This document shows positions 1-64,000 of a DNA stretch of 64,000 nucleotides, piece by piece. Positions within the stretch are counted from its first letter, which is position 1. Every line of letters begins with the position of its first letter. The DNA is from Clostridium sp. 12(A) (GTDB lineage Bacteria > Bacillota > Clostridia > Lachnospirales > Lachnospiraceae). Below the pieces are notes generated by a model. The model was not told the origin of the DNA. It did no database searches and worked only from the letters and a program-made list of their open reading frames with translations. A program made the position numbers and the translations under genes. Location of the stretch: positions 1,550,001 to 1,614,000 of the forward strand of contig JAGI01000002.1 in the NCBI GenBank assembly GCA_000526575.1. The letters run 5' to 3'.

Positions 1-3000
1 CCAGACTGATGCGGATGGTTCCTGCTTTGGTTACTGTAAGTATATTGCCTGAAATGGTACCTGCTCCACTACCGCCTTCCTCAACCGCGTAAATTCTATT
101 TCCTGCGTTTGGATCCACGGTAAATAAAGAGGATAATTGTTTTAAATCTATGGTAGTTCCGTTGAACGTAACATTTGCTGAACCACCTGTATTGCTTATG
201 GTTCCCTGTGGTGTAACTCTAAGATCGGAAGCAACGTTATCTCCTGCAAAAACATAATTACAGGTTGTATTGCCGTTATCTCTTACAATCGCTGGTTCCG
301 TGTAATCTCCTTCTACATTTTGGTATACTACCATTCCCTCATCGGTGATACCATATCTTGCACGGATGGCTGTAGCAATTCCATCGCTATCAGTGATAGA
401 ACCGCTTTTTGCATAGATCGTACCACCTGTAATTGAAATACCACTATCTGAGACAATACCAAAACTTCTGGAAGAAGAATCACCTGCGATTGCTGTGACT
501 TCACCTCCGTAGTAATAAATGTCGCCTATCGCCTGGATACCAGCACTGAAGGACCCCTTTGTGTTCCCCGCAGTAACTTGAAGTCTGCCAGTATTGCCTT
601 GTATTTCTATATTTTCCGTACCGTAGATACCTTTGATGGCATAATCATTGTTCGTATCTAAAACACTTATATTATTATCACTGTCCTCAGCCAAAAAGAT
701 CCTTGTTGAGTTTGGAACAGTGATTCCAACACTATCAGAAGTAATTAGATTAATACCATCTAGTATAAGATCGTGATGACCACGATACCAGGACCAGCCT
801 TCTGATGTATCATCGATGTCACTTTTTAAAGGATTTTTACTAACTAACTCACCCTTTATGTTGCGGTACCAAACAGTATCCGTCGTAAAATCCAGAGAAG
901 TAGTTCTAAATCCAGCTAAAACGATATCAAACCTGGCATCGCTATTGGCCGTTACGGATAACGCTTTACCACCAGAAAGATTACCTGCGGGAATAACTAT
1001 ATTCATCGCTTCCGTTGATTCTTTCATTGGTGTACCGGTAAATTGAATGGTAACAGCTTTATTAGAATAATTATTTTCTATTCTTGCAGTAACTCCCTTA
1101 GGCAGGTTCTGGAACCAGCTTGATACAACATCACCTTCATTTAAGTTGTTATATGTTTCATTTTCCAGAGTTACTGTGATAAAATCTTGTCCGGTAAGTG
1201 CAGTATTTGTTAAACCGGATATAACTTTATTTTCCACAGCGGCTATAGGAGCTGGCTGGTCTACGGTGAATTTCAAGTCATTGGCTTTACTGCCATCTCC
1301 CTTAAAAAAAGTATAACAATAACCAATGTATTTTAAATTTACAGCTTCAGAATAATCAACATCTGCTTTCTGTAATACGGTAAGTCCTTTATTTGGAGTC
1401 ATAGTTAGTAAACCAACCGCATAACCACCGCTATTTGATTTAGCATAAAGTGTTCCGCCTGTAATATTCAAGGTACTAGTCTGGATAATGAAACCGTTAG
1501 TTGCTGATGGAGCTGATACTCTTACGATTCCATCTTCAATGGTCAGTGCAGTCGTACGAATCCCTGTTGCAGCCTCCGTGGTGGTCCCTTCAACAATCAA
1601 TTGACCAGATCCTTTGATTGTTACTTGTGCACCTTCTATCACATTTGTAGGAGCTATTGCTGAACTTAAGCTTCCATCTGCCAATATAACGGTTGTGTCG
1701 TTAGGCAATTTAATATTACCATGAAGATTCAAACCATCTAAAACAAGTGTTCTCGCAGGATACCCTGTAACCTCGTCTTGATATAAATACCATGACCAGC
1801 CCTCACTCGTATTTGTAATATTATTTGTAATAGGAGATACATATACCATATCCCCAGATGTAGTTACATAAGATAACAATTCCGCTGTCAAATCCAGGTT
1901 ACTGTTACGAGGATTCATGCCGGTAATTAAGAATTTGGCATTGTTATTAACTGTTACGGGTAACATACCATTCAACAGATGATCGGATGGTATAGTAACA
2001 CTCATTGCTTCATTTGTCTCAACAGTGGGAATTCCGGAGAAGGCAATGGTAACGCTTTCAGGTGTAAAACTTTTCACGGTTGCAGTGAGTCCAATTGGAA
2101 GATGACTGAACCAACTGGATACATTATCATTTTCCTGTAATTCTATCAATGAGTCATTAAGGATTGAAATTGTAATATCATTATCACCAGTGAGCATTTT
2201 TCCAGCTATGCCAGACACTGTCTTATCTGATACTGTTGCAGTAGGGTGTAAGGAAGCTCCATTTACAAGCATAACTGCAGTGACAGCAGTGCCACCATTG
2301 TAGGTATACTTTCTTTGGGTTTCATCCCAAGTGGCTTCTATGTCATACTCACCGCCATTTGAACTTTGATAAACGGTAAAGCCCGAACCACCATCCTGCG
2401 TTAGTAAGGTATAATTATTTTCACTGCTATTGTTGAATCGTATGTAAACCTTAGAATCCTCCAACGTAAAGTCTGAGTTAGAGTCGATTCCGATGCTTCC
2501 ATAACTAGATGTACTTCCAAGTGTTACATATAATTCACCATTCCCTGCAATTGTAAGGGAATCTCCAGATATACCAACACTAAGTTCAGGGGTATATGCA
2601 TAGGTATTATTTATAAAATTGCTGCTTCCATCCGCAAGCATAATGGTCGTCCCTTCAGGTACGACTAAACTTTTGAAATCTCCAGTATCTAAACTAATGC
2701 CATCAAGCAAAAGAGTCTTTTCAGGATAATTGTAATCTTCAGAACCATTTAAATACCAATACCAGCCTTCACCAGTAATAGTGATTTCTGAATCTAAAGG
2801 GTTCATTCCTGTTTTCCCCCCAATAGCATTTTTAAATGTTAAATTAGGATTTGTTAAATCCAGTACCTCTGTTCGTGGATACCAACTGTTTCCTTTAAGC
2901 ATCATATTACCAACTGATACCGTAATGGTCGGTATATCCACACCTGATGCAATCACATACTCATCAGAAATTGTCGGCTCAAATATATAATCTCCTGCCA

Positions 3001-3556
3001 CATCTGATTCATAATCCTGCTCTGGACTCCAGGTTACCGGTACGGAAATAATTTTTTCCACTACCTGAATTTTCTCTACATCTGTAATATCAAAATCATT
3101 TTCATCAAAGGAATCGAATCTGATGCTATCTGCATGAAAGGCATTGCTGCTGGTCGCATCAGGTATTTCAGATTCATTGGTTTCCTGGGATTCCTGAGGT
3201 TCCTGAGGCTCTTGAGGTTCCTGTGGTTCTGTTGGCTCCTGAGAGCTGCCATCTGCTGGAATTTCCTTGGTTGGAGCTTCCACTGGCTCTTTTGCTGTTT
3301 CAGAGGGATTCTCTACGGTAGTTGTTATCTCTACGGTTGCCCTTAATTTCTTAGGCAGATCAAGCTCCCCAAGCTTCGTGCCGATTGGCACGGATTGATA
3401 TTCTGTTTCTTCTGCCAATGGTTCAAATGAGATGATTTCTTGTTCATTCTCTGACTGCAGAACATTTGCTGATACCGGAATCGGTATTGTGCCCAGCACC
3501 ATGACCATTGATAACGCCAATGCCAAAGAACGCTTAAAAGGTCTGTGTTTTTTCAT
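1..3556 (-). CDS. Secreted repeat surface protein, N-terminal part (C-terminus outside window)
   Basis: The frame is open from ATG 3556 to the window edge (1185 codons), so the stop is not seen. AAGGAGG lies at 3564-3570. A signal peptide (MKKHRPFKRS, then a hydrophobic stretch) is followed by a Pro/Glu/Gln spacer of PQE-type repeats near residues 115-130. Then come at least three copies of a module: a short repeat with 'SEGW.WY' and 'LLLDGI.L', a carbohydrate-binding-like beta segment rich in 'GNG.L.VT.G', and an Ig-like segment with 'VS.WF..LP.G' and 'I.FSGTP'. The first 80 residues align by eye with the protein at 42156-47051, so the two are paralogues. A cell-surface role is inferred; the anchoring domain would lie outside the window. 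Confident as a gene, not about its ligand. Confidence 0.88.
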   Translation of the reverse strand, partial: MKKHRPFKRSLALALSMVMVLGTIPIPVSANVLQSENEQEIISFEPLAEETEYQSVPIGTKLGELDLPKKLRATVEITTTVENPSETAKEPVEAPTKEIPADGSSQEPTEPQEPQEPQEPQESQETNESEIPDATSSNAFHADSIRFDSFDENDFDITDVEKIQVVEKIISVPVTWSPEQDYESDVAGDYIFEPTISDEYVIASGVDIPTITVSVGNMMLKGNSWYPRTEVLDLTNPNLTFKNAIGGKTGMNPLDSEITITGEGWYWYLNGSEDYNYPEKTLLLDGISLDTGDFKSLVVPEGTTIMLADGSSNFINNTYAYTPELSVGISGDSLTIAGNGELYVTLGSTSSYGSIGIDSNSDFTLEDSKVYIRFNNSSENNYTLLTQDGGSGFTVYQSSNGGEYDIEATWDETQRKYTYNGGTAVTAVMLVNGASLHPTATVSDKTVSGIAGKMLTGDNDITISILNDSLIELQENDNVSSWFSHLPIGLTATVKSFTPESVTIAFSGIPTVETNEAMSVTIPSDHLLNGMLPVTVNNNAKFLITGMNPRNSNLDLTAELLSYVTTSGDMVYVSPITNNITNTSEGWSWYLYQDEVTGYPARTLVLDGLNLHGNIKLPNDTTVILADGSLSSAIAPTNVIEGAQVTIKGSGQLIVEGTTTEAATGIRTTALTIEDGIVRVSAPSATNGFIIQTSTLNITGGTLYAKSNSGGYAVGLLTMTPNKGLTVLQKADVDYSEAVNLKYIGYCYTFFKGDGSKANDLKFTVDQPAPIAAVENKVISGLTNTALTGQDFITVTLENETYNNLNEGDVVSSWFQNLPKGVTARIENNYSNKAVTIQFTGTPMKESTEAMNIVIPAGNLSGGKALSVTANSDARFDIVLAGFRTTSLDFTTDTVWYRNIKGELVSKNPLKSDIDDTSEGWSWYRGHHDLILDGINLITSDSVGITVPNSTRIFLAEDSDNNISVLDTNNDYAIKGIYGTENIEIQGNTGRLQVTAGNTKGSFSAGIQAIGDIYYYGGEVTAIAGDSSSRSFGIVSDSGISITGGTIYAKSGSITDSDGIATAIRARYGITDEGMVVYQNVEGDYTEPAIVRDNGNTTCNYVFAGDNVASDLRVTPQGTISNTGGSANVTFNGTTIDLKQLSSLFTVDPNAGNRIYAVEEGGSGAGTISGNILTVTKAGTIRISL

Positions 3557-3635
3557 ATCTTATCCTCCTTGTAAAGTTATGTAGTATTACCTGACTGGGC
3601 CTTTCGCCAATCATCCCCCTTTTATATAACTTGCC

Positions 3636-3672
3636 ATATTATACAACACTACAATCAACGGAGAATAAACAA
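3636..3672 (-). promoter_or_regulatory. Promoter-like block conserved between the two surface-protein genes
   Basis: The minus strand carries a TATAAT -10 (plus ATTATA 3638-3643) inside a block nearly identical to one at 47123-47159 upstream of the paralogue (shared plus-strand words ATTATACA, CAATCAAC, AGAATAAACA). No good -35 hexamer is seen. Both blocks lie about 80 bp upstream of a start codon. Confidence 0.55.
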
Positions 3673-3739
3673 CAAAGAAGCTGACGCAAATTAGTTTTGA
3701 TATAACAAATGATTATAACTTGTTGCAGAATGGTAATAA

Positions 3740-3789
3740 AATACCCCTATTAAGGACTTTTAAATAGACTAGTCCAATATAGAGGTATT
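3740..3789 (-). terminator. Hairpin after the BTAD response regulator
   Basis: Imperfect inverted repeat, AATACC..CTAT..GGAC pairing with GTCC..ATAG..GGTATT, followed on the minus strand by TTTTATT. It sits 21 bp past the response regulator stop and likely ends the two-component operon. Confidence 0.55.
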
Positions 3790-3809
3790 AAAAATTTTAT
3801 TGTATTTTA

Positions 3810-4874
3810 TTATAAGCGATTTTTAAAAATCAACAGCGGCGGCGGTGCATCGTCCGAAAACAGCTTCTCAATCTCCCTGCGTAGCTGCTTTTCTTTTTCT
3901 TTTCTTCCAAGCCGCATATAAAAATTCAAAAGCCGGCCGCAGGCGGTCTCATGAAAGGGATCCAGCTCCAGGGCACGAAGATAAAGCTGTTCAGCCTCTT
4001 CCTCAAGCTTTAGCTGCTCCCTTTTTTCCGCTGCTTTTAATAAATTGGATATCATGCTTTTTTCAAGAGTCTGCGCTTTTCCAAAGGACCACTCATAGGT
4101 TTTTCCCTGAAACAGGCCTCCCCGGTAAAGTTCGTTCAGCCGTTCCAGGTCTTTTTCCGCTTTCCATGCTGAACTTTGCATCTGCTGAAACTCATATAAA
4201 TCACAAAAAACTCGTTTGGAATCAAGGGAAATCTGTTTTCTGGTGGTGATGAGGCAGTCCTCTAACCCATACTGCTGCAGGGCCTTACGGATGTAATAGA
4301 CCGTGGAATTTAAATTTTTCATGGCCTTATCTAAGGTAAATCCTTCCCACAAGGTATCTGCAATTTCATCCCGGCTGACGCTGCCCTTCCATACCAGATA
4401 GGCAAACAGCTCCTCTACTTTTGGAGACCGCCAGCTGATGACGTGTCCGCCTTCCTCCTGTACGGAAACACGAAATCCTCCAAAACAGGTGATATAAAGG
4501 CGACTGGCTTCCATCCGCTTCATCTTAGTAAGACGATTTATGGTTTTTGCCAAACGTTCCCTGCTGATGGGCTTAAGGAGATAATCGGATGCTTCCAGTT
4601 CAAAGGCCTCCAGTGCATACTCCCCATAACCGGTAACAAATACCACACTGGCAGAATGTCCCCGCTCCAACAGGAGATTTGCAAACTCCAGACCATCCAT
4701 TTCCGGCATTGTGATATCAAGAAAAACCACATCTACAGAATGTTTTTCTATGTAATCCAGTCCCTCTGCCGCTGTACCAAAGGAGCCGCAAAGAATAATA
4801 TCATCTACCTCTGCCAATAAAATGGAAAGCCGGCTGCGAGCCAGTTCTTCATCATCTACTATGATTGCCTTCAT
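3810..4874 (-). CDS. Response regulator with winged-helix and BTAD domain
   Basis: Cytoplasmic two-component regulator of about 354 aa. The receiver domain (about residues 1-120) has the acidic pair VDDEE, phospho-acceptor Asp in FLDITMP and Lys in LLKPIS. An OmpR-like winged helix (about 130-225) and an all-alpha BTAD segment (about 245-345, with 'LRALELDPFHE') follow, as in SARP-like activators. Start chosen at 4874 because GAGGAGG lies about 7 nt upstream and the ATG overlaps the kinase stop as ATGA; a start at 4901 would lack a ribosome site. Partner is the kinase at 4871-6808. The regulon is unknown; the neighbouring surface gene or redox operon are candidates. Confidence 0.9.
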   Translation of the reverse strand: MKAIIVDDEELARSRLSILLAEVDDIILCGSFGTAAEGLDYIEKHSVDVVFLDITMPEMDGLEFANLLLERGHSASVVFVTGYGEYALEAFELEASDYLLKPISRERLAKTINRLTKMKRMEASRLYITCFGGFRVSVQEEGGHVISWRSPKVEELFAYLVWKGSVSRDEIADTLWEGFTLDKAMKNLNSTVYYIRKALQQYGLEDCLITTRKQISLDSKRVFCDLYEFQQMQSSAWKAEKDLERLNELYRGGLFQGKTYEWSFGKAQTLEKSMISNLLKAAEKREQLKLEEEAEQLYLRALELDPFHETACGRLLNFYMRLGRKEKEKQLRREIEKLFSDDAPPPLLIFKNRL

Positions 4875-6808
4875 TTTGAAATACCTCCTCTTAAACGGCA
4901 TATTCTTCCTGGTTTCTTATCATTATCTTTATCCAGTGGAAGGCTGAAGCTTATTCTTGTTCCCCGTCCAATCTCACTGCAAACTGTCAACCCTCTGTTA
5001 TAAAGCATCTTAAGCCTTTGATTGATATTCCACATACCAATACCACCCGACTTTGGTTTTTCCTCCAGCAATTCACTGATTCTTACCGCTTCTATTCCAA
5101 CGCCGTTATCCTCGATTGTAAAAACGGCCTCTTCCTTTCGACGTTTTATGGATATGGTTACAGTACCGCCTAAAACATGGTTCATAAGCCCGTGGCGAAC
5201 TGCATTCTCAACCAGAGGCTGTAAAATCAAGGGAGGAATCGGAATATTTAAAGTATCATCAATGTCATATTCTACGCTCAGCCGATCCCCAAAACGCGTT
5301 TTCTCTATATAAAGATATGCTTCCAGTAATTCCAGTTCTTTTCCCAGGGTGGTCATGGCATCAATCCGTTTAAAATCAAAGCTGCGCCTCAGATACTGAG
5401 ACAGTTCCACTACCACCTCTTCTGCCTTTTCCGGTGCGGTAGCACATAAAGCAGCGATGGAATTTAAAGCATTATATAGGAAATGGGGGTTGATCTGAGC
5501 TCTTAAAAAAGCGATTTCTGCTTCCTGGGTCCGTAAGACAGAGGTTTGCAGCTGAGTGATTGCCGTAAGATAATGCATGGATAGCAGCAAGATCATAACT
5601 ACAGCAAAAATCATCATAAATACCTGAGAAAAGCCGGAATTGGCTTTTAATCCCAGAGAAAACAAAATACAATCAAGAGAATAAAGATTAACTGCCAGCA
5701 CGGAAACAAACAGCAAAAGCCCTTTCCCTTCTTTTATGTATAATTGTACGGCACGAACCAGCAGCGCCAAAAGTATAATTGTGTTGCAGATCATGACTAC
5801 CTGGTGTATTTCATAGTAGACGTGTATGGGAAGCAGCAGTACCGCCATCAGATAGAATCCATATAGAATGGATATCATTTTCACAGGACGCAATGGCAAC
5901 AGTCCATTTTCGAACTTATGAAACACCCACAACAGGGTAATAAAATTAAAGGATAAAAAGAAATCCTTCATTTTAAACGCCAAAGTAAAGGAGATATCAG
6001 GGAAGAAAAATAATAGAGGCCGTTGGTCTGATAATCCATTGCCAAGTGCAAACACAAAACAGAATAAGGAAAACAGGGGCAATATATATTCCCTGATTCC
6101 TTTGATCCGGGCAACCACAAAAAATATCAGGTATAAAAATGCAATGGTCCATAAAATAACAAAAACCCCAAGTGCCAGCATATTGTTTTTCTGGTGCTGG
6201 TACAGCATGGCATCTTCTCTGCCAAGCTCCAGGGAGACAGGAATACCGGAATTCATATATTCATAATTAGCCACCTGTACTATAATCTCAATGTTTTCAC
6301 TATCATTTTGAAAGAAACCAAGCTTAGGCGTATTCCCTGATTTATAATCCTTTGCCTGGTAAGCCGGAACTCCATCTGATATTATTTCGTGACCGTTCGC
6401 AAAAACCTTGCTGGAAAAACGGGCATTGCCCCTCTTTAACCCCAGTACTTCGCTGTCTGGAACATGATTTAATTTAAGCCGATAGGTCCCGCAGCCGAAT
6501 GCCGGCAGTTTTTTGCCGTCAATTTCCGTTCCATTCCATAATCCTGGTACCTGCAGGTAAGCTGAAATTTCAGGCTGGGCTTTTAAACGGAAATCTTCCG
6601 GTGTAAGAAGTTGATTCCAATAGAATTCCCATTCTCCATCTAATCGCAGAATTTTGGTCTCATCCATATTCCAAGTGGATAAGTCAAGGACCCCCTGCAC
6701 TCCCCGGGGATTGCTTCCATACCGGTTTATGTGCTTTGGCATTGACAGAAAAAGCAGGGAACAGAAAAAGAATAGCATGAGAAGGGCTGTAATGGATCGT
6801 TTAACCAA
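4871..6808 (-). CDS. Membrane sensor histidine kinase, 7TMR-DISM / LytS type
   Basis: 645 aa. An N-terminal membrane helix is followed by an extracytoplasmic galactose-binding-like segment (about 45-190, with 'LDGEWEFYWNQLL' typical of the 7TMR-DISM extracellular domain), then about seven membrane helices (210-420), a His_kinase domain with phospho-acceptor His in QINPHFLYN (about residue 440), and an HATPase domain with 'VENAVRHG' and 'EDNGVGI'. The start is TTG, supported by GGAGGT six bases upstream. The gene overlaps the response regulator by 4 nt. Such kinases often sense carbohydrates or wall-derived ligands; the ligand here is unknown. Confidence 0.9.
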   Translation of the reverse strand: MVKRSITALLMLFFFCSLLFLSMPKHINRYGSNPRGVQGVLDLSTWNMDETKILRLDGEWEFYWNQLLTPEDFRLKAQPEISAYLQVPGLWNGTEIDGKKLPAFGCGTYRLKLNHVPDSEVLGLKRGNARFSSKVFANGHEIISDGVPAYQAKDYKSGNTPKLGFFQNDSENIEIIVQVANYEYMNSGIPVSLELGREDAMLYQHQKNNMLALGVFVILWTIAFLYLIFFVVARIKGIREYILPLFSLFCFVFALGNGLSDQRPLLFFFPDISFTLAFKMKDFFLSFNFITLLWVFHKFENGLLPLRPVKMISILYGFYLMAVLLLPIHVYYEIHQVVMICNTIILLALLVRAVQLYIKEGKGLLLFVSVLAVNLYSLDCILFSLGLKANSGFSQVFMMIFAVVMILLLSMHYLTAITQLQTSVLRTQEAEIAFLRAQINPHFLYNALNSIAALCATAPEKAEEVVVELSQYLRRSFDFKRIDAMTTLGKELELLEAYLYIEKTRFGDRLSVEYDIDDTLNIPIPPLILQPLVENAVRHGLMNHVLGGTVTISIKRRKEEAVFTIEDNGVGIEAVRISELLEEKPKSGGIGMWNINQRLKMLYNRGLTVCSEIGRGTRISFSLPLDKDNDKKPGRICRLRGGISK

Positions 6809-6926
6809 GCTGTTACCTCCAATTGAAACATCAACGAGGCCGCCGTCTCTACATGCGGCCAGAAAAAAGTATGCTTAATTATACCTAAAATACCATAATT
6901 CGACAAGAAAAACTTCTTGATAATAA

Positions 6927-6962
6927 AAAAAACAGGGACCTGATATTTTGTCCCTGTTTTTT
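6927..6962 (-). terminator. Rho-independent terminator of the redox operon
   Basis: Perfect 13-bp stem, AAAAAACAGGGAC and GTCCCTGTTTTTT, with a 10-nt loop and a U-tract on the minus strand. It lies 44 bp past the flavoprotein stop. Confidence 0.85.
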
Positions 6963-7005
6963 ATACTGTCTCATCGCTTACTTATCTTCCTGCTATTTCC
7001 GTTGT

Positions 7006-8457
7006 TTAATCCAGGCTTTTAATGTATTCAATTGCATGTTTTCCTGCCATTCTTCCGCTGTTGACTGCAAATCCAAGACTATTTCCTGGCAGCACAAATA
7101 CGTAATCAGGATTACAGATAGAGTATGCATCCGTACCAGCCGCATAAAGACCTGGAATTTTATCTGCCTGCTCTGTGATGACCTCTGTTTTTTCGTTTAT
7201 TTTGATTCCTCCCATGCTGCCATAAGCACTTGGAGCAAACTTCAGCGCATAGAATTTATGACCATCAATGGGTTTTAAATATCTCCTCTTCTTATTAAAT
7301 TCCTGATCGAACCCTGACTGACATGCCTCATTATACTGTTTTAAGGTCTCTGTTAATCCCTCTTTATCAATACCAGTTTTTTCTGCCAGCTCTTCTATGG
7401 TATCTGCCACGAACAGAACGTCACTGCCGTTTTTTACATGCTCTTCCATTTCCTGATTAAAATAAGACATGTCCATGGATGACGTTACCACATTAATGAG
7501 GTCCAGACCATTTTCCTCATACCGCTTTAAAATTTTATCATCAACGATGGAAAATACAACACGGTTTTTCTGGCGTGCAATGGCATTGACAGAGAAAACA
7601 GGATTTTCGACGACTTCTTCATTATAGAAACGTTTGCCATCAAGATTCACAAACAGGTTTGGCTGACGGAAGGGAAGCTCAATGGGTGCGTAACCGCCTG
7701 TATTAGGTGCAAAGAATACCAGCTCCATGTCCATGTAATCTTTTCCTGCGCCAGCATCCCAGGCCATCTGAATGCCGTCACCTGTCAGTCCTGGTATCCG
7801 ATAGGAATAAAGATCTTTTCCCCATTCATAAGGAGTATATTTCTTAATGAATTCAGGACTGTCACCAAATCCACCAGTTGAAATAATAACGGCACCGGCA
7901 TATACCTCCAGCTCTCCTTCCTTATCACTGGCAGTCACACCGATGATATCCCCATTGTCTTTGATGAGATTCTTAACGGGAGTTTCCAGCATAATCGTAA
8001 CACCAAGTTCTTCTGCCCGCTCTGTCATTGCCTTAATCATGGTTGCAGCCGCACGGAGCCCTGGATTTCCGGTTTTCGGTTTGATGATGTGCCATGTAGC
8101 TTCTGAGCCAGGAAAGTATTTGGATGGCAATGCAAATTCTACGCCCATATCCTGAAGCCATTCAATGGTCTCTGAAGACTGGTAAATATAGTTTTTCACA
8201 AGCCTTGCGTCAGATCTCCAGTGAGTATAATCCATGAATTTTTCAAATGCCCGTTCTCTTGTAAGATCAATCAGACGTTCCTTTTGAAGTTTTGTTTCCA
8301 CACCGAGAAGCCCCATTGCCATATTGGCACATCCTCCTGTAGTATTGGCCTTCTCAAGTACAATAACCTTTGCCCCTTTTTCTGCTGCTGTAATTGCTGC
8401 AGCAAGTCCTGCTGCCCCACCGCCTATTACGGCGATATCTGCATCGAATTCTCTCAT
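7006..8457 (-). CDS. FAD-dependent oxidoreductase, fumarate reductase / KstD-like (FAD_binding_2)
   Basis: 483 aa. The N-terminal dinucleotide fold GGGAAGLAAA and 'VLEKANTTGGC' bind FAD. The middle holds the substrate-cap region, and the C-terminus has 'GLYAAGTDA' and 'GNSLGFAVNSGRMAG', typical of the soluble fumarate reductase / urocanate reductase / ketosteroid dehydrogenase family. There is no heme or FMN-binding domain and no signal peptide, so it should be cytoplasmic and take electrons from partners. The two upstream Fe-S proteins in the operon are the obvious donors. The substrate cannot be read from sequence. AGGAGG precedes the ATG; the gap to the upstream gene is 22 nt. Confidence 0.85.
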   Translation of the reverse strand: MREFDADIAVIGGGAAGLAAAITAAEKGAKVIVLEKANTTGGCANMAMGLLGVETKLQKERLIDLTRERAFEKFMDYTHWRSDARLVKNYIYQSSETIEWLQDMGVEFALPSKYFPGSEATWHIIKPKTGNPGLRAAATMIKAMTERAEELGVTIMLETPVKNLIKDNGDIIGVTASDKEGELEVYAGAVIISTGGFGDSPEFIKKYTPYEWGKDLYSYRIPGLTGDGIQMAWDAGAGKDYMDMELVFFAPNTGGYAPIELPFRQPNLFVNLDGKRFYNEEVVENPVFSVNAIARQKNRVVFSIVDDKILKRYEENGLDLINVVTSSMDMSYFNQEMEEHVKNGSDVLFVADTIEELAEKTGIDKEGLTETLKQYNEACQSGFDQEFNKKRRYLKPIDGHKFYALKFAPSAYGSMGGIKINEKTEVITEQADKIPGLYAAGTDAYSICNPDYVFVLPGNSLGFAVNSGRMAGKHAIEYIKSLD

Positions 8458-8479
8458 GATACTTCCTCCTGTTTTTGAT

Positions 8480-9166
8480 TTATTCGCTTCTTCTACGTCT
8501 CCTTTGAGACATTAAGCTGCCTTGACTGGAATCGGAAGGAGTACTTCCCACTGGCACCGGTATGGTTGGAAGATTGGGCACAGAAGTACTCGATTTTAAG
8601 ATGGCACCGGATTCACAGGTCCGTACACAGTCCCCGCATTTTGTGCAGGAGGCTGAGTCAATGATATGAATCAGTCCGTTGCTGCCCTTTATGGATTCTG
8701 CTTTGCATGCCTTTGCGCATTGATTGCAGCCAGTACAGGCTTCCGGTGATATATAATAAGTAATGAATTTTTTACAGACCAGAGAGTCACAGCGCTTTCT
8801 CTTAATATGGCGTTCGAACTGCTCTCTTTCACTGTCTATGATATCTTTGGCTATTTTTCCCACTTCCCTGCCAAAATCACAGCCTGAGCCGATGGACATA
8901 TCCTGGGATATTTCACTTATTACGTCTATATCTCCCTCACGGCCACCTCCCTGGGTAATGGATTCTGTAAGTACAGAAAGCTGCAAGATCCCCTCTCTGC
9001 ATATGACACATTCCCCACAGCTTTTGCGGCGAAGGGAGTCAGAAAGGGTCTTTAGCCGTTCCACCGGACAAGGACTCTTTGCTTCTTTTTCATATGTATT
9101 TGATATAAAGTCTTTGATCTCATCCGCAGACGTTTCTTTCCATTGTTCTCTTTCTTTTACTACCAT
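8480..9166 (-). CDS. Iron-sulfur electron-transfer protein: NuoF-like C-terminal Fe-S domain plus two [4Fe-4S] ferredoxin motifs
   Basis: About 228 aa. Residues about 30-110 carry 'SCGECVICREG' and a distal Cys in 'IGSGCDFG', the cluster-binding pattern of the NuoF / HydB C-terminal domain, but the NADH/FMN-binding part of NuoF is absent. Then come two ferredoxin motifs, CTGCNQCAKAC and CTKCGDCVRTC, and a basic, low-complexity tail. Start placed at 9166 because AAGGAGG lies at 9174-9180; the longer frame to 9208 would overlap the upstream gene. Inferred role: wire between the GltD-like flavoprotein upstream and the FAD reductase downstream. Confidence 0.82.
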   Translation of the reverse strand: MVVKEREQWKETSADEIKDFISNTYEKEAKSPCPVERLKTLSDSLRRKSCGECVICREGILQLSVLTESITQGGGREGDIDVISEISQDMSIGSGCDFGREVGKIAKDIIDSEREQFERHIKRKRCDSLVCKKFITYYISPEACTGCNQCAKACKAESIKGSNGLIHIIDSASCTKCGDCVRTCESGAILKSSTSVPNLPTIPVPVGSTPSDSSQGSLMSQRRRRRSE

Positions 9167-9183
9167 AATCCGCCCTCCTTCTC

Positions 9184-11259
9184 CTACTTGATTTTGTAAT
9201 GTATCCAAAGCTTTGGCCTTGTGATCTGGGCCCTTAAATCACATTGCAGACATCTTCCGGCTTCTCCACATGCGGCTGATTCCTTGTAGCACGAATCTAC
9301 GCAGCCTTGTCGTTCGACCTCTAAAAAGCCTTCCGATCTTCCCAAAAATGGATTTGGTGTCACGTCTTTTGTCAGCTTATCTTCAATATCCCCATCCCCA
9401 TTTAACTCCTGGCCAATAACAGAAGCAGCCTTACGTCCTGCAGCAATGGCCTGTACCACGGAATGGGTACCATATACGGCGTCTCCTGCAGCAAATAAAT
9501 CCTCTCTGCCCTTCACTCTGATTTCATCGTCCGTATCAATGAGATTGCCTTTCTTTACCGGAACATCCCATTGCTTTGAAAGCTCTGGCTTTTGTCCCGC
9601 GGCAAAGATAATGGTATCGGCTTTTATCACATGTTCTGAATCAGGCTTTACTTCTAACTGTAATTTCCCGCTTTCATCAAAGGTAAAGGAAGAGACCTCC
9701 TGGCACTTAACCCCTGTGCCCTCATTTTCTGAACCTTCGATTGACAGAAAGGTTCTTCCATTCATCAGTCTGATTCCTTCTTTTAGTCCTTCTGAAATCT
9801 CTTCCTCACTGGCAGTCATGGCTTCCCGGCTTTCCAGACATGCGATTACCACGTCCTTCGCTCCCAGGCGCAGGGCTTGTCTGGCACAGTCAAACGCAAC
9901 ATTTCCACCTCCAAGAACAACTACCTTTTCTCCCACAGACTCTGAGTTTCCTAAGGCTGCTCTTTCTAAGAACTCAATATTTTCATAGACATTGCTGTAA
10001 TCAGCTCCTTCTATCGGCAGACGGTTTCCCTTACCAGCCCCAACTGCCAGTAATATTTTATCAAAACCCTTGCTTTTCAAATCTTCTAAGGATTCTACCT
10101 TTGTATTGGTTAATATGGTGACTCCTGCCCGTTCTATTTCAAGAATCTCTGCCTGGACAGCCGCTCTGGGAAGCCGGTACTTTGGAATTCCTGTAGACAG
10201 CATTCCTCCTGCCACCGGCGATCTCTCAAAGACAGTGACCTCATGGCCCAGCTTAGTGAGATAATACGCAGCGGTAAGACCTGCAGGGCCGCTTCCAATC
10301 ACTGCTACCCGTTTTCCTGTTTTCGGTTTATAGGTCACGTGCTCTCTCCAAAGCCCTTCATCCTTTGCTGCTGCAAACTTCTTAAGCTCACGAATGGACA
10401 GGGACTGGTTGATTTCCTTTCGCCTGCACGCACTTTCACAAAATGCCATACACACATATCCCAGAGAATGGGGAAAGGGTGCTTTTTCTCTTATGGTGGC
10501 AATGGCATCCTGATATCTTCCTTCCTTGATGGCGCGCACGTATTTTGGCACATTCGTATGAATGGGACATTCTGCCTTACAGGGAATCAGTTCAAGGTCC
10601 CGGTTTAAATTCGGCTTAAAGACTCCTTCCTTATCCTGCAAGGCTCCTGTTGGACAGACCTCCACACATGCTCCGCAGAAACGGCAGTTCTCTTCTGCCA
10701 TGGTGTGGTGATTTTTAACGTCAACCATGACCCTGTCATCTTCCGTCATCTCATAATTTAGTACATTAACACCACGTAGCTCCTTACAGGCTCTTACACA
10801 GCGGCCACAGGATACACAACGGTTCAAGTCCCGGACAAACAGTGGATTTTCCGTATTCACCGGCACACTGTTTAATGTTCTTCGAAGCCTTGAGGTGCTG
10901 ACCTCCAGATATTGGATTAAGGACTGTAATTCGCACTTTAAGTATTTGGGACAGGTGGTGCAGTCATCCACATGATTTGCCAGCATCAGTTCCATGGAAA
11001 GACGACGCATGGCATTTAATTTCTCTGTCTTTGTATGTATCACCATTCCATCTTCCACCTGAGTGGTACACGATGTTTTGATTTCACCCCCGCCTTCAAT
11101 CTCTACCACGCAAAGCCTGCATTCGCCTGCATCCGGCAGATCGGGATGATGACACAGATGGGGGATATATAAATCTGCTTCCAAAGCTGCGCTTAGTATG
11201 CTTTTTCCTGGATCAACCTCCAAAGAATATCCATCAATTGTAATTGACACCTTTTCCAT
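9184..11259 (-). CDS. NuoG-like Fe-S domain fused to GltD-like NAD(P)H-dependent flavoprotein
   Basis: About 691 aa. Domains in order: [2Fe-2S] ferredoxin (about 1-80, 'CHHPDLPDAGECRLC' and 'SCTTQ'); NuoG-type His/Cys cluster site (about 85-125, 'HVDDCTTCPKYLKC'); two [4Fe-4S] motifs (CVSCGRCVRAC and CRFCGACVEVC, about 135-205); the GltD N-terminal Fe-S region (CKAECPIHTNVP); the FAD fold GSGPAGLTAA; the NAD(P)H fold GGGNVAFDCA; and the C-terminal 'YAAGDAVYG'. Family knowledge (glutamate synthase small subunit, SfrA-type proteins) indicates NAD(P)H oxidation feeding Fe-S carriers. Start 11259 follows GGAGGGC; 11286 has no better site. First gene of the operon, divergent from a MerR regulator. 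Confidence 0.87.
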   Translation of the reverse strand: MEKVSITIDGYSLEVDPGKSILSAALEADLYIPHLCHHPDLPDAGECRLCVVEIEGGGEIKTSCTTQVEDGMVIHTKTEKLNAMRRLSMELMLANHVDDCTTCPKYLKCELQSLIQYLEVSTSRLRRTLNSVPVNTENPLFVRDLNRCVSCGRCVRACKELRGVNVLNYEMTEDDRVMVDVKNHHTMAEENCRFCGACVEVCPTGALQDKEGVFKPNLNRDLELIPCKAECPIHTNVPKYVRAIKEGRYQDAIATIREKAPFPHSLGYVCMAFCESACRRKEINQSLSIRELKKFAAAKDEGLWREHVTYKPKTGKRVAVIGSGPAGLTAAYYLTKLGHEVTVFERSPVAGGMLSTGIPKYRLPRAAVQAEILEIERAGVTILTNTKVESLEDLKSKGFDKILLAVGAGKGNRLPIEGADYSNVYENIEFLERAALGNSESVGEKVVVLGGGNVAFDCARQALRLGAKDVVIACLESREAMTASEEEISEGLKEGIRLMNGRTFLSIEGSENEGTGVKCQEVSSFTFDESGKLQLEVKPDSEHVIKADTIIFAAGQKPELSKQWDVPVKKGNLIDTDDEIRVKGREDLFAAGDAVYGTHSVVQAIAAGRKAASVIGQELNGDGDIEDKLTKDVTPNPFLGRSEGFLEVERQGCVDSCYKESAACGEAGRCLQCDLRAQITRPKLWIHYKIK

Positions 11260-11304
11260 TAAAGCCCTCCGTTCTCTTCGTTCCATTTGACAAAATAACT
11301 CTTA

Positions 11305-11332
11305 TTGACTCTTTTTATTAATAATCTATAAT
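11305..11332 (+). promoter_or_regulatory. Promoter of the MerR-family gene with palindrome at -10
   Basis: TTGACT (11305-11310), 16-bp spacer, TATAAT (11327-11332). The -10 lies inside the odd-centred palindrome TCTATAATAGA, and AGACTATATGGTCT follows directly; either could be a regulator site in this divergent intergenic region. Confidence 0.6.
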
Positions 11333-11374
11333 AGACTATATGGTCTGCCATAGGGGCAGAGTCAACCAGAAAGT

Positions 11375-12214
11375 GTGAAAAAAATGACAAAACTATATTC
11401 GATTGGGGAAGTATCACGTATTTTAAATATTCCGATAAAGGCACTTCGGAATTATGATCAGATCAACTTGCTGAAACCCTCTCAAACAGACGCTTTTACC
11501 AAGTACCGTTACTATAGCTATGATCAGTTTTTTATTATTGACGTAATCCGTTATTTAAACAAAACACTTAACGTTCCACTGGAAGATATTAAAATATTAA
11601 TCCAGGAAAGCAACGGAATTGATAAATTGTTAACGATTTTAGAGTCCCATCAGAATCAGCTAAATCAAAAAATCAGTGACCTGGAATATTCCAGAAAAGT
11701 GACCGGCAGTCTCATTACTGATTTGAAGCACCGAATGAAATATCCAGAAAAAATTGAAATATTTGAACAGTATCTCCTTACCAGAAATCTATACTATAAT
11801 GAACTGAATGTTTCCATCTATGATCTGGATAAACATGTAAGCCGCAATACCATAGATGGCTTTCATAAAAGCAACAGCGAAACAAATATCATGTGTACAT
11901 ATTATTCCATTCCAGAGCTGAATGCAGACACTCACCTTCAGGTGAAAGGGTTTGGTATCTTTTCCGATCAGAAAATACCTGGACTGTCATGCAGAATTCT
12001 TCCCGAAGGCCGGTATCTGACGAAACGCTTTTTATATTCTGAGGAAAACCTGGTTCTTGCCCTCCATGAGATGATTGAATATACAAAGGAGCGGAATATC
12101 TGCATTGATAATCACGCATACCTGGTCTCTAAAATGGTTAACGTATCCGCAGCTTCCAAGTACAATTACTATATGGATTTACAGCTGCTGCATTTGCTGA
12201 ATGAAAATGAGTAA
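11375..12214 (+). CDS. MerR-family transcriptional regulator with effector-binding domain
   Basis: About 279 aa. The N-terminal MerR helix-turn-helix (about 1-75, 'YSIGEVSRILNIPIKALRNYDQINLL') is followed by a coiled-coil dimerisation helix (about 80-115) and a C-terminal domain resembling BmrR/GyrI ligand-binding regions. The start is GTG 11375 or ATG 11384; neither has a strong ribosome site. It is transcribed away from the redox operon with an 88-115 bp shared upstream region, so control of that operon is the simplest inference. The inducer is unknown. Confidence 0.85.
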   Translation: MKKMTKLYSIGEVSRILNIPIKALRNYDQINLLKPSQTDAFTKYRYYSYDQFFIIDVIRYLNKTLNVPLEDIKILIQESNGIDKLLTILESHQNQLNQKISDLEYSRKVTGSLITDLKHRMKYPEKIEIFEQYLLTRNLYYNELNVSIYDLDKHVSRNTIDGFHKSNSETNIMCTYYSIPELNADTHLQVKGFGIFSDQKIPGLSCRILPEGRYLTKRFLYSEENLVLALHEMIEYTKERNICIDNHAYLVSKMVNVSAASKYNYYMDLQLLHLLNENE

Positions 12215-12219
12215 AAAAT

Positions 12220-12278
12220 ATGACCGGAATGAAAAAGCCTCTTTCATTTTTTGAAAAAAGCTTTTTCATTCCGGTCAT
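12220..12278. terminator. Long perfect hairpin between convergent genes
   Basis: 19-bp perfect arms, ATGACCGGAATGAAAAAGC (12220-12238) and its complement (12260-12278), with a 21-nt loop. It lies between convergent genes. There is no long U-tract after the right arm, so termination is likely but not classical. Confidence 0.65.
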
Positions 12279-12305
12279 CATGGCAAACTTCACTCCCCCA
12301 TGGTA

Positions 12306-12809
12306 TCAGGAAAAAATCAGGTACTGTCTTGGATCAAAGCCCAGTGTTTTAAATTCAGAACACAGATAATCAATGCGCAAAGGCGTTATTTTAATCAGGT
12401 ATAAGGCAGTATGCAATTTTTTTAAGTTCTCCGGCGGAATCATTTTATATGCCAGTAAATCCATGTATTCTGCCGTCCATGGTTCTACAAGCTCGGCAGT
12501 GCCCGTGACCTGCATTCCTCCCAACTGGCCAAAACCAGTATAGCTGTTAAAAATGGCAAGGCAAACATTATGATTTCCTTCCAGTCCCCGAAATTTAAGC
12601 CCGCCTTCAGAAAACAGCCAGAATTTCTTATCCTTAAATTCGTACTCAATGGGAGTACAGCGAACAAAATCGTTACAGCCCGTAGAGAGTGCACAGGTGT
12701 TGTGCCCCTTGATAAATGATTCCATATGCTGCCATAAAGTAATCTCGTCCATTCGGACGGACTCCTTCTCTTTATCCAGCCAATAGCTGGCAGCTTTCTT
12801 ATAATCCAT
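12306..12809 (-). CDS. Pyridoxamine 5'-phosphate oxidase-like flavin-binding protein
   Basis: About 167 aa. The middle of the protein has the split-barrel pattern of the PPOX family ('HNTCALSTGCNDFVRCTPIEYEF', 'NVCLAIFN', 'MQVTGTAELVE'), which usually binds FMN or a related flavin. The N-terminal 30 residues ('DYKKAASYWLDKEKES') are common in clostridial members. Start 12809 follows AAAGGAGG; the longer frame to 12857 has no ribosome site. Single gene between convergent and codirectional neighbours. Substrate unknown. Confidence 0.82.
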   Translation of the reverse strand: MDYKKAASYWLDKEKESVRMDEITLWQHMESFIKGHNTCALSTGCNDFVRCTPIEYEFKDKKFWLFSEGGLKFRGLEGNHNVCLAIFNSYTGFGQLGGMQVTGTAELVEPWTAEYMDLLAYKMIPPENLKKLHTALYLIKITPLRIDYLCSEFKTLGFDPRQYLIFS

Positions 12810-12953
12810 GAAAAATCCTCCTTTGATTTCGTCCAGTACCCACCTGTAAATAACCATATTACTTCATTGTATGTATTTACTTTTCTTGTCATGTGCTCAA
12901 TCATAAGGGCAAAATACAGGATTTCGTCTTTTTATGACAGACCAATCCTGTAT

Positions 12954-13871
12954 TCATCTGCTTCCCGGAACTTCCACATGAAGCTTTCTGTAGTCAGCAG
13001 GACTGACTCCCAGCTGGAGTTTGAAAAACTTTGTAAAGCTGGAAGGTTGATCAAACCCAAGTTTTTCTGCTATCTTATATATTGGTTCCTCGGTGGTAAG
13101 AAGCAGACTTTCAGCAAGCTCCAAAATCTTAAGTTTTATAAATTCCTGAGCTGTTTTTCCGGTTTCCTTCTTCAACATATCGGACAGATAATTAGGGGAG
13201 TACCCCATGGACTTAGCAAGCCCTTTGACCGACGGCATTCCCGACTGTTCCATTGAAGTAACGGTACAAAATTCATTTAACAGGTTGGTGAATCTTACTA
13301 CAGATTCTTTTACCACAGCTGTTCTTGTTATGAATTGTCTTCCATAAAAACGCTTTGCATAATTTAGCAGCACCTCTAGATTGGATAAAATCAGATCGTT
13401 GCTATACGTGTCCAAATTTCCGCTAAACTCTATCTCAATATTTTTTATTGTTCTCTCAATGGTCTCTTTCTCTGTATCAGAGAGATGCAACGCCTCATTT
13501 GCATCGTATTCGAAAAAACTGTATTCCGGCATTTTAGGCCACAAAGAGCTGCCGCGGATCAAATCAGGATGAAAACAAAGCATCCAACCATTGGTTTTTG
13601 CTTCTCCACTCCTTTTTATCTTTGCAATGGTCTGCCCTGGTTTAGTGAATATCAGGCTGCCCTCGTGAAAATCAAAGTATTTTCGCCCATACATCAGTTC
13701 ACAGTCCGGATTATTTTTTAATGAAATCATATAATAATTCATTGTTACCAAAACATTGTAATACTCTTTTCCGGGATTTATCTTGTCCAGGTCAATGAGG
13801 GTAATCAAAGGGTGTTTTGGCTTTTCGCATCCCAGCAGTTCATGTAACACAGAGATTGAATCAATCCTCAT
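12954..13871 (-). CDS. AraC-family transcriptional regulator
   Basis: 305 aa. The N-terminal half is a cupin-like sensing region. The C-terminal ~100 residues form the double helix-turn-helix ('VKGLAKSMGYSPNYLSDMLK' then 'IYKIAEKLGFDQPSSFTKFF', ending 'VSPADYRK'). It is divergent from the iron alcohol dehydrogenase at 14076 with a 204-bp shared intergenic region, which suggests it controls that gene. In many clostridial members of this subfamily the neighbour is a reductase or dehydrogenase. Effector unknown. Confidence 0.88.
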   Translation of the reverse strand: MRIDSISVLHELLGCEKPKHPLITLIDLDKINPGKEYYNVLVTMNYYMISLKNNPDCELMYGRKYFDFHEGSLIFTKPGQTIAKIKRSGEAKTNGWMLCFHPDLIRGSSLWPKMPEYSFFEYDANEALHLSDTEKETIERTIKNIEIEFSGNLDTYSNDLILSNLEVLLNYAKRFYGRQFITRTAVVKESVVRFTNLLNEFCTVTSMEQSGMPSVKGLAKSMGYSPNYLSDMLKKETGKTAQEFIKLKILELAESLLLTTEEPIYKIAEKLGFDQPSSFTKFFKLQLGVSPADYRKLHVEVPGSR

Positions 13872-14075
13872 AATTGCACATTCACCTCTTTTCTTTTTTC
13901 TCTATTCCGCTTTCTATTATACACATTTCTTATGCTCTGTAACATATCCAAATCAACGATGTATATTTGTAATTGGGATAAATAAATCTGTAATCAGAAT
14001 ATGGTCTCCTAAAGAATTTCAGTTTAACATTAGAACAGGAACAAAGAGATTGCCCATGTAAAGGAGATTGAATGA

Positions 14076-15221
14076 ATGAAAGATTTTATAAGTTATAATC
14101 CAACAAAAGTGGAATTTGGCAGAGATAAGGAAAACTTCATTGGCAGCTACATGATGCCTTACGAGGTTAAAAAGGTTTTAATCGTTTACGGCTCAAAGCG
14201 CATTAAAGATACCGGCCTGTTTGACAGGGCCACTAAATCCTTAACAGAGAATGGCATTGAATTTATAGAGCTTTCGGGAATAAAAAGTAATCCCGTTATC
14301 AGTAAGGCAAGAGAAGGGATTCATTTTGCTAAGGAAAATAACATTGATGCCATCCTTGCTATAGGAGGAGGATCCGTCATTGATACTGCCAAAGTCATTG
14401 CAGCCGGAGCCTTATACGATGGTGATCCCTGGGATCTGTGCACCTATAAAAAATCTCCGGAATCAGCCCTTAAGCTATTTGTTATTCTGACACAATCAGC
14501 CGCTGGCAGCGAGACGAACTCTACGGCTGTCATCGGAAATGAGGAAACGAAGGAAAAATTAGGATTTAACAGTTTGGCTTCTTTTCCTGTGGTTTCAGTC
14601 ATAAACCCTGAATTGCAGTCAACTGTCACCAGTAATTACCTTGCTTATTCTGCTGTTGATATTGCCTCACACTGCCTGGATCTTTATTTTACTGCTACTT
14701 ACCTTCCTGATTTTACGGCTGACCATATTGAAACTATAGTGAAAACTGTAATCCGTACAACAGACCTGCTACTTGAAGACCCGGAAGATTACAATGCCAG
14801 AAGTGAATTTATCTGGGCTGCGTCACTAGCCTTAGACGGAAGTACGCGGGCAGGGGTGGAAGGCAACCGCTTTGACACCCATCTAATTGAGCACTCTCTT
14901 TCTGCCTTATACGATGTTCCTCATGGAGCTGGCCTGGCCGTAGTTCTTCCCTCATGGATGAACTGGCAAATGCCAATGAACCCGGAACGGTATAAAAGAT
15001 TTGCTCGTAATGTATTTGGTTGCTCCACAGCCAGAGAAGGAATTGAGGCATTTAAAAACTGGATCATAAGCATTGGCGCTCCTGTTACTCTCGAAGAAAT
15101 TGGTATATCTAAAAAAGATGTCCATAAAATTGCTGTTCACATCTTCCAGATCATTGAATTATCAGGAATGCAGTCATTATTGCCAATTGAAACATTAGAA
15201 GAATTATTAAATCAGATGTAA
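14076..15221 (+). CDS. Iron-containing alcohol dehydrogenase (butanol dehydrogenase / YqhD-like)
   Basis: 381 aa, normal family length. The NAD(P)-binding region has 'AIGGGSVIDTAK' (about residue 100). The metal-binding helices are visible as 'SAVDIASHCLDLYF' (Asp and His) and 'HLIEHSLSALYDVPHGAGLAVVLP' (two His), the expected Asp-His-His-His set. Family members reduce aldehydes or ketones with NAD(P)H. AAGGAG lies 8 nt before ATG 14076; an ATG four bases upstream is in another frame. Likely controlled by the divergent AraC protein. Confidence 0.9.
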   Translation: MKDFISYNPTKVEFGRDKENFIGSYMMPYEVKKVLIVYGSKRIKDTGLFDRATKSLTENGIEFIELSGIKSNPVISKAREGIHFAKENNIDAILAIGGGSVIDTAKVIAAGALYDGDPWDLCTYKKSPESALKLFVILTQSAAGSETNSTAVIGNEETKEKLGFNSLASFPVVSVINPELQSTVTSNYLAYSAVDIASHCLDLYFTATYLPDFTADHIETIVKTVIRTTDLLLEDPEDYNARSEFIWAASLALDGSTRAGVEGNRFDTHLIEHSLSALYDVPHGAGLAVVLPSWMNWQMPMNPERYKRFARNVFGCSTAREGIEAFKNWIISIGAPVTLEEIGISKKDVHKIAVHIFQIIELSGMQSLLPIETLEELLNQM

Positions 15222-15371
15222 AGTGACTGTTTTTGAAAACATAGGCCTGATATGATATACCTTAGTTATCTTAGCCAATGCAGAATTATTTAAACCACAA
15301 TCCAGATTTGAAAAAGAACTTTCTATTCATGATAGAATCAAAACCAGAGATATTCCGTAAACTATAGAAAA

Positions 15372-15420
15372 GAGCTTGACGCCCAATGATAAAAATCAGT
15401 GGACGTCAAGCTCCTTTTTA
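15372..15420. terminator. Bidirectional terminator of adh and the DUF2812 gene
   Basis: GAGCTTGACG (15372-15381) pairs with CGTCAAGCTC (15404-15413). A T-rich tract follows on both strands. The hairpin overlaps the last codons of the minus-strand DUF2812 gene. Confidence 0.75.
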
Positions 15421-16010
15421 TAGAGATCCTTCGCTTTAAAGGACCAATATCCATATAAAATTGCCATAAAGAAAAAGAGTATCATCGGCGCAACCCTCAA
15501 AATTACAAAGGGTGTTTCAAAGAGAAATGCCTTCCAAAACAGGGAACCAGGCATATCCCAAAGCCCGGGAGTAAAATACCAGCTTTTCACATTCCAGATT
15601 TTCCAGTTATCTGAATTTAATAGAAACAGCCAGGTGATCATTAACATCAGGGAAGCAAAGCATTGGGAGGAATACCGTTTGTACCGTCCAGCTTTCGATT
15701 CTTTATCTGAAAATATATCATCTGTTTGTGCTCTCCCTGGTATGGGAAGAAAGTATTGGGAACCGGAATAACGAGTTCCGTAAACATGTTCCCAGCCTGC
15801 GTCCTCAAATAAGGCAAAATAGTCCTCAAACTGCTTTTTGCCAGAAAATGTACGGTAATCAATTCTGTAACTGAGACTTTGTGGTTCCGCTTCCCGAAAC
15901 GTATATACGCCAAGGGTATTGTATTTTTCCAGATAGTATCCCTGTTGTGCCATATCATTCAAAAACTTTTCTTCATTTACAAAGTCTGGAATAATTTTAA
16001 ATTTTTTCAT
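15396..16010 (-). CDS. DUF2812 membrane protein paired with PadR regulator
   Basis: 204 aa. The N-terminal ~95 residues match the DUF2812 pattern ('FVNEEKFLNDMAQQGYYLEKY', 'YRIDYRTF', 'FEDAGWEHVYG'). Two hydrophobic helices (about 120-138 and 170-192) place it in the membrane. Its ATG overlaps the PadR stop as ATGA, so the two are co-translated. PadR-DUF2812 pairs are frequent in Firmicutes and often respond to membrane or drug stress; the biochemical role of DUF2812 is not known. Confidence 0.85.
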   Translation of the reverse strand: MKKFKIIPDFVNEEKFLNDMAQQGYYLEKYNTLGVYTFREAEPQSLSYRIDYRTFSGKKQFEDYFALFEDAGWEHVYGTRYSGSQYFLPIPGRAQTDDIFSDKESKAGRYKRYSSQCFASLMLMITWLFLLNSDNWKIWNVKSWYFTPGLWDMPGSLFWKAFLFETPFVILRVAPMILFFFMAILYGYWSFKAKDLYKKELDVH

Positions 16011-16333
16011 CGTTCCTTGCCTCCAAGCTCTATTCCTTCTGATATTTGAATCAGGTGTCTTAACCGCTCAATTTCTAGTTTCAATAACTCTTTTCCATCC
16101 GGGGTCAGAGTATAAACCCTGCGGCGTTTGTCTTCGCTTTTCACTTCAATAATCAGTTTCTGCTTTAATAAATTTTCTATGGCTCCGTAAAGTGTTCCAG
16201 CAGCTACCTTTACTTTGTTTTCGCTTAATAACTCAACGTTCTGCATGATGGCATAGCCATGGGACGGAGTTGCCAGAGACAGCATAATGTAAAATGTCGT
16301 TTCTGTGAGAGGTAACAGCTTGTTATAATTCAT
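16007..16333 (-). CDS. PadR-family transcriptional regulator
   Basis: About 108 aa, the short PadR form: winged helix ('YIMLSLATPSHGYAIMQNVELLSENKVKVAAGTLYGAIENLLKQKLI') plus one C-terminal dimerisation helix. Start 16333 is preferred because AGGAG lies 7 nt upstream; the ATG two codons earlier is only 1 nt from it. Preceded by a consensus sigma-A promoter whose spacer contains an inverted repeat matching another downstream, which indicates autoregulation. Confidence 0.9.
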   Translation of the reverse strand: MNYNKLLPLTETTFYIMLSLATPSHGYAIMQNVELLSENKVKVAAGTLYGAIENLLKQKLIIEVKSEDKRRRVYTLTPDGKELLKLEIERLRHLIQISEGIELGGKER

Positions 16334-16360
16334 TATCATTCTCCTTTATATCGTACGCCT

Positions 16361-16414
16361 ATATACAGTTTCACTGTACATTTTGATTATATATCGTCAA
16401 ACTGTATATGTCAA
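16361..16414 (-). promoter_or_regulatory. Consensus promoter and PadR operator of the padR-DUF2812 operon
   Basis: Minus strand: TTGACA (plus TGTCAA 16409-16414), 17-bp spacer, TATAAT (plus ATTATA 16386-16391). Inverted repeat ATATACAGTTT (16361-16371) / AAACTGTATAT (16399-16409) brackets the -10 and start site, and ACAGTTTCACTGT (16365-16377) is a second compact palindrome. One half-site lies in the spacer. Confidence 0.75.
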
Positions 16415-16457
16415 GTAAAAAAAATAAGGTTGATATATAAAGTGCGGTTAAAATAAA

Positions 16458-16490
16458 AAAGTCCAGTCATAATTAATGTGACTGGGCTTT
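16458..16490 (-). terminator. Terminator of the coat/alcohol dehydrogenase operon
   Basis: AAAGTCCAGTCA pairs with TGACTGGGCTTT (one G-U pair), 9-nt loop, followed on the minus strand by a T-rich run. It lies 17 bp after the CotF-like stop. Confidence 0.8.
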
Positions 16491-16506
16491 CCTTTATGGT
16501 ATATTA

Positions 16507-16812
16507 CTATTTACTTTTTGTTTCACTTAATTCAATTGCAACTTTTGAGACCTTTAAAATTTCCTTTTTTTGCTCCTGGATATCATACGCATGATAAAAT
16601 CCTTTTTCCACCATATAGTTTGATATGACTTCCTGGGTGTCCAGGACATCGTTTAGCTGCTTTTTAAGAATCTCTCTTATTTCAGGTGAAGTGACCTCGG
16701 TAATTGCAATGCCATAATTCTGAATTGCGCTTTTGAGGGAAGTAACAAAATCAGTTACAATAATCTGATCGGTAAGACCTGCCATATGGGCAAATCCGCT
16801 TAATACGGTCAT
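16507..16812 (-). CDS. CotF-family spore coat protein (C-terminal-half type)
   Basis: 101 aa, mostly alpha-helical. The pattern 'TDFVTSLKSAIQNYGIAITEVTSPEIREILKKQLNDVLDTQEVISNYMVEKGFYHAYD' is the CotF/COG5577 helix-bundle signature (helix, conserved Pro-Glu-hR, then 'KGFYHAYD'). Its ATG overlaps the stop of the 88-aa gene upstream as ATGA. Family members are spore coat components, so sporulation expression is expected. A paralogous arrangement lies at 18223-18807. Confidence 0.8.
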   Translation of the reverse strand: MTVLSGFAHMAGLTDQIIVTDFVTSLKSAIQNYGIAITEVTSPEIREILKKQLNDVLDTQEVISNYMVEKGFYHAYDIQEQKKEILKVSKVAIELSETKSK

Positions 16813-17075
16813 GTTTCATTCCCCCCATCTTCTGTAAAATGATTTATAGTTTCTACGCCTCTTACGGTTGACTGTTCCATAAGGCCTCTCAGCTCCTTTA
16901 CATGGCTTTCACAAACCCCTGCATCTTTTAATAGAATTTCTTTTAAATCCGGATCTGCAATCATGGGGGACATGAGGAGTGTTTTAGACAGGCTCAGGCT
17001 TTTTAATATCAAAAGTTCATTTAGCTGAAGTGTTTCGTTTGGCATTATCATATTGATCTGTTTTCCTCCTGTCAT
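16809..17075 (-). CDS. Small CotF-like helical protein (N-terminal-half type)
   Basis: 88 aa. 'NETLQLNELLILKSLSLSKTLLMSPMIADPDLKEILLKDAGVCESHVKELRGLM' resembles the first helices of CotF-like coat proteins and aligns with the 70-aa protein at 18595-18807 ('NETMQIHELLNLKTVCMTSSKL'). ATG 17075 overlaps the dehydrogenase stop as ATGA; an internal AGGAGG could instead serve a start at 17051. Translationally coupled on both sides (ATGA overlaps). Probably forms a helical bundle with its downstream partner; this is inference. Confidence 0.68.
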   Translation of the reverse strand: MTGGKQINMIMPNETLQLNELLILKSLSLSKTLLMSPMIADPDLKEILLKDAGVCESHVKELRGLMEQSTVRGVETINHFTEDGGNET

Positions 17076-18208
17076 GGTTTTAATATAACTTTGATGCAGT
17101 CTTCTGTCTTTGTATCGAAAGCATGATATCCATGTTCGGCATCATCTAAGGGCAGCCGGTGCGTTATGATATCCGTTGGATCGAACTTTCCGTCAGCCAC
17201 AAGATCATACAGCTTTCTCATATATGGGATAACAGGAGCCTGTCCAGTTCTGATGTTTATATTTCTGTTGATGATATCACCAAAAGGGAATCCGTTATAG
17301 CGCCCGCCATAAACTCCTGTCACCTGAATGGTACCGCATTTTCTAACGGCCTGGGTCGCCATAATGAATCCTCCCAGAGCACCGCTTTGCAGTTTGGCTC
17401 CGGAAGCAACAAATTCAAGCGGTGTCATCTTTCCGTCCATGCCGACACAGTCAATGACAATATCAGCGCCGCCTTTTGTTAATTCCTTTAAATATTCACC
17501 CGTATTTCCATGCTGCTCAAAATTAACGGTTTCCACCTGATTATGATCCTTGGCATGCTTTAACCGGTAATCAATATAATCGACTCCAATGACCCGTTCT
17601 GCTCCCAACATCCAGCAGAATTTCTGTGCCAGAAGACCGACAGGTCCGCAGCCTAAGACGATGACGGTATGACCCGGGCCTACCCCTGCATTGACGACAC
17701 TCCAATAGGCAGTTGCCATCGCATCTGATATAAGCACCAGCTTTTCATCCTCCAGCTCACAATCCTCCGGAATTAGAAACGGTGTAAAATTTCCGTAGGG
17801 AACTCTTAAAAACTCTGCCTGCCCTCCTGGATATCCACCAAAGGTTTCAGAATACCCGAAGAATGCGCCGCTTTCACCGTTGGGATTGGAATTGTCACAC
17901 ATACTGGTATAGCCATGCTCACAAAAATAACAGTGACCGCAGCTGATATTAAAGGGAATTACTACCCGATCACCCTTTTTTACCTTTGTAACCTCTGAAC
18001 CAACCTCCTCTACAATTCCCATTGGTTCATGACCAATAATATAATCCTGATATATGTTAGGAATCATATCGTGAATGAGATGAAGATCGGAACCGCAAAT
18101 AGCAGAACTTGTTATTTTAACTATGACATCATCTTTTTTTCTGATCTTGGGCTCAGGTACATTCTTTACCTCCACCCGCTTTATCCCCTGAAATGTTACT
18201 GCTTTCAT
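17072..18208 (-). CDS. Zinc-dependent alcohol dehydrogenase, formaldehyde-dehydrogenase-like MDR family
   Basis: 378 aa. Catalytic zinc ligands are seen in 'CGSDLHLIHD' and 'GHEPMGIVEEVG'; the structural zinc has 'CGHCYFCEHGYTSMC'. The NAD-binding fold is 'VLGCGPVGLLAQKFCWMLGAERVIGVDYIDYRL'. The insertion after the structural zinc ('GAFFGYSETFGGYPGGQAEFLRVPYG') is typical of glutathione-independent formaldehyde-dehydrogenase-like enzymes. It sits between two split CotF gene pairs, overlapping the downstream one by 4 nt, so it is probably expressed during sporulation. Substrate unknown. Confidence 0.87.
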   Translation of the reverse strand: MKAVTFQGIKRVEVKNVPEPKIRKKDDVIVKITSSAICGSDLHLIHDMIPNIYQDYIIGHEPMGIVEEVGSEVTKVKKGDRVVIPFNISCGHCYFCEHGYTSMCDNSNPNGESGAFFGYSETFGGYPGGQAEFLRVPYGNFTPFLIPEDCELEDEKLVLISDAMATAYWSVVNAGVGPGHTVIVLGCGPVGLLAQKFCWMLGAERVIGVDYIDYRLKHAKDHNQVETVNFEQHGNTGEYLKELTKGGADIVIDCVGMDGKMTPLEFVASGAKLQSGALGGFIMATQAVRKCGTIQVTGVYGGRYNGFPFGDIINRNINIRTGQAPVIPYMRKLYDLVADGKFDPTDIITHRLPLDDAEHGYHAFDTKTEDCIKVILKP

Positions 18209-18222
18209 GTTTTCTTACCTCT

Positions 18223-18585
18223 TTACTTTTCCGGAGTGGCAAATGTACCAAGACGGCTTGTATCTCCTGGGAACAAATCAAGAGCAGCAATCTGGCTCAA
18301 TGTGGTTGACGATTCAATATCCATATTAAATTGTTTCTTTAAATCCACGGGATGAAACCAGCCCTTTGATATCATCAGACTGGCAATCTGCCCATGCAAT
18401 TCAATCCCTTTATTCAGCTGATTTCGCAGAACCTTTCTCACCTGGGGAGATGCGGTTTCAGATAAAGCAATGGCTGTGTTTCGTACACCGTTTTTTGAGT
18501 TGAGCAAAAGCATCAGTGCCATATTGGTATCAATAAGCTTTGGCATCCCTTCTGAATTTCTTATTTCCAAAAAATCATTAATCAT
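18223..18585 (-). CDS. CotF-family spore coat protein
   Basis: 120 aa. Helical CotF signature 'DTNMALMLLLNSKNGVRNTAIALSETASPQVRKVLRNQLNKGIELHGQIASLMISKGWFHPVDLKKQF'. Compared with the 101-aa paralogue at 16507 it keeps the Ser-Pro-x-hR turn and the 'KG(F/W)(Y/F)H' motif. GAGGGAG precedes the ATG. It lies 14 nt from the dehydrogenase gene and 9 nt from the 70-aa gene upstream, so all five genes probably form one transcript. Confidence 0.8.
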   Translation of the reverse strand: MINDFLEIRNSEGMPKLIDTNMALMLLLNSKNGVRNTAIALSETASPQVRKVLRNQLNKGIELHGQIASLMISKGWFHPVDLKKQFNMDIESSTTLSQIAALDLFPGDTSRLGTFATPEK

Positions 18586-18594
18586 AGATCTCCC

Positions 18595-18807
18595 TCACAC
18601 TTTGATTTCCGGGGCCATTTTTAATAGCTCCTGAAGCTCTTTAATGTCTGTCATGGTTGATTGTACACACGTTTCAAGCAGTTTTTTTAAGTCCTGGTCA
18701 AATACTACACCTTCTGTCAGCTTTGATGACGTCATGCAAACCGTCTTTAAATTCAGTAATTCATGTATCTGCATGGTCTCGTTCAAAGCCAGATTACTTT
18801 TTTCCAT
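18595..18807 (-). CDS. Small CotF-like helical protein, first gene of the coat operon
   Basis: 70 aa, AAGGAG eight bases before ATG. 'LALNETMQIHELLNLKTVCMTSSKLTEGVVFDQDLKKLLETC' resembles the N-terminal helices of CotF proteins and the 88-aa protein at 16809. It contains two Cys. First gene of the run 18807 to 16507. I could not identify a convincing sigma-E, -G or -K promoter upstream by eye, although the content suggests one. Confidence 0.68.
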   Translation of the reverse strand: MEKSNLALNETMQIHELLNLKTVCMTSSKLTEGVVFDQDLKKLLETCVQSTMTDIKELQELLKMAPEIKV

Positions 18808-18921
18808 ATAACATCTCCTTAGAATACATAAAATTTATATTGTCTAATGTATCCAATGTTTTTGTTATTACTCTTTTAATTAGTAAAAAATGGATTTTAT
18901 TCAGTCTGTCTTATAAATATA

Positions 18922-18970
18922 CAAAAAAAGAAAGAGACACTCATCTTTTTAACGATGAAATGCCTCTCTT
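18922..18970 (-). terminator. Terminator of the DUF2935 gene
   Basis: Imperfect stem AAAGAGACACTCATC / GATGAAATGCCTCTCTT followed on the minus strand by CTTTCTTTTTTT. It lies 40 bp beyond the DUF2935 stop and just upstream of the coat operon. Confidence 0.65.
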
Positions 18971-19009
18971 ATGTTTAATTGTACAAGGGGAATTATATGC
19001 TATCTCATT

Positions 19010-19915
19010 TTAACGGAATTGATTTAACAGACGGATAAAATGATTGGCTTCTCTAAGCACATGGTCACCAAGAAGGGGTAAAATAATACTGCGTATTTTG
19101 CATTCAGAGATTCCACTGGTACCGGCTTCCTTGAAGTTCTGATACCTGAGAGTTTCCTCCAGAGTCTCTCCTGTAATCTGTTCCATGGTTGCATCTGTGG
19201 CATTTCTGGCCATTTCCAAAAGATCTGCGTACTCATGAGCAAAGTTGTTTGATGTATTAATCAGCTCGCCTTCCGTGGGATCTAATAATCCCCGGATGAA
19301 TAAAGCATGCTCCATCATGATCTGATCCCAGAATAGTTCTGTATCTTTTACATCGTTATAGGGATACTCTCCACTTTCCAGCGCGGCAAGCTGACTCCGG
19401 TACATATTGGCTTCCCTCAGAATATGATCAATGAGCAGCGGATAATTCATGGTAAACATATTGCATGCCAATACTTCATTTAATACTCTTGTCTTAAATT
19501 CAATCAGGCCGTCCAGCAATGGTATGGTCTGAGTATTTAACTGTCTTACCTGCTGTACCATATCCGATGTGATTTGAGGATTCTCAAGACCATAAAGGTC
19601 CGCTTCCATTCTCGTAATATCCTGATTGATTACGATACCAGTAAAATTCTGGGTCTTTTGTTCCGTACCTAAGGTATATTCAGTTACGATTTCACCGGAA
19701 GATACCACGTTGGGAGTAATGATCCCATTGCCTAAAACGACTGCATGATACAAAACATTCTCGAATTGTTCTTTGAACTGATCTGCTACATTGCTAAAAT
19801 TGGGGTTTGCAGGAGTAAATCCGGCTTCCAGAAAAATAGAATGTTCTTTCATGATGCGGCCGAAAAACAAATGTAATTCCAGAGATAAAATGACGTATTG
19901 CTGTTGATCGATCAT
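19010..19915 (-). CDS. DUF2935 protein
   Basis: 301 aa, two similar helical-bundle halves: 'HLFFGRIMKEHSIFLEAGFTP' near the N-terminus and 'ELFWDQIMMEHALFIRGLLDPTE' in the second half (about residue 180). The repeated 'MxEHxxFxxxxLxP' with His and Glu is the DUF2935 pattern, and the histidines could bind metal. Soluble, no signal peptide. Such proteins are common in spore-forming Firmicutes; the function is not established. It probably has its own transcript, since a terminator-like hairpin separates it from the coat operon. Confidence 0.85.
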   Translation of the reverse strand: MIDQQQYVILSLELHLFFGRIMKEHSIFLEAGFTPANPNFSNVADQFKEQFENVLYHAVVLGNGIITPNVVSSGEIVTEYTLGTEQKTQNFTGIVINQDITRMEADLYGLENPQITSDMVQQVRQLNTQTIPLLDGLIEFKTRVLNEVLACNMFTMNYPLLIDHILREANMYRSQLAALESGEYPYNDVKDTELFWDQIMMEHALFIRGLLDPTEGELINTSNNFAHEYADLLEMARNATDATMEQITGETLEETLRYQNFKEAGTSGISECKIRSIILPLLGDHVLREANHFIRLLNQFR

Positions 19916-20047
19916 TCATAACTTCCTAAAACAGTTTTTAATATAATATGATTGAAAGAATGATTCCGTACCTTGGTCTTCACTAAACATCTCTGCTGCA
20001 ATCAGTCCTGACATCAGCTTTAAAATCTTCATATTTTCATCAAACTT

Positions 20048-20659
20048 CTATTTCACTGAGACATTTTCATTGTCTTTTATATAAAATCTCCAGGGAAAGT
20101 CCTTTGCTTCCTCTGCATAATCAATACCAACACGTTTTGTTGTTACAATGTCAAACTCTTTCTTGATTCCTTCTTCTATATATAACTCATTGCTGCACAA
20201 ATCCATTCCATTTAAACTTCTGTCTATGGAACATGCTCTGCATAGTTTTCCCGGTCCGTTTGTAAGGCTTTTTCTCTGGCTTTTAGTCAGTACTTCATAT
20301 GGCGTTCCAAATCGCTTTTGTGCCATCCATTCCAATCCCTCCATAGGTTCAACGGCTCTGATTAAAACGGCCTGAGGCGTTCCTTTCTTATTCACTACCA
20401 CATTAAAACAGGAGTGCATGCCGTAAATCATAAAAACATAGGTGAATCCAGGCTCTCCGTACATGACTTCCACTCTGGGCGTTCTTCTTCCCTCATAAGA
20501 ATGGGCTGCCTTATCTTCCACTCCCATATATGCTTCTGTTTCAACGATTTTGGCAGAAATCCTGTTACCGTCAATTTCATGAACAAGTACCTTGCCAAGA
20601 AGCTCCCTCGCTACTACAATCGAATCCCTATTATAAAACTCTCTGTCCAGCTTTTTCAT
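20048..20659 (-). CDS. DNA-3-methyladenine glycosylase, AAG/MPG family
   Basis: 203 aa, normal length. Motifs of the AAG fold are clear: 'VVARELLGKVLVHE', 'IVETEAYMGVEDKAAHSYEGRRTPRVEVMYGEPGFTYVFMIYGMHSCFNVVV' (containing the catalytic Glu and DNA-intercalation Tyr region) and 'LTNGPGKLCRA'. It excises alkylated purines in base-excision repair. The RBS region upstream (AAGGCGGTAAGA) is moderate. Monocistronic by spacing. Confidence 0.92.
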   Translation of the reverse strand: MKKLDREFYNRDSIVVARELLGKVLVHEIDGNRISAKIVETEAYMGVEDKAAHSYEGRRTPRVEVMYGEPGFTYVFMIYGMHSCFNVVVNKKGTPQAVLIRAVEPMEGLEWMAQKRFGTPYEVLTKSQRKSLTNGPGKLCRACSIDRSLNGMDLCSNELYIEEGIKKEFDIVTTKRVGIDYAEEAKDFPWRFYIKDNENVSVK

Positions 20660-20717
20660 TCTTACCGCCTTTTATTTATTCACATTCATTTATATTCAAG
20701 CGTCCATCTCTTAACAG

Positions 20718-20760
20718 AAGGAAAGCCTTCAAAATAGTTCTGTTTTTGAAGGCTTTCCTT
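20718..20760 (-). terminator. Terminator of ppnP
   Basis: 17-bp perfect stem, AAGGAAAGCCTTCAAAA (20718-20734) and TTTTGAAGGCTTTCCTT (20744-20760), 9-nt loop. It lies between the ppnP stop and the glycosylase start. Confidence 0.75.
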
Positions 20761-20787
20761 GTATTATGCTATTCTACGTTCAGAAAA

Positions 20788-21105
20788 TTATTCATGGATA
20801 TAGGAACAGCAATAATCTGCCACATCATCGGCAGAAACCTTAAATTTACTGTTAGAAGGAACTTCAAACGCCTGTCCTTCCCCATAGCTAGTCCAATTTT
20901 CTTCCCCTGGCAATAAAACATGCAGTGTCCCTGCCAGCACTTCCATCTTCTCTCTCTCGTCGGTACCAAATTCATATTCTCCAGGAAGAATAATTCCAAG
21001 TGTTTTTCTTGTACCGTCTTCTAAGTATACGGTACGGCTGGTTACTTTCCCATTGTAATATACATTTGCCTTTTTAATGACTGTTACATGCTCAAACATA
21101 TTCAT
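20788..21105 (-). CDS. ppnP: Pyrimidine/purine nucleoside phosphorylase PpnP (DUF1255)
   Basis: 105 aa, the normal size for this single-domain cupin. 'MFEHVTVIKKANVYYNGKVTSRTV', 'GIILPGEYEFGTDEREKMEVLAG' and 'GQAFEVPSNSKFKV' are characteristic of PpnP, which phosphorolyses several nucleosides to base and ribose-1-phosphate. Start 21105 follows GCGGAGG; the 7-codon longer frame lacks a site. Followed by a strong terminator, so probably a single-gene unit. Confidence 0.9.
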   Translation of the reverse strand: MNMFEHVTVIKKANVYYNGKVTSRTVYLEDGTRKTLGIILPGEYEFGTDEREKMEVLAGTLHVLLPGEENWTSYGEGQAFEVPSNSKFKVSADDVADYCCSYIHE

Positions 21106-21290
21106 GATGAATCCTCCGCTTTCCACTCAAATCTTATGCTATAATGTTACTAATTCTAATCATGAGTCCGCTGTTTCTCAATTACATAGGAAGCACCTGA
21201 TCTTAAAGAAGATTCTACACTATATATTTCATTCATGCAATTTCATAATTCACGAATTTTCGGAATTTTCTGCTCCATAATTGGACATTT

Positions 21291-22394
21291 CTATGATTCG
21301 TTCTCTCCAAGCAGTATATCCGCGATTCGCTTGCTGGCAAAGCCATCCCCATAAGGATTACTGGCCTGACACATCTTATTGTAGGCCGCTTTATCATGAA
21401 GCAGGTTTCTTATGGATTGGTAGATCGCTTCTTCTTTCGTTCCTACCAGGCAAAGTGTACCTGCTTTGATTCCCTCCGGCCGTTCTGTAGTCTCCCGCAG
21501 GACAAGTACCGGTTTTCCAAGGCTTGGCGCCTCTTCCTGGATTCCTCCGCTGTCCGTTAATACAAGATAGGCTCTTGCAAGAATATTGTGAAAGTCAAGT
21601 ACATCCAGAGGCTCAATCAGATGAACCCGTTCCTCATCCTGAAAAACAGAGCCTGCAATCTCTCTGATGAGAGGATTTAAATGGACGGGATAAATGACCT
21701 TTACATCAGAATTTTCTTCCAGAATCCTCTTAATCCCGTGAAAGATACCCTCCATGGGTTTTCCTATATTCTCCCGCCTATGAGCAGTCAAAAGGATCAA
21801 CCTGCTTCCCAAAGCCCATGTCAGCTCCTCATGGCTGTAATCCTTTCTTATGGTTGTTTTTAGGGCATCAATGGCGGTATTCCCGGTCACATATATGTTG
21901 TCCTTATCTTTTCCTTCTTTTATGAGATTTAGTTTTGCCTGCTCCGTCGGTGCAAAATGATACCGGGCCACAATGCTGACTGCCTGTCTATTATATTCTT
22001 CCGGATAAGGAGAATAGATATCATAGGTTCTAAGCCCTGCCTCTACATGGCCTACCGGAATCTGTAAATAAAAGCTGGCAAGGGCCGTGGCAAAGGTCGT
22101 GGTGGTATCCCCGTGAACCAGTACCAGATCCGGGTGCTCTTTTTCCAAAATGGCTTTGATCCCATTTAGTATGTTGGCTGTAATTTCAAACAATGTCTGT
22201 TTTTCCTTCATAATGGAAAGATCATAATCCGGAATTACATCAAAAGCATTTAGCACCTGATCCAGCATTTTCCTGTGCTGACCTGTGACCAGAACACTTA
22301 CCCGGGCATTTTGCCGTTCTTTTAACACTTTGATAAGAGGGCACATTTTAATGGCTTCCGGCCTTGTCCCAAACACCACCATAATGCGTTTCAT
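21291..22394 (-). CDS. wecB: UDP-N-acetylglucosamine 2-epimerase, non-hydrolysing
   Basis: 367 aa. Signature segments: 'VVFGTRPEAIKMCPLI', 'VTGQHRKMLDQVL', 'VHGDTTTTFATALASF', 'VGHVEAGLRT', 'LTAHRRENIG' and 'LTDSGGIQEEAPSLGKPVLVLRETTERPEG'. It interconverts UDP-GlcNAc and UDP-ManNAc in the cytoplasm. It is the last gene of the exopolysaccharide run, 23 nt after the thioredoxin-GH8 gene, which suggests the polymer or a decoration contains ManNAc or a derivative. A housekeeping wall-teichoic-type role is also possible. No clear terminator was found in the following 164 bp. Confidence 0.93.
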   Translation of the reverse strand: MKRIMVVFGTRPEAIKMCPLIKVLKERQNARVSVLVTGQHRKMLDQVLNAFDVIPDYDLSIMKEKQTLFEITANILNGIKAILEKEHPDLVLVHGDTTTTFATALASFYLQIPVGHVEAGLRTYDIYSPYPEEYNRQAVSIVARYHFAPTEQAKLNLIKEGKDKDNIYVTGNTAIDALKTTIRKDYSHEELTWALGSRLILLTAHRRENIGKPMEGIFHGIKRILEENSDVKVIYPVHLNPLIREIAGSVFQDEERVHLIEPLDVLDFHNILARAYLVLTDSGGIQEEAPSLGKPVLVLRETTERPEGIKAGTLCLVGTKEEAIYQSIRNLLHDKAAYNKMCQASNPYGDGFASKRIADILLGENES

Positions 22395-22417
22395 ACTATA
22401 TCACCTCGTTTTCATTT

Positions 22418-24028
22418 TCATCTGGTATATTCATAAGCCAGCATAGCCATGATCTGATCAAAGGCAATGATACCGGTTCCATCGGTCATGCCAAAGGCTC
22501 CATGGTAGGCATAAGATGTATTAACAATTCTCATGATCTCCATTTTCTTTAAGGCTTTTCCCTGCAGGTCTTTATCCCCAATTTCTCTGGCGATCATAGC
22601 TGTCAGAGCATAGACAGCTGTTGAATCATATTGATAGCCGTTTACTGGCTGTCCTTCCACCGTATAGCGTGCTTTGATTCCTTCCCCTGAAATCTCTTTT
22701 TTCAGCCAGGCAATGCTTTCCTTAGGAAGCATATCAGCTTCTGCCAGATGTAACAGCGTGACCAATGCCTCCGCCGTATTTAAATCGTCCCTCTCATACT
22801 CCCTGGTCTTAAAATTATACCAGCTATAATACAAAGGAAAGCTGTCACTGATTCTGCCTTCCTCAATCAGCTTTCTGGCTTTTTCATATGGTTCCTTTAG
22901 GGTCTCATCCCGCTTTGCTAATTCAGACATTGTCTTAAGATCTCCATAGCATAGAGTGAACCGCGTTGCGTACTGCCTGTACTTCCTGTCGTAAAAATCA
23001 ACATACTGTCCATTGTTTACCCCATACCTGGCAATTGCTGCGGTGTAATCTTTAATTGCTTCCTCATAGCCGCCCCATACTTGGTTTGCTGCTATGAGGG
23101 CACTTAAAATTCTGAAATCATCAAGCAGTGCATTGGAATCCGCAGGCATATCTCCTGAAATCTTCCAGGCGGTCAGCCCATATAAGTTCATCTTACCGGT
23201 AATAAAGGAAAAGACTTTATCAAACAGCTGTTTGTTATTATTTAATACTGCAAATTCCAGCATCCCCCCCTGGGACTCGCTCAGAACGTCGCTCCTTTCT
23301 GTTTCTTCTCTGGAGCTTTCATAGCTTGTGTGGATTCCGCCTTTGTCATCCATCATATTTCCTGTAATAAAATCACAGGTCACCTTACCGCTTCCTTCTA
23401 TGGTATCCTTTAAATATCCTTCCAATACAGAAGTTTCTGTGATCTGTCTGGGACTCCATGCCCGGATGATTCCCTGTTCATCAAGAAACAAGGAGGTAGG
23501 AATATTGTGTAATCCCAATGTTTTATAGGCAGACAGACCATCGTCATAATACGTATTTAAGTCTATTCCCTGCTCAGTTAAGTACTGACTGGCCCTTTCC
23601 TTTGTTTCTTTCTTTTGATCCAGCCTATTGATCAGTAAAAAATTGATATCCCCGTATTTTTCGGCCGTCTTAAGTAACTCCTTCATAACCGACAGCTCCT
23701 TTTGGCAATCCGGGCACCAGCTGGCCCAGAATGTAAGGATGGTCGTTCTTCCTTCAAAGTCCCGGATGGATACCTTTTTTCCACTCTCATCCTGAAATGA
23801 GATATCCGGTATTTTTTCATTTAAATTACAGTATTCCGGCAGCTGGCTTGTTGTATCATCAAGAAAATTATCCTCTGTTTTTTCTTCCTCCCTTTGATTT
23901 AGCACCTGTTTTTTTGCTGTCGGGTATACAAGAAGCAGTATGCTGCCTGAAATTACAGTGACAGCCAGAATACAGAGGATGGCAAATAAAATTTTTTCTG
24001 GTTTTGACAATGGATGAACTGGTTTCAT
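22418..24028 (-). CDS. Membrane-anchored thioredoxin-like / glycoside hydrolase family 8-like fusion
   Basis: 536 aa. An N-terminal membrane helix (about 13-35) leads to an extracytoplasmic TlpA/ResA-like thioredoxin domain (about 65-210) with redox motif WCPDC at 104-108 and the cis-Pro in 'HNIPTSLFLD'. Residues about 220-536 resemble GH8 (BcsZ-type): 'LSESQGGMLEFAV' with the candidate acid Glu at 251, an Asp pair at 303-304, and 'NGYQYDSTAVYAL' with the candidate base Asp at 468. Start 24028 follows GGAG and overlaps the upstream stop as ATGA. Inferred role: cutting or release of the nascent glycan, linked to a thiol-redox activity. GH8 assignment rests on motif resemblance only. Confidence 0.78.
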   Translation of the reverse strand: MKPVHPLSKPEKILFAILCILAVTVISGSILLLVYPTAKKQVLNQREEEKTEDNFLDDTTSQLPEYCNLNEKIPDISFQDESGKKVSIRDFEGRTTILTFWASWCPDCQKELSVMKELLKTAEKYGDINFLLINRLDQKKETKERASQYLTEQGIDLNTYYDDGLSAYKTLGLHNIPTSLFLDEQGIIRAWSPRQITETSVLEGYLKDTIEGSGKVTCDFITGNMMDDKGGIHTSYESSREETERSDVLSESQGGMLEFAVLNNNKQLFDKVFSFITGKMNLYGLTAWKISGDMPADSNALLDDFRILSALIAANQVWGGYEEAIKDYTAAIARYGVNNGQYVDFYDRKYRQYATRFTLCYGDLKTMSELAKRDETLKEPYEKARKLIEEGRISDSFPLYYSWYNFKTREYERDDLNTAEALVTLLHLAEADMLPKESIAWLKKEISGEGIKARYTVEGQPVNGYQYDSTAVYALTAMIAREIGDKDLQGKALKKMEIMRIVNTSYAYHGAFGMTDGTGIIAFDQIMAMLAYEYTR

Positions 24029-26001
24029 TTTGGTTTTCTCCAAAGATTTAATTTGGGGGGCTTTCTCGTATGTTTTAAGTTTCCTGCTGTCTTTTTCTTA
24101 AGAGCATTCACTTTTTTTAATAATTCCTGATTAGACCTTTCCAGGGTTTGTATCTTATTGATTAATTCTTCTCTTTCCTTCTCATGAAATTTAGGAGGTA
24201 TTGCTTCTACCTCCCCACTGACATCATTCTCTTTTACAGGAGCGTCTTCCATATATTTCTTAGAAACGGTTACAATTACATTCCCTTTATCAATGGCTGA
24301 TTTCATATCAAAGGCATTGGTCATTTTATGGTAGCGGGTTTTAATTGCCTCATGCTCCTCTTCCTCAAAATGCTTTAACGCAAGTTCTTCTTTAAGCTTT
24401 ATTTTATCCCTATCCTGCTTTATAAGATCCTGGGATGTTACAAATCCTACGGCATTTTCAAAGATATATCCAATTCCCACGGAAGCAACGATCATAAAAA
24501 CCGGAAGCACATGAAAATGATACCGGTTCTGGCTCTCCACCAAAAGGTGCATTCCTACAGTTCCAAGATAGATAAGAATAGGAACATACAGATAAGAAGC
24601 CCTTCTCTTTAGCAGATAAATAAGGGTCATAAAGGAAAATAATGCAAATACCATATAGACCATATGATTTGTTTCTCTGGCCTCAATGAGAAAACCTGCC
24701 CGCTCTGGAGTCAGATGATTCTGCTCCTTTAAAAACGCCTGATTCCAGGTAACCCCGTAATCATCATTTCCCCAAAGTAATTCATATTTGTTAATAAATA
24801 AATCAAACAAAGCCTTTGGATCTTCCTTGATACGCTTCATTGCTTCCTTCCGGCAGGCAATCTGAGCCTCTATAGGAGAACCGGTACGTTCCAGATTTTC
24901 ATATAAAAACTTAGAATCCTCCTCATTCCAGCCGCCCCTTGATTTCTCATTTAACCCCACCAGAAGATTGTAGCCAACGGATTCTGAAAAGGAAGGAACG
25001 GAACGGTTAATGGTAAGCTCCGTATTTGTAGTTAAGACGTTTGACAGGATCAGATAGGAGGTCAGAATTAAAATCCCCCGGACCCAGCCTTTTCCCAAAA
25101 GCTGCACCAAAACAGGAATGCTGTTTTGAGGTATATTTGGCAGCCTCATTTTCAGGGGAAGTATGCATATAAGAATGGCTACTAAAAGAATCAATGCCAT
25201 CGGCCTTATGGCAGAAGTAACTGCAATCAGACAGCCTAACAGAATATGAAGGAGGAGCCCTCTCACTCCATGCTTGGTATCCCCGTGATAATCCATAACA
25301 AGATGAAGAAATAAAAGGAGAGATAAATAAAGGAAAAAAGAAAAGGAATACTCAGATGCCAGCATATTGATATAAAGGATCTGAGACGGCCAAAAAGCTG
25401 CTGCAGTCAGTGCAATTACACCTGGAAGCCTGCCACCTATTTTCCTGGCGATTCGATAAATAACTAAAACGGTTCCAACAGAAAACAGAACATTGGCAAG
25501 CTGTCCATTCCATACACTGGTTCCAAATAGAACAAACACCTGTTTTAAGATGTAGCAATAACCAATGATATGAGGAAACATGGCAATGTAGTTGCAATAT
25601 CCCTCCCCTTTCTCCTGTAACGTACCACGTTTCATCATTTCTGCCACTTCATAATAAGTTTTGTAGTCAGAGGCCGGCTCCATAGGAAGATGGGCTATCA
25701 CTGCATAGCGAAGGAAGAAAGCCGCCCACAGGATTAAAACTACATAAGCACCTTCCATCACAGGCATGAATGTTTTTTTCTTTTCCAGCTTCGTCCCTAT
25801 ATCAAGCCTTGCTAACAGCAATGCGATAAAATGAACTCCGACCCAGGTAAGGAAAAAGATGAGGATGAGCATGCCTTTCCTTGCATAGGGATATTCCTGA
25901 CTATTTCCTATCTCCGAAACGCCACAGATCAAAATATAGGCAAAGCCCACAATGGACAATGAAATGCATAAATAATAGAACCAGTTTTTTTCTAATTTCA
26001 T
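24025..26001 (-). CDS. Multi-spanning glycosyltransferase, GT39/ArnT-like, with C-terminal coiled coil
   Basis: About 658 aa. About 12 hydrophobic segments occupy residues 10-500. The first extracytoplasmic loop carries 'MEPASDYKTYYEVAEMM', the Asp-containing loop typical of GT-C enzymes that use polyprenyl-phosphate sugars. The cytoplasmic tail (about 510-658) is charged and predicted coiled coil ('LINKIQTLERSNQELLKKVNALKKK'), unusual for the family. Start 26001 follows GAGG; a start at 26013 is also possible. It lies 22 nt after the BcsB-like gene. Donor and acceptor unknown; decoration of the locus polysaccharide is inferred. Confidence 0.75.
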   Translation of the reverse strand: MKLEKNWFYYLCISLSIVGFAYILICGVSEIGNSQEYPYARKGMLILIFFLTWVGVHFIALLLARLDIGTKLEKKKTFMPVMEGAYVVLILWAAFFLRYAVIAHLPMEPASDYKTYYEVAEMMKRGTLQEKGEGYCNYIAMFPHIIGYCYILKQVFVLFGTSVWNGQLANVLFSVGTVLVIYRIARKIGGRLPGVIALTAAAFWPSQILYINMLASEYSFSFFLYLSLLLFLHLVMDYHGDTKHGVRGLLLHILLGCLIAVTSAIRPMALILLVAILICILPLKMRLPNIPQNSIPVLVQLLGKGWVRGILILTSYLILSNVLTTNTELTINRSVPSFSESVGYNLLVGLNEKSRGGWNEEDSKFLYENLERTGSPIEAQIACRKEAMKRIKEDPKALFDLFINKYELLWGNDDYGVTWNQAFLKEQNHLTPERAGFLIEARETNHMVYMVFALFSFMTLIYLLKRRASYLYVPILIYLGTVGMHLLVESQNRYHFHVLPVFMIVASVGIGYIFENAVGFVTSQDLIKQDRDKIKLKEELALKHFEEEEHEAIKTRYHKMTNAFDMKSAIDKGNVIVTVSKKYMEDAPVKENDVSGEVEAIPPKFHEKEREELINKIQTLERSNQELLKKVNALKKKTAGNLKHTRKPPKLNLWRKPK

Positions 26002-26023
26002 ACCATTCCTCATTCAAAACTTG

Positions 26024-28246
26024 TTATTCGTCTCGTTTCCGATACATACGGATACGCAGCAATATGATGATAACCGCAACCAGAATCAAGGACATGGCTG
26101 AAGTTGCGACAATGGTAAATATCACAGACCTTTTGTTTTGAACCAGTTTTTCCATCGGCGCTGGTTCTGCATTCGCTGCTGTGCCTTGAATGAATTGAAA
26201 GGCAGTGATGCTGGAATCAGGTGCAATGATCACACAATCCTTTGTAAGCTCATCCCTTTTTTTGCTTTGCCTTAGATATTCCTGGACGCGAGATATGGAC
26301 TCGCTGCTGCACCCGGTAATTGCAAGTAATCCCCGGTTTAAGGAAAAGGGAGATTTTATCAGCTGCATGATTCCAATCTGACCTGCGTAGTCTCTTGATA
26401 AAATAAGCTGCTCATTGCTTTCAAATCCTGTCCCATCGGGACTATAATGGAAGCTTAAGCTATCATTGATCTGGGCGATCAGGCTATTATCAAGAAACGT
26501 CCCCACAGTTATGATATTATAATCCCCATCATCCTTTTGAAACTCACTTCCCTTTCTTACGAGCAGGCTTCCATAGGGCTTTATTCCGCTGCCATACATA
26601 GCTACAACCTGCCCAAGAAGGTTCAGTTCATCTCCAGAAGGCTTATCCGGTATTACTAGCATAACCTGATTAAATTTCCCCTGACTTCGAAACGGGGAAC
26701 CTTTTACATCAAAGGAAAGATTTATCCCATTAGAAGGAGGTAAGAAAAGAGTGGATTCTTTGGAAACATAAGCCCATGGCATATCACTTTGTCTAGGTGT
26801 GCAGATCAGATCTGCAATCTCTAAATCAAAGGATATCTTTATGCTGCTTGCAGCTGTTCCTAAAATATCCCCTGGCATTTCAAAATTCAGCTCATCCCCG
26901 GAGGCATTTTCCTTGCTTAGGCGTTTACTGGCAATTGGTATCTCTCCCCAGGATACAGTGACTAGGGATCTTGTAAAATCAAGATTCTCGCTGTATCTGA
27001 ATTTTAATGCTACTTTTCCCCCTTCTGAAAGCACATAATCTCCAGTTACGGGAAGATAGACATAATTGTCCTGGTGAAAGGGACCGACAAACATCAGTCC
27101 GCTGCCCATAATATCCTCCAGCGTATAATTTCCTGCCATCATGTCGCTTTGCTTCCCTGCGTTCACAGCGATCTGACCGCTTCCTTTTTCTATGACAGCG
27201 GTCTGACCGCTCTCCTGCATCACCCGGTTTTCATCCATAAGCATATTGGAAGCCTCTATCAGGCTATCTTCTTCCATAGACGTTATAATGAGAAGCGGTC
27301 TGCCCTGAGAATCATCGGTAAATGTCACGGTTGCATTTCCAGTGGAATCAGGAGCTTTGCCTACCAGATTTTTATATTCCGCAGGAAGGTTATCGTAGGT
27401 AGATACCAGTATGGTTCTGGTAGTATCTTTATTTGCTGCATCAGATAAAAGGCATACTTCAATCTCATTCTTAGCTTTCGTCTCAGAGCTTAAGTCCGCC
27501 ATTATATTCATAGCCGCAGCTACCTCTCCACTTACAGCCTGATCGGAAACAGCAATAGTAAGACCTTTTCCTGTGGGATTATAGGTGGACATAAATGGAT
27601 AGGGATAATAAGAAATCCGGTGTTCCGGGTCTTTGGCCTCATAACCGCTCCTGATATGGGATGTATCATAAATCCGAAGCCAGTTGGCATCCGAAGCATC
27701 ATCCACACAGCCTTCCTCATCGAAAAGCCTGGCATAAGCAGAAATGGTCAGGGAGTTAAAACCGGTACGAATTTCACTTACCGGTATCTTTACGTAGAGA
27801 ATCTGAGGGCTGCCATTTTTATACTCCAGACGGTAAGACTGAATGGGCACACCATTGACTGACAGAGTTATGGAGGAGGCCTTTCCTTCCAAAAGCTGGC
27901 TGACATCATACTGAAGCTGGGCATAAACATACTTTACATCCCAATAACTGGGCGCAAAGAAATAAAGATCCGCAGACGAATAAATTCCTTTTAAGGTTTT
28001 CTGAGTAAAAAAATCATCCTGGGTATAGGTGGTGGGCTCATGGGCCGGCTCAGTCACATCCGGCGGGACCGCTTCCTCCGGATCAGCAACCGGAAGGAGG
28101 GGCGCCTGACTTTCAGTTTCCGGCTGTCCTTTACTTGTCACAGTCTGAGCAGTTGGCCTTATTTCTGCATATACTCTGGGTGCCAGCCCTTCTAAGATGA
28201 AAAGGACGAGTACCAGAGATACCCAAAGCTTTTTTTGTATTTTCAT
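26024..28246 (-). CDS. BcsB-like cyclic-di-GMP-associated cellulose synthase subunit homologue
   Basis: About 740 aa. A signal peptide ('KKLWVSLVLVLFILEGLAPRVYA') is followed by a large extracytoplasmic beta-rich region. BcsB family pattern: 'LYFFAPSYWDVKYVYAQLQYDVSQLL', 'LSVNGVPIQSYRL', 'VKIPVSEIRTGFNSLTISAYARLFDEEGC' and 'DANWLRI'. One C-terminal membrane helix ('RSVIFTIVATSAMSLILVAVIIILL') ends in a basic tail. In cellulose synthase BcsB anchors to BcsA and guides the polymer out. Start 28246 fits GAGG six bases upstream; a 33-codon longer frame would overlap the GT2 gene and obscure the signal peptide. Confidence 0.82.
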   Translation of the reverse strand: MKIQKKLWVSLVLVLFILEGLAPRVYAEIRPTAQTVTSKGQPETESQAPLLPVADPEEAVPPDVTEPAHEPTTYTQDDFFTQKTLKGIYSSADLYFFAPSYWDVKYVYAQLQYDVSQLLEGKASSITLSVNGVPIQSYRLEYKNGSPQILYVKIPVSEIRTGFNSLTISAYARLFDEEGCVDDASDANWLRIYDTSHIRSGYEAKDPEHRISYYPYPFMSTYNPTGKGLTIAVSDQAVSGEVAAAMNIMADLSSETKAKNEIEVCLLSDAANKDTTRTILVSTYDNLPAEYKNLVGKAPDSTGNATVTFTDDSQGRPLLIITSMEEDSLIEASNMLMDENRVMQESGQTAVIEKGSGQIAVNAGKQSDMMAGNYTLEDIMGSGLMFVGPFHQDNYVYLPVTGDYVLSEGGKVALKFRYSENLDFTRSLVTVSWGEIPIASKRLSKENASGDELNFEMPGDILGTAASSIKISFDLEIADLICTPRQSDMPWAYVSKESTLFLPPSNGINLSFDVKGSPFRSQGKFNQVMLVIPDKPSGDELNLLGQVVAMYGSGIKPYGSLLVRKGSEFQKDDGDYNIITVGTFLDNSLIAQINDSLSFHYSPDGTGFESNEQLILSRDYAGQIGIMQLIKSPFSLNRGLLAITGCSSESISRVQEYLRQSKKRDELTKDCVIIAPDSSITAFQFIQGTAANAEPAPMEKLVQNKRSVIFTIVATSAMSLILVAVIIILLRIRMYRKRDE

Positions 28247-28289
28247 CATCATCCTCGATTCTTCCGCAAACGGCGGCATATTCTCCAGC

Positions 28290-29591
28290 TTATTGCTTAG
28301 TATTCCCAGTTTTTTTCTCTTTCCTCTTCCCACCTGCTTCTTCAAAGCGCTCTGTTTTATCCCATATGACTTCCTTGTTAAAAAGCCTGTCCTGAACGCC
28401 CTGTATCACTCCGTTTAAAACCACCAGCACCCATAGCTTTGCATAGGTAAACAGCATAACAAAGGTGAGTAACAGGTTGCTGAAATTAAACTCATTTTTT
28501 TCTACCGATAGGGTAATTGCAACATTTAACACAAATAACAGAATGGCCATCTCCCAAAGAAGGGAAGAGAAGCCTCCCAGGGTCACATACCAAAAACCCA
28601 GAATTCCCATGACAAAGATCAAATCGGAAAAAACAAGGGAAGTAAACATCAGAAGATAGACCAAAGCATAGTAAATCACATCAAGCCTCATTCTTCCAGC
28701 TTCCGGATCAAACGCATATTTAAAATTGCTTTTCAGCACATATAAGTTTCCCTTTACCCAGCGGGTTCTTTGCTTGAACCACTGTTTTAGTATCTGAGGT
28801 TCCTGCTCCCAGGTGACTGCGTGGGGGATAAATTTAATATAATATCCCATTCGGTACAAGCGAAAACTGATTTCCGTATCCTCTGCAAGTGCATTGACAT
28901 CCCAGCCTCCCATTTGATCGATCAGCTCTCTTCGGATTACATAGTTGGTACCAGGTATGGTACACAGCTTAAAAAAGAAAAAACGTCCGGCCTGGTTCAT
29001 GCACTGATAGGCAAGGGTTTCGATGTTAACAAATCTGGTAAGCAGAGAAGCATACTTATTCCTGGTCCTGAATTTACCGATTACAGCACCTAATTTATCA
29101 TCTGACATCAGATTCTCTACGAGAATTTTAAGCGCCTGCCGTTCCGGGGTGTTGTCTGCATCATAGATTGCGATTACTGTACCTGACGCCACGGAAAGTG
29201 CGATGTTCAATGCATTGGATTTTCCCTTTCCTCCCACAATATTGTCCGTATTGATTACAATGATTCTGGACTCCGGATTGTCATGCTGTATCTGTTTTAG
29301 CACCTCACTGGAATTATCCGTAGAATTGTCATTGACCACAATGATTTCATATTTATCCCTGGGATAATCAAGCTTTATCAAGGCTTCCATGGTTTTTTGA
29401 ATCACAATACTTTCATTATGGGCAGGAACCATGACAGTTACCATTGGATATTCCGGAATTGCTTTATGACCATCTGTGCGGTACATCCTCATAATATAGA
29501 GAAAACCGCCAATGGAAAGCATAATATTTAAAAACATCAGTCCCCATATGGCAAAGATGGAATACAACGCCAGTACATCGACAATTGACAT
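28290..29591 (-). CDS. Processive membrane glycosyltransferase family 2, BcsA-like without PilZ
   Basis: About 433 aa. An N-terminal membrane helix, a GT-A domain with 'VPAHNES', 'NDNSTDN', DAD at about 144-146 and the catalytic 'LAEDTE' at about 236-238, then the processivity motif QRTRW at about 274-278, and four to five C-terminal membrane helices. This is the layout of cellulose, hyaluronan and PNAG synthases. Unlike BcsA it lacks a C-terminal PilZ domain; the tail is short and basic. GGGAGGG precedes ATG 29591. With the adjacent BcsB-like protein it should form the synthase core. Product sugar not readable from sequence. Confidence 0.85.
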   Translation of the reverse strand: MSIVDVLALYSIFAIWGLMFLNIMLSIGGFLYIMRMYRTDGHKAIPEYPMVTVMVPAHNESIVIQKTMEALIKLDYPRDKYEIIVVNDNSTDNSSEVLKQIQHDNPESRIIVINTDNIVGGKGKSNALNIALSVASGTVIAIYDADNTPERQALKILVENLMSDDKLGAVIGKFRTRNKYASLLTRFVNIETLAYQCMNQAGRFFFFKLCTIPGTNYVIRRELIDQMGGWDVNALAEDTEISFRLYRMGYYIKFIPHAVTWEQEPQILKQWFKQRTRWVKGNLYVLKSNFKYAFDPEAGRMRLDVIYYALVYLLMFTSLVFSDLIFVMGILGFWYVTLGGFSSLLWEMAILLFVLNVAITLSVEKNEFNFSNLLLTFVMLFTYAKLWVLVVLNGVIQGVQDRLFNKEVIWDKTERFEEAGGKRKEKKTGNTKQ

Positions 29592-29632
29592 ATACCCTCC
29601 CACAAATTAAAACATTCAAAGAAACAGATTTT

Positions 29633-31249
29633 TTAACCCTGGTCTTTCTCTTTTTCTCCACTCCCAAAGAAATAATTTCTGCGGTTGTTGTATCTGGCAA
29701 ACAAGATAAACAGGAGAAAAACCAGAGAGGTAATACCCACCATGAAAATCAGCAAACGGTTTTGAGATGTTAAGTCCTTGGAAAACCGCTGGAGCATATT
29801 TCTGTGATAATCAAAATTTTTCACATAAGTGCTTGGAAGAAAGCTCAAATCCTGTTTCTTTTGATTGAGAATCAGACCTTGATTTCCATACGTCATTAAA
29901 TCCTTTTCCATCCAGTAGCTGTGTTCCATGTCCCACAGGCTTTTTAAAGGAATCCTGGAGCTGCGGCAGGCATTGATTTTTAACAGGATTTCAGATGGAT
30001 CCGCCTCCATGGAAATCCAAACTGCAGTGGAATAAGCGGAAACATAGCTTGTACCAAGGTCGTCAAGAGCCACAGAACTGCCAATCCACTGATGACCGTC
30101 TTTATAGACCTCATTGGTGTTTCCCTCTGATGCATCAAGATAAGAATCCTCCTCGTTGGAGGTAACGATTGTCTTAAAATGCCTCATGATCTCAATGGTA
30201 TCCGGGTGAAACATCCAATTACGGGGCACCTGTAAGGCAAGAGGATACACTCCCTGTTTGTTGTAGATTGAGAGGGCCTGTGCCAGATAATCCAGAACAA
30301 CATTTTTATCAAGGGGATTCATCTGATTGATGGGAGTATTGATAATAACTGCCCCTCCATTTGCCTGGGCATACCGTAGAATCTCGCAAAAGCGGACCAT
30401 AGCCGGATAATCCCCGTTCACATACATGGGCATGACTGATATGACAAATGGTGTCTTTCCTTTTACCAGCATTTTAACCACGCCCATCAGCTTTTCTGGA
30501 TCCTCATAGGGGTAAACCTTATTAACTACAATATATTGAGGAAATATATTGGGACTTCCGTTAAAGGGCCATTTCCACTGGGCCACTTCTTTTATGAATA
30601 CAGCCTTTATCAATGGATCATCGAAATCCGTTATCGGTAAATGAGTCAAAGCCCCTTCTCTTGCACAAACATATCCTTCTTTCTCACTTACAGTAAGTCC
30701 TCCATTTTTATAACTTAAGTTTTTTAAAAACAGAAAAAACGGTTCCTTTGCCATACTGGTCCGCTGGCTCAGATCATCAAAATTATAACGAATCTTACCC
30801 GTTGTACTTTTGATGTACTCATAAGACTGGTCCCTTCCTGTCTGATCAAGGTATGCCTTTAAAAATTCATTGCCAACAAAAAAGATATGACTTGCTTCTT
30901 TCGTCTCCCCGGTGTGATTCTCCTCGTACAATCTAAGCTTTTCTGGAAATTCACTGGGGTACGTGGTGATATCGTAACAGATGACATAAGAGAATTTATT
31001 TAGGTCATCCATGCACTCAGAAGCAGTTCCATAGCTTACTTTAAAGCTTTGATACGTGAGGATTTCAACCATATCAGAGACCATCCTCCCAGTATTCTTA
31101 TCAGAACCGTCACTGTAAATAATTAGAATATCGCCTTTTTCTATCTGCTTTTGATCCGCGGCCCAAACCGCTGGCTGACAGTATAATGCGGATAAGACAT
31201 ACATGGCAAAACCAATTATCCATCTTTTACACATCGTATTGAAGTTCAT
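29633..31249 (-). CDS. Secreted, membrane-anchored DUF2334-like (degenerate polysaccharide deacetylase-fold) protein
   Basis: 538 aa. A signal peptide ('WIIGFAMYVLSALYCQPAVWA') is followed by an N-terminal Rossmann-like region ('DILIIYSDGSDKNTGRMVSDMVEILTYQS' split around residue 45). A segment at about 245-420 resembles DUF2334 ('VYPYEDPEKLMGVVKMLV', 'TPFVISVMPMYV'). The usual deacetylase His-x-x-x-His is not seen, and 'NGGAVIINTPIN' stands where DUF2334 proteins usually have a His-Gly motif, so catalysis is doubtful. A C-terminal helix ('LLIFMVGITSLVFLLFILFA') anchors it. It overlaps the GGDEF-like gene by 23 nt. Possibly a glycan-binding partner of the synthase. Confidence 0.68.
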   Translation of the reverse strand: MNFNTMCKRWIIGFAMYVLSALYCQPAVWAADQKQIEKGDILIIYSDGSDKNTGRMVSDMVEILTYQSFKVSYGTASECMDDLNKFSYVICYDITTYPSEFPEKLRLYEENHTGETKEASHIFFVGNEFLKAYLDQTGRDQSYEYIKSTTGKIRYNFDDLSQRTSMAKEPFFLFLKNLSYKNGGLTVSEKEGYVCAREGALTHLPITDFDDPLIKAVFIKEVAQWKWPFNGSPNIFPQYIVVNKVYPYEDPEKLMGVVKMLVKGKTPFVISVMPMYVNGDYPAMVRFCEILRYAQANGGAVIINTPINQMNPLDKNVVLDYLAQALSIYNKQGVYPLALQVPRNWMFHPDTIEIMRHFKTIVTSNEEDSYLDASEGNTNEVYKDGHQWIGSSVALDDLGTSYVSAYSTAVWISMEADPSEILLKINACRSSRIPLKSLWDMEHSYWMEKDLMTYGNQGLILNQKKQDLSFLPSTYVKNFDYHRNMLQRFSKDLTSQNRLLIFMVGITSLVFLLFILFARYNNRRNYFFGSGEKEKDQG

Positions 31250-32090
31250 TTTCTACCCTTTGCTTAAATTGCATCATGTCATCTCCAAACTCTTCCTTAC
31301 TGTATTCCATGCTGGCCATTTTCACTTCTATCTTAATGGCATGATCGGCAATGTCAGAAAAAGCATCCCTTTCTGAAATCCGGCTTCGCAGCCTCCCCAT
31401 AGCAATTTCGCTTCCTTCCTTGTCACAGGTCATAATGATTGCCAGACTTCCTTTGTGATCGGTAGAGTAAGTCTTGTCCTCTACCCGGACGGTGTCGGAT
31501 ACAATCTGAGCCAGACGCTGTATCACCCTCTCATAATTCTGGCGTGACAAAATGCTTTTAAGCTCTGATTCATATTTAAGCACGATAACCATGAGAGACA
31601 GGGGGAGCTTGTTTCTTTCTGCATAGGATACCTGGATATACAGATCATGATACAAGCTTCTTAAGTTATATAGCTTTGTAAGTGGATTCACCATGACCAG
31701 TTCCTCCACCTGCTCCCTTAAGATATCATTTTCCAGTTCCAGCTTTCGATTGCCGGAAACAAACAAATACATGGCTGCTACGGATAGTATAGGAAGAAAT
31801 ATCCACACAAAGCTGATCAGTGGAATTTCCGTCTCATAGGCAAGAAACAGATACAAGCGGTAAGCCGTATAAATGAGGACCTCCAGACCTGACAGCACAA
31901 TGGACAGACCAAACAGCTTAAAGCCAGTGAGAAGTATTGCTAAAAAGATGAAAAGAAGCATAAGCACGGCTTCAAAAAGCAATGGTTTGGGCGTGTAGCT
32001 CACGGTCAAAGCCCCTGTAAACAGACAGGCGAGCAATAAGACCAGCCCCAGATCCTGGAACAGATAGCCATACGATTTATGCTTTGTCAT
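31227..32090 (-). CDS. Membrane protein with degenerate GGDEF domain (RxxD retained), PelD-like regulator candidate
   Basis: 287 aa. Four hydrophobic helices (about 12-110), a short coiled coil (115-132), then a diguanylate-cyclase fold starting 'NPLTKLYNLRSLYHDL' (the usual D-x-LT-x-L-x-N-R segment). The signature GGDEF is replaced by HKGSL (212-216), so cyclase activity is not expected. Upstream, RVED (202-205) sits where the RxxD inhibitory site binds c-di-GMP in active enzymes. In PelD a degenerate GGDEF with an intact RxxD is the c-di-GMP receptor that switches on Pel synthesis. Inferred to do the same here. AGGAGG precedes the ATG. Confidence 0.8.
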   Translation of the reverse strand: MTKHKSYGYLFQDLGLVLLLACLFTGALTVSYTPKPLLFEAVLMLLFIFLAILLTGFKLFGLSIVLSGLEVLIYTAYRLYLFLAYETEIPLISFVWIFLPILSVAAMYLFVSGNRKLELENDILREQVEELVMVNPLTKLYNLRSLYHDLYIQVSYAERNKLPLSLMVIVLKYESELKSILSRQNYERVIQRLAQIVSDTVRVEDKTYSTDHKGSLAIIMTCDKEGSEIAMGRLRSRISERDAFSDIADHAIKIEVKMASMEYSKEEFGDDMMQFKQRVENELQYDV

Positions 32091-32144
32091 TTGTCCTTTT
32101 TCCTCCTATTCTTCTACACCTAAGACAACCAGATTCCATACTTT

Positions 32145-33683
32145 TTAAACGATCTTTATCTTATGCTGCAGCTCCGCAAACACACAATATGTCATAATAT
32201 CAAGGGAAAGTCCCACCAGGAAGGTGCGCTGAACCATTTCTGCATCACCACTGCCAATAATCACGATGATTGACTGGGATAACAGCACCCCTAAAACAGT
32301 AATAAGCATATCTAAAAAAATGGTATTGCTCCGATTTTCTCCAGGCCGAATGGAATACCCTTTGTAAAACAGGAAGAAGATAAACCCCGTAAGCACAATA
32401 AGATAACCAATGGTTTTAGGCGCCGACATCATCTTAAAGGTGCTCCAGCCTGACCAGAAAAGACTCTTCGCCTTTAGGGGCATTCCCGCAGATATTTCAT
32501 AATTTCCGCAGCTTCCTCTTCTGATATCCATTCCTGCCCCAATAGAGACATCAATCATTCCTAACATGCTTCCCGGATGGCGAAGGTAATAGACGGCTAT
32601 GTCAGAAGCAGAGTATTGATCCAGAAATCCATGGTACAAGGAATCATCTCCTGCCTTTACCAGGGGCAGATAATCGTAAGCCGAGGAATCGGTCAACAGC
32701 TCATAAGAAGGATTGATTCCGAACTCCTCAAGGGTTTCTGATGGACTTGATGATACAAATAATACCCCTCTTGTCATTGCATGCAATTTGCTGGTCTCAC
32801 CGAAATCAGATGGATAGATGAAAATACATAAAATAGAAATCAGGCTGAGAACAAAAGCAGTTCCTATGCAGCTAACTCCCCAGATAAAACTTCTTCTTAC
32901 AAAAATAAGCCTGATGACATATATGGCAAATAAAAAGCCAAGAACTGCACATTGACGTCTGGAGCTGAGTAAAATGACAGCCGAGAATAAAAACAGCATC
33001 AGACTAAAAAAATCCCGGTAGCCGGACCGTTCTTTTTGAAAAGACATAGAGGCACCAACACAGTAGAGCATTGCAATGAGCCATATGGCTTCCGGATAAA
33101 AGGAGTTAAAGTAGGTTAAGTATCCGATATCAGAAAATATTACGAGTCCGGCTGCCGCAATCAATGCTCCCTCGGTAAATTGCCTCACCCGCTTACATAC
33201 CTCCCGAATCAAGAGATACACGGCTGGAAGATAAAGGATCAGATAAAGAAGTCCTAAAAACCGGATATCAAAATAATGGTCTCTTGTAAATAAATAATCC
33301 AGTGACTTCGCTATCCTTAAAATGATTACCTGACTGTTTATAGTCTTGCCCGGCATATCCTCCCCCGATGCAACGGTTGAGTAGGTTTTTATAAAATAAT
33401 TGTTATAAATGAGGTCCGGCTCTCTTTCTATATAGTAAATACCAGCTGATCTCATCACCTCATCGGTGGAACCGTCTCCTGCCACTCCAAGATAATTAGG
33501 TAAAAAGAGAATGACAAAAGCAATTATCGCAGTTATGACTGTAACAAGAAGAGCCAGCCGGGAAGGGGAATACCTGCCTTCCATCTTAAAATTCACATTT
33601 CTTAAAAATCCCCTGATCTTACTCAGAAACGTCACGAATCTGGTAAGATGCCTGGCTGCAAACGACTCTTCACGATTCTTCAT
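32145..33683 (-). CDS. Multi-spanning membrane protein of the polysaccharide locus, possible GT-C
   Basis: 512 aa, about 10 to 12 hydrophobic segments. The first membrane helix is followed by an outward loop with 'VAGDGSTDEVMRSAGIYY', an acidic loop in the position of GT-C catalytic residues; a further large loop lies at about 285-375. I do not recognise a named family. GGAG precedes the ATG. It overlaps the GtrB-like gene by 14 nt; a GtrB-type enzyme often works with a membrane GT-C partner that transfers from undecaprenyl-phosphate sugar, which suits this protein. A 54-nt gap separates it from the GGDEF-like gene. Confidence 0.62.
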   Translation of the reverse strand: MKNREESFAARHLTRFVTFLSKIRGFLRNVNFKMEGRYSPSRLALLVTVITAIIAFVILFLPNYLGVAGDGSTDEVMRSAGIYYIEREPDLIYNNYFIKTYSTVASGEDMPGKTINSQVIILRIAKSLDYLFTRDHYFDIRFLGLLYLILYLPAVYLLIREVCKRVRQFTEGALIAAAGLVIFSDIGYLTYFNSFYPEAIWLIAMLYCVGASMSFQKERSGYRDFFSLMLFLFSAVILLSSRRQCAVLGFLFAIYVIRLIFVRRSFIWGVSCIGTAFVLSLISILCIFIYPSDFGETSKLHAMTRGVLFVSSSPSETLEEFGINPSYELLTDSSAYDYLPLVKAGDDSLYHGFLDQYSASDIAVYYLRHPGSMLGMIDVSIGAGMDIRRGSCGNYEISAGMPLKAKSLFWSGWSTFKMMSAPKTIGYLIVLTGFIFFLFYKGYSIRPGENRSNTIFLDMLITVLGVLLSQSIIVIIGSGDAEMVQRTFLVGLSLDIMTYCVFAELQHKIKIV

Positions 33684-34635
33684 GCTGTTTCTCCAAAAGA
33701 TTATTTGTTTCCACGTTATACCTGGGACGCTGTTTTACTTCTATATAAATCTTTCCGATATAAGTTCCTATGAGGCCAACCGACAAAAGCTGAACCCCGC
33801 CGATAAACCATATGGACAAAATAATAGAGGTCCAGCCTGCTACTACTCTTCCCGATAAATAGGAATAAAACCCATAGATCGCTGCCAGAATGCTAAAGAG
33901 CACAATCAACAGGCCAAGATTCGTAATCATGAGGATGGGCTGAATGCTAAAGGAAGTTATACCCTCAAAAGCCATAGAAAGCATCTTGCTGAAAGGATAT
34001 TTGGATTCTCCGGCAATTCTTAATTTCCTGTCGTACGTAACGACTGTGGAACGATATCCAATTAAGGGGATGATTCCCCTTAAAAAGAGATTTCTCTCCT
34101 CATAACGGGAGAATACCTCTACGGCCCGTTTGGACATGAGCCTGTAATCTGCATGGTTGTATACAATATCAATCTTCATTGCCCGCATTAACCGGTAAAA
34201 ACCAAGGGCAGTTGTTCTTTTAAAAAAAGTATCGGTATCTCTTTTCTTTCTGACTCCATAAACAATGTCATAGCCCTGAATAAATTTATCTACCATCTCC
34301 TCTATGACAGAAACATCATCCTGCAAATCAGCATCAATGGATACAATCATATCTCCGTAATCCTTTGCCGCAAGAAGTCCTGCTGTAAGCGCATTTTGAT
34401 GACCACTATTTTTAGCCAGCTTTAATCCATAGACAAAGGGAGACTCTTTATGATACTCCTCTATGATATTCCAGGTCTTGTCTCTGCTACCATCATCCAC
34501 ATAAAGAATAAAGCTGCCGCGCCCCACTTTCCCCGCTTCCACCAGCCTTTGTATGATGCTAATCAATTCCTTATTGGTATATGCAAGTGCTTCTTCTTCG
34601 TTATAACAGGGTACTACAATACAAAGTCTGTTCAT
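33670..34635 (-). CDS. Polyprenyl-phosphate glycosyltransferase, GtrB/DPM1-like GT2
   Basis: 321 aa. GT-A domain with 'VVPCYNEEEAL', 'YVDDGSRDKTW', 'GHQNALTAGLLAA', 'VSIDADLQDD' and 'ESKYPFSKMLSMAFEG', then two C-terminal membrane helices (about 230-295) and 'GLIGTYIGKIYIEVKQRPRYNV'. Family members transfer glucose or another sugar from a nucleotide donor to undecaprenyl phosphate on the inner membrane face. GAGGGA lies 8 nt before the ATG. First substantial gene of the operon; the start codon overlaps the stop of a short leader frame (34632-34706). No GtrA-type flippase is seen nearby. Confidence 0.9.
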   Translation of the reverse strand: MNRLCIVVPCYNEEEALAYTNKELISIIQRLVEAGKVGRGSFILYVDDGSRDKTWNIIEEYHKESPFVYGLKLAKNSGHQNALTAGLLAAKDYGDMIVSIDADLQDDVSVIEEMVDKFIQGYDIVYGVRKKRDTDTFFKRTTALGFYRLMRAMKIDIVYNHADYRLMSKRAVEVFSRYEERNLFLRGIIPLIGYRSTVVTYDRKLRIAGESKYPFSKMLSMAFEGITSFSIQPILMITNLGLLIVLFSILAAIYGFYSYLSGRVVAGWTSIILSIWFIGGVQLLSVGLIGTYIGKIYIEVKQRPRYNVETNNLLEKQHEES

Positions 34636-34706
34636 ACAAAGTCCCTCTTTTGCTTCAAGTTCTCTGCCTTAGTCAAATCAAATGGATTTGTTTTATTTTG
34701 CCACAT
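34632..34706 (-). CDS. Possible 24-codon leader peptide of the polysaccharide operon
   Basis: ATG at 34706 begins a 24-codon frame, strongly polar ('MWQNKTNPFDLTKAENLKQK'), whose TGA overlaps the ATG of the GtrB-like gene. A GTG at 34733 would extend it to 33 codons. AAGGAG lies rather far upstream (about 15 nt). Coupling suggests a regulatory role if translated; it may be chance. Confidence 0.25.
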   Translation of the reverse strand: MWQNKTNPFDLTKAENLKQKRDFV

Positions 34707-34734
34707 ATTCTCTGTAAAATACTCCTTAAACACA

Positions 34735-34774
34735 TAAAAAAACCAGTGCCAGGAATTCCATCCTGATACTGGTT
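34735..34774 (-). terminator. Terminator after motB
   Basis: AACCAGT..CAGGA pairs with TCCTG..ACTGGTT across a short loop, followed on the minus strand by a run of seven T. It lies about 70 bp past the motB stop and just upstream of the polysaccharide operon. Confidence 0.8.
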
Positions 34775-34842
34775 CATCTTATATCTGTTTTCGGTATTAA
34801 ATTAAACATGAAAATTGCATCTGTAACCAGAAGTGGCTGCTT

Positions 34843-35628
34843 CTACTTTACTTGATGTTCTTCCAGATTATTATATTTAGAACTTAAAACAATAACATCA
34901 ATACGTCTGTTGCTTGATCTTCCTTCTGCTGTTCCATTATCCGCTACCGGCTTATATTCTCCGTAGCCTACTGCAATCAGCTTATCCGGCGGAAAATTGC
35001 ATTTGTTAATAAAGAGCTTTACCACATTAACTGCTCTGGCAGTAGATAATTCCCAGTTGGAAGCATAAGGGCTTCGTCTGATGGGAGTATTATCTGTATG
35101 GCCTTCAATACGTATGTAGTTATCTGTTGTATTCAGAATACTTGCAACTTCTATCAAAGTATCCTCGTGTTTTTTTATCTCTGCACTTCCCGATTCGAAC
35201 AGTACCGCATTGTTTAACCGGATTACCAGACCACGCATGTCAATCATGGTGGAAGCAGACTGGTCCATACCATCTGAGTGGATTTTATTATCAAGCTCTA
35301 CCTTTAAAGCTTCCAGTTTTTTAAGTTCATATTCTCCGAAAAAGCTCTCAAGCTCACTTTTTGTTTCAATATTTAAGGGGCCTCCTGACTGGGGACCACC
35401 GCCACCACCGCCACTGCCGCTTCCTGACCCATTGCCAGTGTAATTCTTATCCATGTTGGCTGCGGCGAACTGTTCTGACATCTCCTGTGCTTTACTGGCA
35501 TCAATCTTACTAACCGCAAAAAGTACAATGAAAACTGCCAGGAGAAGAGTCATTAAGTCGGAATAAGGCAGCAGCCAAGCTTCTCCAGCTTCCTCTTCCT
35601 GATGTGCATGCTTTCTCTTTTTTGACAT
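34843..35628 (-). CDS. motB: Flagellar motor stator protein MotB
   Basis: 261 aa. The N-terminal charged segment and a single membrane helix hold the proton/ion-binding Asp ('WLLPYSDLMTLLLAVFIVLFAVSKID'). A Gly/Ser linker follows (about 75-90). The C-terminal OmpA-like peptidoglycan-binding domain has 'RIEGHTDNTPIRRSPYASNWELSTARAVNVV' and 'GYGEYKPVADN..AEGRSSNRRIDV'. It anchors the stator to the wall. It lies 11 nt after motA. AAGGTGATTACG precedes the ATG. No other flagellar genes are in the window. Confidence 0.93.
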   Translation of the reverse strand: MSKKRKHAHQEEEAGEAWLLPYSDLMTLLLAVFIVLFAVSKIDASKAQEMSEQFAAANMDKNYTGNGSGSGSGGGGGGPQSGGPLNIETKSELESFFGEYELKKLEALKVELDNKIHSDGMDQSASTMIDMRGLVIRLNNAVLFESGSAEIKKHEDTLIEVASILNTTDNYIRIEGHTDNTPIRRSPYASNWELSTARAVNVVKLFINKCNFPPDKLIAVGYGEYKPVADNGTAEGRSSNRRIDVIVLSSKYNNLEEHQVK

Positions 35629-35639
35629 TCGTAATCACC

Positions 35640-36425
35640 TTATCCCTTTTTATCTTGTCCGTTAATTTTATTCTGAGTAGATTTCGGTAAAGAGGCAAGT
35701 AATTTCTCTTTTAATATAAACGGAGAATCTCCATTCTGCATGGATAAGATACCTACTATAATCATTTCTTTTGTCATTATTTCCTGCTGGCTTTTAACTT
35801 TAAGCTTTTTTGCAAATGGATTCCATAATACATAGCCTGTAAAGATACCTAAAATAGTAGCAATAAATGCTGCAGAAATCGCTTCCGCCATCTGGTCTGT
35901 ATCATTAATATGAGACATGGCTGCAATCAGACCGAAAACCGCACCCAATACACCCAGGGTAGGAGCATACATACCAGCTGAGGAGAAAATACTTGAATTG
36001 ATTTCATGACGCTTTTCGATTCCCGCTATTTCCGTTTCCAAAATCTCTTCGATCAGTTCTGCTCCAGTACCGTCGACCAGCAATCGAACCCCTTTCTTTA
36101 AAAAAGGATCCTTAATCTCTTCTACCTTAGCTTCCAGGGATAAAAGACCTTCGGAACGAGCCTGCTTCGATAAATTATAGATTAAGTCGATCAACTCAGC
36201 CTCTGATGCTTCCTTCTTATTTGTAAAAAGGATCTTGAACAAAGAGCCGATTTTTTTTAAATTTTTGCCTGGAAATGAATTTAAAATCGTCGCGATGGTG
36301 CCAACAATAATTACAAAAAAGGCTGCCGGATTTAAAAGTACAGCAAAATCAATGTGCTTAAAAATCATCGCTCCAACAACGGCGACAACTCCGACGATAA
36401 CGCCTAGGATGGTAGTTAATTCCAT
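35640..36425 (-). CDS. motA: Flagellar motor stator protein MotA
   Basis: 261 aa. Four membrane helices: two N-terminal (5-25, 32-50) and two later (about 148-170, 180-200: 'YAPTLGVLGAVFGLIAAMSHINDTD' and 'MAEAISAAFIATILGIFTGYVLWNPFAKKLK'), with a large cytoplasmic loop of charged residues between ('SLEAKVEEIKDPFLKKGVRLLVDGTG'). Forms the ion channel of the stator with MotB. AAAGGAG before the ATG. A possible promoter (TTAACA, 18 bp, TATTAT) lies at 36506-36535 on the minus strand; no sigma-D type promoter was recognised. Confidence 0.93.
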   Translation of the reverse strand: MELTTILGVIVGVVAVVGAMIFKHIDFAVLLNPAAFFVIIVGTIATILNSFPGKNLKKIGSLFKILFTNKKEASEAELIDLIYNLSKQARSEGLLSLEAKVEEIKDPFLKKGVRLLVDGTGAELIEEILETEIAGIEKRHEINSSIFSSAGMYAPTLGVLGAVFGLIAAMSHINDTDQMAEAISAAFIATILGIFTGYVLWNPFAKKLKVKSQQEIMTKEMIIVGILSMQNGDSPFILKEKLLASLPKSTQNKINGQDKKG

Positions 36426-36441
36426 AGTTTCTCCTTTGTAA

Positions 36442-37158
36442 ATACAGTTTAGTTGTTATGTATGTGGCTAAACTTAGTAATTCCAATGTGCCAATCCGTT
36501 CTAGTATAATATATTTGTTACTAATCTTGTGTTAAATAATCGTTAAATCTCGTTTTTTAACTGTTTTTCGACATATTCACACTTTTTCACTCTAATTGTT
36601 TGTCGAATGTAAAAATACATCTGAACTTAGGAACAAAGGCAATTACATGCTGCCGTCATAGATTTTATATAGTCTACCACATTTTAACTTTAAAACCAAT
36701 CAATTCCTAAATAATTAATAATTTCACAAATTACATCAGATCAAAAACCTCCATTCTATGGGAAATTCTTTCTTAATCCCATGATCCCCTTGCTTTCAAT
36801 CAGGATTTCTAAATCAGCCTGACTGCCCTTCATTAGACCCAAAATATGGGCTTTTTATTGCAAGCTGATTTATTTTTTTAATCTTATGTATATTATATCG
36901 ACCGGTACCCCGTATTTCAACAGGGAAAAAAGAGGAATATTTTGTCATTTATTGTATTATTTTGGAAAATGGTTACAAATCCTGGTTTTTTTCAATAAAA
37001 ATGGTCTCTCATAAAATATTCTGTATTTTTTAAGGAACAATTTAATTGATTCCATTTCCTCTTTTTTCCAGTTTCTTCTTATTTAAATAGTATCTTTTCT
37101 TTAGCCTGTCCATGCCCACACCAGTTATCGTATCTGCACAATACATTTCTCTCAGCAT
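36442..37158. other. Long intergenic region between motA and the Cys/Pro-rich protein gene
   Basis: About 720 bp, AT-rich, without a convincing gene. It holds a weak motA promoter candidate (36506-36535), a small stem GACCCAAAATATGGGC followed by TTTTTATT at about 36837, and otherwise nothing I can name. I looked for a c-di-GMP riboswitch and did not find its conserved core. Confidence 0.5.
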
Positions 37159-37204
37159 AAAAACTGCTGCAATGAAGGGATATCCCCCACTTGCAGCAGT
37201 TTTT
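37159..37204 (-). terminator. Terminator of the Cys/Pro-rich protein gene
   Basis: 14-bp perfect stem, AAAAACTGCTGCAA (37159-37172) and TTGCAGCAGTTTTT (37191-37204). Located 35 bp past the stop codon. Confidence 0.8.
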
Positions 37205-37238
37205 GTTAAAATGAATCCATGTTACAATCAGTCTAAAA

Positions 37239-38933
37239 CTATTCCACCATAAAATCAGATACCCCAATATTTTTAAGCGTAATAATAGGTTTGCACCAGT
37301 AAGACTTGCAACAAGTTTCAACCATTCTTATTTTTAAGATATAAAAGCCTTCATATGGTACTGTGAATTCAAACTCTCCCCAGCAGTTAATGGGAATCCA
37401 ATACAATAAAGTATCCGTATCGTCACATCTCTTATATAGCTTCACATCCCATTGATGAGACTTATTGCATCCACAGCCCCAGATACATCCTTTTATAATG
37501 CAAGGTTTGATCAAGCATTCCTCGCAAACAGGGCATTCCGGACAAGCGGGACACTCTGGGCAGGCGGGACATTCCGGACAAGTCGGACAAACTGGACAGG
37601 GCTCTGGGGTCGGGCATTCCGGACAAGCCGGACAGACTGGACAAGGCTCTGGTTTTGGACATTCCGGACAAGCGGGGCAAGGTTTCGGTGCCGGGCACTC
37701 TGGACAAGGCTCTGGTTTAGGGCAGTCCGGACAAGAGGGGCAGGGCTCTGGGGTCGGACACGGTTTGGGTGTCGGACAGTCGGGACATGGGGTAGGCGCA
37801 GGGCATGGAACAGGGGCAGGGCATGGAACAGGAGCAGGACAGGTTGGGCATGTAGGACATGGAGCTGGCTGTTCGGGGGCTGGCTGTTCGGGAGCTGGTG
37901 ATACAGCCTGACAATTCACTCTCCCGGCAAAGGGATAAAAATGAAATTCAAACCCACTGTTTGCATTGACCGCAAAGGATCCTAATGCCGCATTGCCGCT
38001 TACATGACCTCCCGTTGGGTGGGCGTGGAACATGGCCTGAGGTGCCAAAATGCTACCCCAGAAATCAGAAGATTTCTCCATATAAATATTTGTCGCATCC
38101 TCGAACACATACAATGTATTACGCGCCTTACTGCTCTCTCCGTAAAGACCGTATTGCAGATGTGCATTGGGACCTGTTCTCAGCCTTACAATTACAGTAC
38201 TTCCCTGAGGAACTTCAGCACGCAATCCTTTGTTAATCAAACCATTGGGCCTAACATCCACAAGAAATACATTCTGAACAGGATCATTTCCCCGTAAAAT
38301 CCATTCATAATTATTATCTATGACGGAACCATTGGGAGTTAATGCTTCAATACAGCTTTTATAGTATCCAATGCTCTCTTTTGCATCGCCAAAGAACTTC
38401 TGTAAATTGGCATTTACTCTGCTTGCAGGAATAAACCTTGGAACATCATAGCTGGGAACCACATAATGATCTCCTTTATCTGTAGGGGTCCAGTATTGGC
38501 TGCCCCCATTGGCCTGATATAATTCCTTTAATCTCGGTATCCCATCTGTGGTGCCATCTTTTCCTATTAAGTAGGTACTTCCATTGCCTGCGCGGAATCC
38601 ACCGCCGACAACTACGTGGCCAATAACAACCAGAGGTTTCGTCATTGATACGTTACCGCCAACTAAAAAACGTACCAAATCCGGGGAGTAACCGATTTCT
38701 TTGAAACGGCTGTCTCTGGCAAAGCCAACGCTTAAGCCTCTTGGGCTGTAAAAACTTCCGCCAATTGCCACAGGTCCCTCAATATCCACTATGTTATTGG
38801 CATCATTAAATACAATAACATTAAACCCGGAGGCAGGACCAAAAGGCTGGCCTTCTACATTAAACCAGTTTATATTATCATAAGGTAGACCAGTGGTTAC
38901 CATGGTTTCATTTGTGTAACTGTTATTATCCAT
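37239..38933 (-). CDS. Choice-of-anchor A domain protein with Cys-Pro repeat region
   Basis: About 564 aa. Residues about 15-340 match the choice-of-anchor A fold ('GFNVIVFNDANNIVDIEGPVAIGG', 'FLVGGNV', 'GHVVVGGGFRAGNGSTYLIG', 'WGSILAPQAMFHAHPTGGHVSGNA'). Then comes 'APEQPAPEQPAPC' and about 115 residues of C-P-x-C-P / C-P-x-P-x-P repeats with about 30 Cys, then a C-terminal domain (about 90 aa) with more Cys pairs. No signal peptide, membrane helix or LPxTG is seen, although this domain is normally in secreted proteins. Start 38933 follows CAGGAG. Spore-surface localisation with disulfide cross-linking would explain the missing signal; inference only. Confidence 0.82.
   Translation of the reverse strand: MDNNSYTNETMVTTGLPYDNINWFNVEGQPFGPASGFNVIVFNDANNIVDIEGPVAIGGSFYSPRGLSVGFARDSRFKEIGYSPDLVRFLVGGNVSMTKPLVVIGHVVVGGGFRAGNGSTYLIGKDGTTDGIPRLKELYQANGGSQYWTPTDKGDHYVVPSYDVPRFIPASRVNANLQKFFGDAKESIGYYKSCIEALTPNGSVIDNNYEWILRGNDPVQNVFLVDVRPNGLINKGLRAEVPQGSTVIVRLRTGPNAHLQYGLYGESSKARNTLYVFEDATNIYMEKSSDFWGSILAPQAMFHAHPTGGHVSGNAALGSFAVNANSGFEFHFYPFAGRVNCQAVSPAPEQPAPEQPAPCPTCPTCPAPVPCPAPVPCPAPTPCPDCPTPKPCPTPEPCPSCPDCPKPEPCPECPAPKPCPACPECPKPEPCPVCPACPECPTPEPCPVCPTCPECPACPECPACPECPVCEECLIKPCIIKGCIWGCGCNKSHQWDVKLYKRCDDTDTLLYWIPINCWGEFEFTVPYEGFYILKIRMVETCCKSYWCKPIITLKNIGVSDFMVE
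37530..37890 (-). repeat. Tandem short repeats encoding the Cys-Pro region
   Basis: The DNA is built from 9- to 18-bp units (variants of GGACAxGCxGG and GGxTCTGG on the plus strand) and is much richer in GC than the flanks. It encodes C-P-x repeats on the minus strand. Such tracts can vary in copy number. Confidence 0.7.
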
Positions 38934-38963
38934 ATGAACTCCTGAAAACTGCCTGAAATGCAA

Positions 38964-39198
38964 CTCATTTATATTCTTAGTTCAGTTTATTCGTATGAAA
39001 ATGGTTCTGTGCGATTTTCTATTCAATTGGACATAAGTTTATGAAATTTTTTTCACATTATAACATGGAAACCTCTTCTATATGGTTAAAATCTTCCGTT
39101 TATAAAACTTTTTTTCTTGTCAACCTTGTCTATAACGTACCATTTCTTTTCCCTTCAAAAATCAACAGTTTGGCTGATTTAACCGGTTGATTATTAGT
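38964..39198. other. Intergenic region upstream of the Cys/Pro-rich protein gene
   Basis: About 235 bp, AT-rich. It should hold the promoter of the gene starting at 38933, but I could not choose a convincing -35/-10 pair. Nothing else recognised apart from the small reading frame that begins at 39306. Confidence 0.4.
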
Positions 39199-39306
39199 TT
39201 AAAACATGATTAGTGCCTGGCATAATCCTGATAGGATGAGCAATCCAAAGATGGCCCAAAAGATCCATAGAAATATCCTGACAATTATTTTTAATATATG
39301 TTTCAA
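39199..39306 (-). CDS. Small hydrophobic membrane peptide (35 aa)
   Basis: Start TTG 39306, with GGGAGGATATATAA just upstream, gives 35 residues: a basic N-terminus (MKHILKIIVR) and one membrane helix (IFLWIFWAIFGLLILSGL), stop at 39199. The strong ribosome site and amphipathic-then-hydrophobic layout support a real small protein. No homologue is known to me. It stands alone in the gap between the Cys/Pro-rich gene and the HxlR gene. Confidence 0.5.
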   Translation of the reverse strand: MKHILKIIVRIFLWIFWAIFGLLILSGLCQALIMF

Positions 39307-39411
39307 TTATATATCCTCCCTGCTGCTATGTTAGATGTTACAATCGCTTTTGATCATCATAGCAGGCAAACTATGCCATAAGAATGTCAGGGTTTTGAGC
39401 GATGGTAAAAA

Positions 39412-39447
39412 AATACCGCCAGAGAGCTTTACACTCCTGACGGTATT
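39412..39447 (-). terminator. Terminator of the HxlR gene
   Basis: AATACCG (39412-39418) pairs with CGGTATT (39441-39447), with CAG/CTG extending the stem, and seven T follow on the minus strand. It lies 22 bp after the HxlR stop. Confidence 0.75.
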
Positions 39448-39468
39448 ACGTGCCTATCCATTTGTATT

Positions 39469-39816
39469 TTATGAAATGCCTGTTTCATAGGGAGACTTCA
39501 TATGTTCTTCTCCCCATTGATACAGCAGCTCCAGAATTGGTATCATTGTCTTCCCTTCCTCTGTCAGAGAATATTCCACACGCGGAGGTACTTCATTGTA
39601 TTGCTCTCTATGTATCAGGTTACTGGCTTCCAGCTCTTTCAGCTGGGTACTTAATGTTTTATGTGCAATCGGTTGCAGCTCTCCACGTAACTTGTTATAT
39701 CGCACAATGCCTGCCTGATAGATTGTCCACAGAATAATCCACTTCCATTTTCCCTCTACAACTGACATGGCATAGTACATTGGACAATTTCCATAATGGG
39801 TATTAAAGTCTGACAT
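39469..39816 (-). CDS. HxlR-family transcriptional regulator
   Basis: 115 aa. The N-terminal Cys-containing segment 'YGNCPMYYAMSVVEGKWKWIILWTIYQAGIVRYNKL' and wing 'TLSTQLKELEASNLIHREQYNEVPPRVEYSLTEEG' are diagnostic. Several HxlR proteins sense aldehydes or oxidants through the N-terminal Cys. It is divergent from an FMN reductase gene; a perfect inverted repeat in the shared region (39838-39854) is the probable operator. GGAGGAAGC precedes the ATG. Confidence 0.92.
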   Translation of the reverse strand: MSDFNTHYGNCPMYYAMSVVEGKWKWIILWTIYQAGIVRYNKLRGELQPIAHKTLSTQLKELEASNLIHREQYNEVPPRVEYSLTEEGKTMIPILELLYQWGEEHMKSPYETGIS

Positions 39817-39837
39817 GCTTCCTCCATGCTCACTAAT

Positions 39838-39854
39838 TTGTTAGTATCTAACAA
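39838..39854. promoter_or_regulatory. Probable HxlR operator
   Basis: Perfect inverted repeat TTGTTAG-TAT-CTAACAA in the 109-bp gap between the divergent HxlR and FMN reductase genes, 22 bp from the HxlR start. Its position suits autorepression and control of the reductase. Confidence 0.6.
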
Positions 39855-39925
39855 TATAGTGCATTCTTTTTTCTTTTAATAAAAGGATATATAATTTAGC
39901 TATAAAAATCAAGGAGGAATTTAAT

Positions 39926-40582
39926 ATGAAAGTGATAGGTATCAATGGAAGTCCCAGAAATAATCACAATACTGCAACTCTTCTAAAAAAGGCTCTGGAG
40001 GGCGCACAATCAAACGGGGCTGAAACAGAGCTGATTAATCTGTATGATTTAAACTATAAAGGCTGTATCAGCTGCTTTGCCTGTAAACTTAAGGATGGAA
40101 AAAGCTACGGCACCTGCGCTTTAAAGGATGACTTAAACCCAGTACTAAAGAAAATCCAGCAGGCTGACGCCATTATCCTGGGCTCTCCCATTTACTTTTA
40201 CGATATCACAGGGGAGATGCATTCCTTTTTAGAGCGATTGGCCTACCCTTATATTACATATACGGAAGGCTACAAATCTATATTTGGGCGAAATATAAAA
40301 ACTGCATTTATATACACCATGAATATGACTGCTGAGCAAATGGAGGAAATGGGCTTTCGCTCCACCTTAAGCTGTAATGAAAGCTACATGGAAAGAGCCT
40401 TTGGCCATTGTGAATCATTATTTTCCTATGATACTTACCAGTTTAATGATTATGATAAGTACGTGGCTACCGTTTTCGATAAACATGAAAAAGCCAAGGT
40501 TAGAGAAAATCAGTTTCCAAAGGACTGCAAAAAGGCTTTTGACATGGGGCAGCGTTTTGCCGAACAGTTAGATTCCATTTAA
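39926..40582 (+). CDS. NADPH-dependent FMN reductase / flavodoxin-fold protein
   Basis: 218 aa. 'VIGINGSPRNNHNTATLLKKAL' is the FMN phosphate-binding start, followed by the Cys motif 'GCISCFACKLKDGKSYGTCALKDDL' seen in iron-sulfur-flavoprotein-like members, and 'ADAIILGSPIYFYDITGEMHSFLERL'. Whether the Cys bind an Fe-S cluster is unclear. Reduces quinones, flavins or nitro-compounds in related proteins. AAGGAGG precedes the ATG. Probably regulated by the divergent HxlR protein. Confidence 0.87.
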   Translation: MKVIGINGSPRNNHNTATLLKKALEGAQSNGAETELINLYDLNYKGCISCFACKLKDGKSYGTCALKDDLNPVLKKIQQADAIILGSPIYFYDITGEMHSFLERLAYPYITYTEGYKSIFGRNIKTAFIYTMNMTAEQMEEMGFRSTLSCNESYMERAFGHCESLFSYDTYQFNDYDKYVATVFDKHEKAKVRENQFPKDCKKAFDMGQRFAEQLDSI

Positions 40583-40615
40583 AGCTTATATTTGCTTAAA
40601 GTAACAGAGCTTTAA
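40579..40615. terminator. Possible bidirectional terminator
   Basis: TTAAAGCT (40579-40586) and AGCTTTAA (40608-40615) flank a 21-nt loop between convergent genes; the arms overlap the ends of both reading frames. Weak. Confidence 0.35.
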
Positions 40616-41547
40616 TATTTCTCATATATTTTTTTTGCTAATACTTTAATCTCTTCCACAAAATAATCTGGTTTTAAGAGCGTTACCTGTTCCGGATGGC
40701 ACAAAACTAATTTACTTATTTCATCTTTGTGTTCCGTCCGGATCATCAGATGCAGGGTATCCTTTAAATACTTGATCTCAGCATCTTGAAGATAAAAGTC
40801 TTCTTTAATAATCCGATAAAGAGCAGGGTCAAGAATCAATTCGTAGGTATCCAACTTAAACTTATCTTTTTGAGGCGCAGGCAGTTGACTGTCCCTATAG
40901 CGATTTTCTTCCTTCAGGCAGGTAATTGATATAATTCGGTCAAGTCTGAAGGTTCGCTTTTCCTTCCTTAGATGACAGTAACCATTCAAATACCACCCTC
41001 CTTCTCCAAACAACAGCTTGGTAGGAGAAAACTGACGGAGCTCTGTTGTGTTCCTCTCCGGATGATAATAGCTTATTTGCAGATCACAGGATCTCCAAAA
41101 CGCCTCTAATATAGGTTCTAATACGTCCTCCACATAACCTTTAGGCATAATTCGAATTAAGTCAAACTCGATGCGGGAGATAACCTCTAAGGCTTGTTTC
41201 TTCTCATCTTCTGACAGAACATTAATCAGCTTACCGCTTAGCAGATTATAATCGGTTGTCATGTTGGGGACACGAAGTTCTTCCCCTGCTTTTAACACCA
41301 TTAACAGCATTAAAATTTCCCTCTCACTAAGCTTAATGCTGGGAAAGAAATAAGAAGAATCTATTTCATAGCCACCGCCCAGGCCCTCATGGGAAATGAT
41401 TGGAACACGCAGCTGGCTAAGTGCATCAATATCTCTGTATATCGTTCGCTCACTCACTTCAAAGTAAGCAGCCAGCTCATTGGCCGTCATTTTTTTCCGG
41501 GCTCTTAGTAAATGTACAATTCCATTTTGTCTCTCTGTTTTCTTCAT
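40612..41547 (-). CDS. WYL-domain transcriptional regulator (YafY family)
   Basis: 311 aa. N-terminal HTH_11 ('GIVHLLRARKKMTANELAAYFEVSERTIYRDIDALSQLRVPIIS') followed by a WYL domain (about 140-215) with 'LQISYYHPERNTTELRQFSPTKLLFGEGGWYLNGYCHLRKEKRTFRLDRI', and a C-terminal wing. WYL regulators sense nucleotides or other small ligands and are common near metabolic and defence genes. Convergent with the FMN reductase gene. Target unknown. Confidence 0.9.
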   Translation of the reverse strand: MKKTERQNGIVHLLRARKKMTANELAAYFEVSERTIYRDIDALSQLRVPIISHEGLGGGYEIDSSYFFPSIKLSEREILMLLMVLKAGEELRVPNMTTDYNLLSGKLINVLSEDEKKQALEVISRIEFDLIRIMPKGYVEDVLEPILEAFWRSCDLQISYYHPERNTTELRQFSPTKLLFGEGGWYLNGYCHLRKEKRTFRLDRIISITCLKEENRYRDSQLPAPQKDKFKLDTYELILDPALYRIIKEDFYLQDAEIKYLKDTLHLMIRTEHKDEISKLVLCHPEQVTLLKPDYFVEEIKVLAKKIYEKY

Positions 41548-41689
41548 AAAATTATCTCAATTCATTATGGTGTTCAAACGATCCCAGCAGAATCGAAGGC
41601 AAAGCATCTACAGTATCTAATTCCATCATATCATATTACTGCTTTTAAAGAAATCATTAGTTCGTCTATAGGAAGAGGGATATTTGTAC

Positions 41690-42096
41690 CTAACCTTTCA
41701 TAATTATCTCAGCCGGAACCCTTAATTCATGATTTGCCTCATACATGTCCCATATTTCATTCATATGATCATCTGCCTTTATAGATAGTTCTGCTATGGT
41801 ATCAAGAAGCAGTAAATCCTGTTCTGTTAATTCCTCATCCTTTTTATCAATGAGACGCCACGGCTTCCAGTCAAGCCCCTTACTTATTCTAACAAGATAG
41901 GGAACCGTTTCTATCTTGTTAAGTGCAGCAAAGTCTCTTAACAACTGTCCCCGCACAAACCAAAGACCATGCAGGGAATGAATCCCCCATTCCGGCTTAA
42001 TTGGAGTAATTCCATATATTCTTCTAAATGCCCGTGTAAATACATCATGAGATCGATAAATCTTATCATATTTAAGGAAAAAACATGAAGCAAAAC
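41690..42096 (-). pseudogene. Remnant of an AraC-family regulator, 5'-truncated and frameshifted
   Basis: Two pieces read in different frames. The upstream piece, from about 42096, reads 'FLKYDKIYRSHDVFTRAF' then 'RRIYGITP', the second helix-turn-helix of an AraC protein. About position 42000 the frame shifts by one, and the downstream piece reads 'KPEWGIHSLHGLWFVRG' onward, ending at 41690 with 'ELRVPAEIIMKG'. An 88-codon frame from GTG 41956 is only the tail of this. The first half of the gene is missing; the next thing upstream is the terminator of the SLH gene. Not expected to be functional. Confidence 0.7.
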
Positions 42097-42105
42097 ATCT
42101 AATAA

Positions 42106-42140
42106 CAAAGAGCCCACTGATTTATTCAGCAGGCCCTTTG
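42106..42140 (-). terminator. Terminator of the giant SLH gene
   Basis: 15-bp stem with three G-U pairs, CAAAGAGCCCACTGA / TCAGCAGGCCCTTTG on the plus strand, 5-nt loop, followed on the minus strand by TTATT. It lies 15 bp after the stop codon. Confidence 0.7.
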
Positions 42141-42155
42141 CAGCTTCTTATGATT

Positions 42156-45100
42156 CTATTTTCTCACGCCGTTTTGATCAACCTCGTAGCCGTCTATTTT
42201 AGTGTTCTTTGCTAAGGAACCATCGGCATTGAAATAATAATATTTTCCTTCTATTGTAAACCATTTTCCAGATACCGCGATACCGTCCTTATAATACATG
42301 CTTTGTCCAGCATCGTTTATAGCCCAGCCCCTTGCGGTAGCTGAATGAATGGTCAATTTTACATAACGATGCAGCATAGCAGAAACTAAAGCACGGGTGA
42401 CATTCCCTTTCGGGTTGAATTGATTGCCAGCTTCACCCATTATAATGCCAGCCTGCTGCATGGCTTTTACAGAGTCTTTATAAGAGGTGCTAATGTTAGA
42501 AGCATCGGAATAAGCTACTGCATCACGATTCAGAGGCAGGCTATAACCTGTGGCTTTGGCATAGTTTGCTAATAGAACTGCCATTTCTTCACGGGTAACA
42601 GTACTGTCCGGTGCAAACTGCTCTCTTTCGTTTGACGGAATGATTGCCTTATTCTTTGCCCATTCTATAGCAGATATAGATGCATCTAATCCTGCAAGCC
42701 TTCCAAGAGCTGTTATCACGGCTCCCTTTGTTACGGTCTTATCCGGATCAAAGGTAGTTGCTGAAGTTCCCTCCAGAAGTCCTCTTCCTACCACATAATC
42801 AATGGAATCTTTCGCCCAATGAAGTGAAGTGTCCGTTATCATAGCAGCTGGCTCTTCATAGCTGATTCCATATACGGAGAAATGATTGGTGGTAAAAATG
42901 ATACTTTTTGTATTAACATCATAGGCAGATCCAGGAACACGGCTAACATTTCCCTTGCTGTCTACATAAACGGCATATAAGTGTCCAACCATTTCATTGC
43001 TTTGGGGAGTATACGGAATACTTACATAAACTGTACCGTTTCCAAAATCTGTCACATTTCCCGTTCCACTCTCATAGCTGGCTTTGAAATCAAATGCCGG
43101 GCGGCCACCAATGGCATCCTTTGCTGCTTTTAAAAGACTTGAGCTGTCTATTTTAGATGCAATTATCTGCACATCCCCATTGGCCTGACGGTAGATTTCC
43201 TCAATTGCTATATGGTTCATTCCAACTACAATATCAGGACTTTCAATCGTTAGCTCTACACCGGAAATTTTATTATTTAAAATCTGCTGCTGTGTTGTTT
43301 TAGGGAGATTTATAGTAATTTCCTTGGCATCTGTTCCATCTGCGGAAACACGGATTGCCACAGTTACCTCACCTGCGTTTACTCCTCTTCTTAAAGCTTC
43401 TGCATTGGCATTTACAATGGCATCTGTAATATTTTTATCCGTCACCGTTGTACTTGCATTTCCCTTATTATCTATGATAGCTTTATTTTCTGCTGCCCCG
43501 GTAACAGGTGCCGTTGGTTTGGTCTGGGAGCTGGAAGAACTTCCTCCCTTGCTTCCTTCAGAGCTTTTATTTGGTGTTGGAAGTTTAATTATGATAGCTT
43601 CTGACTCCTCACCAGCATCATAGAGATCATTGCCTTTCAGGCGCAATACATAGGTGCCTGCAAAAAGTCCTGTAATCTCTCCCAATTCGTTGGAGTTGAC
43701 TGTTACATAAGACCCACCATCTTTTTTATATTCATATGTTTGATTCGATAGAAGACCTGTGATTTTACCGTCATTACCTCCAATGGCAGTTACGTCACTT
43801 TTATTTAAGCCATTTGGTGCTGGTTGTACTCCTTTGTTCACGGTTAGTACACCTGTCACCTTTTGCCCTGACTGATGGGTGTTTGTTTCTGAGGTTACAA
43901 GTCCAATATGAATAGTTCCTGTTTTTGTAACTGTAAGCCAGGTTCCTGTAATGCTCCCTTCTCCTGTACCGCCTTTTTCCACTGTATATGTGGGAGAGCC
44001 TGCATTGTTATCTAACGAAAATAGTCCTTCGATTGCTGTAAGTTCAATGTCTTCTCCAGGATAAACAACTGTCCCTGTGCCTCCTGCATTGTTAACAGGA
44101 AATTGGGATTTTAATACCCTAATGTCATTAGCCTGTCTGGCATCGTCAAAAATATAACTATAAAATGATCCATCATTATGAGTTATGGACACATTTTTTG
44201 TATATGTATCTTCCACCTTTTGAAAAGCAGCCACACCATTTTCTATTATCCCATTTGCCGAAGAAACGGCAAGAGATTTTCCATCTGAATTACTCACTTC
44301 TCCTGAGCTTGCATATACAGTACCACCTGAAAATGACACCGTTCCCTCAGAATAAATGCCGCAGCTAAGCATTGTTGCATTTTGTCCAATTGCATTTACT
44401 TCTCCTCCCTGAAGAAATACACCCTGAGAGCTTTCACTGCCGCCGCTATAAATACCATAGTTACGCCAAGAGCCACGGAAACCTTCGGTGGTTATGATAC
44501 CACCCTGAATAGTAACAGAAGAAACGCTTCCAATTCCTGCACTTGGGTAATTAGAATTAGTAGAAAAACCGCCCGTCACATTTAATATGCCGTTAAATCC
44601 TCTGATTGTCAGATTCCCATCTCCATAGATGCCAAAGCTGCCAGAAAATCCTTCATAGATACTTTTTACAGTGTTGTTACTGCCATTCTCCAGTAAAACA
44701 ACAGCATTGTCAGGAAGACTAATGGCATAAGCATCGTAAGTTTTCAGGTTTATACCATTCAGTAACAGTGTATTATCCCCATAGGAACCGGTGGCTGTTC
44801 GATACCATTTCCAGCCTTCGGAGGTATCAGTAATGTTTTCTTTCGTCGGATCCTTACTCACCAGGCTGCCATTGACATCTCGGTATTTTATTTCACTATC
44901 CAGTAAATTCAGGGGCTCTTTACGCAGTCCAGCTTTTACAATATCAAACTTTGCCTGATCATTGGAAGTTACCGTCAGGCTGCTTTCACTCATTACTTTA
45001 TCTGCAGGAATCGTGATTTCCATGACATTGTCTGACACTCCACCTGGAGTCCCAGAAAATATAATGCTCACAACTGATTCTGAATCCAGACTTTTCACCT

Positions 45101-47051
45101 TTGCTGCAACGCCCATTGGTAAGTAGCTAAACCAGTCAGATACGTCTTCTCCTTCCTCTATCTGTGAATATACATCATTTGTCAGGGAAATTGTTATCGT
45201 ACTATCCTCTGAAAGGGGAGTTCCAGTTATACCTGACACCGTTTTGTCAGCTACCAAAGCCGATGGTATTGATATCATACCATTTACAAACATGACGTCA
45301 GTGGCCCGAAGGATGGAACCTCCACTTTGATAAGTTAGAATATATGTTTCTATGTCTCTCATCACAGGTAGATCGTAATCATCCCCCGAGTTGTGATATG
45401 TTTTTATATCTGGGTTCATATTCTTTAAAAAGGCTGAATTTATATCAGAGATATTAGAACCATAAACTTTACTAAATACAGTTCCACTCTCTAATGAAAA
45501 TAATCCTGTTACAAATAAACCGATACTTCCTAAAGCGCTGGTATTCCCAACTGTAATGAATAGTTTCCCGTTCCCTGCTATGGTAAGATCGCCAACGACA
45601 TCAATACCATAGGCATAACCTTCATTCGCCGTACTAATTATATTTTCACTTTTATTAGCAAGTACGATGGTGCTTCCAGAGGGAAGCTCAAGAGCAGTCT
45701 GATCATGTGTCTCTAAATCTATTCCATCAAGTACCAATGTTTTTGCTGAATAGCCTAGCGCCTCATTTTCATAGCGATACCATGTCCAGCCTTCACTGGT
45801 ATTGACAATATCATTGTCCAAAGGATTACCAGTAACCGCATCACCATTTTTATCTTGATAATCTATATTTGCACTATTAAAATTAAGACCAGCTGTACGC
45901 TTTACAATGCTGGTTTGTTCATTTTCAACTGATATTAAATCTCCATACTCTGCTAAGTTATTCATGGCTTTATATGCTGCTACACTATCTTTTGTGGGAA
46001 CATAGATATGTTTCAGCGCTGTACACGAATAAAATAAAGACTTATCTATGAATGTTGGGGGCGTTTCTCCAAGAAATGTTACTTCTTTCAGCGCAGTACA
46101 GTCTGCAAATGCATAATTGCCCATGCTAGTTACAGAAGCTGGTATATGAACATTCTCCAATTTAAAACATTCCATAAAAGCTCCAGGGCCAATGCTAATC
46201 AATGAATTGGGCATTTGTATTTGTTCCAAAGCAGTACAATGGCTGAATGATTGACTACCAATACTTGTAACTGATTCTGCAATTTCAACTTCTGTTAAGT
46301 TTGTACAATAGTAAAAGGCAAAGTCATCTATTCTAGTCACACCGCTTTTTATCACAACACTTCTTATATCTTCATTAAAAGCAGCATCCATCATACCATC
46401 ATCACTTTCAACGGTTAGCACTCCATCCTCGAGAGTCCATCCATCACCAGTTTCTAACTGCTTTCCAGCTAAATTATTCCCCTTTGCATTTAAAGAACCT
46501 GACAAAACTGAACCATCTACTGTCACAGTAATCTCAGGAATCTGTACCCCATATGCCAATGTGTAATCACTCAAAAGCTCTGGCGTTAAAAGATAATCCC
46601 TCTCCTGCTCGCCGTCATACTCTGGCTCTGAATGCCAGGTCACTGGAATGGAAACCTCATACTCTTTTGGTTGTCCAGTATCGTACTCCTGTTCTTCTTT
46701 CAAAAATTCATTATACTTGTTACTTGCAAAACTTGGAGTTGCTTCTGTCAGCTCCTCCTCTGATTCTTCATTTTCAAAAGATTCCTCCTCTGGCTGATAA
46801 GGATTACCATTATCTGTCGGTGCAAGCATTGTTGCCCATAATGTATCCGGTAGATTCAATTCTTCCATTGAGGTACCTAAGGGCACTGTTTGTTTTTTTA
46901 AATCCTTTTCCAATGGTTGAAATGAGATTATCTCTCCGCCTTTTTCTGTTGAGAGTGGATATCCCAGCACATTCCATGGCGTCGTTCCCAGCACCATGAC
47001 AATGGACAAGGTCATTGCCATGACCCGCTGGGAAGTTTTGTTTTTTTTCAT
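42156..47051 (-). CDS. Giant S-layer-homology surface protein with LRR and carbohydrate-binding-like repeats
   Basis: 1631 aa. Order: signal peptide (1-30); N-terminal region shared with the protein at 1-3556; BspA-type leucine-rich repeats (about 230-385, 'F..C..L..V.IP.SV.SIG..AF'); two or more modules with 'SEGW.WYR', 'LVLDGI.L' and 'GNG.L' segments and Ig-like 'VSDWFSYLPMGV' regions (about 390-1010); a domain with 'VTGLLSNQTYEYKKDG'; a Ser/Gly linker ('KGGSSSSSQ'); a Cohesin-like/PKD-like segment; three SLH repeats (about 1400-1570, 'HWAKDSIDYVVGRGLL', 'FDPDKTVTKG', 'FAPDSTVTREEMA'); and a choline-binding-type repeat at the end ('GKWFTIEGKYYYFNADGS'). SLH anchors it to the wall. Secreted adhesin or glycan binder is inferred. 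GGAGG precedes the ATG. Confidence 0.92.
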   Translation of the reverse strand: MKKNKTSQRVMAMTLSIVMVLGTTPWNVLGYPLSTEKGGEIISFQPLEKDLKKQTVPLGTSMEELNLPDTLWATMLAPTDNGNPYQPEEESFENEESEEELTEATPSFASNKYNEFLKEEQEYDTGQPKEYEVSIPVTWHSEPEYDGEQERDYLLTPELLSDYTLAYGVQIPEITVTVDGSVLSGSLNAKGNNLAGKQLETGDGWTLEDGVLTVESDDGMMDAAFNEDIRSVVIKSGVTRIDDFAFYYCTNLTEVEIAESVTSIGSQSFSHCTALEQIQMPNSLISIGPGAFMECFKLENVHIPASVTSMGNYAFADCTALKEVTFLGETPPTFIDKSLFYSCTALKHIYVPTKDSVAAYKAMNNLAEYGDLISVENEQTSIVKRTAGLNFNSANIDYQDKNGDAVTGNPLDNDIVNTSEGWTWYRYENEALGYSAKTLVLDGIDLETHDQTALELPSGSTIVLANKSENIISTANEGYAYGIDVVGDLTIAGNGKLFITVGNTSALGSIGLFVTGLFSLESGTVFSKVYGSNISDINSAFLKNMNPDIKTYHNSGDDYDLPVMRDIETYILTYQSGGSILRATDVMFVNGMISIPSALVADKTVSGITGTPLSEDSTITISLTNDVYSQIEEGEDVSDWFSYLPMGVAAKVKSLDSESVVSIIFSGTPGGVSDNVMEITIPADKVMSESSLTVTSNDQAKFDIVKAGLRKEPLNLLDSEIKYRDVNGSLVSKDPTKENITDTSEGWKWYRTATGSYGDNTLLLNGINLKTYDAYAISLPDNAVVLLENGSNNTVKSIYEGFSGSFGIYGDGNLTIRGFNGILNVTGGFSTNSNYPSAGIGSVSSVTIQGGIITTEGFRGSWRNYGIYSGGSESSQGVFLQGGEVNAIGQNATMLSCGIYSEGTVSFSGGTVYASSGEVSNSDGKSLAVSSANGIIENGVAAFQKVEDTYTKNVSITHNDGSFYSYIFDDARQANDIRVLKSQFPVNNAGGTGTVVYPGEDIELTAIEGLFSLDNNAGSPTYTVEKGGTGEGSITGTWLTVTKTGTIHIGLVTSETNTHQSGQKVTGVLTVNKGVQPAPNGLNKSDVTAIGGNDGKITGLLSNQTYEYKKDGGSYVTVNSNELGEITGLFAGTYVLRLKGNDLYDAGEESEAIIIKLPTPNKSSEGSKGGSSSSSQTKPTAPVTGAAENKAIIDNKGNASTTVTDKNITDAIVNANAEALRRGVNAGEVTVAIRVSADGTDAKEITINLPKTTQQQILNNKISGVELTIESPDIVVGMNHIAIEEIYRQANGDVQIIASKIDSSSLLKAAKDAIGGRPAFDFKASYESGTGNVTDFGNGTVYVSIPYTPQSNEMVGHLYAVYVDSKGNVSRVPGSAYDVNTKSIIFTTNHFSVYGISYEEPAAMITDTSLHWAKDSIDYVVGRGLLEGTSATTFDPDKTVTKGAVITALGRLAGLDASISAIEWAKNKAIIPSNEREQFAPDSTVTREEMAVLLANYAKATGYSLPLNRDAVAYSDASNISTSYKDSVKAMQQAGIIMGEAGNQFNPKGNVTRALVSAMLHRYVKLTIHSATARGWAINDAGQSMYYKDGIAVSGKWFTIEGKYYYFNADGSLAKNTKIDGYEVDQNGVRK

Positions 47052-47122
47052 ATCTGTTCCTCCTTATAAATGGCGGTTTTTTGGCCGTAAATAACAGCCA
47101 TTATCCTTTTAACATACATGCA

Positions 47123-47159
47123 ACATTATACAGCACGCCAATCAACAAAGAATAAACAG
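47123..47159 (-). promoter_or_regulatory. Promoter-like block shared with the paralogous surface gene
   Basis: Minus-strand TATAAT (plus ATTATA 47125-47130) in a block that matches 3636-3672 closely. The rest of the two upstream regions differs, so this block is specifically retained. Confidence 0.55.
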
Positions 47160-47239
47160 ACAGGTTCATAAAATCAAATACGGATACCATCTAAAATATC
47201 TGTGAAATCTTATCCACTGTGTTTACATTTTTCATATAA

Positions 47240-47671
47240 ATTACTTTTTACATAAAAGCAGATGCTTTATCAAAGTCTCTTGGCTTAGGTTATACTTCTC
47301 CAATTACGCAGTCAAAAGCAGATGCTTTTTTCACCAGTGATACAAAGAGTGCGGTTGATGCAGTAAATAATCTAACACTTCCATCCGGCTCTTCTTTTTC
47401 CCAGGAACAATTCGATGCTCTCGTCTCATTAACATTTAATGCAGGCTCTGGAGTATTAAAGACCAACGATGTTGTTACCATGCTAAAAGATCCCAAAATA
47501 TATCCAACCTACACAAAAAAACTTTCAACAACGGAAAGTGATAACTGCTCTAAATTAGTGAGCAAGGCATTCTCTTATGACAAAAATTTAAAAACCAGAA
47601 GAGATAAAGAGGCAACTTTATTTTGTACAGATATGAAATACACACATAAGTATCCTGTGTATAGTTTGTAA
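47240..47671 (+). pseudogene. 5'-truncated phage-type lysozyme (GH24) remnant
   Basis: The frame is open from 47240 (after TAA 47237-47239) to TAA 47669-47671 with no start codon or ribosome site at its beginning. It reads 'ITQSKADAFFTSDTKSAVD' and 'FSQEQFDALVSLTFNAGSG', the conserved middle of T4-type lysozymes ('Q..ADALL..DL' and 'T..QFDALVSF.FN.G'), then 'TRRDKEATLFC' near the end. The N-terminus with the catalytic Glu is missing, so it is a relic of a prophage or similar element. The stop is followed by a hairpin. Confidence 0.75.
47254..47328 (+). repeat. 15-bp direct repeat in the lysozyme remnant
   Basis: AAAAGCAGATGCTTT occurs at 47254-47268 and 47314-47328, 60 bp apart and in the same reading frame. 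Each copy contains the palindrome AAAGCA-GA-TGCTTT. The first copy lies at the truncated edge of the gene. Confidence 0.7.
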
Positions 47672-47684
47672 TCATCAAAATCAT

Positions 47685-47723
47685 AGAGGAAAGATCAGTC
47701 ATTTGGCTGGCCTTTCCTCTTTT
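47685..47723. terminator. Terminator between lysozyme remnant and lipoprotein gene
   Basis: AGAGGAAAG (47685-47693) pairs with CTTTCCTCT (47712-47720), with CAG/CTG inside, followed by TTTT on the plus strand. It serves the convergent pair. Confidence 0.75.
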
Positions 47724-47749
47724 GATATCTTACAATTTAATTATGCTCT

Positions 47750-48346
47750 CTACTCTGCCACTCTTTTAAGTTCAAATACCGTTGCTTCTAATACCAGAAG
47801 CAGTCTGGTATTATTTACATCCAGGAAGCTTATAGGAATAGCAAGGCCCGTAGATGGGTCAGATACACTCAATACCTTTATCTGGTCATTCATATTTAAA
47901 CTTGGTAAATCAATCTTATCTACTCTATAAAAAGAATCTGCATTATAATGAATTTCTCTGATTTGATAGACCGGGTTTTCCATCTTAAATTGATACGCAC
48001 TATAAGCTTCAAATCCCTTTGATGAAAAAATATCTTTATTAACGGTAATCTGATCACCTATGACCTTTTGCCCTGTTGGATATTCCGATGCATCATTATA
48101 AGAATCTGCAAATCCCAATAATTTTTCTACCTCCCAGGTTCCATAGAAAAATTTCTCTGTTTCAGGATCCAGGTCTTTGCTTCCTATCGTGGATTCTGAT
48201 GTATTAGTAGTCACATCCGATGATGTGCTTGCCTCCATTGAAGTTTCCTGCCCAGGCTTATTGTTTGACATTGAAGCACTGCTGCATCCGGCCACACTGG
48301 CAGATATTATAGATAATAATATTAGTATCATTGCTTTTCGTCTCAT
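47750..48346 (-). CDS. Lipoprotein of unknown function
   Basis: About 198 aa. The signal peptide 'MILILLSIISASVAGC' has lipobox SVAGC, followed by a Ser/Thr-rich linker (about 25-55) and a ~140-residue mostly beta domain ('FFYGTWEVEKLLGFADSYND' near its start, as in lipocalin-like or stress-sensing lipoproteins). Start 48346 follows GGAGGG; a start 8 codons earlier lacks a site. Anchored on the outer face of the membrane. I do not recognise a family. Confidence 0.75.
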   Translation of the reverse strand: MRRKAMILILLSIISASVAGCSSASMSNNKPGQETSMEASTSSDVTTNTSESTIGSKDLDPETEKFFYGTWEVEKLLGFADSYNDASEYPTGQKVIGDQITVNKDIFSSKGFEAYSAYQFKMENPVYQIREIHYNADSFYRVDKIDLPSLNMNDQIKVLSVSDPSTGLAIPISFLDVNNTRLLLVLEATVFELKRVAE

Positions 48347-48374
48347 ATTTTCCCTCCATATTACTTTCATCTTA

Positions 48375-48914
48375 TCATGGAATCATGAGTGCCATAACAA
48401 CGGAGTCAAAATACCTTCCATCAATGTAAGTTTCTCCTTTCAGAATCCCTTCTGTTTCAAAACCAAACTTCTCATATAAAGCAATTGCCCCTGGATTATC
48501 CTTTCTTACAGTCAGACTGATTTTGGCAGTCTCCGTGTTGCTTTTACACCACTCAATTAAATAATCCATTAAGATAGAACCAATCCCCATATTACAATAC
48601 TCTGCCTTTATAACAATGCCCAGAACGCCAACATGCTTACTTTTTATCCTCTTATTATTTGAGGATATGGTTCCTATGCCGACGATAGCTGAATTTACCA
48701 TGGCAAGTATCATAAGGTTGTTACGAGAGGCATTGATTTCCTTAATACTTGCTGATTGCTGTTCCTCTGTTACCTGATATTCTCCATCGCTAAAGCCTAA
48801 ATAGGTTGTTTCTTTGCCAACCTGCTTATAGAACTCTATGATTTCTTTGGAATCTGTCTCTTCTGGAAGCCTTAGCTTTACCTCAATTCCATTCATTGTC
48901 TTATCAATGATCAT
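48375..48914 (-). CDS. GNAT-family N-acetyltransferase
   Basis: 179 aa. GNAT fold with acetyl-CoA-binding loop 'VLGIVIKAEYCNMGIGSILMDYLIEWC' and C-terminal 'LTVRKDNPGAIALYEKFGFETEGILKGETYIDGRYFDSVVMAL', typical of the RimJ/RimL-type branch. Acetylates an amine; the substrate cannot be assigned. It lies 28 nt upstream of the lipoprotein gene, so the two may be co-transcribed. Confidence 0.88.
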   Translation of the reverse strand: MIIDKTMNGIEVKLRLPEETDSKEIIEFYKQVGKETTYLGFSDGEYQVTEEQQSASIKEINASRNNLMILAMVNSAIVGIGTISSNNKRIKSKHVGVLGIVIKAEYCNMGIGSILMDYLIEWCKSNTETAKISLTVRKDNPGAIALYEKFGFETEGILKGETYIDGRYFDSVVMALMIP

Positions 48915-48947
48915 GTCCGCTCTCCCTTAATATTTTGGATGATAAAA

Positions 48948-49258
48948 CTAATTTTTCACATCGTAAAAATTGGCGGGATTGTCAATCCCATGTTCCGCAC
49001 AATAAGGAATAAATTCATCAAAAATGGTCGTACAGGGGTGAGTTGATAAGGATTCTTTCCCTTCCAAGTAAAAATCGTAATCCTGGGAAAGCAGTACTTT
49101 GTGTCATTCCTATCGGAAAGAATTTCCTCTTCCATATACCTTTTATCAAAATACATGGTATTTGCATGAAACTCATCGTCTTCCCACTTCATATGTTCGT
49201 GTCCTAATGTAACTCCAAGCTGACTCTTATGAATTGGCCCTCTAACTGTATCAATCAT
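48948..49258 (-). pseudogene. Phosphotriesterase-family gene with internal deletion and frameshift
   Basis: From ATG 49258 (after AGGAAG) the frame reads 'MIDTVRGPIHKSQLGVTLGHEH' (split for length: VRGPI, LGVTLGHEH), the start of phosphotriesterase-like metal-dependent hydrolases with the His-x-His metal pair. After about 48 codons it continues only in another frame: 'VLLSQDYDFYLEGKESLSTH' and 'FDEFIPYCAEHGIDNPANFY', a C-terminal pattern of the same family, ending at TAG 48948. About two-thirds of the protein, including other metal ligands, is missing. A 156-codon frame from 49426 through this region is not a real gene. Confidence 0.7.
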
Positions 49259-49426
49259 ATTACTTCCTACCTGCTCTTTTCCTTCAGATTTATTTATGAT
49301 ATCTCTCATCATAACAAATAAACTCTGACATAAGTATATCAGGGAAGTCACCTTTTCATTGCTACTTTCACGTGTTATGGTAAGCATAACACATAAAAAA
49401 AAGAGTTTCAATGAGAGTTCTCCCAT

Positions 49427-49464
49427 GAAAAAAGCCAGGCTCTGAATACTAATAGAGCCTGACT
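49427..49464 (-). terminator. Terminator of the cupin-VOC-DUF1801 operon
   Basis: AGCCAGGCTCT (49433-49443) pairs with AGAGCCTGACT (49454-49464), 10-nt loop, followed by six T on the minus strand. It lies 22 bp past the DUF1801 stop. Confidence 0.85.
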
Positions 49465-49486
49465 GTACCTTTCCCCCTTAAATAAG

Positions 49487-49897
49487 TTATTTGCTGATCT
49501 CCCTTTCATAGCACCATGTTGCAATCTCCGCAATCAGTGGCAGGGGCAGGGGCTTATCATAAGGAAATTGTATTGCACCTTTGCTGGTTTTAAATTCGGT
49601 CAATCGGTCTGCAAAATGCACGATTGCCTCTTCCCCGGGATACACCCCGATATGCTTTTTAAATGCTGCAAAATGGATGATATTATGTCCGCTCCAATAA
49701 GTAGGCATTCGCCAGGAAATTCGTTCCTGGGCTTCTGGCAGAGCCGTTCTTAGGGTATTGCGAACCTGATGTAATAACGGCCAAGCCGCCTCTGCCTGGG
49801 CACTGATATAGGCATCGATTGTTTTTTCTATTTCCTCACAAGTATGATTCTCGTTTTGATGTACGAATTCTTTTCCGCATGTTGGACATTTCCACAT
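49487..49897 (-). CDS. DUF1801 protein with N-terminal zinc-ribbon
   Basis: 136 aa. The first 20 residues form a zinc-ribbon-like knuckle ('WKCPTCGKEFVHQNENHTC'). The rest is the DUF1801 / YdhG fold ('LHQVRNTLRTALPEAQERISWRMPTYW', 'VHFADRLTEFKTSKGAIQFPYDKPLP'). Function not known; such proteins are common in operons with VOC and cupin proteins. It lies 6 nt after the VOC gene. Confidence 0.83.
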   Translation of the reverse strand: MWKCPTCGKEFVHQNENHTCEEIEKTIDAYISAQAEAAWPLLHQVRNTLRTALPEAQERISWRMPTYWSGHNIIHFAAFKKHIGVYPGEEAIVHFADRLTEFKTSKGAIQFPYDKPLPLPLIAEIATWCYEREISK

Positions 49898-49903
49898 AGT
49901 TTC

Positions 49904-50284
49904 TTATCCTCTAAACTCAATCATTTCCCCGTCTGGCCCCTGAAAAACAACTCGTTTCCAGCCTGTTTCCTTTGGTGTTCTGGGCTCTGGAATATGTGGC
50001 TTCGTAATTACCGGAATGCCAGCCTCTTTTAGCCTTTGATAATCAGCTTCAAAATCATCGCTGATGAGGCAGAAATGATATCCCTTGTTCTCCTTACCAT
50101 TTGTCCAATGTTCAAATTCTAACACGGTATCACCTAATTGTAAGTAAACTACCTTTTCCAGATCAGATACTCCTGGAACATCGTGCTCATAATATTTTTT
50201 AAATCCAAAATGTTTTTCATAAAAGTCAATGGATTTTTCTCTGTCTTTTACAGATAACGCAACATGGTCTATTCTTGTAAACAT
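49904..50284 (-). CDS. VOC-family (glyoxalase-like) protein
   Basis: 126 aa, one VOC domain: 'RIDHVALSVKDREKSIDFYEKHFGFKKYYEHDVPG', 'VVYLQLGDTVLEFEHWT', 'FQGPDGEMIEFRG'. Candidate metal ligands are His near the start, Glu in 'LEFEH', His in 'KGYHFCLIS' and Glu in 'MIEF', fitting a glyoxalase or isomerase-type site. Substrate unknown. Second gene of a cupin-VOC-DUF1801 operon under a divergent HxlR protein. GGAGGCCAATATT precedes the ATG. Confidence 0.86.
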   Translation of the reverse strand: MFTRIDHVALSVKDREKSIDFYEKHFGFKKYYEHDVPGVSDLEKVVYLQLGDTVLEFEHWTNGKENKGYHFCLISDDFEADYQRLKEAGIPVITKPHIPEPRTPKETGWKRVVFQGPDGEMIEFRG

Positions 50285-50328
50285 AATATTGGCCTCCTTT
50301 ACTCTTTCCTGGTTTAGTATTCTTTCAT

Positions 50329-50655
50329 TTAATCCATTTTACCCGTATTAATTTTAATTTGCAGTACGACCCAGTTATCCGAACTGGTATTATAAAATCC
50401 ATGTTTCTCTCCATTAGGTGAGAAAATGACATCCTTTTCCTTTACAAGTACTTCTTTATCATCTATGGTAATGGTACCTTCACCAGAAACTACATAAAAG
50501 ACCTCATCAATGTCAGAATGCTTATGATCCGGTGTGGTTTGACCTGGTGCATATAGCAAAAGTCCTGAGTCCAAATGCCCCTCTTTAAAAAGAGCCTTAC
50601 GTGCACTTCTATCTGCTGCAAATTCAAGAATATCATTAATATTTATTTTTTCCAT
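50329..50655 (-). CDS. Cupin-domain protein
   Basis: 108 aa, single small cupin: 'DSGLLLYAPGQTTPDHKHSDIDEVFYVVSGEGTITID' (His-x-His and Glu metal ligands) and 'VIFSPNGEKHGFYNTSSDNWVVLQIKI' with the second His. Binds a metal in most relatives; function not assignable. AGGAGG precedes the ATG. First gene of the operon; its promoter shares a -35 with the divergent HxlR gene. Confidence 0.87.
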   Translation of the reverse strand: MEKININDILEFAADRSARKALFKEGHLDSGLLLYAPGQTTPDHKHSDIDEVFYVVSGEGTITIDDKEVLVKEKDVIFSPNGEKHGFYNTSSDNWVVLQIKINTGKMD

Positions 50656-50711
50656 TTGGAAAACCTCCTATAAGTTTATTAGTATTTATGGGTATTTCTT
50701 TCTGTAGACTT

Positions 50712-50775
50712 ACTATAATAAAGTTACAAACCTTTTGCAAGAAGGCACTTTTTTGTGTTATACTAACCATATGGT
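50712..50775. promoter_or_regulatory. Face-to-face promoters sharing a palindromic -35, with HxlR operator
   Basis: Plus: TTGCAA (50735-50740), 18-bp spacer, TATACT (50759-50764) for the HxlR gene. Minus: the same TTGCAA, 17-bp spacer, TATAGT (plus ACTATA 50712-50717) for the cupin operon. ACCATATGGT (50766-50775) is a perfect palindrome just past the plus -10, and a GTAAGT word recurs beside both -10 elements. Confidence 0.65.
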
Positions 50776-50809
50776 AAGTGAAACTGATCTTTTTTAGGAG
50801 TGAATAGAA

Positions 50810-51151
50810 ATGCCTTGTGATAAATCATGCCCCATTGAGCATACTGTAAACTTAATCGGCCACAAATGGAAGGTGCTGATTCTGAGAAATCTGTTTAACA
50901 ACGGCACACAACGTTTTATCGAACTAAGTAAAGGAATCAATGGCATCAGCCAAAAGATGCTGACGCAACAGCTTCGCCAGCTGGAGGCCGATGGAATCAT
51001 TCAACGAAATGTGTATCCTGAAGTACCTCCAAAGGTAGAATATTCCCTTACGGAGCTTGGAAAATCCCTAAGTCCCATAATGGAAGAAATGAACATTTGG
51101 GGAAAAGAGCATATGAAGCTCATTGATCTCAAAAAGCAAAAAGAGGAATAG
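50810..51151 (+). CDS. HxlR-family transcriptional regulator
   Basis: 113 aa. 'CDKSCPIEHTVNLIGHKWKVLILRNLFNNGTQRFIELSKGI' and 'QKMLTQQLRQLEADGIIQRNVYPEVPPKVEYSLTELG' are diagnostic. Two N-terminal Cys (C3, C7) are the likely sensor of thiol-reactive compounds, by analogy with characterised relatives. Divergent from the cupin-VOC-DUF1801 operon, which it probably controls. A ribosome site (TTAGGAG) precedes the ATG. Confidence 0.92.
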   Translation: MPCDKSCPIEHTVNLIGHKWKVLILRNLFNNGTQRFIELSKGINGISQKMLTQQLRQLEADGIIQRNVYPEVPPKVEYSLTELGKSLSPIMEEMNIWGKEHMKLIDLKKQKEE

Positions 51152-51163
51152 CTTTTCATGGAT

Positions 51164-51205
51164 AAAGTGAATGCTGGTGTAGAAAATAACACCAGCATTC
51201 ACTTT
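51164..51205. terminator. Bidirectional terminator between HxlR and GH3 genes
   Basis: 17-bp perfect stem, AAAGTGAATGCTGGTGT (51164-51180) and its complement (51189-51205), 8-nt loop, between convergent genes. Confidence 0.75.
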
Positions 51206-51237
51206 GACTTATTCAAAATTAATATACAAGAATATCT

Positions 51238-53088
51238 TTAATACTTTAATCCAAATCCCACTGGAAACAACACTTTATCTGTTCTGATATCTTCTACCCG
51301 TGAGTAATATGGCATAGGTAAAGTTCCCTTAAAGCTGCTCTTTCCCGTAAGCACATTTGCTACGCCATTCCCTTCGCTTCCTGGAAGGTAACACATAACA
51401 ATTCCATCCCACTGGTCCATATAATCAGTGATGATTACATTTCTTCCTGCTACAATTAAAGCCACGGTAGGGTGATTCAAGCTTTTAGCCAATTGGATTG
51501 CATCTGCATTGGTGCTGAGACCGGATTCTTTGGTAATACTGATACTGGTGCTGTCCCCTTTCCATTCAGCATAAGGCCTTTCTCCAAGACATAATAAGGT
51601 AAGATCAGCTTCTCCTGCCTTTTCCGGATCAGTGATAATCGTCAGATCATATTCTGCCGCCAGCTCATTTAAACCGTCCAGGATGGTTTTTCCTTCTGGT
51701 ATCCACTTATGATTTCTGTTTCCTGCATCGGTGTTTCCAAGCCAGGTAATGGTCCAGCCGCCACACTGTACTCCCACGTCATTGGCTGCAAGCCCGGTTA
51801 CAAATACCTTGGTTCCCTTTTTAATGGGCAGTATGGAATTATCGTTCTTTAATAAGACAAGGCTTTCTTCCACCAGTTTTCTCGCCAGATCCCGGTATTC
51901 CTTAGAACCTACGCTGCTCTCCTTTGTTGTTACCTTTTCCATCATAGGGTCATCTAAGATTCCCATCTCTTTCTTTACCGTCAGAATCCTTCTCACCGCA
52001 TCGTCTACACGTTCTTTGGATATCTTGCCTTCATTGACTGCTTCAACAATGTATTGCCGGCAATCCTCAAATTCGTCAGCCTCCATCAGCATATCAATTC
52101 CGGCATTGATTGCAGTAATGGTCTGATCCTTTCGATTATCACCGGGTATATTGTGGATTGAGTCCCAATCGCTTACGATAAAGCCTTTAAAATTCATTTC
52201 ATTTTTAAGCATGGAGATATAGGTTTCATTGGCATGCATCTTAACTCCGTTTACACTGCTGTGGCTGATCATGATGGTCTTGACACCAGCATCAATTGCA
52301 GCTTGATACATCTTTAATAGCTCCTTAATCTCTCCGTCTGTCAGCTTGGCATCTCCACGATCGATGAGTCTTTTTTCACCGTCCAGTGTTTCCCCTGTTC
52401 CGTACAAGACATTTCCATCAGCAAAGAAATGCTTTGCACAGGGAAGAACTCCCCCATCCATTAACCCCCTGGCAAATGAAGTTCCAAGCTCCGTTACAAT
52501 ACCTGTTTCGGAGGAATAGCTTTCATAGGTGCGCCCCCATCTTGGGTCCATGGCAGTGGTTAAACAGGGAGAAAAGCTCCAAAGCATGCCTGTCAGTTTT
52601 GCTTCATCTGCTACAGCCAGGCCCATCTGGTACGTTAATTCTTTGTTATTGGCAGCACCAATACCAATGTTATGAGGGAATATGACCGCGCCTTCACAGG
52701 TATTGACCCCGTGAACCGCATCATTTCCATATATGTATGGGACGCCAGCTTCTGAATCCACCGCGTATTTTTGATATTTAAGAATCATGTTCTTCCACTC
52801 GGTGGCATTAAAGGAATTCTCACCAAAGGTAGAAAGTATGCTGCCGTAGCAGTTCTTTTTCATGCTCTCATCTGATACATTGTAAATCGCCCCCTGTACC
52901 ATCTGGGCGGCTTTTTGATCTAAGGTTAATCTGGCAAGAATATCGTCTACGGAAGTACTGTTTTCCTTGTTATCTGATGCAACAGCTGTGCTCTCTATCG
53001 TCGTTTCCCCAGAATTAACCTGCTTCCCGGCACACCCCGACAAAATAAGTGACAACATCAAAAATCCCCCAATGAACCTACGCCTCAT
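51238..53088 (-). CDS. Glycoside hydrolase family 3 lipoprotein (beta-glucosidase-like)
   Basis: About 616 aa. The signal peptide 'FIGGFLMLSLILSGC' ends in a lipobox; an N-terminal GH3 TIM barrel ('VDDILARLTLDQKAAQM', 'GVPYIYGNDAVHGV', 'PRWGRTYESYSSE', 'CAKHFFADG') carries nucleophile Asp in 'GFIVSDWDSIHN'. The C-terminal GH3 alpha/beta sandwich ('VEESLVLLKNDNSILPI', 'VFVTGLAANDVGVQCGGWT', 'GRNVIITDYMDQWDGIVMCYLPGSEGNGVANVL') completes the active site. Cell-surface beta-glucosidase/xylosidase type; exact specificity unknown. Start 53088 follows GAGGGGG and gives the best signal peptide; the frame is open to 53166. Confidence 0.9.
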   Translation of the reverse strand: MRRRFIGGFLMLSLILSGCAGKQVNSGETTIESTAVASDNKENSTSVDDILARLTLDQKAAQMVQGAIYNVSDESMKKNCYGSILSTFGENSFNATEWKNMILKYQKYAVDSEAGVPYIYGNDAVHGVNTCEGAVIFPHNIGIGAANNKELTYQMGLAVADEAKLTGMLWSFSPCLTTAMDPRWGRTYESYSSETGIVTELGTSFARGLMDGGVLPCAKHFFADGNVLYGTGETLDGEKRLIDRGDAKLTDGEIKELLKMYQAAIDAGVKTIMISHSSVNGVKMHANETYISMLKNEMNFKGFIVSDWDSIHNIPGDNRKDQTITAINAGIDMLMEADEFEDCRQYIVEAVNEGKISKERVDDAVRRILTVKKEMGILDDPMMEKVTTKESSVGSKEYRDLARKLVEESLVLLKNDNSILPIKKGTKVFVTGLAANDVGVQCGGWTITWLGNTDAGNRNHKWIPEGKTILDGLNELAAEYDLTIITDPEKAGEADLTLLCLGERPYAEWKGDSTSISITKESGLSTNADAIQLAKSLNHPTVALIVAGRNVIITDYMDQWDGIVMCYLPGSEGNGVANVLTGKSSFKGTLPMPYYSRVEDIRTDKVLFPVGFGLKY

Positions 53089-53250
53089 CCCTAATTTCCC
53101 CCTCATTATAATATGTTTCAGAAACCAAAAACCATTCCCCTTAAAATGGCGGAACAACTGTAACAATGTGATACCATTTCAGATATATTATTCCTTTCAG
53201 CCATGATACCCAATTACATTTTGAGATTCTAAAGCTTGTTTGATGACGCC

Positions 53251-53700
53251 TTATGATTCCACTGCATAGGCAATTAACCTACGGAACGATTCCTCAAAAT
53301 GTTTATCGTCTTCCTGCGTTCTTTTTCTTGGACCGCTTATATGATGCTTTGATTTTGCCCTTCTTGCCACTTTTGCCACATGCCGTTCCATTAATAGCTG
53401 GTCGATATTATCATTGGTAAACCATCTTCCAGACTGATGAATGGCATAAGCATTCTTTCCAAGCGCCATTGCCGCCACACCATAATCCTGTGTTACCACA
53501 ATATCACCAGCCCTGCAAAGGTTTATCAGTGCAAAGTCCACGGCATCCGCTCCTGCCCCGATGATCTTTATCTCACTATAGTCAGACTGCAGTACATGAT
53601 TGGTATCACACAGCAGACAAACTTCTATCTTATGATCCCTTGCTGCTCTTTCAACAATACCGACCACAGGACAGGCATCCGCATCCACGTATATTTTCAT
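53251..53700 (-). CDS. YaiI/YqxD-family protein (DUF188)
   Basis: 149 aa. 'MKIYVDADACPVVGIVERAARDHKIEVCLLCDTNHVLQ' and 'VVTQDYGVAAMALGKNAYAIHQSGRWFTNDNIDQLLMERH' are the DUF188 signature, a PIN-like NYN-type fold that may be a nuclease. The function is not proven. Start 53700 is supported by GAGGAGGAAGAGG; the 26-codon longer frame is less likely. It lies 78 nt after the flavodoxin-like gene. Confidence 0.88.
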   Translation of the reverse strand: MKIYVDADACPVVGIVERAARDHKIEVCLLCDTNHVLQSDYSEIKIIGAGADAVDFALINLCRAGDIVVTQDYGVAAMALGKNAYAIHQSGRWFTNDNIDQLLMERHVAKVARRAKSKHHISGPRKRTQEDDKHFEESFRRLIAYAVES

Positions 53701-53778
53701 TCCCTCTTCCTCCTCATGTTTACAAAAATGAAACTGTTCCGCCAAAACAGGAATGAAATCTGCAAAAATGTCATTCAT

Positions 53779-54249
53779 TTACTTCATCTGACTGGCCAGA
53801 CGTGTTATATTATCTTCCGCCATATGTCTCTGGCTTTGACTGGAGCCGGTTATCTTTTTCATGATAAATTTCTCCAGGAAATTCATCTTATCATAATTGC
53901 ATTCCCCGCCCAATGATTCTTTGGCGGCCGCAACAGACAACAGCTCCCTTGGAAAGGAGGTCTCAAGCTGCTTCTTTGCATCTTCCTCCTTTGCCATTCC
54001 ACAGATAAAAAGCCCTAACCTTTTCTCTGTAAGGTCTTTTAAATTCTCCAAACAAAAGCGCGTGACGGGCTTTCTGATTTTCCCCGCATAAACAGAACCA
54101 CCAATGATGACCTTATCATATTTTTTAAGATCCGGTAGACTGCTGCTTAAATCACAAAGTTCCACCTGATCACCAAGCGTTCTAGCCAGATGCTCGGCAC
54201 ATGTTTTTGTAAATCCGTATTTACTTGCATATGCAATTAATGTACTCAT
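53779..54249 (-). CDS. Flavodoxin-like protein (HemG-type flavodoxin domain)
   Basis: 156 aa. FMN-binding start 'TLIAYASKYGFTKTCAEHLA', then 'VELCDLSS', 'YDKVIIGGSVYAGKIRKPVTRFC' and 'LGLFICGM', as in flavodoxin-domain proteins of the HemG / YhjG type. Probably a low-potential electron carrier or quinone-linked reductase. Start 54249 follows GGAGG at about 10 nt; a start 5 codons upstream is weaker. Confidence 0.86.
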   Translation of the reverse strand: MSTLIAYASKYGFTKTCAEHLARTLGDQVELCDLSSSLPDLKKYDKVIIGGSVYAGKIRKPVTRFCLENLKDLTEKRLGLFICGMAKEEDAKKQLETSFPRELLSVAAAKESLGGECNYDKMNFLEKFIMKKITGSSQSQRHMAEDNITRLASQMK

Positions 54250-54362
54250 AATTAAAACCTCCATATTTAATATTTGCCTTTGGTTTCGTACTGTAGGATT
54301 TATAACTTAGATTACTTCGTCATGATGTGAGTTTTTATGAATTGTCTTGTTGATAAACTTGT

Positions 54363-54398
54363 AAATGAGAATGAAACATAAAATTTTCATTCTCATTT
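54363..54398. repeat. Inverted repeat between the flavodoxin and ABC genes
   Basis: AAATGAGAATGAAA (54363-54376) and TTTCATTCTCATTT (54385-54398), perfect arms with 8-nt spacer. It could be a weak terminator for the ABC operon or an operator upstream of the flavodoxin gene, 114 bp before its start. The arms only loosely resemble a Fur box. Confidence 0.5.
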
Positions 54399-54492
54399 TA
54401 ACATGTGTATATCTCATCAGCAAGTATCAATTTTCCATTATTTAACAGAATTTTTTAAAGTCTTATGTGAAAACCTGTCTCTTTTACTGTTA

Positions 54493-55515
54493 CTATATAT
54501 TCAGCTCTCTTGTATCCCTATGTCTGCTTTTGTTTATGGCAATGGCTAAAAGAATAAATATAAAACCTGACAGTACTAAAATTTCAACCTCATTAGAAAA
54601 CCACGTTTTTCCTTGTTCCATTTTATTCACGCTGCTCAAAAACCAACGGAAAGGACTGATGATACTGATTTGTCTTAATGCGGGAGGCATTTTTTCTAAT
54701 GGAATAAACGTTCCTCCTATAAGGGCGATGATTATGGCTATACAGGTAGCAAATAAATTAACCTCCATCTCTTTATAGAACAAGGAGGACATACAGGTGC
54801 CGAATGCAGCCGCAAACAGGACTATCCATATTCCCATAACCAAGTAATTAACAAAACTGATTCCTGTCACGATCCCCATGATCTTAAGAACTGTGACAGC
54901 TATGACATATTGCAGATAGGTAATTGTAACGTTATAGAGTATATTCCCTGAGATATAAGTTACAGCGGAACAGGGAGAATACGCTATGCGCTTGATGGTA
55001 TAGTTGCATCTGTCTCTGGTCATGAATGATCCATTGATTGTTGCAGTTATCATCAGAAATAGTATAATAAATGCACAAATACGCTGAGAGACTCCAAGTG
55101 ATGTTTCATTCAGGGCTTCTATATCCAAAGGCTTTGGCTCTTTGTTGTATGCTTCGGTTCGCTGAGTTATGATTTGCAAAGTCTTTTCATCCCTAACTGA
55201 TTCAACTTGAAATTCATTACTCCTAAACTCTATTATCGCTCCATATCGACCAGTAATGATATCAGTTCTTTTTGTGGCGGGATTGGCTTTTGTAACATGG
55301 ACTCCTTTCGTTTCTTTCCATGCACGGATAATCTGATCTGTCTTGTAGGTTGATTCCGTGTTAATAATACCTAATGAAAAGGAGGGGCTGCATATATAAT
55401 TTGCTGTTGCGCCAAGAATTACTATTAAAATTGGTATCACCATTGTAAGCAAAAAAGATACTCTTTTACTCATACTGCGTTTAAAATTATTATGACAAAC
55501 CGTAAATATTATCAT
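54493..55515 (-). CDS. ABC-2 type transporter permease
   Basis: 340 aa. One N-terminal membrane helix, an extracytoplasmic region (about 50-150), then five to six helices ('FIILFLMITATINGSFM' through 'EVEILVLSGFIFILLAIAIN'). The end of the core, 'GGTFIPLEKMPPALRQISIISPFRWFLSSVNKM', matches the ABC-2 permease pattern. Its ATG overlaps the stop of the next permease as ATGA. Exporter subunit; substrate unknown. Operon controlled by the PadR protein upstream. Confidence 0.87.
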   Translation of the reverse strand: MIIFTVCHNNFKRSMSKRVSFLLTMVIPILIVILGATANYICSPSFSLGIINTESTYKTDQIIRAWKETKGVHVTKANPATKRTDIITGRYGAIIEFRSNEFQVESVRDEKTLQIITQRTEAYNKEPKPLDIEALNETSLGVSQRICAFIILFLMITATINGSFMTRDRCNYTIKRIAYSPCSAVTYISGNILYNVTITYLQYVIAVTVLKIMGIVTGISFVNYLVMGIWIVLFAAAFGTCMSSLFYKEMEVNLFATCIAIIIALIGGTFIPLEKMPPALRQISIISPFRWFLSSVNKMEQGKTWFSNEVEILVLSGFIFILLAIAINKSRHRDTRELNI

Positions 55516-56255
55516 GTAAGGAATACCTCCTTTTTAAAACAGCAAATTGTTAATAACACCATAACCATGCCACACACCAACAGTGCACCAGAGACGATAA
55601 TAATGGTGTCTGTCTGGTTATCATAAAGACAAGAGGCAATCCCTCGATTAATCCAGGTAAAAGGGGAAAGAGTAATCAGAGCGTTTAAGACCGGCTGAGA
55701 TGAATGCACAGGAAAAAACACACCACCAAGAAATCCAAATACGACAATCGGGACATTCAGATAATTTCGCAAGGCATCTAAATTTTTCCATGACAAACCT
55801 AAATAAAGGCCGATTCCGGTCACTGCTATGGTCTCGCTTGTAAGCAGCAAAATGACCAAGAGGATATAAAAGTTAAAATGAAAACCAAACATCACCATAG
55901 CAATCAATAACGTACTATAGTTACAGAAAGAAAGCACAATTGCAGAAGAAGCAAATTTTGAAAGCACTATTTCATGCTTGTTTATAGGTGCTGCAAGATA
56001 CCGATAAGCAGTACGAAACACTTTTTCGTCCTGTGCTGCATAGGAAACCGTTGAGATACCCGTGAGAGCGGAAAATGGTATTATTACTATGGTATAATAA
56101 TGATACGAAAGAAAGGCGGTTCCATAGGAAGGAGAAGTTAAGTAACCCAGCGCTAAAATCATAACCAGAGGGAAAACTATATTATAGAACAGAACAAAAA
56201 AATCTTTGCTTCGACATTTTAATCCAAAATGAAACAAAATACTGAATTGTTGCAT
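55512..56255 (-). CDS. ABC-2 type transporter permease
   Basis: 247 aa, six membrane helices. 'PIVVFGFLGGVFFPVHSSQPVLNALITLSPFTWINRGIASCLYDN' is the ABC-2 C-terminal pattern. With the 340-aa permease and the ATPase it forms a heteromeric exporter. Starts 2 nt after the ATPase stop and overlaps the next gene by 4 nt. Related clostridial exporters transport drugs, lipids or peptides. Confidence 0.86.
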   Translation of the reverse strand: MQQFSILFHFGLKCRSKDFFVLFYNIVFPLVMILALGYLTSPSYGTAFLSYHYYTIVIIPFSALTGISTVSYAAQDEKVFRTAYRYLAAPINKHEIVLSKFASSAIVLSFCNYSTLLIAMVMFGFHFNFYILLVILLLTSETIAVTGIGLYLGLSWKNLDALRNYLNVPIVVFGFLGGVFFPVHSSQPVLNALITLSPFTWINRGIASCLYDNQTDTIIIVSGALLVCGMVMVLLTICCFKKEVFLT

Positions 56256-56257
56256 AC

Positions 56258-57016
56258 CTAGCCCTCCATATCTCTTAGCTTTGTTCCTGTCAGGTGCAGA
56301 AAAATCTCTTCCAAATTTGCATATCCCTTTGCTTTATATTTCTCTTTTAACGTTTCCTTTTCCAAATCCTCTAAAACAATTCCTCGATCCATTAAAAAAA
56401 TGCGATTGCACAGAGATTCAATTTCCTCCATGTAATGTGACGTATATATAATGGTCGTTCCATTTTCATGAAGTGTTTTTACAACCTCCATGATTTTGTT
56501 TCGGGATTGGGGGTCAATTCCAACCGTGGGTTCATCCATAATAAGCAAATTAGGGTCATGTGCAATGGCACAGGCGATATTTAAACGTCGCTTCATACCG
56601 CCAGAAAATTTGGAGGGGGTTTCATTTTTACTATCCCATAACCCCACAAACAGAAGAGCCTGTTTTACACGCTCCTTTAATTCCGCTCCCTTACTTCCGT
56701 ATAAAGCGCAAAAGAATCGAACATTATCATAGGCAGATAAATCTTCGTATATTGCTAGATCTTGAGGCACAACCCCAAGGGCCCGTTTGAAATTACGGGA
56801 TCCACCTGTTAAGTCTTTGCCCCGAAATAGGATGGTTCCTTCATCAGGTTCCACCAAGGTTGTCAATATGTTTATTGTAGTGCTTTTTCCTGCCCCATTG
56901 GGGCCTATAAAACCCAAAATATCACCCTCGTATACCACAAGATTCTGGTTTGTTATTATCTCTTTCCCACCATATTTTTTGCTCAAGTTCCTGACTTCTA
57001 ATACAGGTATTTTCAT
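56258..57016 (-). CDS. ABC transporter ATP-binding protein (ABC-2 exporter)
   Basis: 252 aa. Walker A 'GPNGAGKST', Q-loop 'GVVPQDLAIYEDLSAYDN', ABC signature 'KFSGGMKRRLNIA', Walker B 'NLLIMDEPT', H-loop 'IIYTSHYMEE'. DRA/CcmA-type, typical of drug, bacteriocin or lipid exporters. Start 57016 follows GGTGA; the frame is open to 57028. First gene of the operon; its promoter region carries a PadR-type operator. Confidence 0.93.
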   Translation of the reverse strand: MKIPVLEVRNLSKKYGGKEIITNQNLVVYEGDILGFIGPNGAGKSTTINILTTLVEPDEGTILFRGKDLTGGSRNFKRALGVVPQDLAIYEDLSAYDNVRFFCALYGSKGAELKERVKQALLFVGLWDSKNETPSKFSGGMKRRLNIACAIAHDPNLLIMDEPTVGIDPQSRNKIMEVVKTLHENGTTIIYTSHYMEEIESLCNRIFLMDRGIVLEDLEKETLKEKYKAKGYANLEEIFLHLTGTKLRDMEG

Positions 57017-57042
57017 AATAGTCACCATCCTATACTTATCAG

Positions 57043-57077
57043 ATTATATCCAATGATTCATATACAACATTGGATAT
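57043..57077 (-). promoter_or_regulatory. ABC operon promoter with PadR-type operator
   Basis: Inverted repeat ATATCCAATG (57046-57055) / CATTGGATAT (57068-57077), 12-bp spacer, overlapping the -10 TATAAT on the minus strand (plus ATTATA 57043-57048). The same CATTGGATA word occurs twice in the padR promoter. Confidence 0.7.
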
Positions 57078-57085
57078 TCATACTT

Positions 57086-57115
57086 GAAATAAAGCACCAT
57101 ACCGTGCCTTATTTC
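57086..57115 (-). terminator. Hairpin after padR
   Basis: AATAAAGCAC (57088-57097) pairs with GTGCCTTATT (57104-57113), one G-U pair, 6-nt loop. It lies 6 bp past the PadR stop, between padR and the ABC operon. Confidence 0.55.
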
Positions 57116-57120
57116 GATTA

Positions 57121-57840
57121 CTATTTTTCTTTTTTCAACTGTTCTATCAATCGGTCAATATTTTCAACCGCTTTTGATGGGTCATTTATAATCTCGTCAC
57201 GAAGTTTCTGAATATCCACAAGTCTGGCTGATGAAATGCTTGTATCTTCATCATTAACTGCTGAAAAGTCAATGGTCTGAATAATTTTACGTGTTTCCTT
57301 TCCCAGAATTAAATATTGATCTATATGATTAAGGATTTCTTCATGCCAAAGAATCTGGTATTTTAAATTGTCTATGGTCATATCAAAAGCGATTCTCTCT
57401 GCACCAGGAATGTTATCTGTACTGGTTTTCGTCTTGCGCCATGTCTCCCAGTAATCTTTTTGTTCCTCTAAATTAATCAGGTGCTTTTTAATAGCTGTTA
57501 TAATTGTATCTTTTGGCAATTCATCAAGAATATTGTTTAAGAAAAATTTATCAGAGCCAACCGGGGCAATAGGGGTCAAAAGCTCTTTTAGCAGATTTTC
57601 TTTCAGTTCCTGCTTTCCCTTATTTGTAATCATATAAATCTTTCGAATTCTGGAACCGTTGGTCTCTTCTCTTAAAACCTGGATACAACCGTCCTTATCC
57701 AACTTGGCAAGTGCATAATAGATAGAACCAGATTGTATCTTAGACCAATGATCAATGCCAGAGACCTGTAAAAATTTTTGAATTTCGTAGCCATGAGTTG
57801 GCTTTACATTCAGGTAATAAAGTATTAATGAGCGTATCAT
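57121..57840 (-). CDS. PadR-family transcriptional regulator with C-terminal helical domain
   Basis: 239 aa, the long PadR form: winged helix (about 5-80, 'ILYYLNVKPTHGYEIQKFLQVSG', 'GSIYYALAKLDKDGCIQVL') plus the Vir_act_alpha_C-like four-helix domain (about 95-235). Located directly upstream of the ABC exporter operon and read in the same direction. Its promoter has two copies of the AACATTGGATA word, one in the spacer, and the ABC promoter has the inverted pair; co-control and autorepression are inferred. The ligand is probably a transported toxic compound. Confidence 0.9.
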   Translation of the reverse strand: MIRSLILYYLNVKPTHGYEIQKFLQVSGIDHWSKIQSGSIYYALAKLDKDGCIQVLREETNGSRIRKIYMITNKGKQELKENLLKELLTPIAPVGSDKFFLNNILDELPKDTIITAIKKHLINLEEQKDYWETWRKTKTSTDNIPGAERIAFDMTIDNLKYQILWHEEILNHIDQYLILGKETRKIIQTIDFSAVNDEDTSISSARLVDIQKLRDEIINDPSKAVENIDRLIEQLKKEK

Positions 57841-57859
57841 AATCCACCTCCTATATACT

Positions 57860-57901
57860 CAACATTGGATATATAATAACACCAACATTGGATACTGTCA
57901 A
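57860..57901 (-). promoter_or_regulatory. padR promoter with two operator copies
   Basis: Minus strand: TTGACA (plus TGTCAA 57896-57901), 17-bp spacer, TATTAT (plus ATAATA 57873-57878). CAACATTGGATA lies at 57860-57871 and at 57883-57894, 23 bp apart, one downstream of the -10 and one in the spacer. Confidence 0.75.
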
Positions 57902-57943
57902 TATGGAGTTTCCCCATTTGCAACTAAATCAAATACAAAACAT

Positions 57944-57979
57944 AAAAAAGTCCGGTATAGGAAAAATCCTACACCGAAC
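57944..57979 (-). terminator. Terminator of the AIM24-like gene
   Basis: GTCCGGTATAGG pairs with CCTACACCGAAC (G-U pairs), 6-nt loop, six T follow on the minus strand. It lies 25 bp past the stop. Confidence 0.8.
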
Positions 57980-58003
57980 AACAAGTGATTAATATATTTG
58001 TAT

Positions 58004-58786
58004 TTAACGACCGCTCAAGAAATTCCCAATACTTCCGCCAAGAGAACTTTCCTCCCCTTGGGAAGGCATTGACTGTGCAACACGAGCTGCCAGCCGGTTA
58101 AATGGCAGAGACTGAATCCATACCGTTCCAGGGCCGGAAAGCACTGCATAAAACAATCCTTCTCCTCCAAACAAAGCTGATCTCACGCCTTTTACCATCT
58201 GAATATCGTAGGTGACATCTTTTGTAAAGGCCACCAGGCATCCAGTGTCGATCCGAAGTCTTTCTCTTGGGGCAAGCTGACGCTGTATCACCGTGCCGCC
58301 AGAATGAACGAAAGCCATACCATCGCCTTCCAGCTTTTGCAAAATAAAGCCTTCTCCTCCAAAAAAACCGGCCCCCAGCTTTTTCGTTAATTCAATCCCA
58401 ATGGAGACGCCTTTGGCAGCACATAGAAAACAATCCTTTTGACAGATCAGCTCATTGCCATATTCAGATAAATCCATGGGGATAATTTTGCCTGGATATG
58501 GAGCAGCGAATGCGACCCTCTGCTTTCCATAGCCCTGATTGGTAAACAGTGTCATGAACAGGCTTTCTCCAGTCAAAAGACGTTTTCCTGCTCCCATAAG
58601 CTTCCCCATCAGCCCGTTTGAACTGCTCTTATCTGAGCCGTCTCCGAAGATCGTATCCAGGGAAATCCCCTCATCCATATACATCATGGCACCAGCTTCT
58701 GCAACTACACTCTCTCCTGGGTCCAGCTCAATCTCAGCTACCTGCATTTCGTGACCGATAATCTCATAATCAATTTCGTGATTCAT
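58004..58786 (-). CDS. TIGR00266 / AIM24-family protein
   Basis: About 260 aa. '[41 protein letters not shown]' is the family start; a middle '[22 protein letters not shown]' and later '[22 protein letters not shown]' and '[19 protein letters not shown]' form the double-psi beta-barrel-like repeats. Cytoplasmic; role unknown. Start 58786 follows CAGGAGG; an extra 25 codons are open upstream but have no site. Monocistronic by its terminator. Confidence 0.9.
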
Positions 58787-58959
58787 AAGTAATCCTCCTG
58801 CCTTCTCATTTCTTAAACTATTATTATGGATATATGAGGATACTATACGGCTTTCATGCAACTCTATTTTATCAATAGTTCCACAGGGGAACTTAAGTCT
58901 CGATATGCTTTCATGGTAACCTCGATTATCATATATTCTATATCGGACAATAGTATTCT

Positions 58960-59502
58960 TTACTGTATACTCTTTCCCAAATTTTCTGCAGCTGATAAAC
59001 TCTGCTTTCCTTCGATATCCCCTTTATTTAAAACCTCAGATTGGGTAATAATTCCACAGTCCTTCCACCCTAAGTATTGTATCATGGCTTTATATTGACT
59101 GATTGTTGGTTTTATTGTGTCGGTATTAGTATCTTCATACACAGCCAGCAGTGCGGTAGATGTGATGGGCATTTCTTTGAAGGTCGCTGCATACATTCTG
59201 TCAATCGCTGATTTTATATGAGCTGTCATTCCAAACCAATAAACAGGACTTGCAAACACCAGCATATCTGCGCGGTATAAAGCATTGTAAATTTCTTGCA
59301 TGTCATCTTTTTGCACACATTCCCCAGGATGAGAATGGCAATATTTACAATCCATACAACCACTGATTTTCATTCTTCCTACATGAAAACTGGTTACAGT
59401 ATTTCCACTATCCTTAGCTCCCTTTATAAATGCATTTGCTAAAAGTTCTGTATTCCCATTTTTTCTTGGGCTTCCATTCAGTAAAACAATTCGTTTTGCC
59501 AT
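58960..59502 (-). CDS. NAD(P)H-dependent FMN reductase / flavodoxin-fold protein
   Basis: 180 aa. '[30 protein letters not shown]' (FMN phosphate loop), '[25 protein letters not shown]' (Cys motif typical of the iron-sulfur-flavoprotein-like group) and '[27 protein letters not shown]'. It likely reduces flavins, quinones or nitro-compounds. Divergent from a LysR regulator, a common arrangement for such reductases. Confidence 0.88.
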
Positions 59503-59553
59503 GATTAATTTCCCCTTTTTTCAAGATATGAGACGCTGTAAAGTACAACAGTT

Positions 59554-59569
59554 AAAGCAGCGTTGCTTT
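59554..59569. promoter_or_regulatory. Possible LysR binding palindrome
   Basis: AAAGCA-GCGT-TGCTTT in the 169-bp gap between the divergent FMN reductase and LysR genes, within a TTA-N-TAA frame resembling the T-N11-A LysR core. Confidence 0.45.
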
Positions 59570-59671
59570 TTACCTCCCAACTGTGGTATCATACTAACAT
59601 GATTTTTTTAATCAGTAAAATTGATTGTTTCTATTATTATTATCAATATATTCGATGAAAGGATTATGAGC

Positions 59672-60556
59672 ATGGACGTACGTTTACTGAAAGCATTTGT
59701 AACAGTAGCCTCCCTTCATAACTTCACAAAGGCGGCGGAACAGCTTGGTTATGCCCAATCAACAATTACCTCTCAAATTCAGCTTTTGGAGAAAGAGTTG
59801 GGTGTGAGATTATTTGACCGATTGGGCAAAAAGGTTTCTCTCACTCCAGAAGGAGAACATTTTTTGACTGACGCAAGACAGCTGCTTTTTTCATGGGAAA
59901 AGGCAAAAGGCTCACTCTCTCATAATAATTCTCCACATGGAATACTGACCATAGGGGTAAATGAATCGGTTTGCTCTGTGAAATTACCGAAGCTGTTAGA
60001 AGAATATCGCAGACAGTTTCCAGAGGTGGAATTTCATATTAAAATCGGTTCCACAGATGAATTGGAATTGTGGCTGAACGAAAACCAGATTGATGTGGCA
60101 GTCCTATTGGACAAACTCTGGAATGTTCCAGAGCTTACGGTTAAAATCTGCGAGGAAGAAATTTTGGGCTTTTTTATTTCCCCAAATCACCCTCTAATAG
60201 ACGTAAAACATATACTTCCCCATGACGTATCTGACCAGCCCATGCTTTTGGTTTCCCACAGCAGTTGCTGGAAGAATATTTTCCAGGCCGTCATGGAAGA
60301 AGCAAATGAATCATATAGAATTATGCTGGAAACAGCAAGTATTTCCGATTTAAAGCAATTTGCCATACTTGGCTTTGGAGTTGCAGTCTTACCGTTATAC
60401 GCCGTTCGACAGGAACTGGAATCAGGTAAGCTTTCCATTCTTGACTGGAAAGGAAAAAAATTAGAACTATACGTTCAGGTGGTTCATCACAGAGACAAAT
60501 GGCTCTCTCCCTCACTGGAGGCATTTTTAGACATATGCAAGAATGTGAATTGGTGA
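59672..60556 (+). CDS. LysR-family transcriptional regulator
   Basis: About 294 aa. The N-terminal HTH ('MDVRLLKAFVTVASLHNFTKAAEQLGYAQSTITSQIQLLE' split: LLKAFVTVA, FTKAAEQLGYAQSTIT) and the periplasmic-binding-like effector domain ('LTIGVNESVCSVKLPKLLEEYRRQFPEVEFHI', 'LGFGVAVLPLYAVRQEL'). ATG 59672 is 8 nt from AAAGGA; ATG 59666 is close behind it. It is divergent from the FMN reductase at 58960-59502, which it probably regulates. Inducer unknown. Confidence 0.9.
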   Translation: MDVRLLKAFVTVASLHNFTKAAEQLGYAQSTITSQIQLLEKELGVRLFDRLGKKVSLTPEGEHFLTDARQLLFSWEKAKGSLSHNNSPHGILTIGVNESVCSVKLPKLLEEYRRQFPEVEFHIKIGSTDELELWLNENQIDVAVLLDKLWNVPELTVKICEEEILGFFISPNHPLIDVKHILPHDVSDQPMLLVSHSSCWKNIFQAVMEEANESYRIMLETASISDLKQFAILGFGVAVLPLYAVRQELESGKLSILDWKGKKLELYVQVVHHRDKWLSPSLEAFLDICKNVNW

Positions 60557-60623
60557 TACACAAAAGACAAAACTTGTAATTTTCTGTTAAAAGAAATACA
60601 ATGGTCTTATGGAGGTGTTTCAT

Positions 60624-60716
60624 TTGAATGATATCGTAACAAATTTAACTGCGAAGAAGATGGATAAAACAAAATGGCAGCTAAGGGATAACGTTAGGGG
60701 AGGAAAACAGGAATGA
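60624..60716 (+). CDS. Possible 30-aa peptide coupled to the response regulator
   Basis: TTG 60624 with GGAGGTG seven bases upstream starts a 30-codon frame ('MNDIVTNLTAKKMDKTKWQL' then RDNVRGGKQE) whose TGA overlaps the response regulator ATG. The strong ribosome site argues for translation, but the peptide has no known family. Translational coupling to the regulator is the plausible use. Confidence 0.35.
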   Translation: MNDIVTNLTAKKMDKTKWQLRDNVRGGKQE

Positions 60717-61399
60717 AACGAATTTTTTTAGTTGAGGATGATAACGCAATCGCCAAAAATCTAACACTCTTGCTTCGTTCGGAAGGATTTACAGTCACTC
60801 ATGCCCCTACGCGAAATGAGGCCCTTGCTATTATTAGCGATAATAAATTTGACTTGGCTTTAATTGATATTTCACTGCCAGACGGTAATGGCTTTACGGT
60901 TTGCACAGAGGTTAAAGAAATACAGAATATTCCCGTTATATTTCTTACTGCATCCGGAGATGAGGCAAGTGTTGTTACTGGTCTTAACATGGGGGCTGAC
61001 GATTATATCACCAAACCATTTCGTCCACGTGAACTAATTGCAAGGATTGCAACTGCTTTGCGGAAAAACGAGCGGTTGGGAACAGATTTTGAGATACAAG
61101 AGCTACATGTGGATACGGCAAGCGGCGTTGTGAAAAAAAAGGGGAATGAGGTTTTTCTTTCCGCCTTAGAATACCGTTTGCTGCTGGTGTTCATCAGCAA
61201 TCCTAAAAGTATTATTACAAGAAGCCGACTCCTAGATGAATTGTGGGATGCAGCTGGTGAGTTTGTCAATGACAATACATTGACCGTTTATATAAAACGT
61301 CTACGAGAGAAGATAGAAAAAGATCCAGCAAACCCTCAAATAATTCTCACGGTTCGCGGTATGGGTTATCGATTGGGGGATGAGTATGCTACGAAATAG
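60713..61399 (+). CDS. OmpR-family response regulator
   Basis: 228 aa. Receiver (about 1-115) with 'VEDDNAIA', phospho-acceptor Asp in 'LALIDISLPDG', and 'TKPF'. The C-terminal winged helix carries 'LDELWDAAGEFVNDNTLTVYIKRLREKIEKDPANPQIILTVRGMGYRL'. Paired with the overlapping kinase, upstream of a MacB/FtsX-type ABC transporter. This is the arrangement of antibiotic- or envelope-stress-responsive systems, but no determinant for a ligand is visible. Confidence 0.93.
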   Translation: MKRIFLVEDDNAIAKNLTLLLRSEGFTVTHAPTRNEALAIISDNKFDLALIDISLPDGNGFTVCTEVKEIQNIPVIFLTASGDEASVVTGLNMGADDYITKPFRPRELIARIATALRKNERLGTDFEIQELHVDTASGVVKKKGNEVFLSALEYRLLLVFISNPKSIITRSRLLDELWDAAGEFVNDNTLTVYIKRLREKIEKDPANPQIILTVRGMGYRLGDEYATK

Positions 61400-62375
61400 A
61401 GAATTTCGTCAGTTTATCATATTTTTCTTCTTTATCGCTACCGTTTACGTATTTCTTGGCTTTAGGTTCAGTACTGCTGCAGGAATTTTAGCAATTGCTT
61501 CTTCCATTACTTTCGGTACATTGTTTGGGCTTTACACAAGAGCACGTTATAAAAGCATTGCAAGAATCTCGGAACAGATTGATCTTCTTCTTCACAACGC
61601 TGACCAGCTTTCAATTAACAAAACTGAAGAAGGCGAGTTATCCATTCTTCAAAGTGAGATATCTAAAATGATGCTGCGTATTCGGGAACAAAACGACGCA
61701 CTGAAAAAGGAAAAAGAAAATCTTGCCAACTCACTTGCCGACATTGCCCATCAGCTTAGAACCCCACTCACGTCTGCAAACCTCATTCTTTCACTGTTAG
61801 CCAATAATCCTGATGAAAACCAACAAAAAGCGTTTGTACGGGAAACAGAAGAATTGCTTATCCGCATGGATTGGCTGATTACATCTCTCCTGAAATTATC
61901 TCGCCTGGACGCTGGGATTGTCGTTTTTCAAAGGGAACCGATCAATATAAATAACCTGTTAAAAAACGCCCTTCGCCCATTCCTGATTTCAATGGAACTT
62001 CATAACATAGAGTTCCAAATACATGCGCCTAAGGAAATGATGATCTGGGGAGATTTAAGTTGGCTTTCTGAAGCCATTCAAAACCTGTTTAAAAATTCCA
62101 TTGAAAGTATAGGCGATAACGGAACGATTGAAATTATTTGTGCGGACACCCCATTACATGCCCAGATTGAAATTCATGACAGCGGAAAAGGCTTTAACAA
62201 AGAAGATCTACCACACCTCTTTAACCGATATTATCGTGGGAAAAATCAAAAGGAAACGGGTTACGGAATTGGGTTGGCTCTCTGTAAGATGATTGTCTCC
62301 CACCAGGGTGGCTCTATCACAGCCAAAAATCATTCAAATGGCGGGGCGGTCTTTTCTATCCGTTTTCCAAAGTGA
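61386..62375 (+). CDS. Sensor histidine kinase (two membrane helices, minimal sensor)
   Basis: About 329 aa. Two N-terminal membrane helices (about 10-55) with almost no loop, a signalling helix, HisKA with 'SLADIAHQLRTPLTS' (phospho-acceptor His), and HATPase with 'LFKNSIESIGDNG', 'IHDSGKGF', 'GIGLALCKMIV'. The short loop suggests sensing in the membrane or through the ABC permease, as in BceS-type systems. Start 61386 follows GGGGG and overlaps the response regulator; ATG 61380 is an alternative. Confidence 0.9.
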   Translation: MLRNREFRQFIIFFFFIATVYVFLGFRFSTAAGILAIASSITFGTLFGLYTRARYKSIARISEQIDLLLHNADQLSINKTEEGELSILQSEISKMMLRIREQNDALKKEKENLANSLADIAHQLRTPLTSANLILSLLANNPDENQQKAFVRETEELLIRMDWLITSLLKLSRLDAGIVVFQREPININNLLKNALRPFLISMELHNIEFQIHAPKEMMIWGDLSWLSEAIQNLFKNSIESIGDNGTIEIICADTPLHAQIEIHDSGKGFNKEDLPHLFNRYYRGKNQKETGYGIGLALCKMIVSHQGGSITAKNHSNGGAVFSIRFPK

Positions 62376-62455
62376 CGAATCTCTCACTCAAAAGTCACGG
62401 GGATGTAAGCTGCGGGTTTTAAGATAGTGGTAAAAGATGAAAGGAGACTCAACTC

Positions 62456-63142
62456 ATGGAGTTTCTAAAGATTGAAAATCTAAGTAAAGTCTACGGAAAG
62501 GGTGAAAACCAGGTTACCGCCCTTGACAACGTTTCACTCACAATTGAAAAAGGGGGGTTTACCGCAATCATTGGCTCATCTGGTTCAGGAAAATCTACAT
62601 TGCTACATATGATTGGGGGCGTGGATGTACCTTCAAGCGGAAAAGTATATCTGGAAGGGCAGGATGTGTACGCTCAAAGCAATGAAAAACTGGCCATTTT
62701 CCGAAGGCGGCAGGTCGGACTGATTTACCAGTTCCACAATCTCATTCCGACTTTAAATGTGGTGGAAAACATCACGTTGCCCATCCTGATGGATAAACGA
62801 GAGATCAATGATGAACGGCTGAATGACCTGCTACACATGCTCGGTCTTGAAGAACGTAAGAATCATCTGCCCAATCAGCTTTCGGGTGGTCAGCAACAGC
62901 GTGTTTCTATAGGTCGAGCGTTAATGAACGCCCCTGCTGTCATGCTCGCTGATGAGCCTACGGGAAGCTTAGACAGTCGTAATGGACACGAGATAATTAA
63001 GCTTTTGAAAGAAAGCAATAAGAAATATGGGCAAACCCTTCTACTCGTCACCCATGATGAGAATATCGCTTTACAGGCAGACCGCATCATTGGAATTTCT
63101 GACGGCAAAGTCACACGGGATGAGAGGTTGGTACGGTTATGA
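62456..63142 (+). CDS. ABC transporter ATP-binding protein, MacB/LolD type
   Basis: 228 aa. Walker A 'GSSGSGKST', 'GLIYQFHNLIPTLNVVENI', signature 'QLSGGQQQRVSIGRAL', Walker B 'VMLADEPT', H-loop 'LLVTHDENIA'. Partner of the FtsX-like permease that overlaps it by 4 nt (ATGA). AAAGGAGA precedes the ATG. Mechanotransmission-type ABC pairs next to a two-component system often act in peptide antibiotic resistance or lipoprotein handling. Confidence 0.93.
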   Translation: MEFLKIENLSKVYGKGENQVTALDNVSLTIEKGGFTAIIGSSGSGKSTLLHMIGGVDVPSSGKVYLEGQDVYAQSNEKLAIFRRRQVGLIYQFHNLIPTLNVVENITLPILMDKREINDERLNDLLHMLGLEERKNHLPNQLSGGQQQRVSIGRALMNAPAVMLADEPTGSLDSRNGHEIIKLLKESNKKYGQTLLLVTHDENIALQADRIIGISDGKVTRDERLVRL

Positions 63143-64000
63143 ATATATTTAACAAGGTCACTCTGCAAAGTATGAAAAAAAGCCGGACACGAACTATCGT
63201 GACAATCATAGGGGTGGTTCTATCCACCGCTATGATTACAGCAATTGCTACCTTTGGCACTTCCCTGCTAAATTACTTGATCAAGAGCTCTATCGCGAAA
63301 TACGGTGGTTGGCACATCGAACTTTTAGATGTTACGTCCTCTTTTGTAGAAGCGCAGAAAAATAACAATTACGTTTCAGATACAGCAGAGTTCACAAACA
63401 TAGGCTATGCAACGCTTGACGGCAGTAAAAGTCCCGACAAGCCATATCTCTTTATTGCAGGATTCAACAACAAAACTTTCGATGTTTTGCCTGTAAGACT
63501 GATCTCCGGCCAGTTTCCAGAAAACAGCAACGAGATTCTCATACCATCTCATGTAGCTGCAAAGGCCGGAGTAAGATTCAAGGTGGGCGACACCATGTTA
63601 CTTGATATTGGAAACCGAATGGATGGAAATAAACGATTAGGCCAGCACGATGCCTTTCGGTCCGGTGAGAAGCCGGGTGAGGCAAAAGAAGCGCTTGTGA
63701 CAAACACAGAAAAAATGTACACCGTGGTGGGAATCTATGAAAGACCAGGTTTCGAGGAGCATTCCGCACCGGGCTACACCCTGATCACCAAAGATGATGC
63801 CAAGAATTCGGCAAGTAGCTACAGCCTGTTTGTCACTCTTAAAAACCCCCGTCAGATTAAGGCATACACAAACAACATAAATGGAACACAGAATTTTGTT
63901 TTCAATGATTATATTCTGCGTTTCATGGGCGTTTCGGACAATAAGCTTTTTAACGCTCTCCTTTACACGGTTGGCGCAATATTGGTTGCTATCATTATGG
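63139..64000 (+). CDS. FtsX-type ABC permease, 5' part (continues outside window)
   Basis: Frame open from ATG 63139 to the window end, 287 codons seen. A membrane helix ('SRTRTIVTIIGVVLSTAMITAIATFG') is followed by a large extracytoplasmic MacB-like domain ('VVGIYERPGFEEHSAPGYTLI'), and a second helix begins at the edge ('LLYTVGAILVAIIM'). This is the MacB/FtsX layout. ATG overlaps the ATPase stop. Number of remaining helices not visible, so it cannot be told from BceB-type permeases. Confidence 0.88.
   Translation, partial: MNIFNKVTLQSMKKSRTRTIVTIIGVVLSTAMITAIATFGTSLLNYLIKSSIAKYGGWHIELLDVTSSFVEAQKNNNYVSDTAEFTNIGYATLDGSKSPDKPYLFIAGFNNKTFDVLPVRLISGQFPENSNEILIPSHVAAKAGVRFKVGDTMLLDIGNRMDGNKRLGQHDAFRSGEKPGEAKEALVTNTEKMYTVVGIYERPGFEEHSAPGYTLITKDDAKNSASSYSLFVTLKNPRQIKAYTNNINGTQNFVFNDYILRFMGVSDNKLFNALLYTVGAILVAIIM

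Follow-up and report, generated by a model that had tools for sequence, protein, structure and literature searches.

We propose that nine genes in the stretch of DNA analysed here (the window, 64,000 nt, whose numbering is used throughout) are probably a clostridial, Lacrimispora-type variant of the EPS system known as Pss in Listeria and Yda in Bacillus subtilis. Judged from the encoded proteins, the operon would be a relative of a known system and not a new one, and its extra genes suggest roles for PssA and PssB. The role best supported for the operon is to make and export a ManNAc polymer under c-di-GMP control.

The operon and its Pss-type core

Nine codirectional ORFs, all on the minus strand, fill positions 21291-34635 exactly (ORF table of the window). 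The GtrB and PssA genes overlap by 14 nt and the PssA and GGDEF genes are 54 nt apart; the GGDEF and DUF2334 genes overlap by 23 nt, with 29 nt between the DUF2334 and GT2 synthase genes. The synthase gene overlaps the BcsB gene as listed by 56 nt, a spacing that would become a 10-nt gap if BcsB started at an internal ATG at 28279. A further 10 nt separate the BcsB and GT39 genes, the GT39 and thioredoxin-GH126 genes overlap by 19 nt, and a 23-nt gap precedes wecB. At the upstream edge, a terminator-like hairpin with a T-run (34773-34736, minus strand; a sequence match only) follows motB and parts the operon from motAB, which we therefore ruled out as members of the unit. Surface-protein genes lie near the operon within the window. 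A search for a c-di-GMP riboswitch gave no Rfam match of any family above its gathering score anywhere in the window. An earlier note had described a codirectional polysaccharide synthase operon of nine genes with short gaps or overlaps and a GT2/BcsB core, and had recognized GtrB-like and QxxRW-bearing GT2 proteins, BcsB-, DUF2334- and GT39-like proteins and WecB; the ORF coordinates and the family matches given below agree with this description.

All of Listeria monocytogenes PssA-E have counterparts in the operon (sequence comparison, nine-protein database). The closest is the predicted processive, PssC/YdaM-like GT2 synthase (28290..29603; 437 aa from a GTG, with the true start probably at the ATG at 29591), which is 55.5% identical to PssC over 420 columns (E 1e-173, nine-protein database). 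The DxD, ED and QxxRW residues of PssC-type GT2 enzymes are all present, as DAD, ED and QRTRW, and are invariant in 81 of 81 aligned proteins. Adjoining it is the gene for a PssD/YdaN-like export subunit of the BcsB family (26024..28345; 773 aa from a TTG, probably starting nearer 28279), which scores 149.9 bits on PF03170 (cut-off 21) and is 27.4% identical to Listeria PssD (E 1e-75); by sequence, it matched no PDB chain at E 0.1.

The PssE/YdaK-like protein (31227..32090, 287 aa) combines membrane helices with a GGDEF domain (Pfam GGDEF 32.6 bits, cut-off 23.8; TIGR00254 26.9, under its 37.4), a layout like that of PssE and YdaK, and is 26.9% identical to Listeria PssE (E 1e-24, nine-protein database). 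Alignments place DHKGS at the degenerate GGDEF position (31446..31460) and RVED (R202-D205; 31476..31487, coordinates checked) at the I-site. Five residues separate the two, which is also the spacing printed for YdaK. Among 78 aligned proteins, 73 retain the RxxD (R202 in 73, D205 in 74) and none has a GGDEF-like motif. As previously proposed, the broken GGDEF protein is likely to be a c-di-GMP receptor, and we predict that it binds through its I-site; I-site mutants of YdaK are reported to lose EPS. The five exceptions come from Enterococcus and lactobacilli. Enterococci are described as having no c-di-GMP signalling (PMC4125290), and since many lactobacilli retain the I-site, order membership alone does not account for its loss. 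Genome-wide there are 18 GGDEF matches, one of them the operon protein, and 5 EAL matches.

The PssB/YdaL-like DUF2334 protein (29633..31249, 538 aa; PF10096 31.3 bits, cut-off 26) matches Listeria PssB weakly over its full length, reaching 24% over 110 residues only (E 4e-11). Its model comprises an amidotransferase/CBM-like domain, a deacetylase-like barrel and a C-terminal helix. Agd3 (CE18) aligns with both domains, and this order, a CBM-like alpha/beta/alpha domain and then a deacetylase barrel, is also described for Bacillus cereus PelADA (CE26); the modelled fold therefore resembles that of the Agd3 deacetylase. In contrast to both enzymes, the candidate metal-ligand positions (Asp plus HxxxH) hold Asn/Asn in the window protein and vary in the family: at positions of putative structural equivalence, the Asp is found in 22 and the His in 19 of 80 loci (best 80 of 545), and in 19 and 21, respectively, of the 31 proteins of DUF2334 alignment A1. 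The DUF2334 profile gave nothing significant against PDB sequences (best E 0.57), and we found no literature joining DUF2334 to a glycosyltransferase, GGDEF and polysaccharide.

Relation to described systems and conservation of the locus

Listeria pssA-E and pssZ share with the operon the five core proteins, the I-site receptor and a GH126 hydrolase. The gene order differs, A-E-B-C-D in the operon and A-B-C-D-E in Listeria, and the operon has four additions: GtrB, a second GT-C, WecB, and a thioredoxin domain fused to the hydrolase. In the clostridial operon the hydrolase gene is internal, whereas the annotated pss stretch of Listeria has none; there, PssZ is presumably the product of lmo1913. 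For B. subtilis ydaJKLMN, we take YdaL, YdaM and YdaN to be the DUF2334, GT2 and BcsB-like proteins. By description, yda shares the hydrolase, the degenerate GGDEF receptor and three synthesis and export genes with the operon; none of its five described genes corresponds to PssA, GtrB, GT39 or WecB, which shows that such a system need not always have PssA. The lectin GSL-I, which recognizes alpha-galactosyl and alpha-GalNAc, is reported to bind the yda EPS. In Listeria, lmo1913 is described as a putative glycosidase gene of the dgc operon (PMC4125290). The Pss product is reported, in papers other than Koseoglu et al. 2015, to be a c-di-GMP-induced ManNAc-ManNAc-Gal repeat, and survival of Listeria on produce is linked to this coat.

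Within the Clostridia, a BcsA/B pair of Clostridioides difficile 630 is described as a GT2 and a BcsB accompanied by WecB and a deacetylase-like protein, with a polymer predicted to be ManNAc-rich (Scott et al. 2020, PMC7710045); compared by description, GH113 is named there where the operon has GH126. Searches of wider aim gave no other clostridial literature on the operon, and no polymer from a clostridial pss-type locus is reported in the literature we met. Lacrimispora is absent from the EPS and c-di-GMP matches listed, which is not proof of absence. The earlier note had regarded the gene combination as not belonging to a described system and as Bcs-like synthesis under Pel-like regulation. 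Neither view holds: each of PssA-E from Listeria is matched in the operon, yda is of the same kind by description, the core is Pss-type and the receptor PssE/YdaK-like. As for an identical locus among characterized pathways, the core matches Pss, but the four additions (GtrB, GT39, thioredoxin domain and WecB) do not.

Our neighbourhood survey comprised 80 named loci picked by the GT2 alone, the best 80 of 545 GT2 relatives, in an order set by how closely they resemble the window and its alignment. The full core (A-E) is present in 73 of these 80, in agreement with the expectation that the genes co-occur, and 285 of 304 core gaps in the full-core loci are 60 nt or less. Given these neighbourhood counts, the grouping of the nine genes is not by chance. 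Among the same 73 loci, PssA/WsfD is found in all, across Clostridia, Paenibacillus, Listeria and lactobacilli; the GH126 hydrolase in 63; the GT39 second GT-C in 16, all of the clostridial order (A-E-B-C-D); and a linked GtrB in 14, three of them doubtful (an 84-aa piece in L091, 24.7% identity in L103, opposite strand in L107). The additions in Lacrimispora-type genomes are GtrB, the second GT-C, thioredoxin-GH126 and WecB. Seven loci lack the full core in the table: three (L063, L075, L108) lie on short contigs, L096 misses the bait gene alone in the ORF table, yet tblastn detected it, L051 and L098 are without E, and L105 is without A and B. The survey tree was a quick one with no bootstrap, and its change counts cannot separate gain from loss.

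The additional genes and the donor sugar

The hydrolase gene (22418..24043, 541 aa) encodes a membrane-anchored TlpA-type thioredoxin domain (AhpC/TSA, PF00578, 54.5 bits) with the motif WCPDC (23705..23719; WCxxC in 17 of 17 fused loci), fused to a hydrolase domain. It had been called a thioredoxin-GH8 fusion; the thioredoxin domain and the extracytoplasmic hydrolase stand, but GH8 does not, since the Pfam GH8 match is sub-threshold (21.1 bits, cut-off 24) and the best structures, 3REN (E 1.2e-44) and 6R2M (PssZ, E 2.2e-9), match far better than the true GH8 1CEM (0.002). Both are GH126 (PMC7479077), a family described as structurally near GH8, and by sequence the domain belongs with GH126 (PssZ, CPF_2247). 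The family does not fix the substrate, because CPF_2247 is reported as amylolytic. Glu256 (23276..23278), the candidate general acid, lies in a conserved (S/A)ES stretch aligned with 3REN and 6R2M and is found together with D308 and D309 in 69 of 69 aligned GH126 proteins. In an alignment of 121 thioredoxin-GH126 relatives, the window protein among them, all 121 have both E256 and Cys365, a conservation confounded by kinship, since none falls below 46% identity to the query. Cys365 also occurs in unfused proteins (24 of 51), and Cys223 lacks conservation, so that redox control of GH126 through a simple cysteine mechanism has weak support. The fusion has already been published, including a Bacteroides xylanolyticus protein with the same CPDC motif; the available part of that paper covers such proteins by themselves, without the operon (PMC7479077).

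The last gene of the operon encodes WecB/MnaA, a predicted non-hydrolysing UDP-GlcNAc 2-epimerase (21291..22394, 367 aa; TIGR00236 512.8 bits, cut-off 210.15). It is the only such enzyme above cut-off in the genome, consistent with the ManNAc supply proposed earlier. The second epimerase match, encoded beside NeuB, is a hydrolysing NeuC, an enzyme that supplies sialic acid synthesis with free ManNAc; the search for WecG/TagA family members found none. The donor sugar of a GT2 is unreadable from sequence, and WecB lies within the fetched flanks of only 15 of the 73 full-core loci (best 80 of 545); a Pss-type machine could thus make another amino-sugar chain, for example of GlcNAc, with WecB or GtrB and the GT-C proteins serving a different envelope glycan. 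We consider this unlikely, given the place of WecB in the operon, its singularity in the genome, the lack of WecG/TagA, and the fact that the closest characterized synthase found, PssC, makes a ManNAc polymer.

The first two genes encode a GtrB-like GT2, predicted to be a polyprenyl-phosphate hexose synthase (33670..34635, 321 aa; PF00535 91 bits), and a PssA/WsfD-like integral membrane glycosyltransferase of GT-C type (32145..33683, 512 aa). The latter, which the earlier note could only call an unnamed multi-spanning protein, belongs to the WsfD family (NF051875, 412.7 bits, cut-off 80) and is 27.8% identical to Listeria PssA over 472 columns (E 1.8e-59, nine-protein database); the WsfD model also covers Listeria PssA itself (564.8 bits), one of six PssA proteins tested, all of which exceed its cut-off. 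The AlphaFold model (pLDDT 89.0) has a GT-C-like fold, with structural matches to GT-C enzymes at a best Z of 15.2, where unrelated helical models can reach a best Z of 14 (tool warning). GtrB and a GT-C transferase encoded together, here by overlapping genes, are a mark of GtrA/GtrB/GT-C glycosylation; a GtrA flippase has no match in the operon and two above cut-off elsewhere in the genome, where GtrB has three further matches (closest 35% identical). The model and the GtrB neighbour together suggest that PssA is probably a lipid-linked-sugar side-chain transferase. The available part of the Pss founding paper (PMC4125290) gives no role for PssA, and a text search of it finds the name PssB nowhere. 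A second GT-C, GT39/PMT_2-like (24025..26013, 662 aa; PF13231 28.3 bits, cut-off 26.1), ends in a charged, coiled-coil-like tail, as judged by reading the sequence.

GtrB, WsfD and GT39 might instead form an independent unit for glycosylation of S-layer or adhesin proteins, in the operon by chance. Indeed, GtrB resembles PgfS (NF047588, 234 bits, below the 500 cut-off), which we take to be part of a streptococcal protein-glycosylation system, and surface-protein genes are close by. This explanation is improbable, as PssA/WsfD accompanies every full core surveyed (73 of 73, best 80 of 545), Listeria included, and Listeria pssA-E is tied to the Pss EPS.

Other synthases and the proposed working of the operon

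An operon for cellulose or a similar polymer, of Bcs or clostridial Ccs type, a reading that the BcsB match, the QxxRW motif and the nearness of GH126 to GH8 might favour, is very hard to credit, because the GT2 reaches only 87.5 bits on CelA (cut-off 699.1), has no PilZ domain (Pfam) and is 55% identical to PssC, and because Ccs is described as having a PilZ-bearing CcsA, GH5, MBOAT and DHHW proteins, families all missing from the matches of the nine proteins, and a CcsB that is no homologue of BcsB. A PNAG synthase was rejected on the PgaC_IcaA model (172.1 bits, cut-off 422.3). The hallmark of Pel is a PelF-type GT4 polymerase in the operon; no GT4 family exceeds its cut-off among the nine proteins (best 14.9 versus 28.5 bits, in WecB), and Pel was likewise rejected.

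In the Pss-type system that we propose, WecB would produce UDP-ManNAc, which the PssC-like GT2 would polymerize, probably to beta-1,4-linked poly-ManNAc, while moving the chain across the membrane; c-di-GMP at the I-site of the degenerate GGDEF protein would switch the synthase on. Outside, the chain would be received by BcsB/PssD and the deacetylase-fold PssB protein. GtrB may load hexose on undecaprenyl phosphate, and the PssA/WsfD GT-C, perhaps together with the second GT-C, may attach the lipid-borne hexose as a side branch outside the cell. The membrane-tethered thioredoxin-GH126 protein may trim or release the chain. More tentatively, Bacillota Pss-type loci in general could encode a modular poly-ManNAc synthase. 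Its fixed core would include PssA as a GT-C side-chain transferase using lipid-linked hexose and PssB as a scaffold that has the deacetylase fold but is catalytically silent. Decoration modules that can replace one another (GtrB in the Lacrimispora type, an MBOAT/SGNH-like pair in other Clostridia) would be added to it. Clostridia would further have the second GT-C and a hydrolase under redox control by its fused thioredoxin domain.

The placing of PssA beside an enzyme of the class that charges a lipid carrier with hexose offers a direct test of which protein adds galactose. The operon also predicts that c-di-GMP-gated, ManNAc-type EPS would reach a large group of anaerobes.

A Pss/Yda-type exopolysaccharide operon

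The nine genes lie closely packed or overlapping on the minus strand (21291..34635), as the earlier note had placed them. That note had not recognised their combination as a described system. The system is not new, however: all five Listeria Pss proteins have counterparts here, and the nine genes form an exopolysaccharide operon of the Pss/Yda type, extended by clostridial additions. In BLAST of Listeria pssA-E (from a named record) against the nine proteins, with E-values specific to this small database, PssA matched the second gene product (27.8%, E 1.8e-59), PssB the DUF2334 protein (23.6% across 110 residues, E 4e-11), PssC the QxxRW GT2 (55.5%, E 1e-173), PssD the BcsB-like protein (27.4%, E 1e-75) and PssE the broken GGDEF protein (26.9%, E 1e-24). 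An Enterococcus faecalis locus matched through its hydrolase (31%), PssA-like protein (28%), DUF2334 protein (20%), GT2 (53%) and GGDEF protein (23%), and by tblastn through a BcsB region (26%) whose gene is unlisted in the locus table. B. subtilis ydaJKLMN, likened by its published description only, is the same kind of system. The operon GT2 fell far below the cut-offs for cellulose synthase (87.5 against 699.1 bits) and PNAG synthase (172.1 against 422.3 bits).

Named bacterial and archaeal genomes were scanned with a seven-sequence GT2 alignment, and the best 80 of 545 relatives were taken as loci. All five core genes (A-E, after PssA-PssE) were present in 73 of these 80, a hydrolase in 63 of the 73, and 285/304 core gaps were ≤60 nt. 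Among the best 80, the order A-B-C-D-E predominates in Paenibacillus, Cohnella, Listeria, lactobacilli, Enterococcus and Acetobacterium. The order seen here, A-E-B-C-D, occurs in 24 loci, from named Clostridia, MAGs titled Clostridia or Bacillota, one Tepidibacillus MAG and two Paenibacillaceae-titled MAGs whose GT2 scores resemble Lacrimispora; a quick GT2 tree needs a single change of order. Distribution is patchy, since the DUF2334 protein was found in 16/25 genomes of the genus (own and one same-species genome counted), 4/299 of the family (one genome per genus, own counted) and 15/299 of a phylum sample (own counted, mostly weak matches).

The host, a Lacrimispora-type Lachnospiraceae (three contigs, 4.6 Mb), has a GT2 that shares 99% identity with its counterpart in [Clostridium] aerotolerans DSM 5434, among the relatives listed, and a GtrB that shares 96.6%. 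Immediately upstream, also on the minus strand, are the stator genes motB and motA (34843-36425), with a terminator-like site between them and the operon; the Listeria and Enterococcus loci list no mot gene in their annotated stretches. The window also encodes a putative ice-binding-like adhesive protein (37239-38963; pAdhesive_15, 124 bits) with a long, Cys-Pro-rich repeat tail, and a 1631-aa surface protein (42156-47051) that combines BspA leucine-rich repeats with S-layer homology domains.

A predicted c-di-GMP switch

The GGDEF protein retains an RxxD (RVED, residues 202-205) five residues before its lost active site. The same arrangement is published for YdaK, in which R202A and D205A abolished EPS. 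We aligned 78 GGDEF proteins (window, two reference loci and loci from the best 80 of 545); none has a GGDEF-like motif and 73 retain RxxD. With the operon's own protein counted, 18 GGDEF and 5 EAL matches were found in the host genome; a c-di-GMP signal could therefore exist. The five that have lost RxxD keep the operon: two Ligilactobacillus, Secundilactobacillus yichangensis, Enterococcus moraviensis and E. faecalis (loci L021, at 13613-14473, L118, L120, L121 and L122). These sequences suggest that the switch may have become c-di-GMP independent there. The loss is not order-wide, because other lactobacilli retain RxxD. Enterococci lack c-di-GMP signalling according to PMC4125290.

Hydrolase and precursor supply

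The C-terminal domain of the thioredoxin-hydrolase fusion (22418-24043) aligns with CPF_2247 (3REN) and PssZ (6R2M), and Glu256, Asp308 and Asp309 are invariant in 69/69 and 121/121 aligned proteins. According to PMC7479077, CAZy assigns PssZ to GH126; the paper also describes thioredoxin fusions, including a CPDC-bearing Bacteroides xylanolyticus protein. WCxxC is present in 17/17 fused loci. Cys365, within the GH126 domain, is invariant in 121/121 aligned thioredoxin-GH126 relatives and present in only 24/51 unfused proteins; Cys72 is conserved in 112/120. Two host DsbD/CcdA-type matches exceed the cut-off, and such proteins could supply the thioredoxin domain with electrons.

The operon WecB is the genome's only match above cut-off (210.15; runner-up 79.7 bits). 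The second match in that search scores as a hydrolysing NeuC (440.5 bits, cut-off 235.9) and has NeuB (461.4 bits, cut-off 399.65) for a neighbour. The pair lies at 476-2661 of L124, the host's own genome, which suggests that the host can also make a sugar of the sialic-acid type. The NeuC/NeuB sialic-acid pathway gives free ManNAc, not UDP-ManNAc, and no WecG/TagA-family protein was found in the host genome. The UDP-ManNAc supply therefore looks reserved for the operon or for some other pathway that lacks WecG. A possibly related BcsA/B locus of C. difficile likewise has WecB, together with a deacetylase-like gene, and Scott et al. (PMC7710045) independently inferred that its polymer is rich in ManNAc.

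The added genes

Among the 73 full-core loci (from the best 80 of 545), the GT39-like gene and the thioredoxin-GH126 fusion each occur in 16, WecB in 15 and GtrB in 14. GtrB lies directly 5' of PssA in nine of the 14, eight of them Lacrimispora-type and the ninth from Herbinix; in Tepidibacillus the distance is ~370 nt. The remaining four are a Paenibacillus copy adjoining the hydrolase and three doubtful cases. Counted as minima on the quick GT2 tree (75 rows), presence changed at least seven times for WecB, six for GtrB, four each for GT39 and the fusion, and two for MBOAT. MBOAT-like and SGNH-like proteins, the latter label being a sequence reading with no Pfam match behind it, lie near seven GtrB-less loci among the best 80 (L056, L057, L059-L063), several with GT39 and the fusion. 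In L061, the one locus tested, Pfam MBOAT scored 102 bits and the second protein has a laminin-G-like domain. Such neighbours suggest that some clostridial pss loci may make acylated versions of the polymer. Some clostridial loci also have a second WsfD-like region in long ORFs (1000-1049 aa) adjoining GT39 genes (L060:17781-20783, L062:17840-20872 and L051:9780-12929). The value of the operon lies in its added genes, which hint at roles for PssA and PssB that simple genetics could probe.
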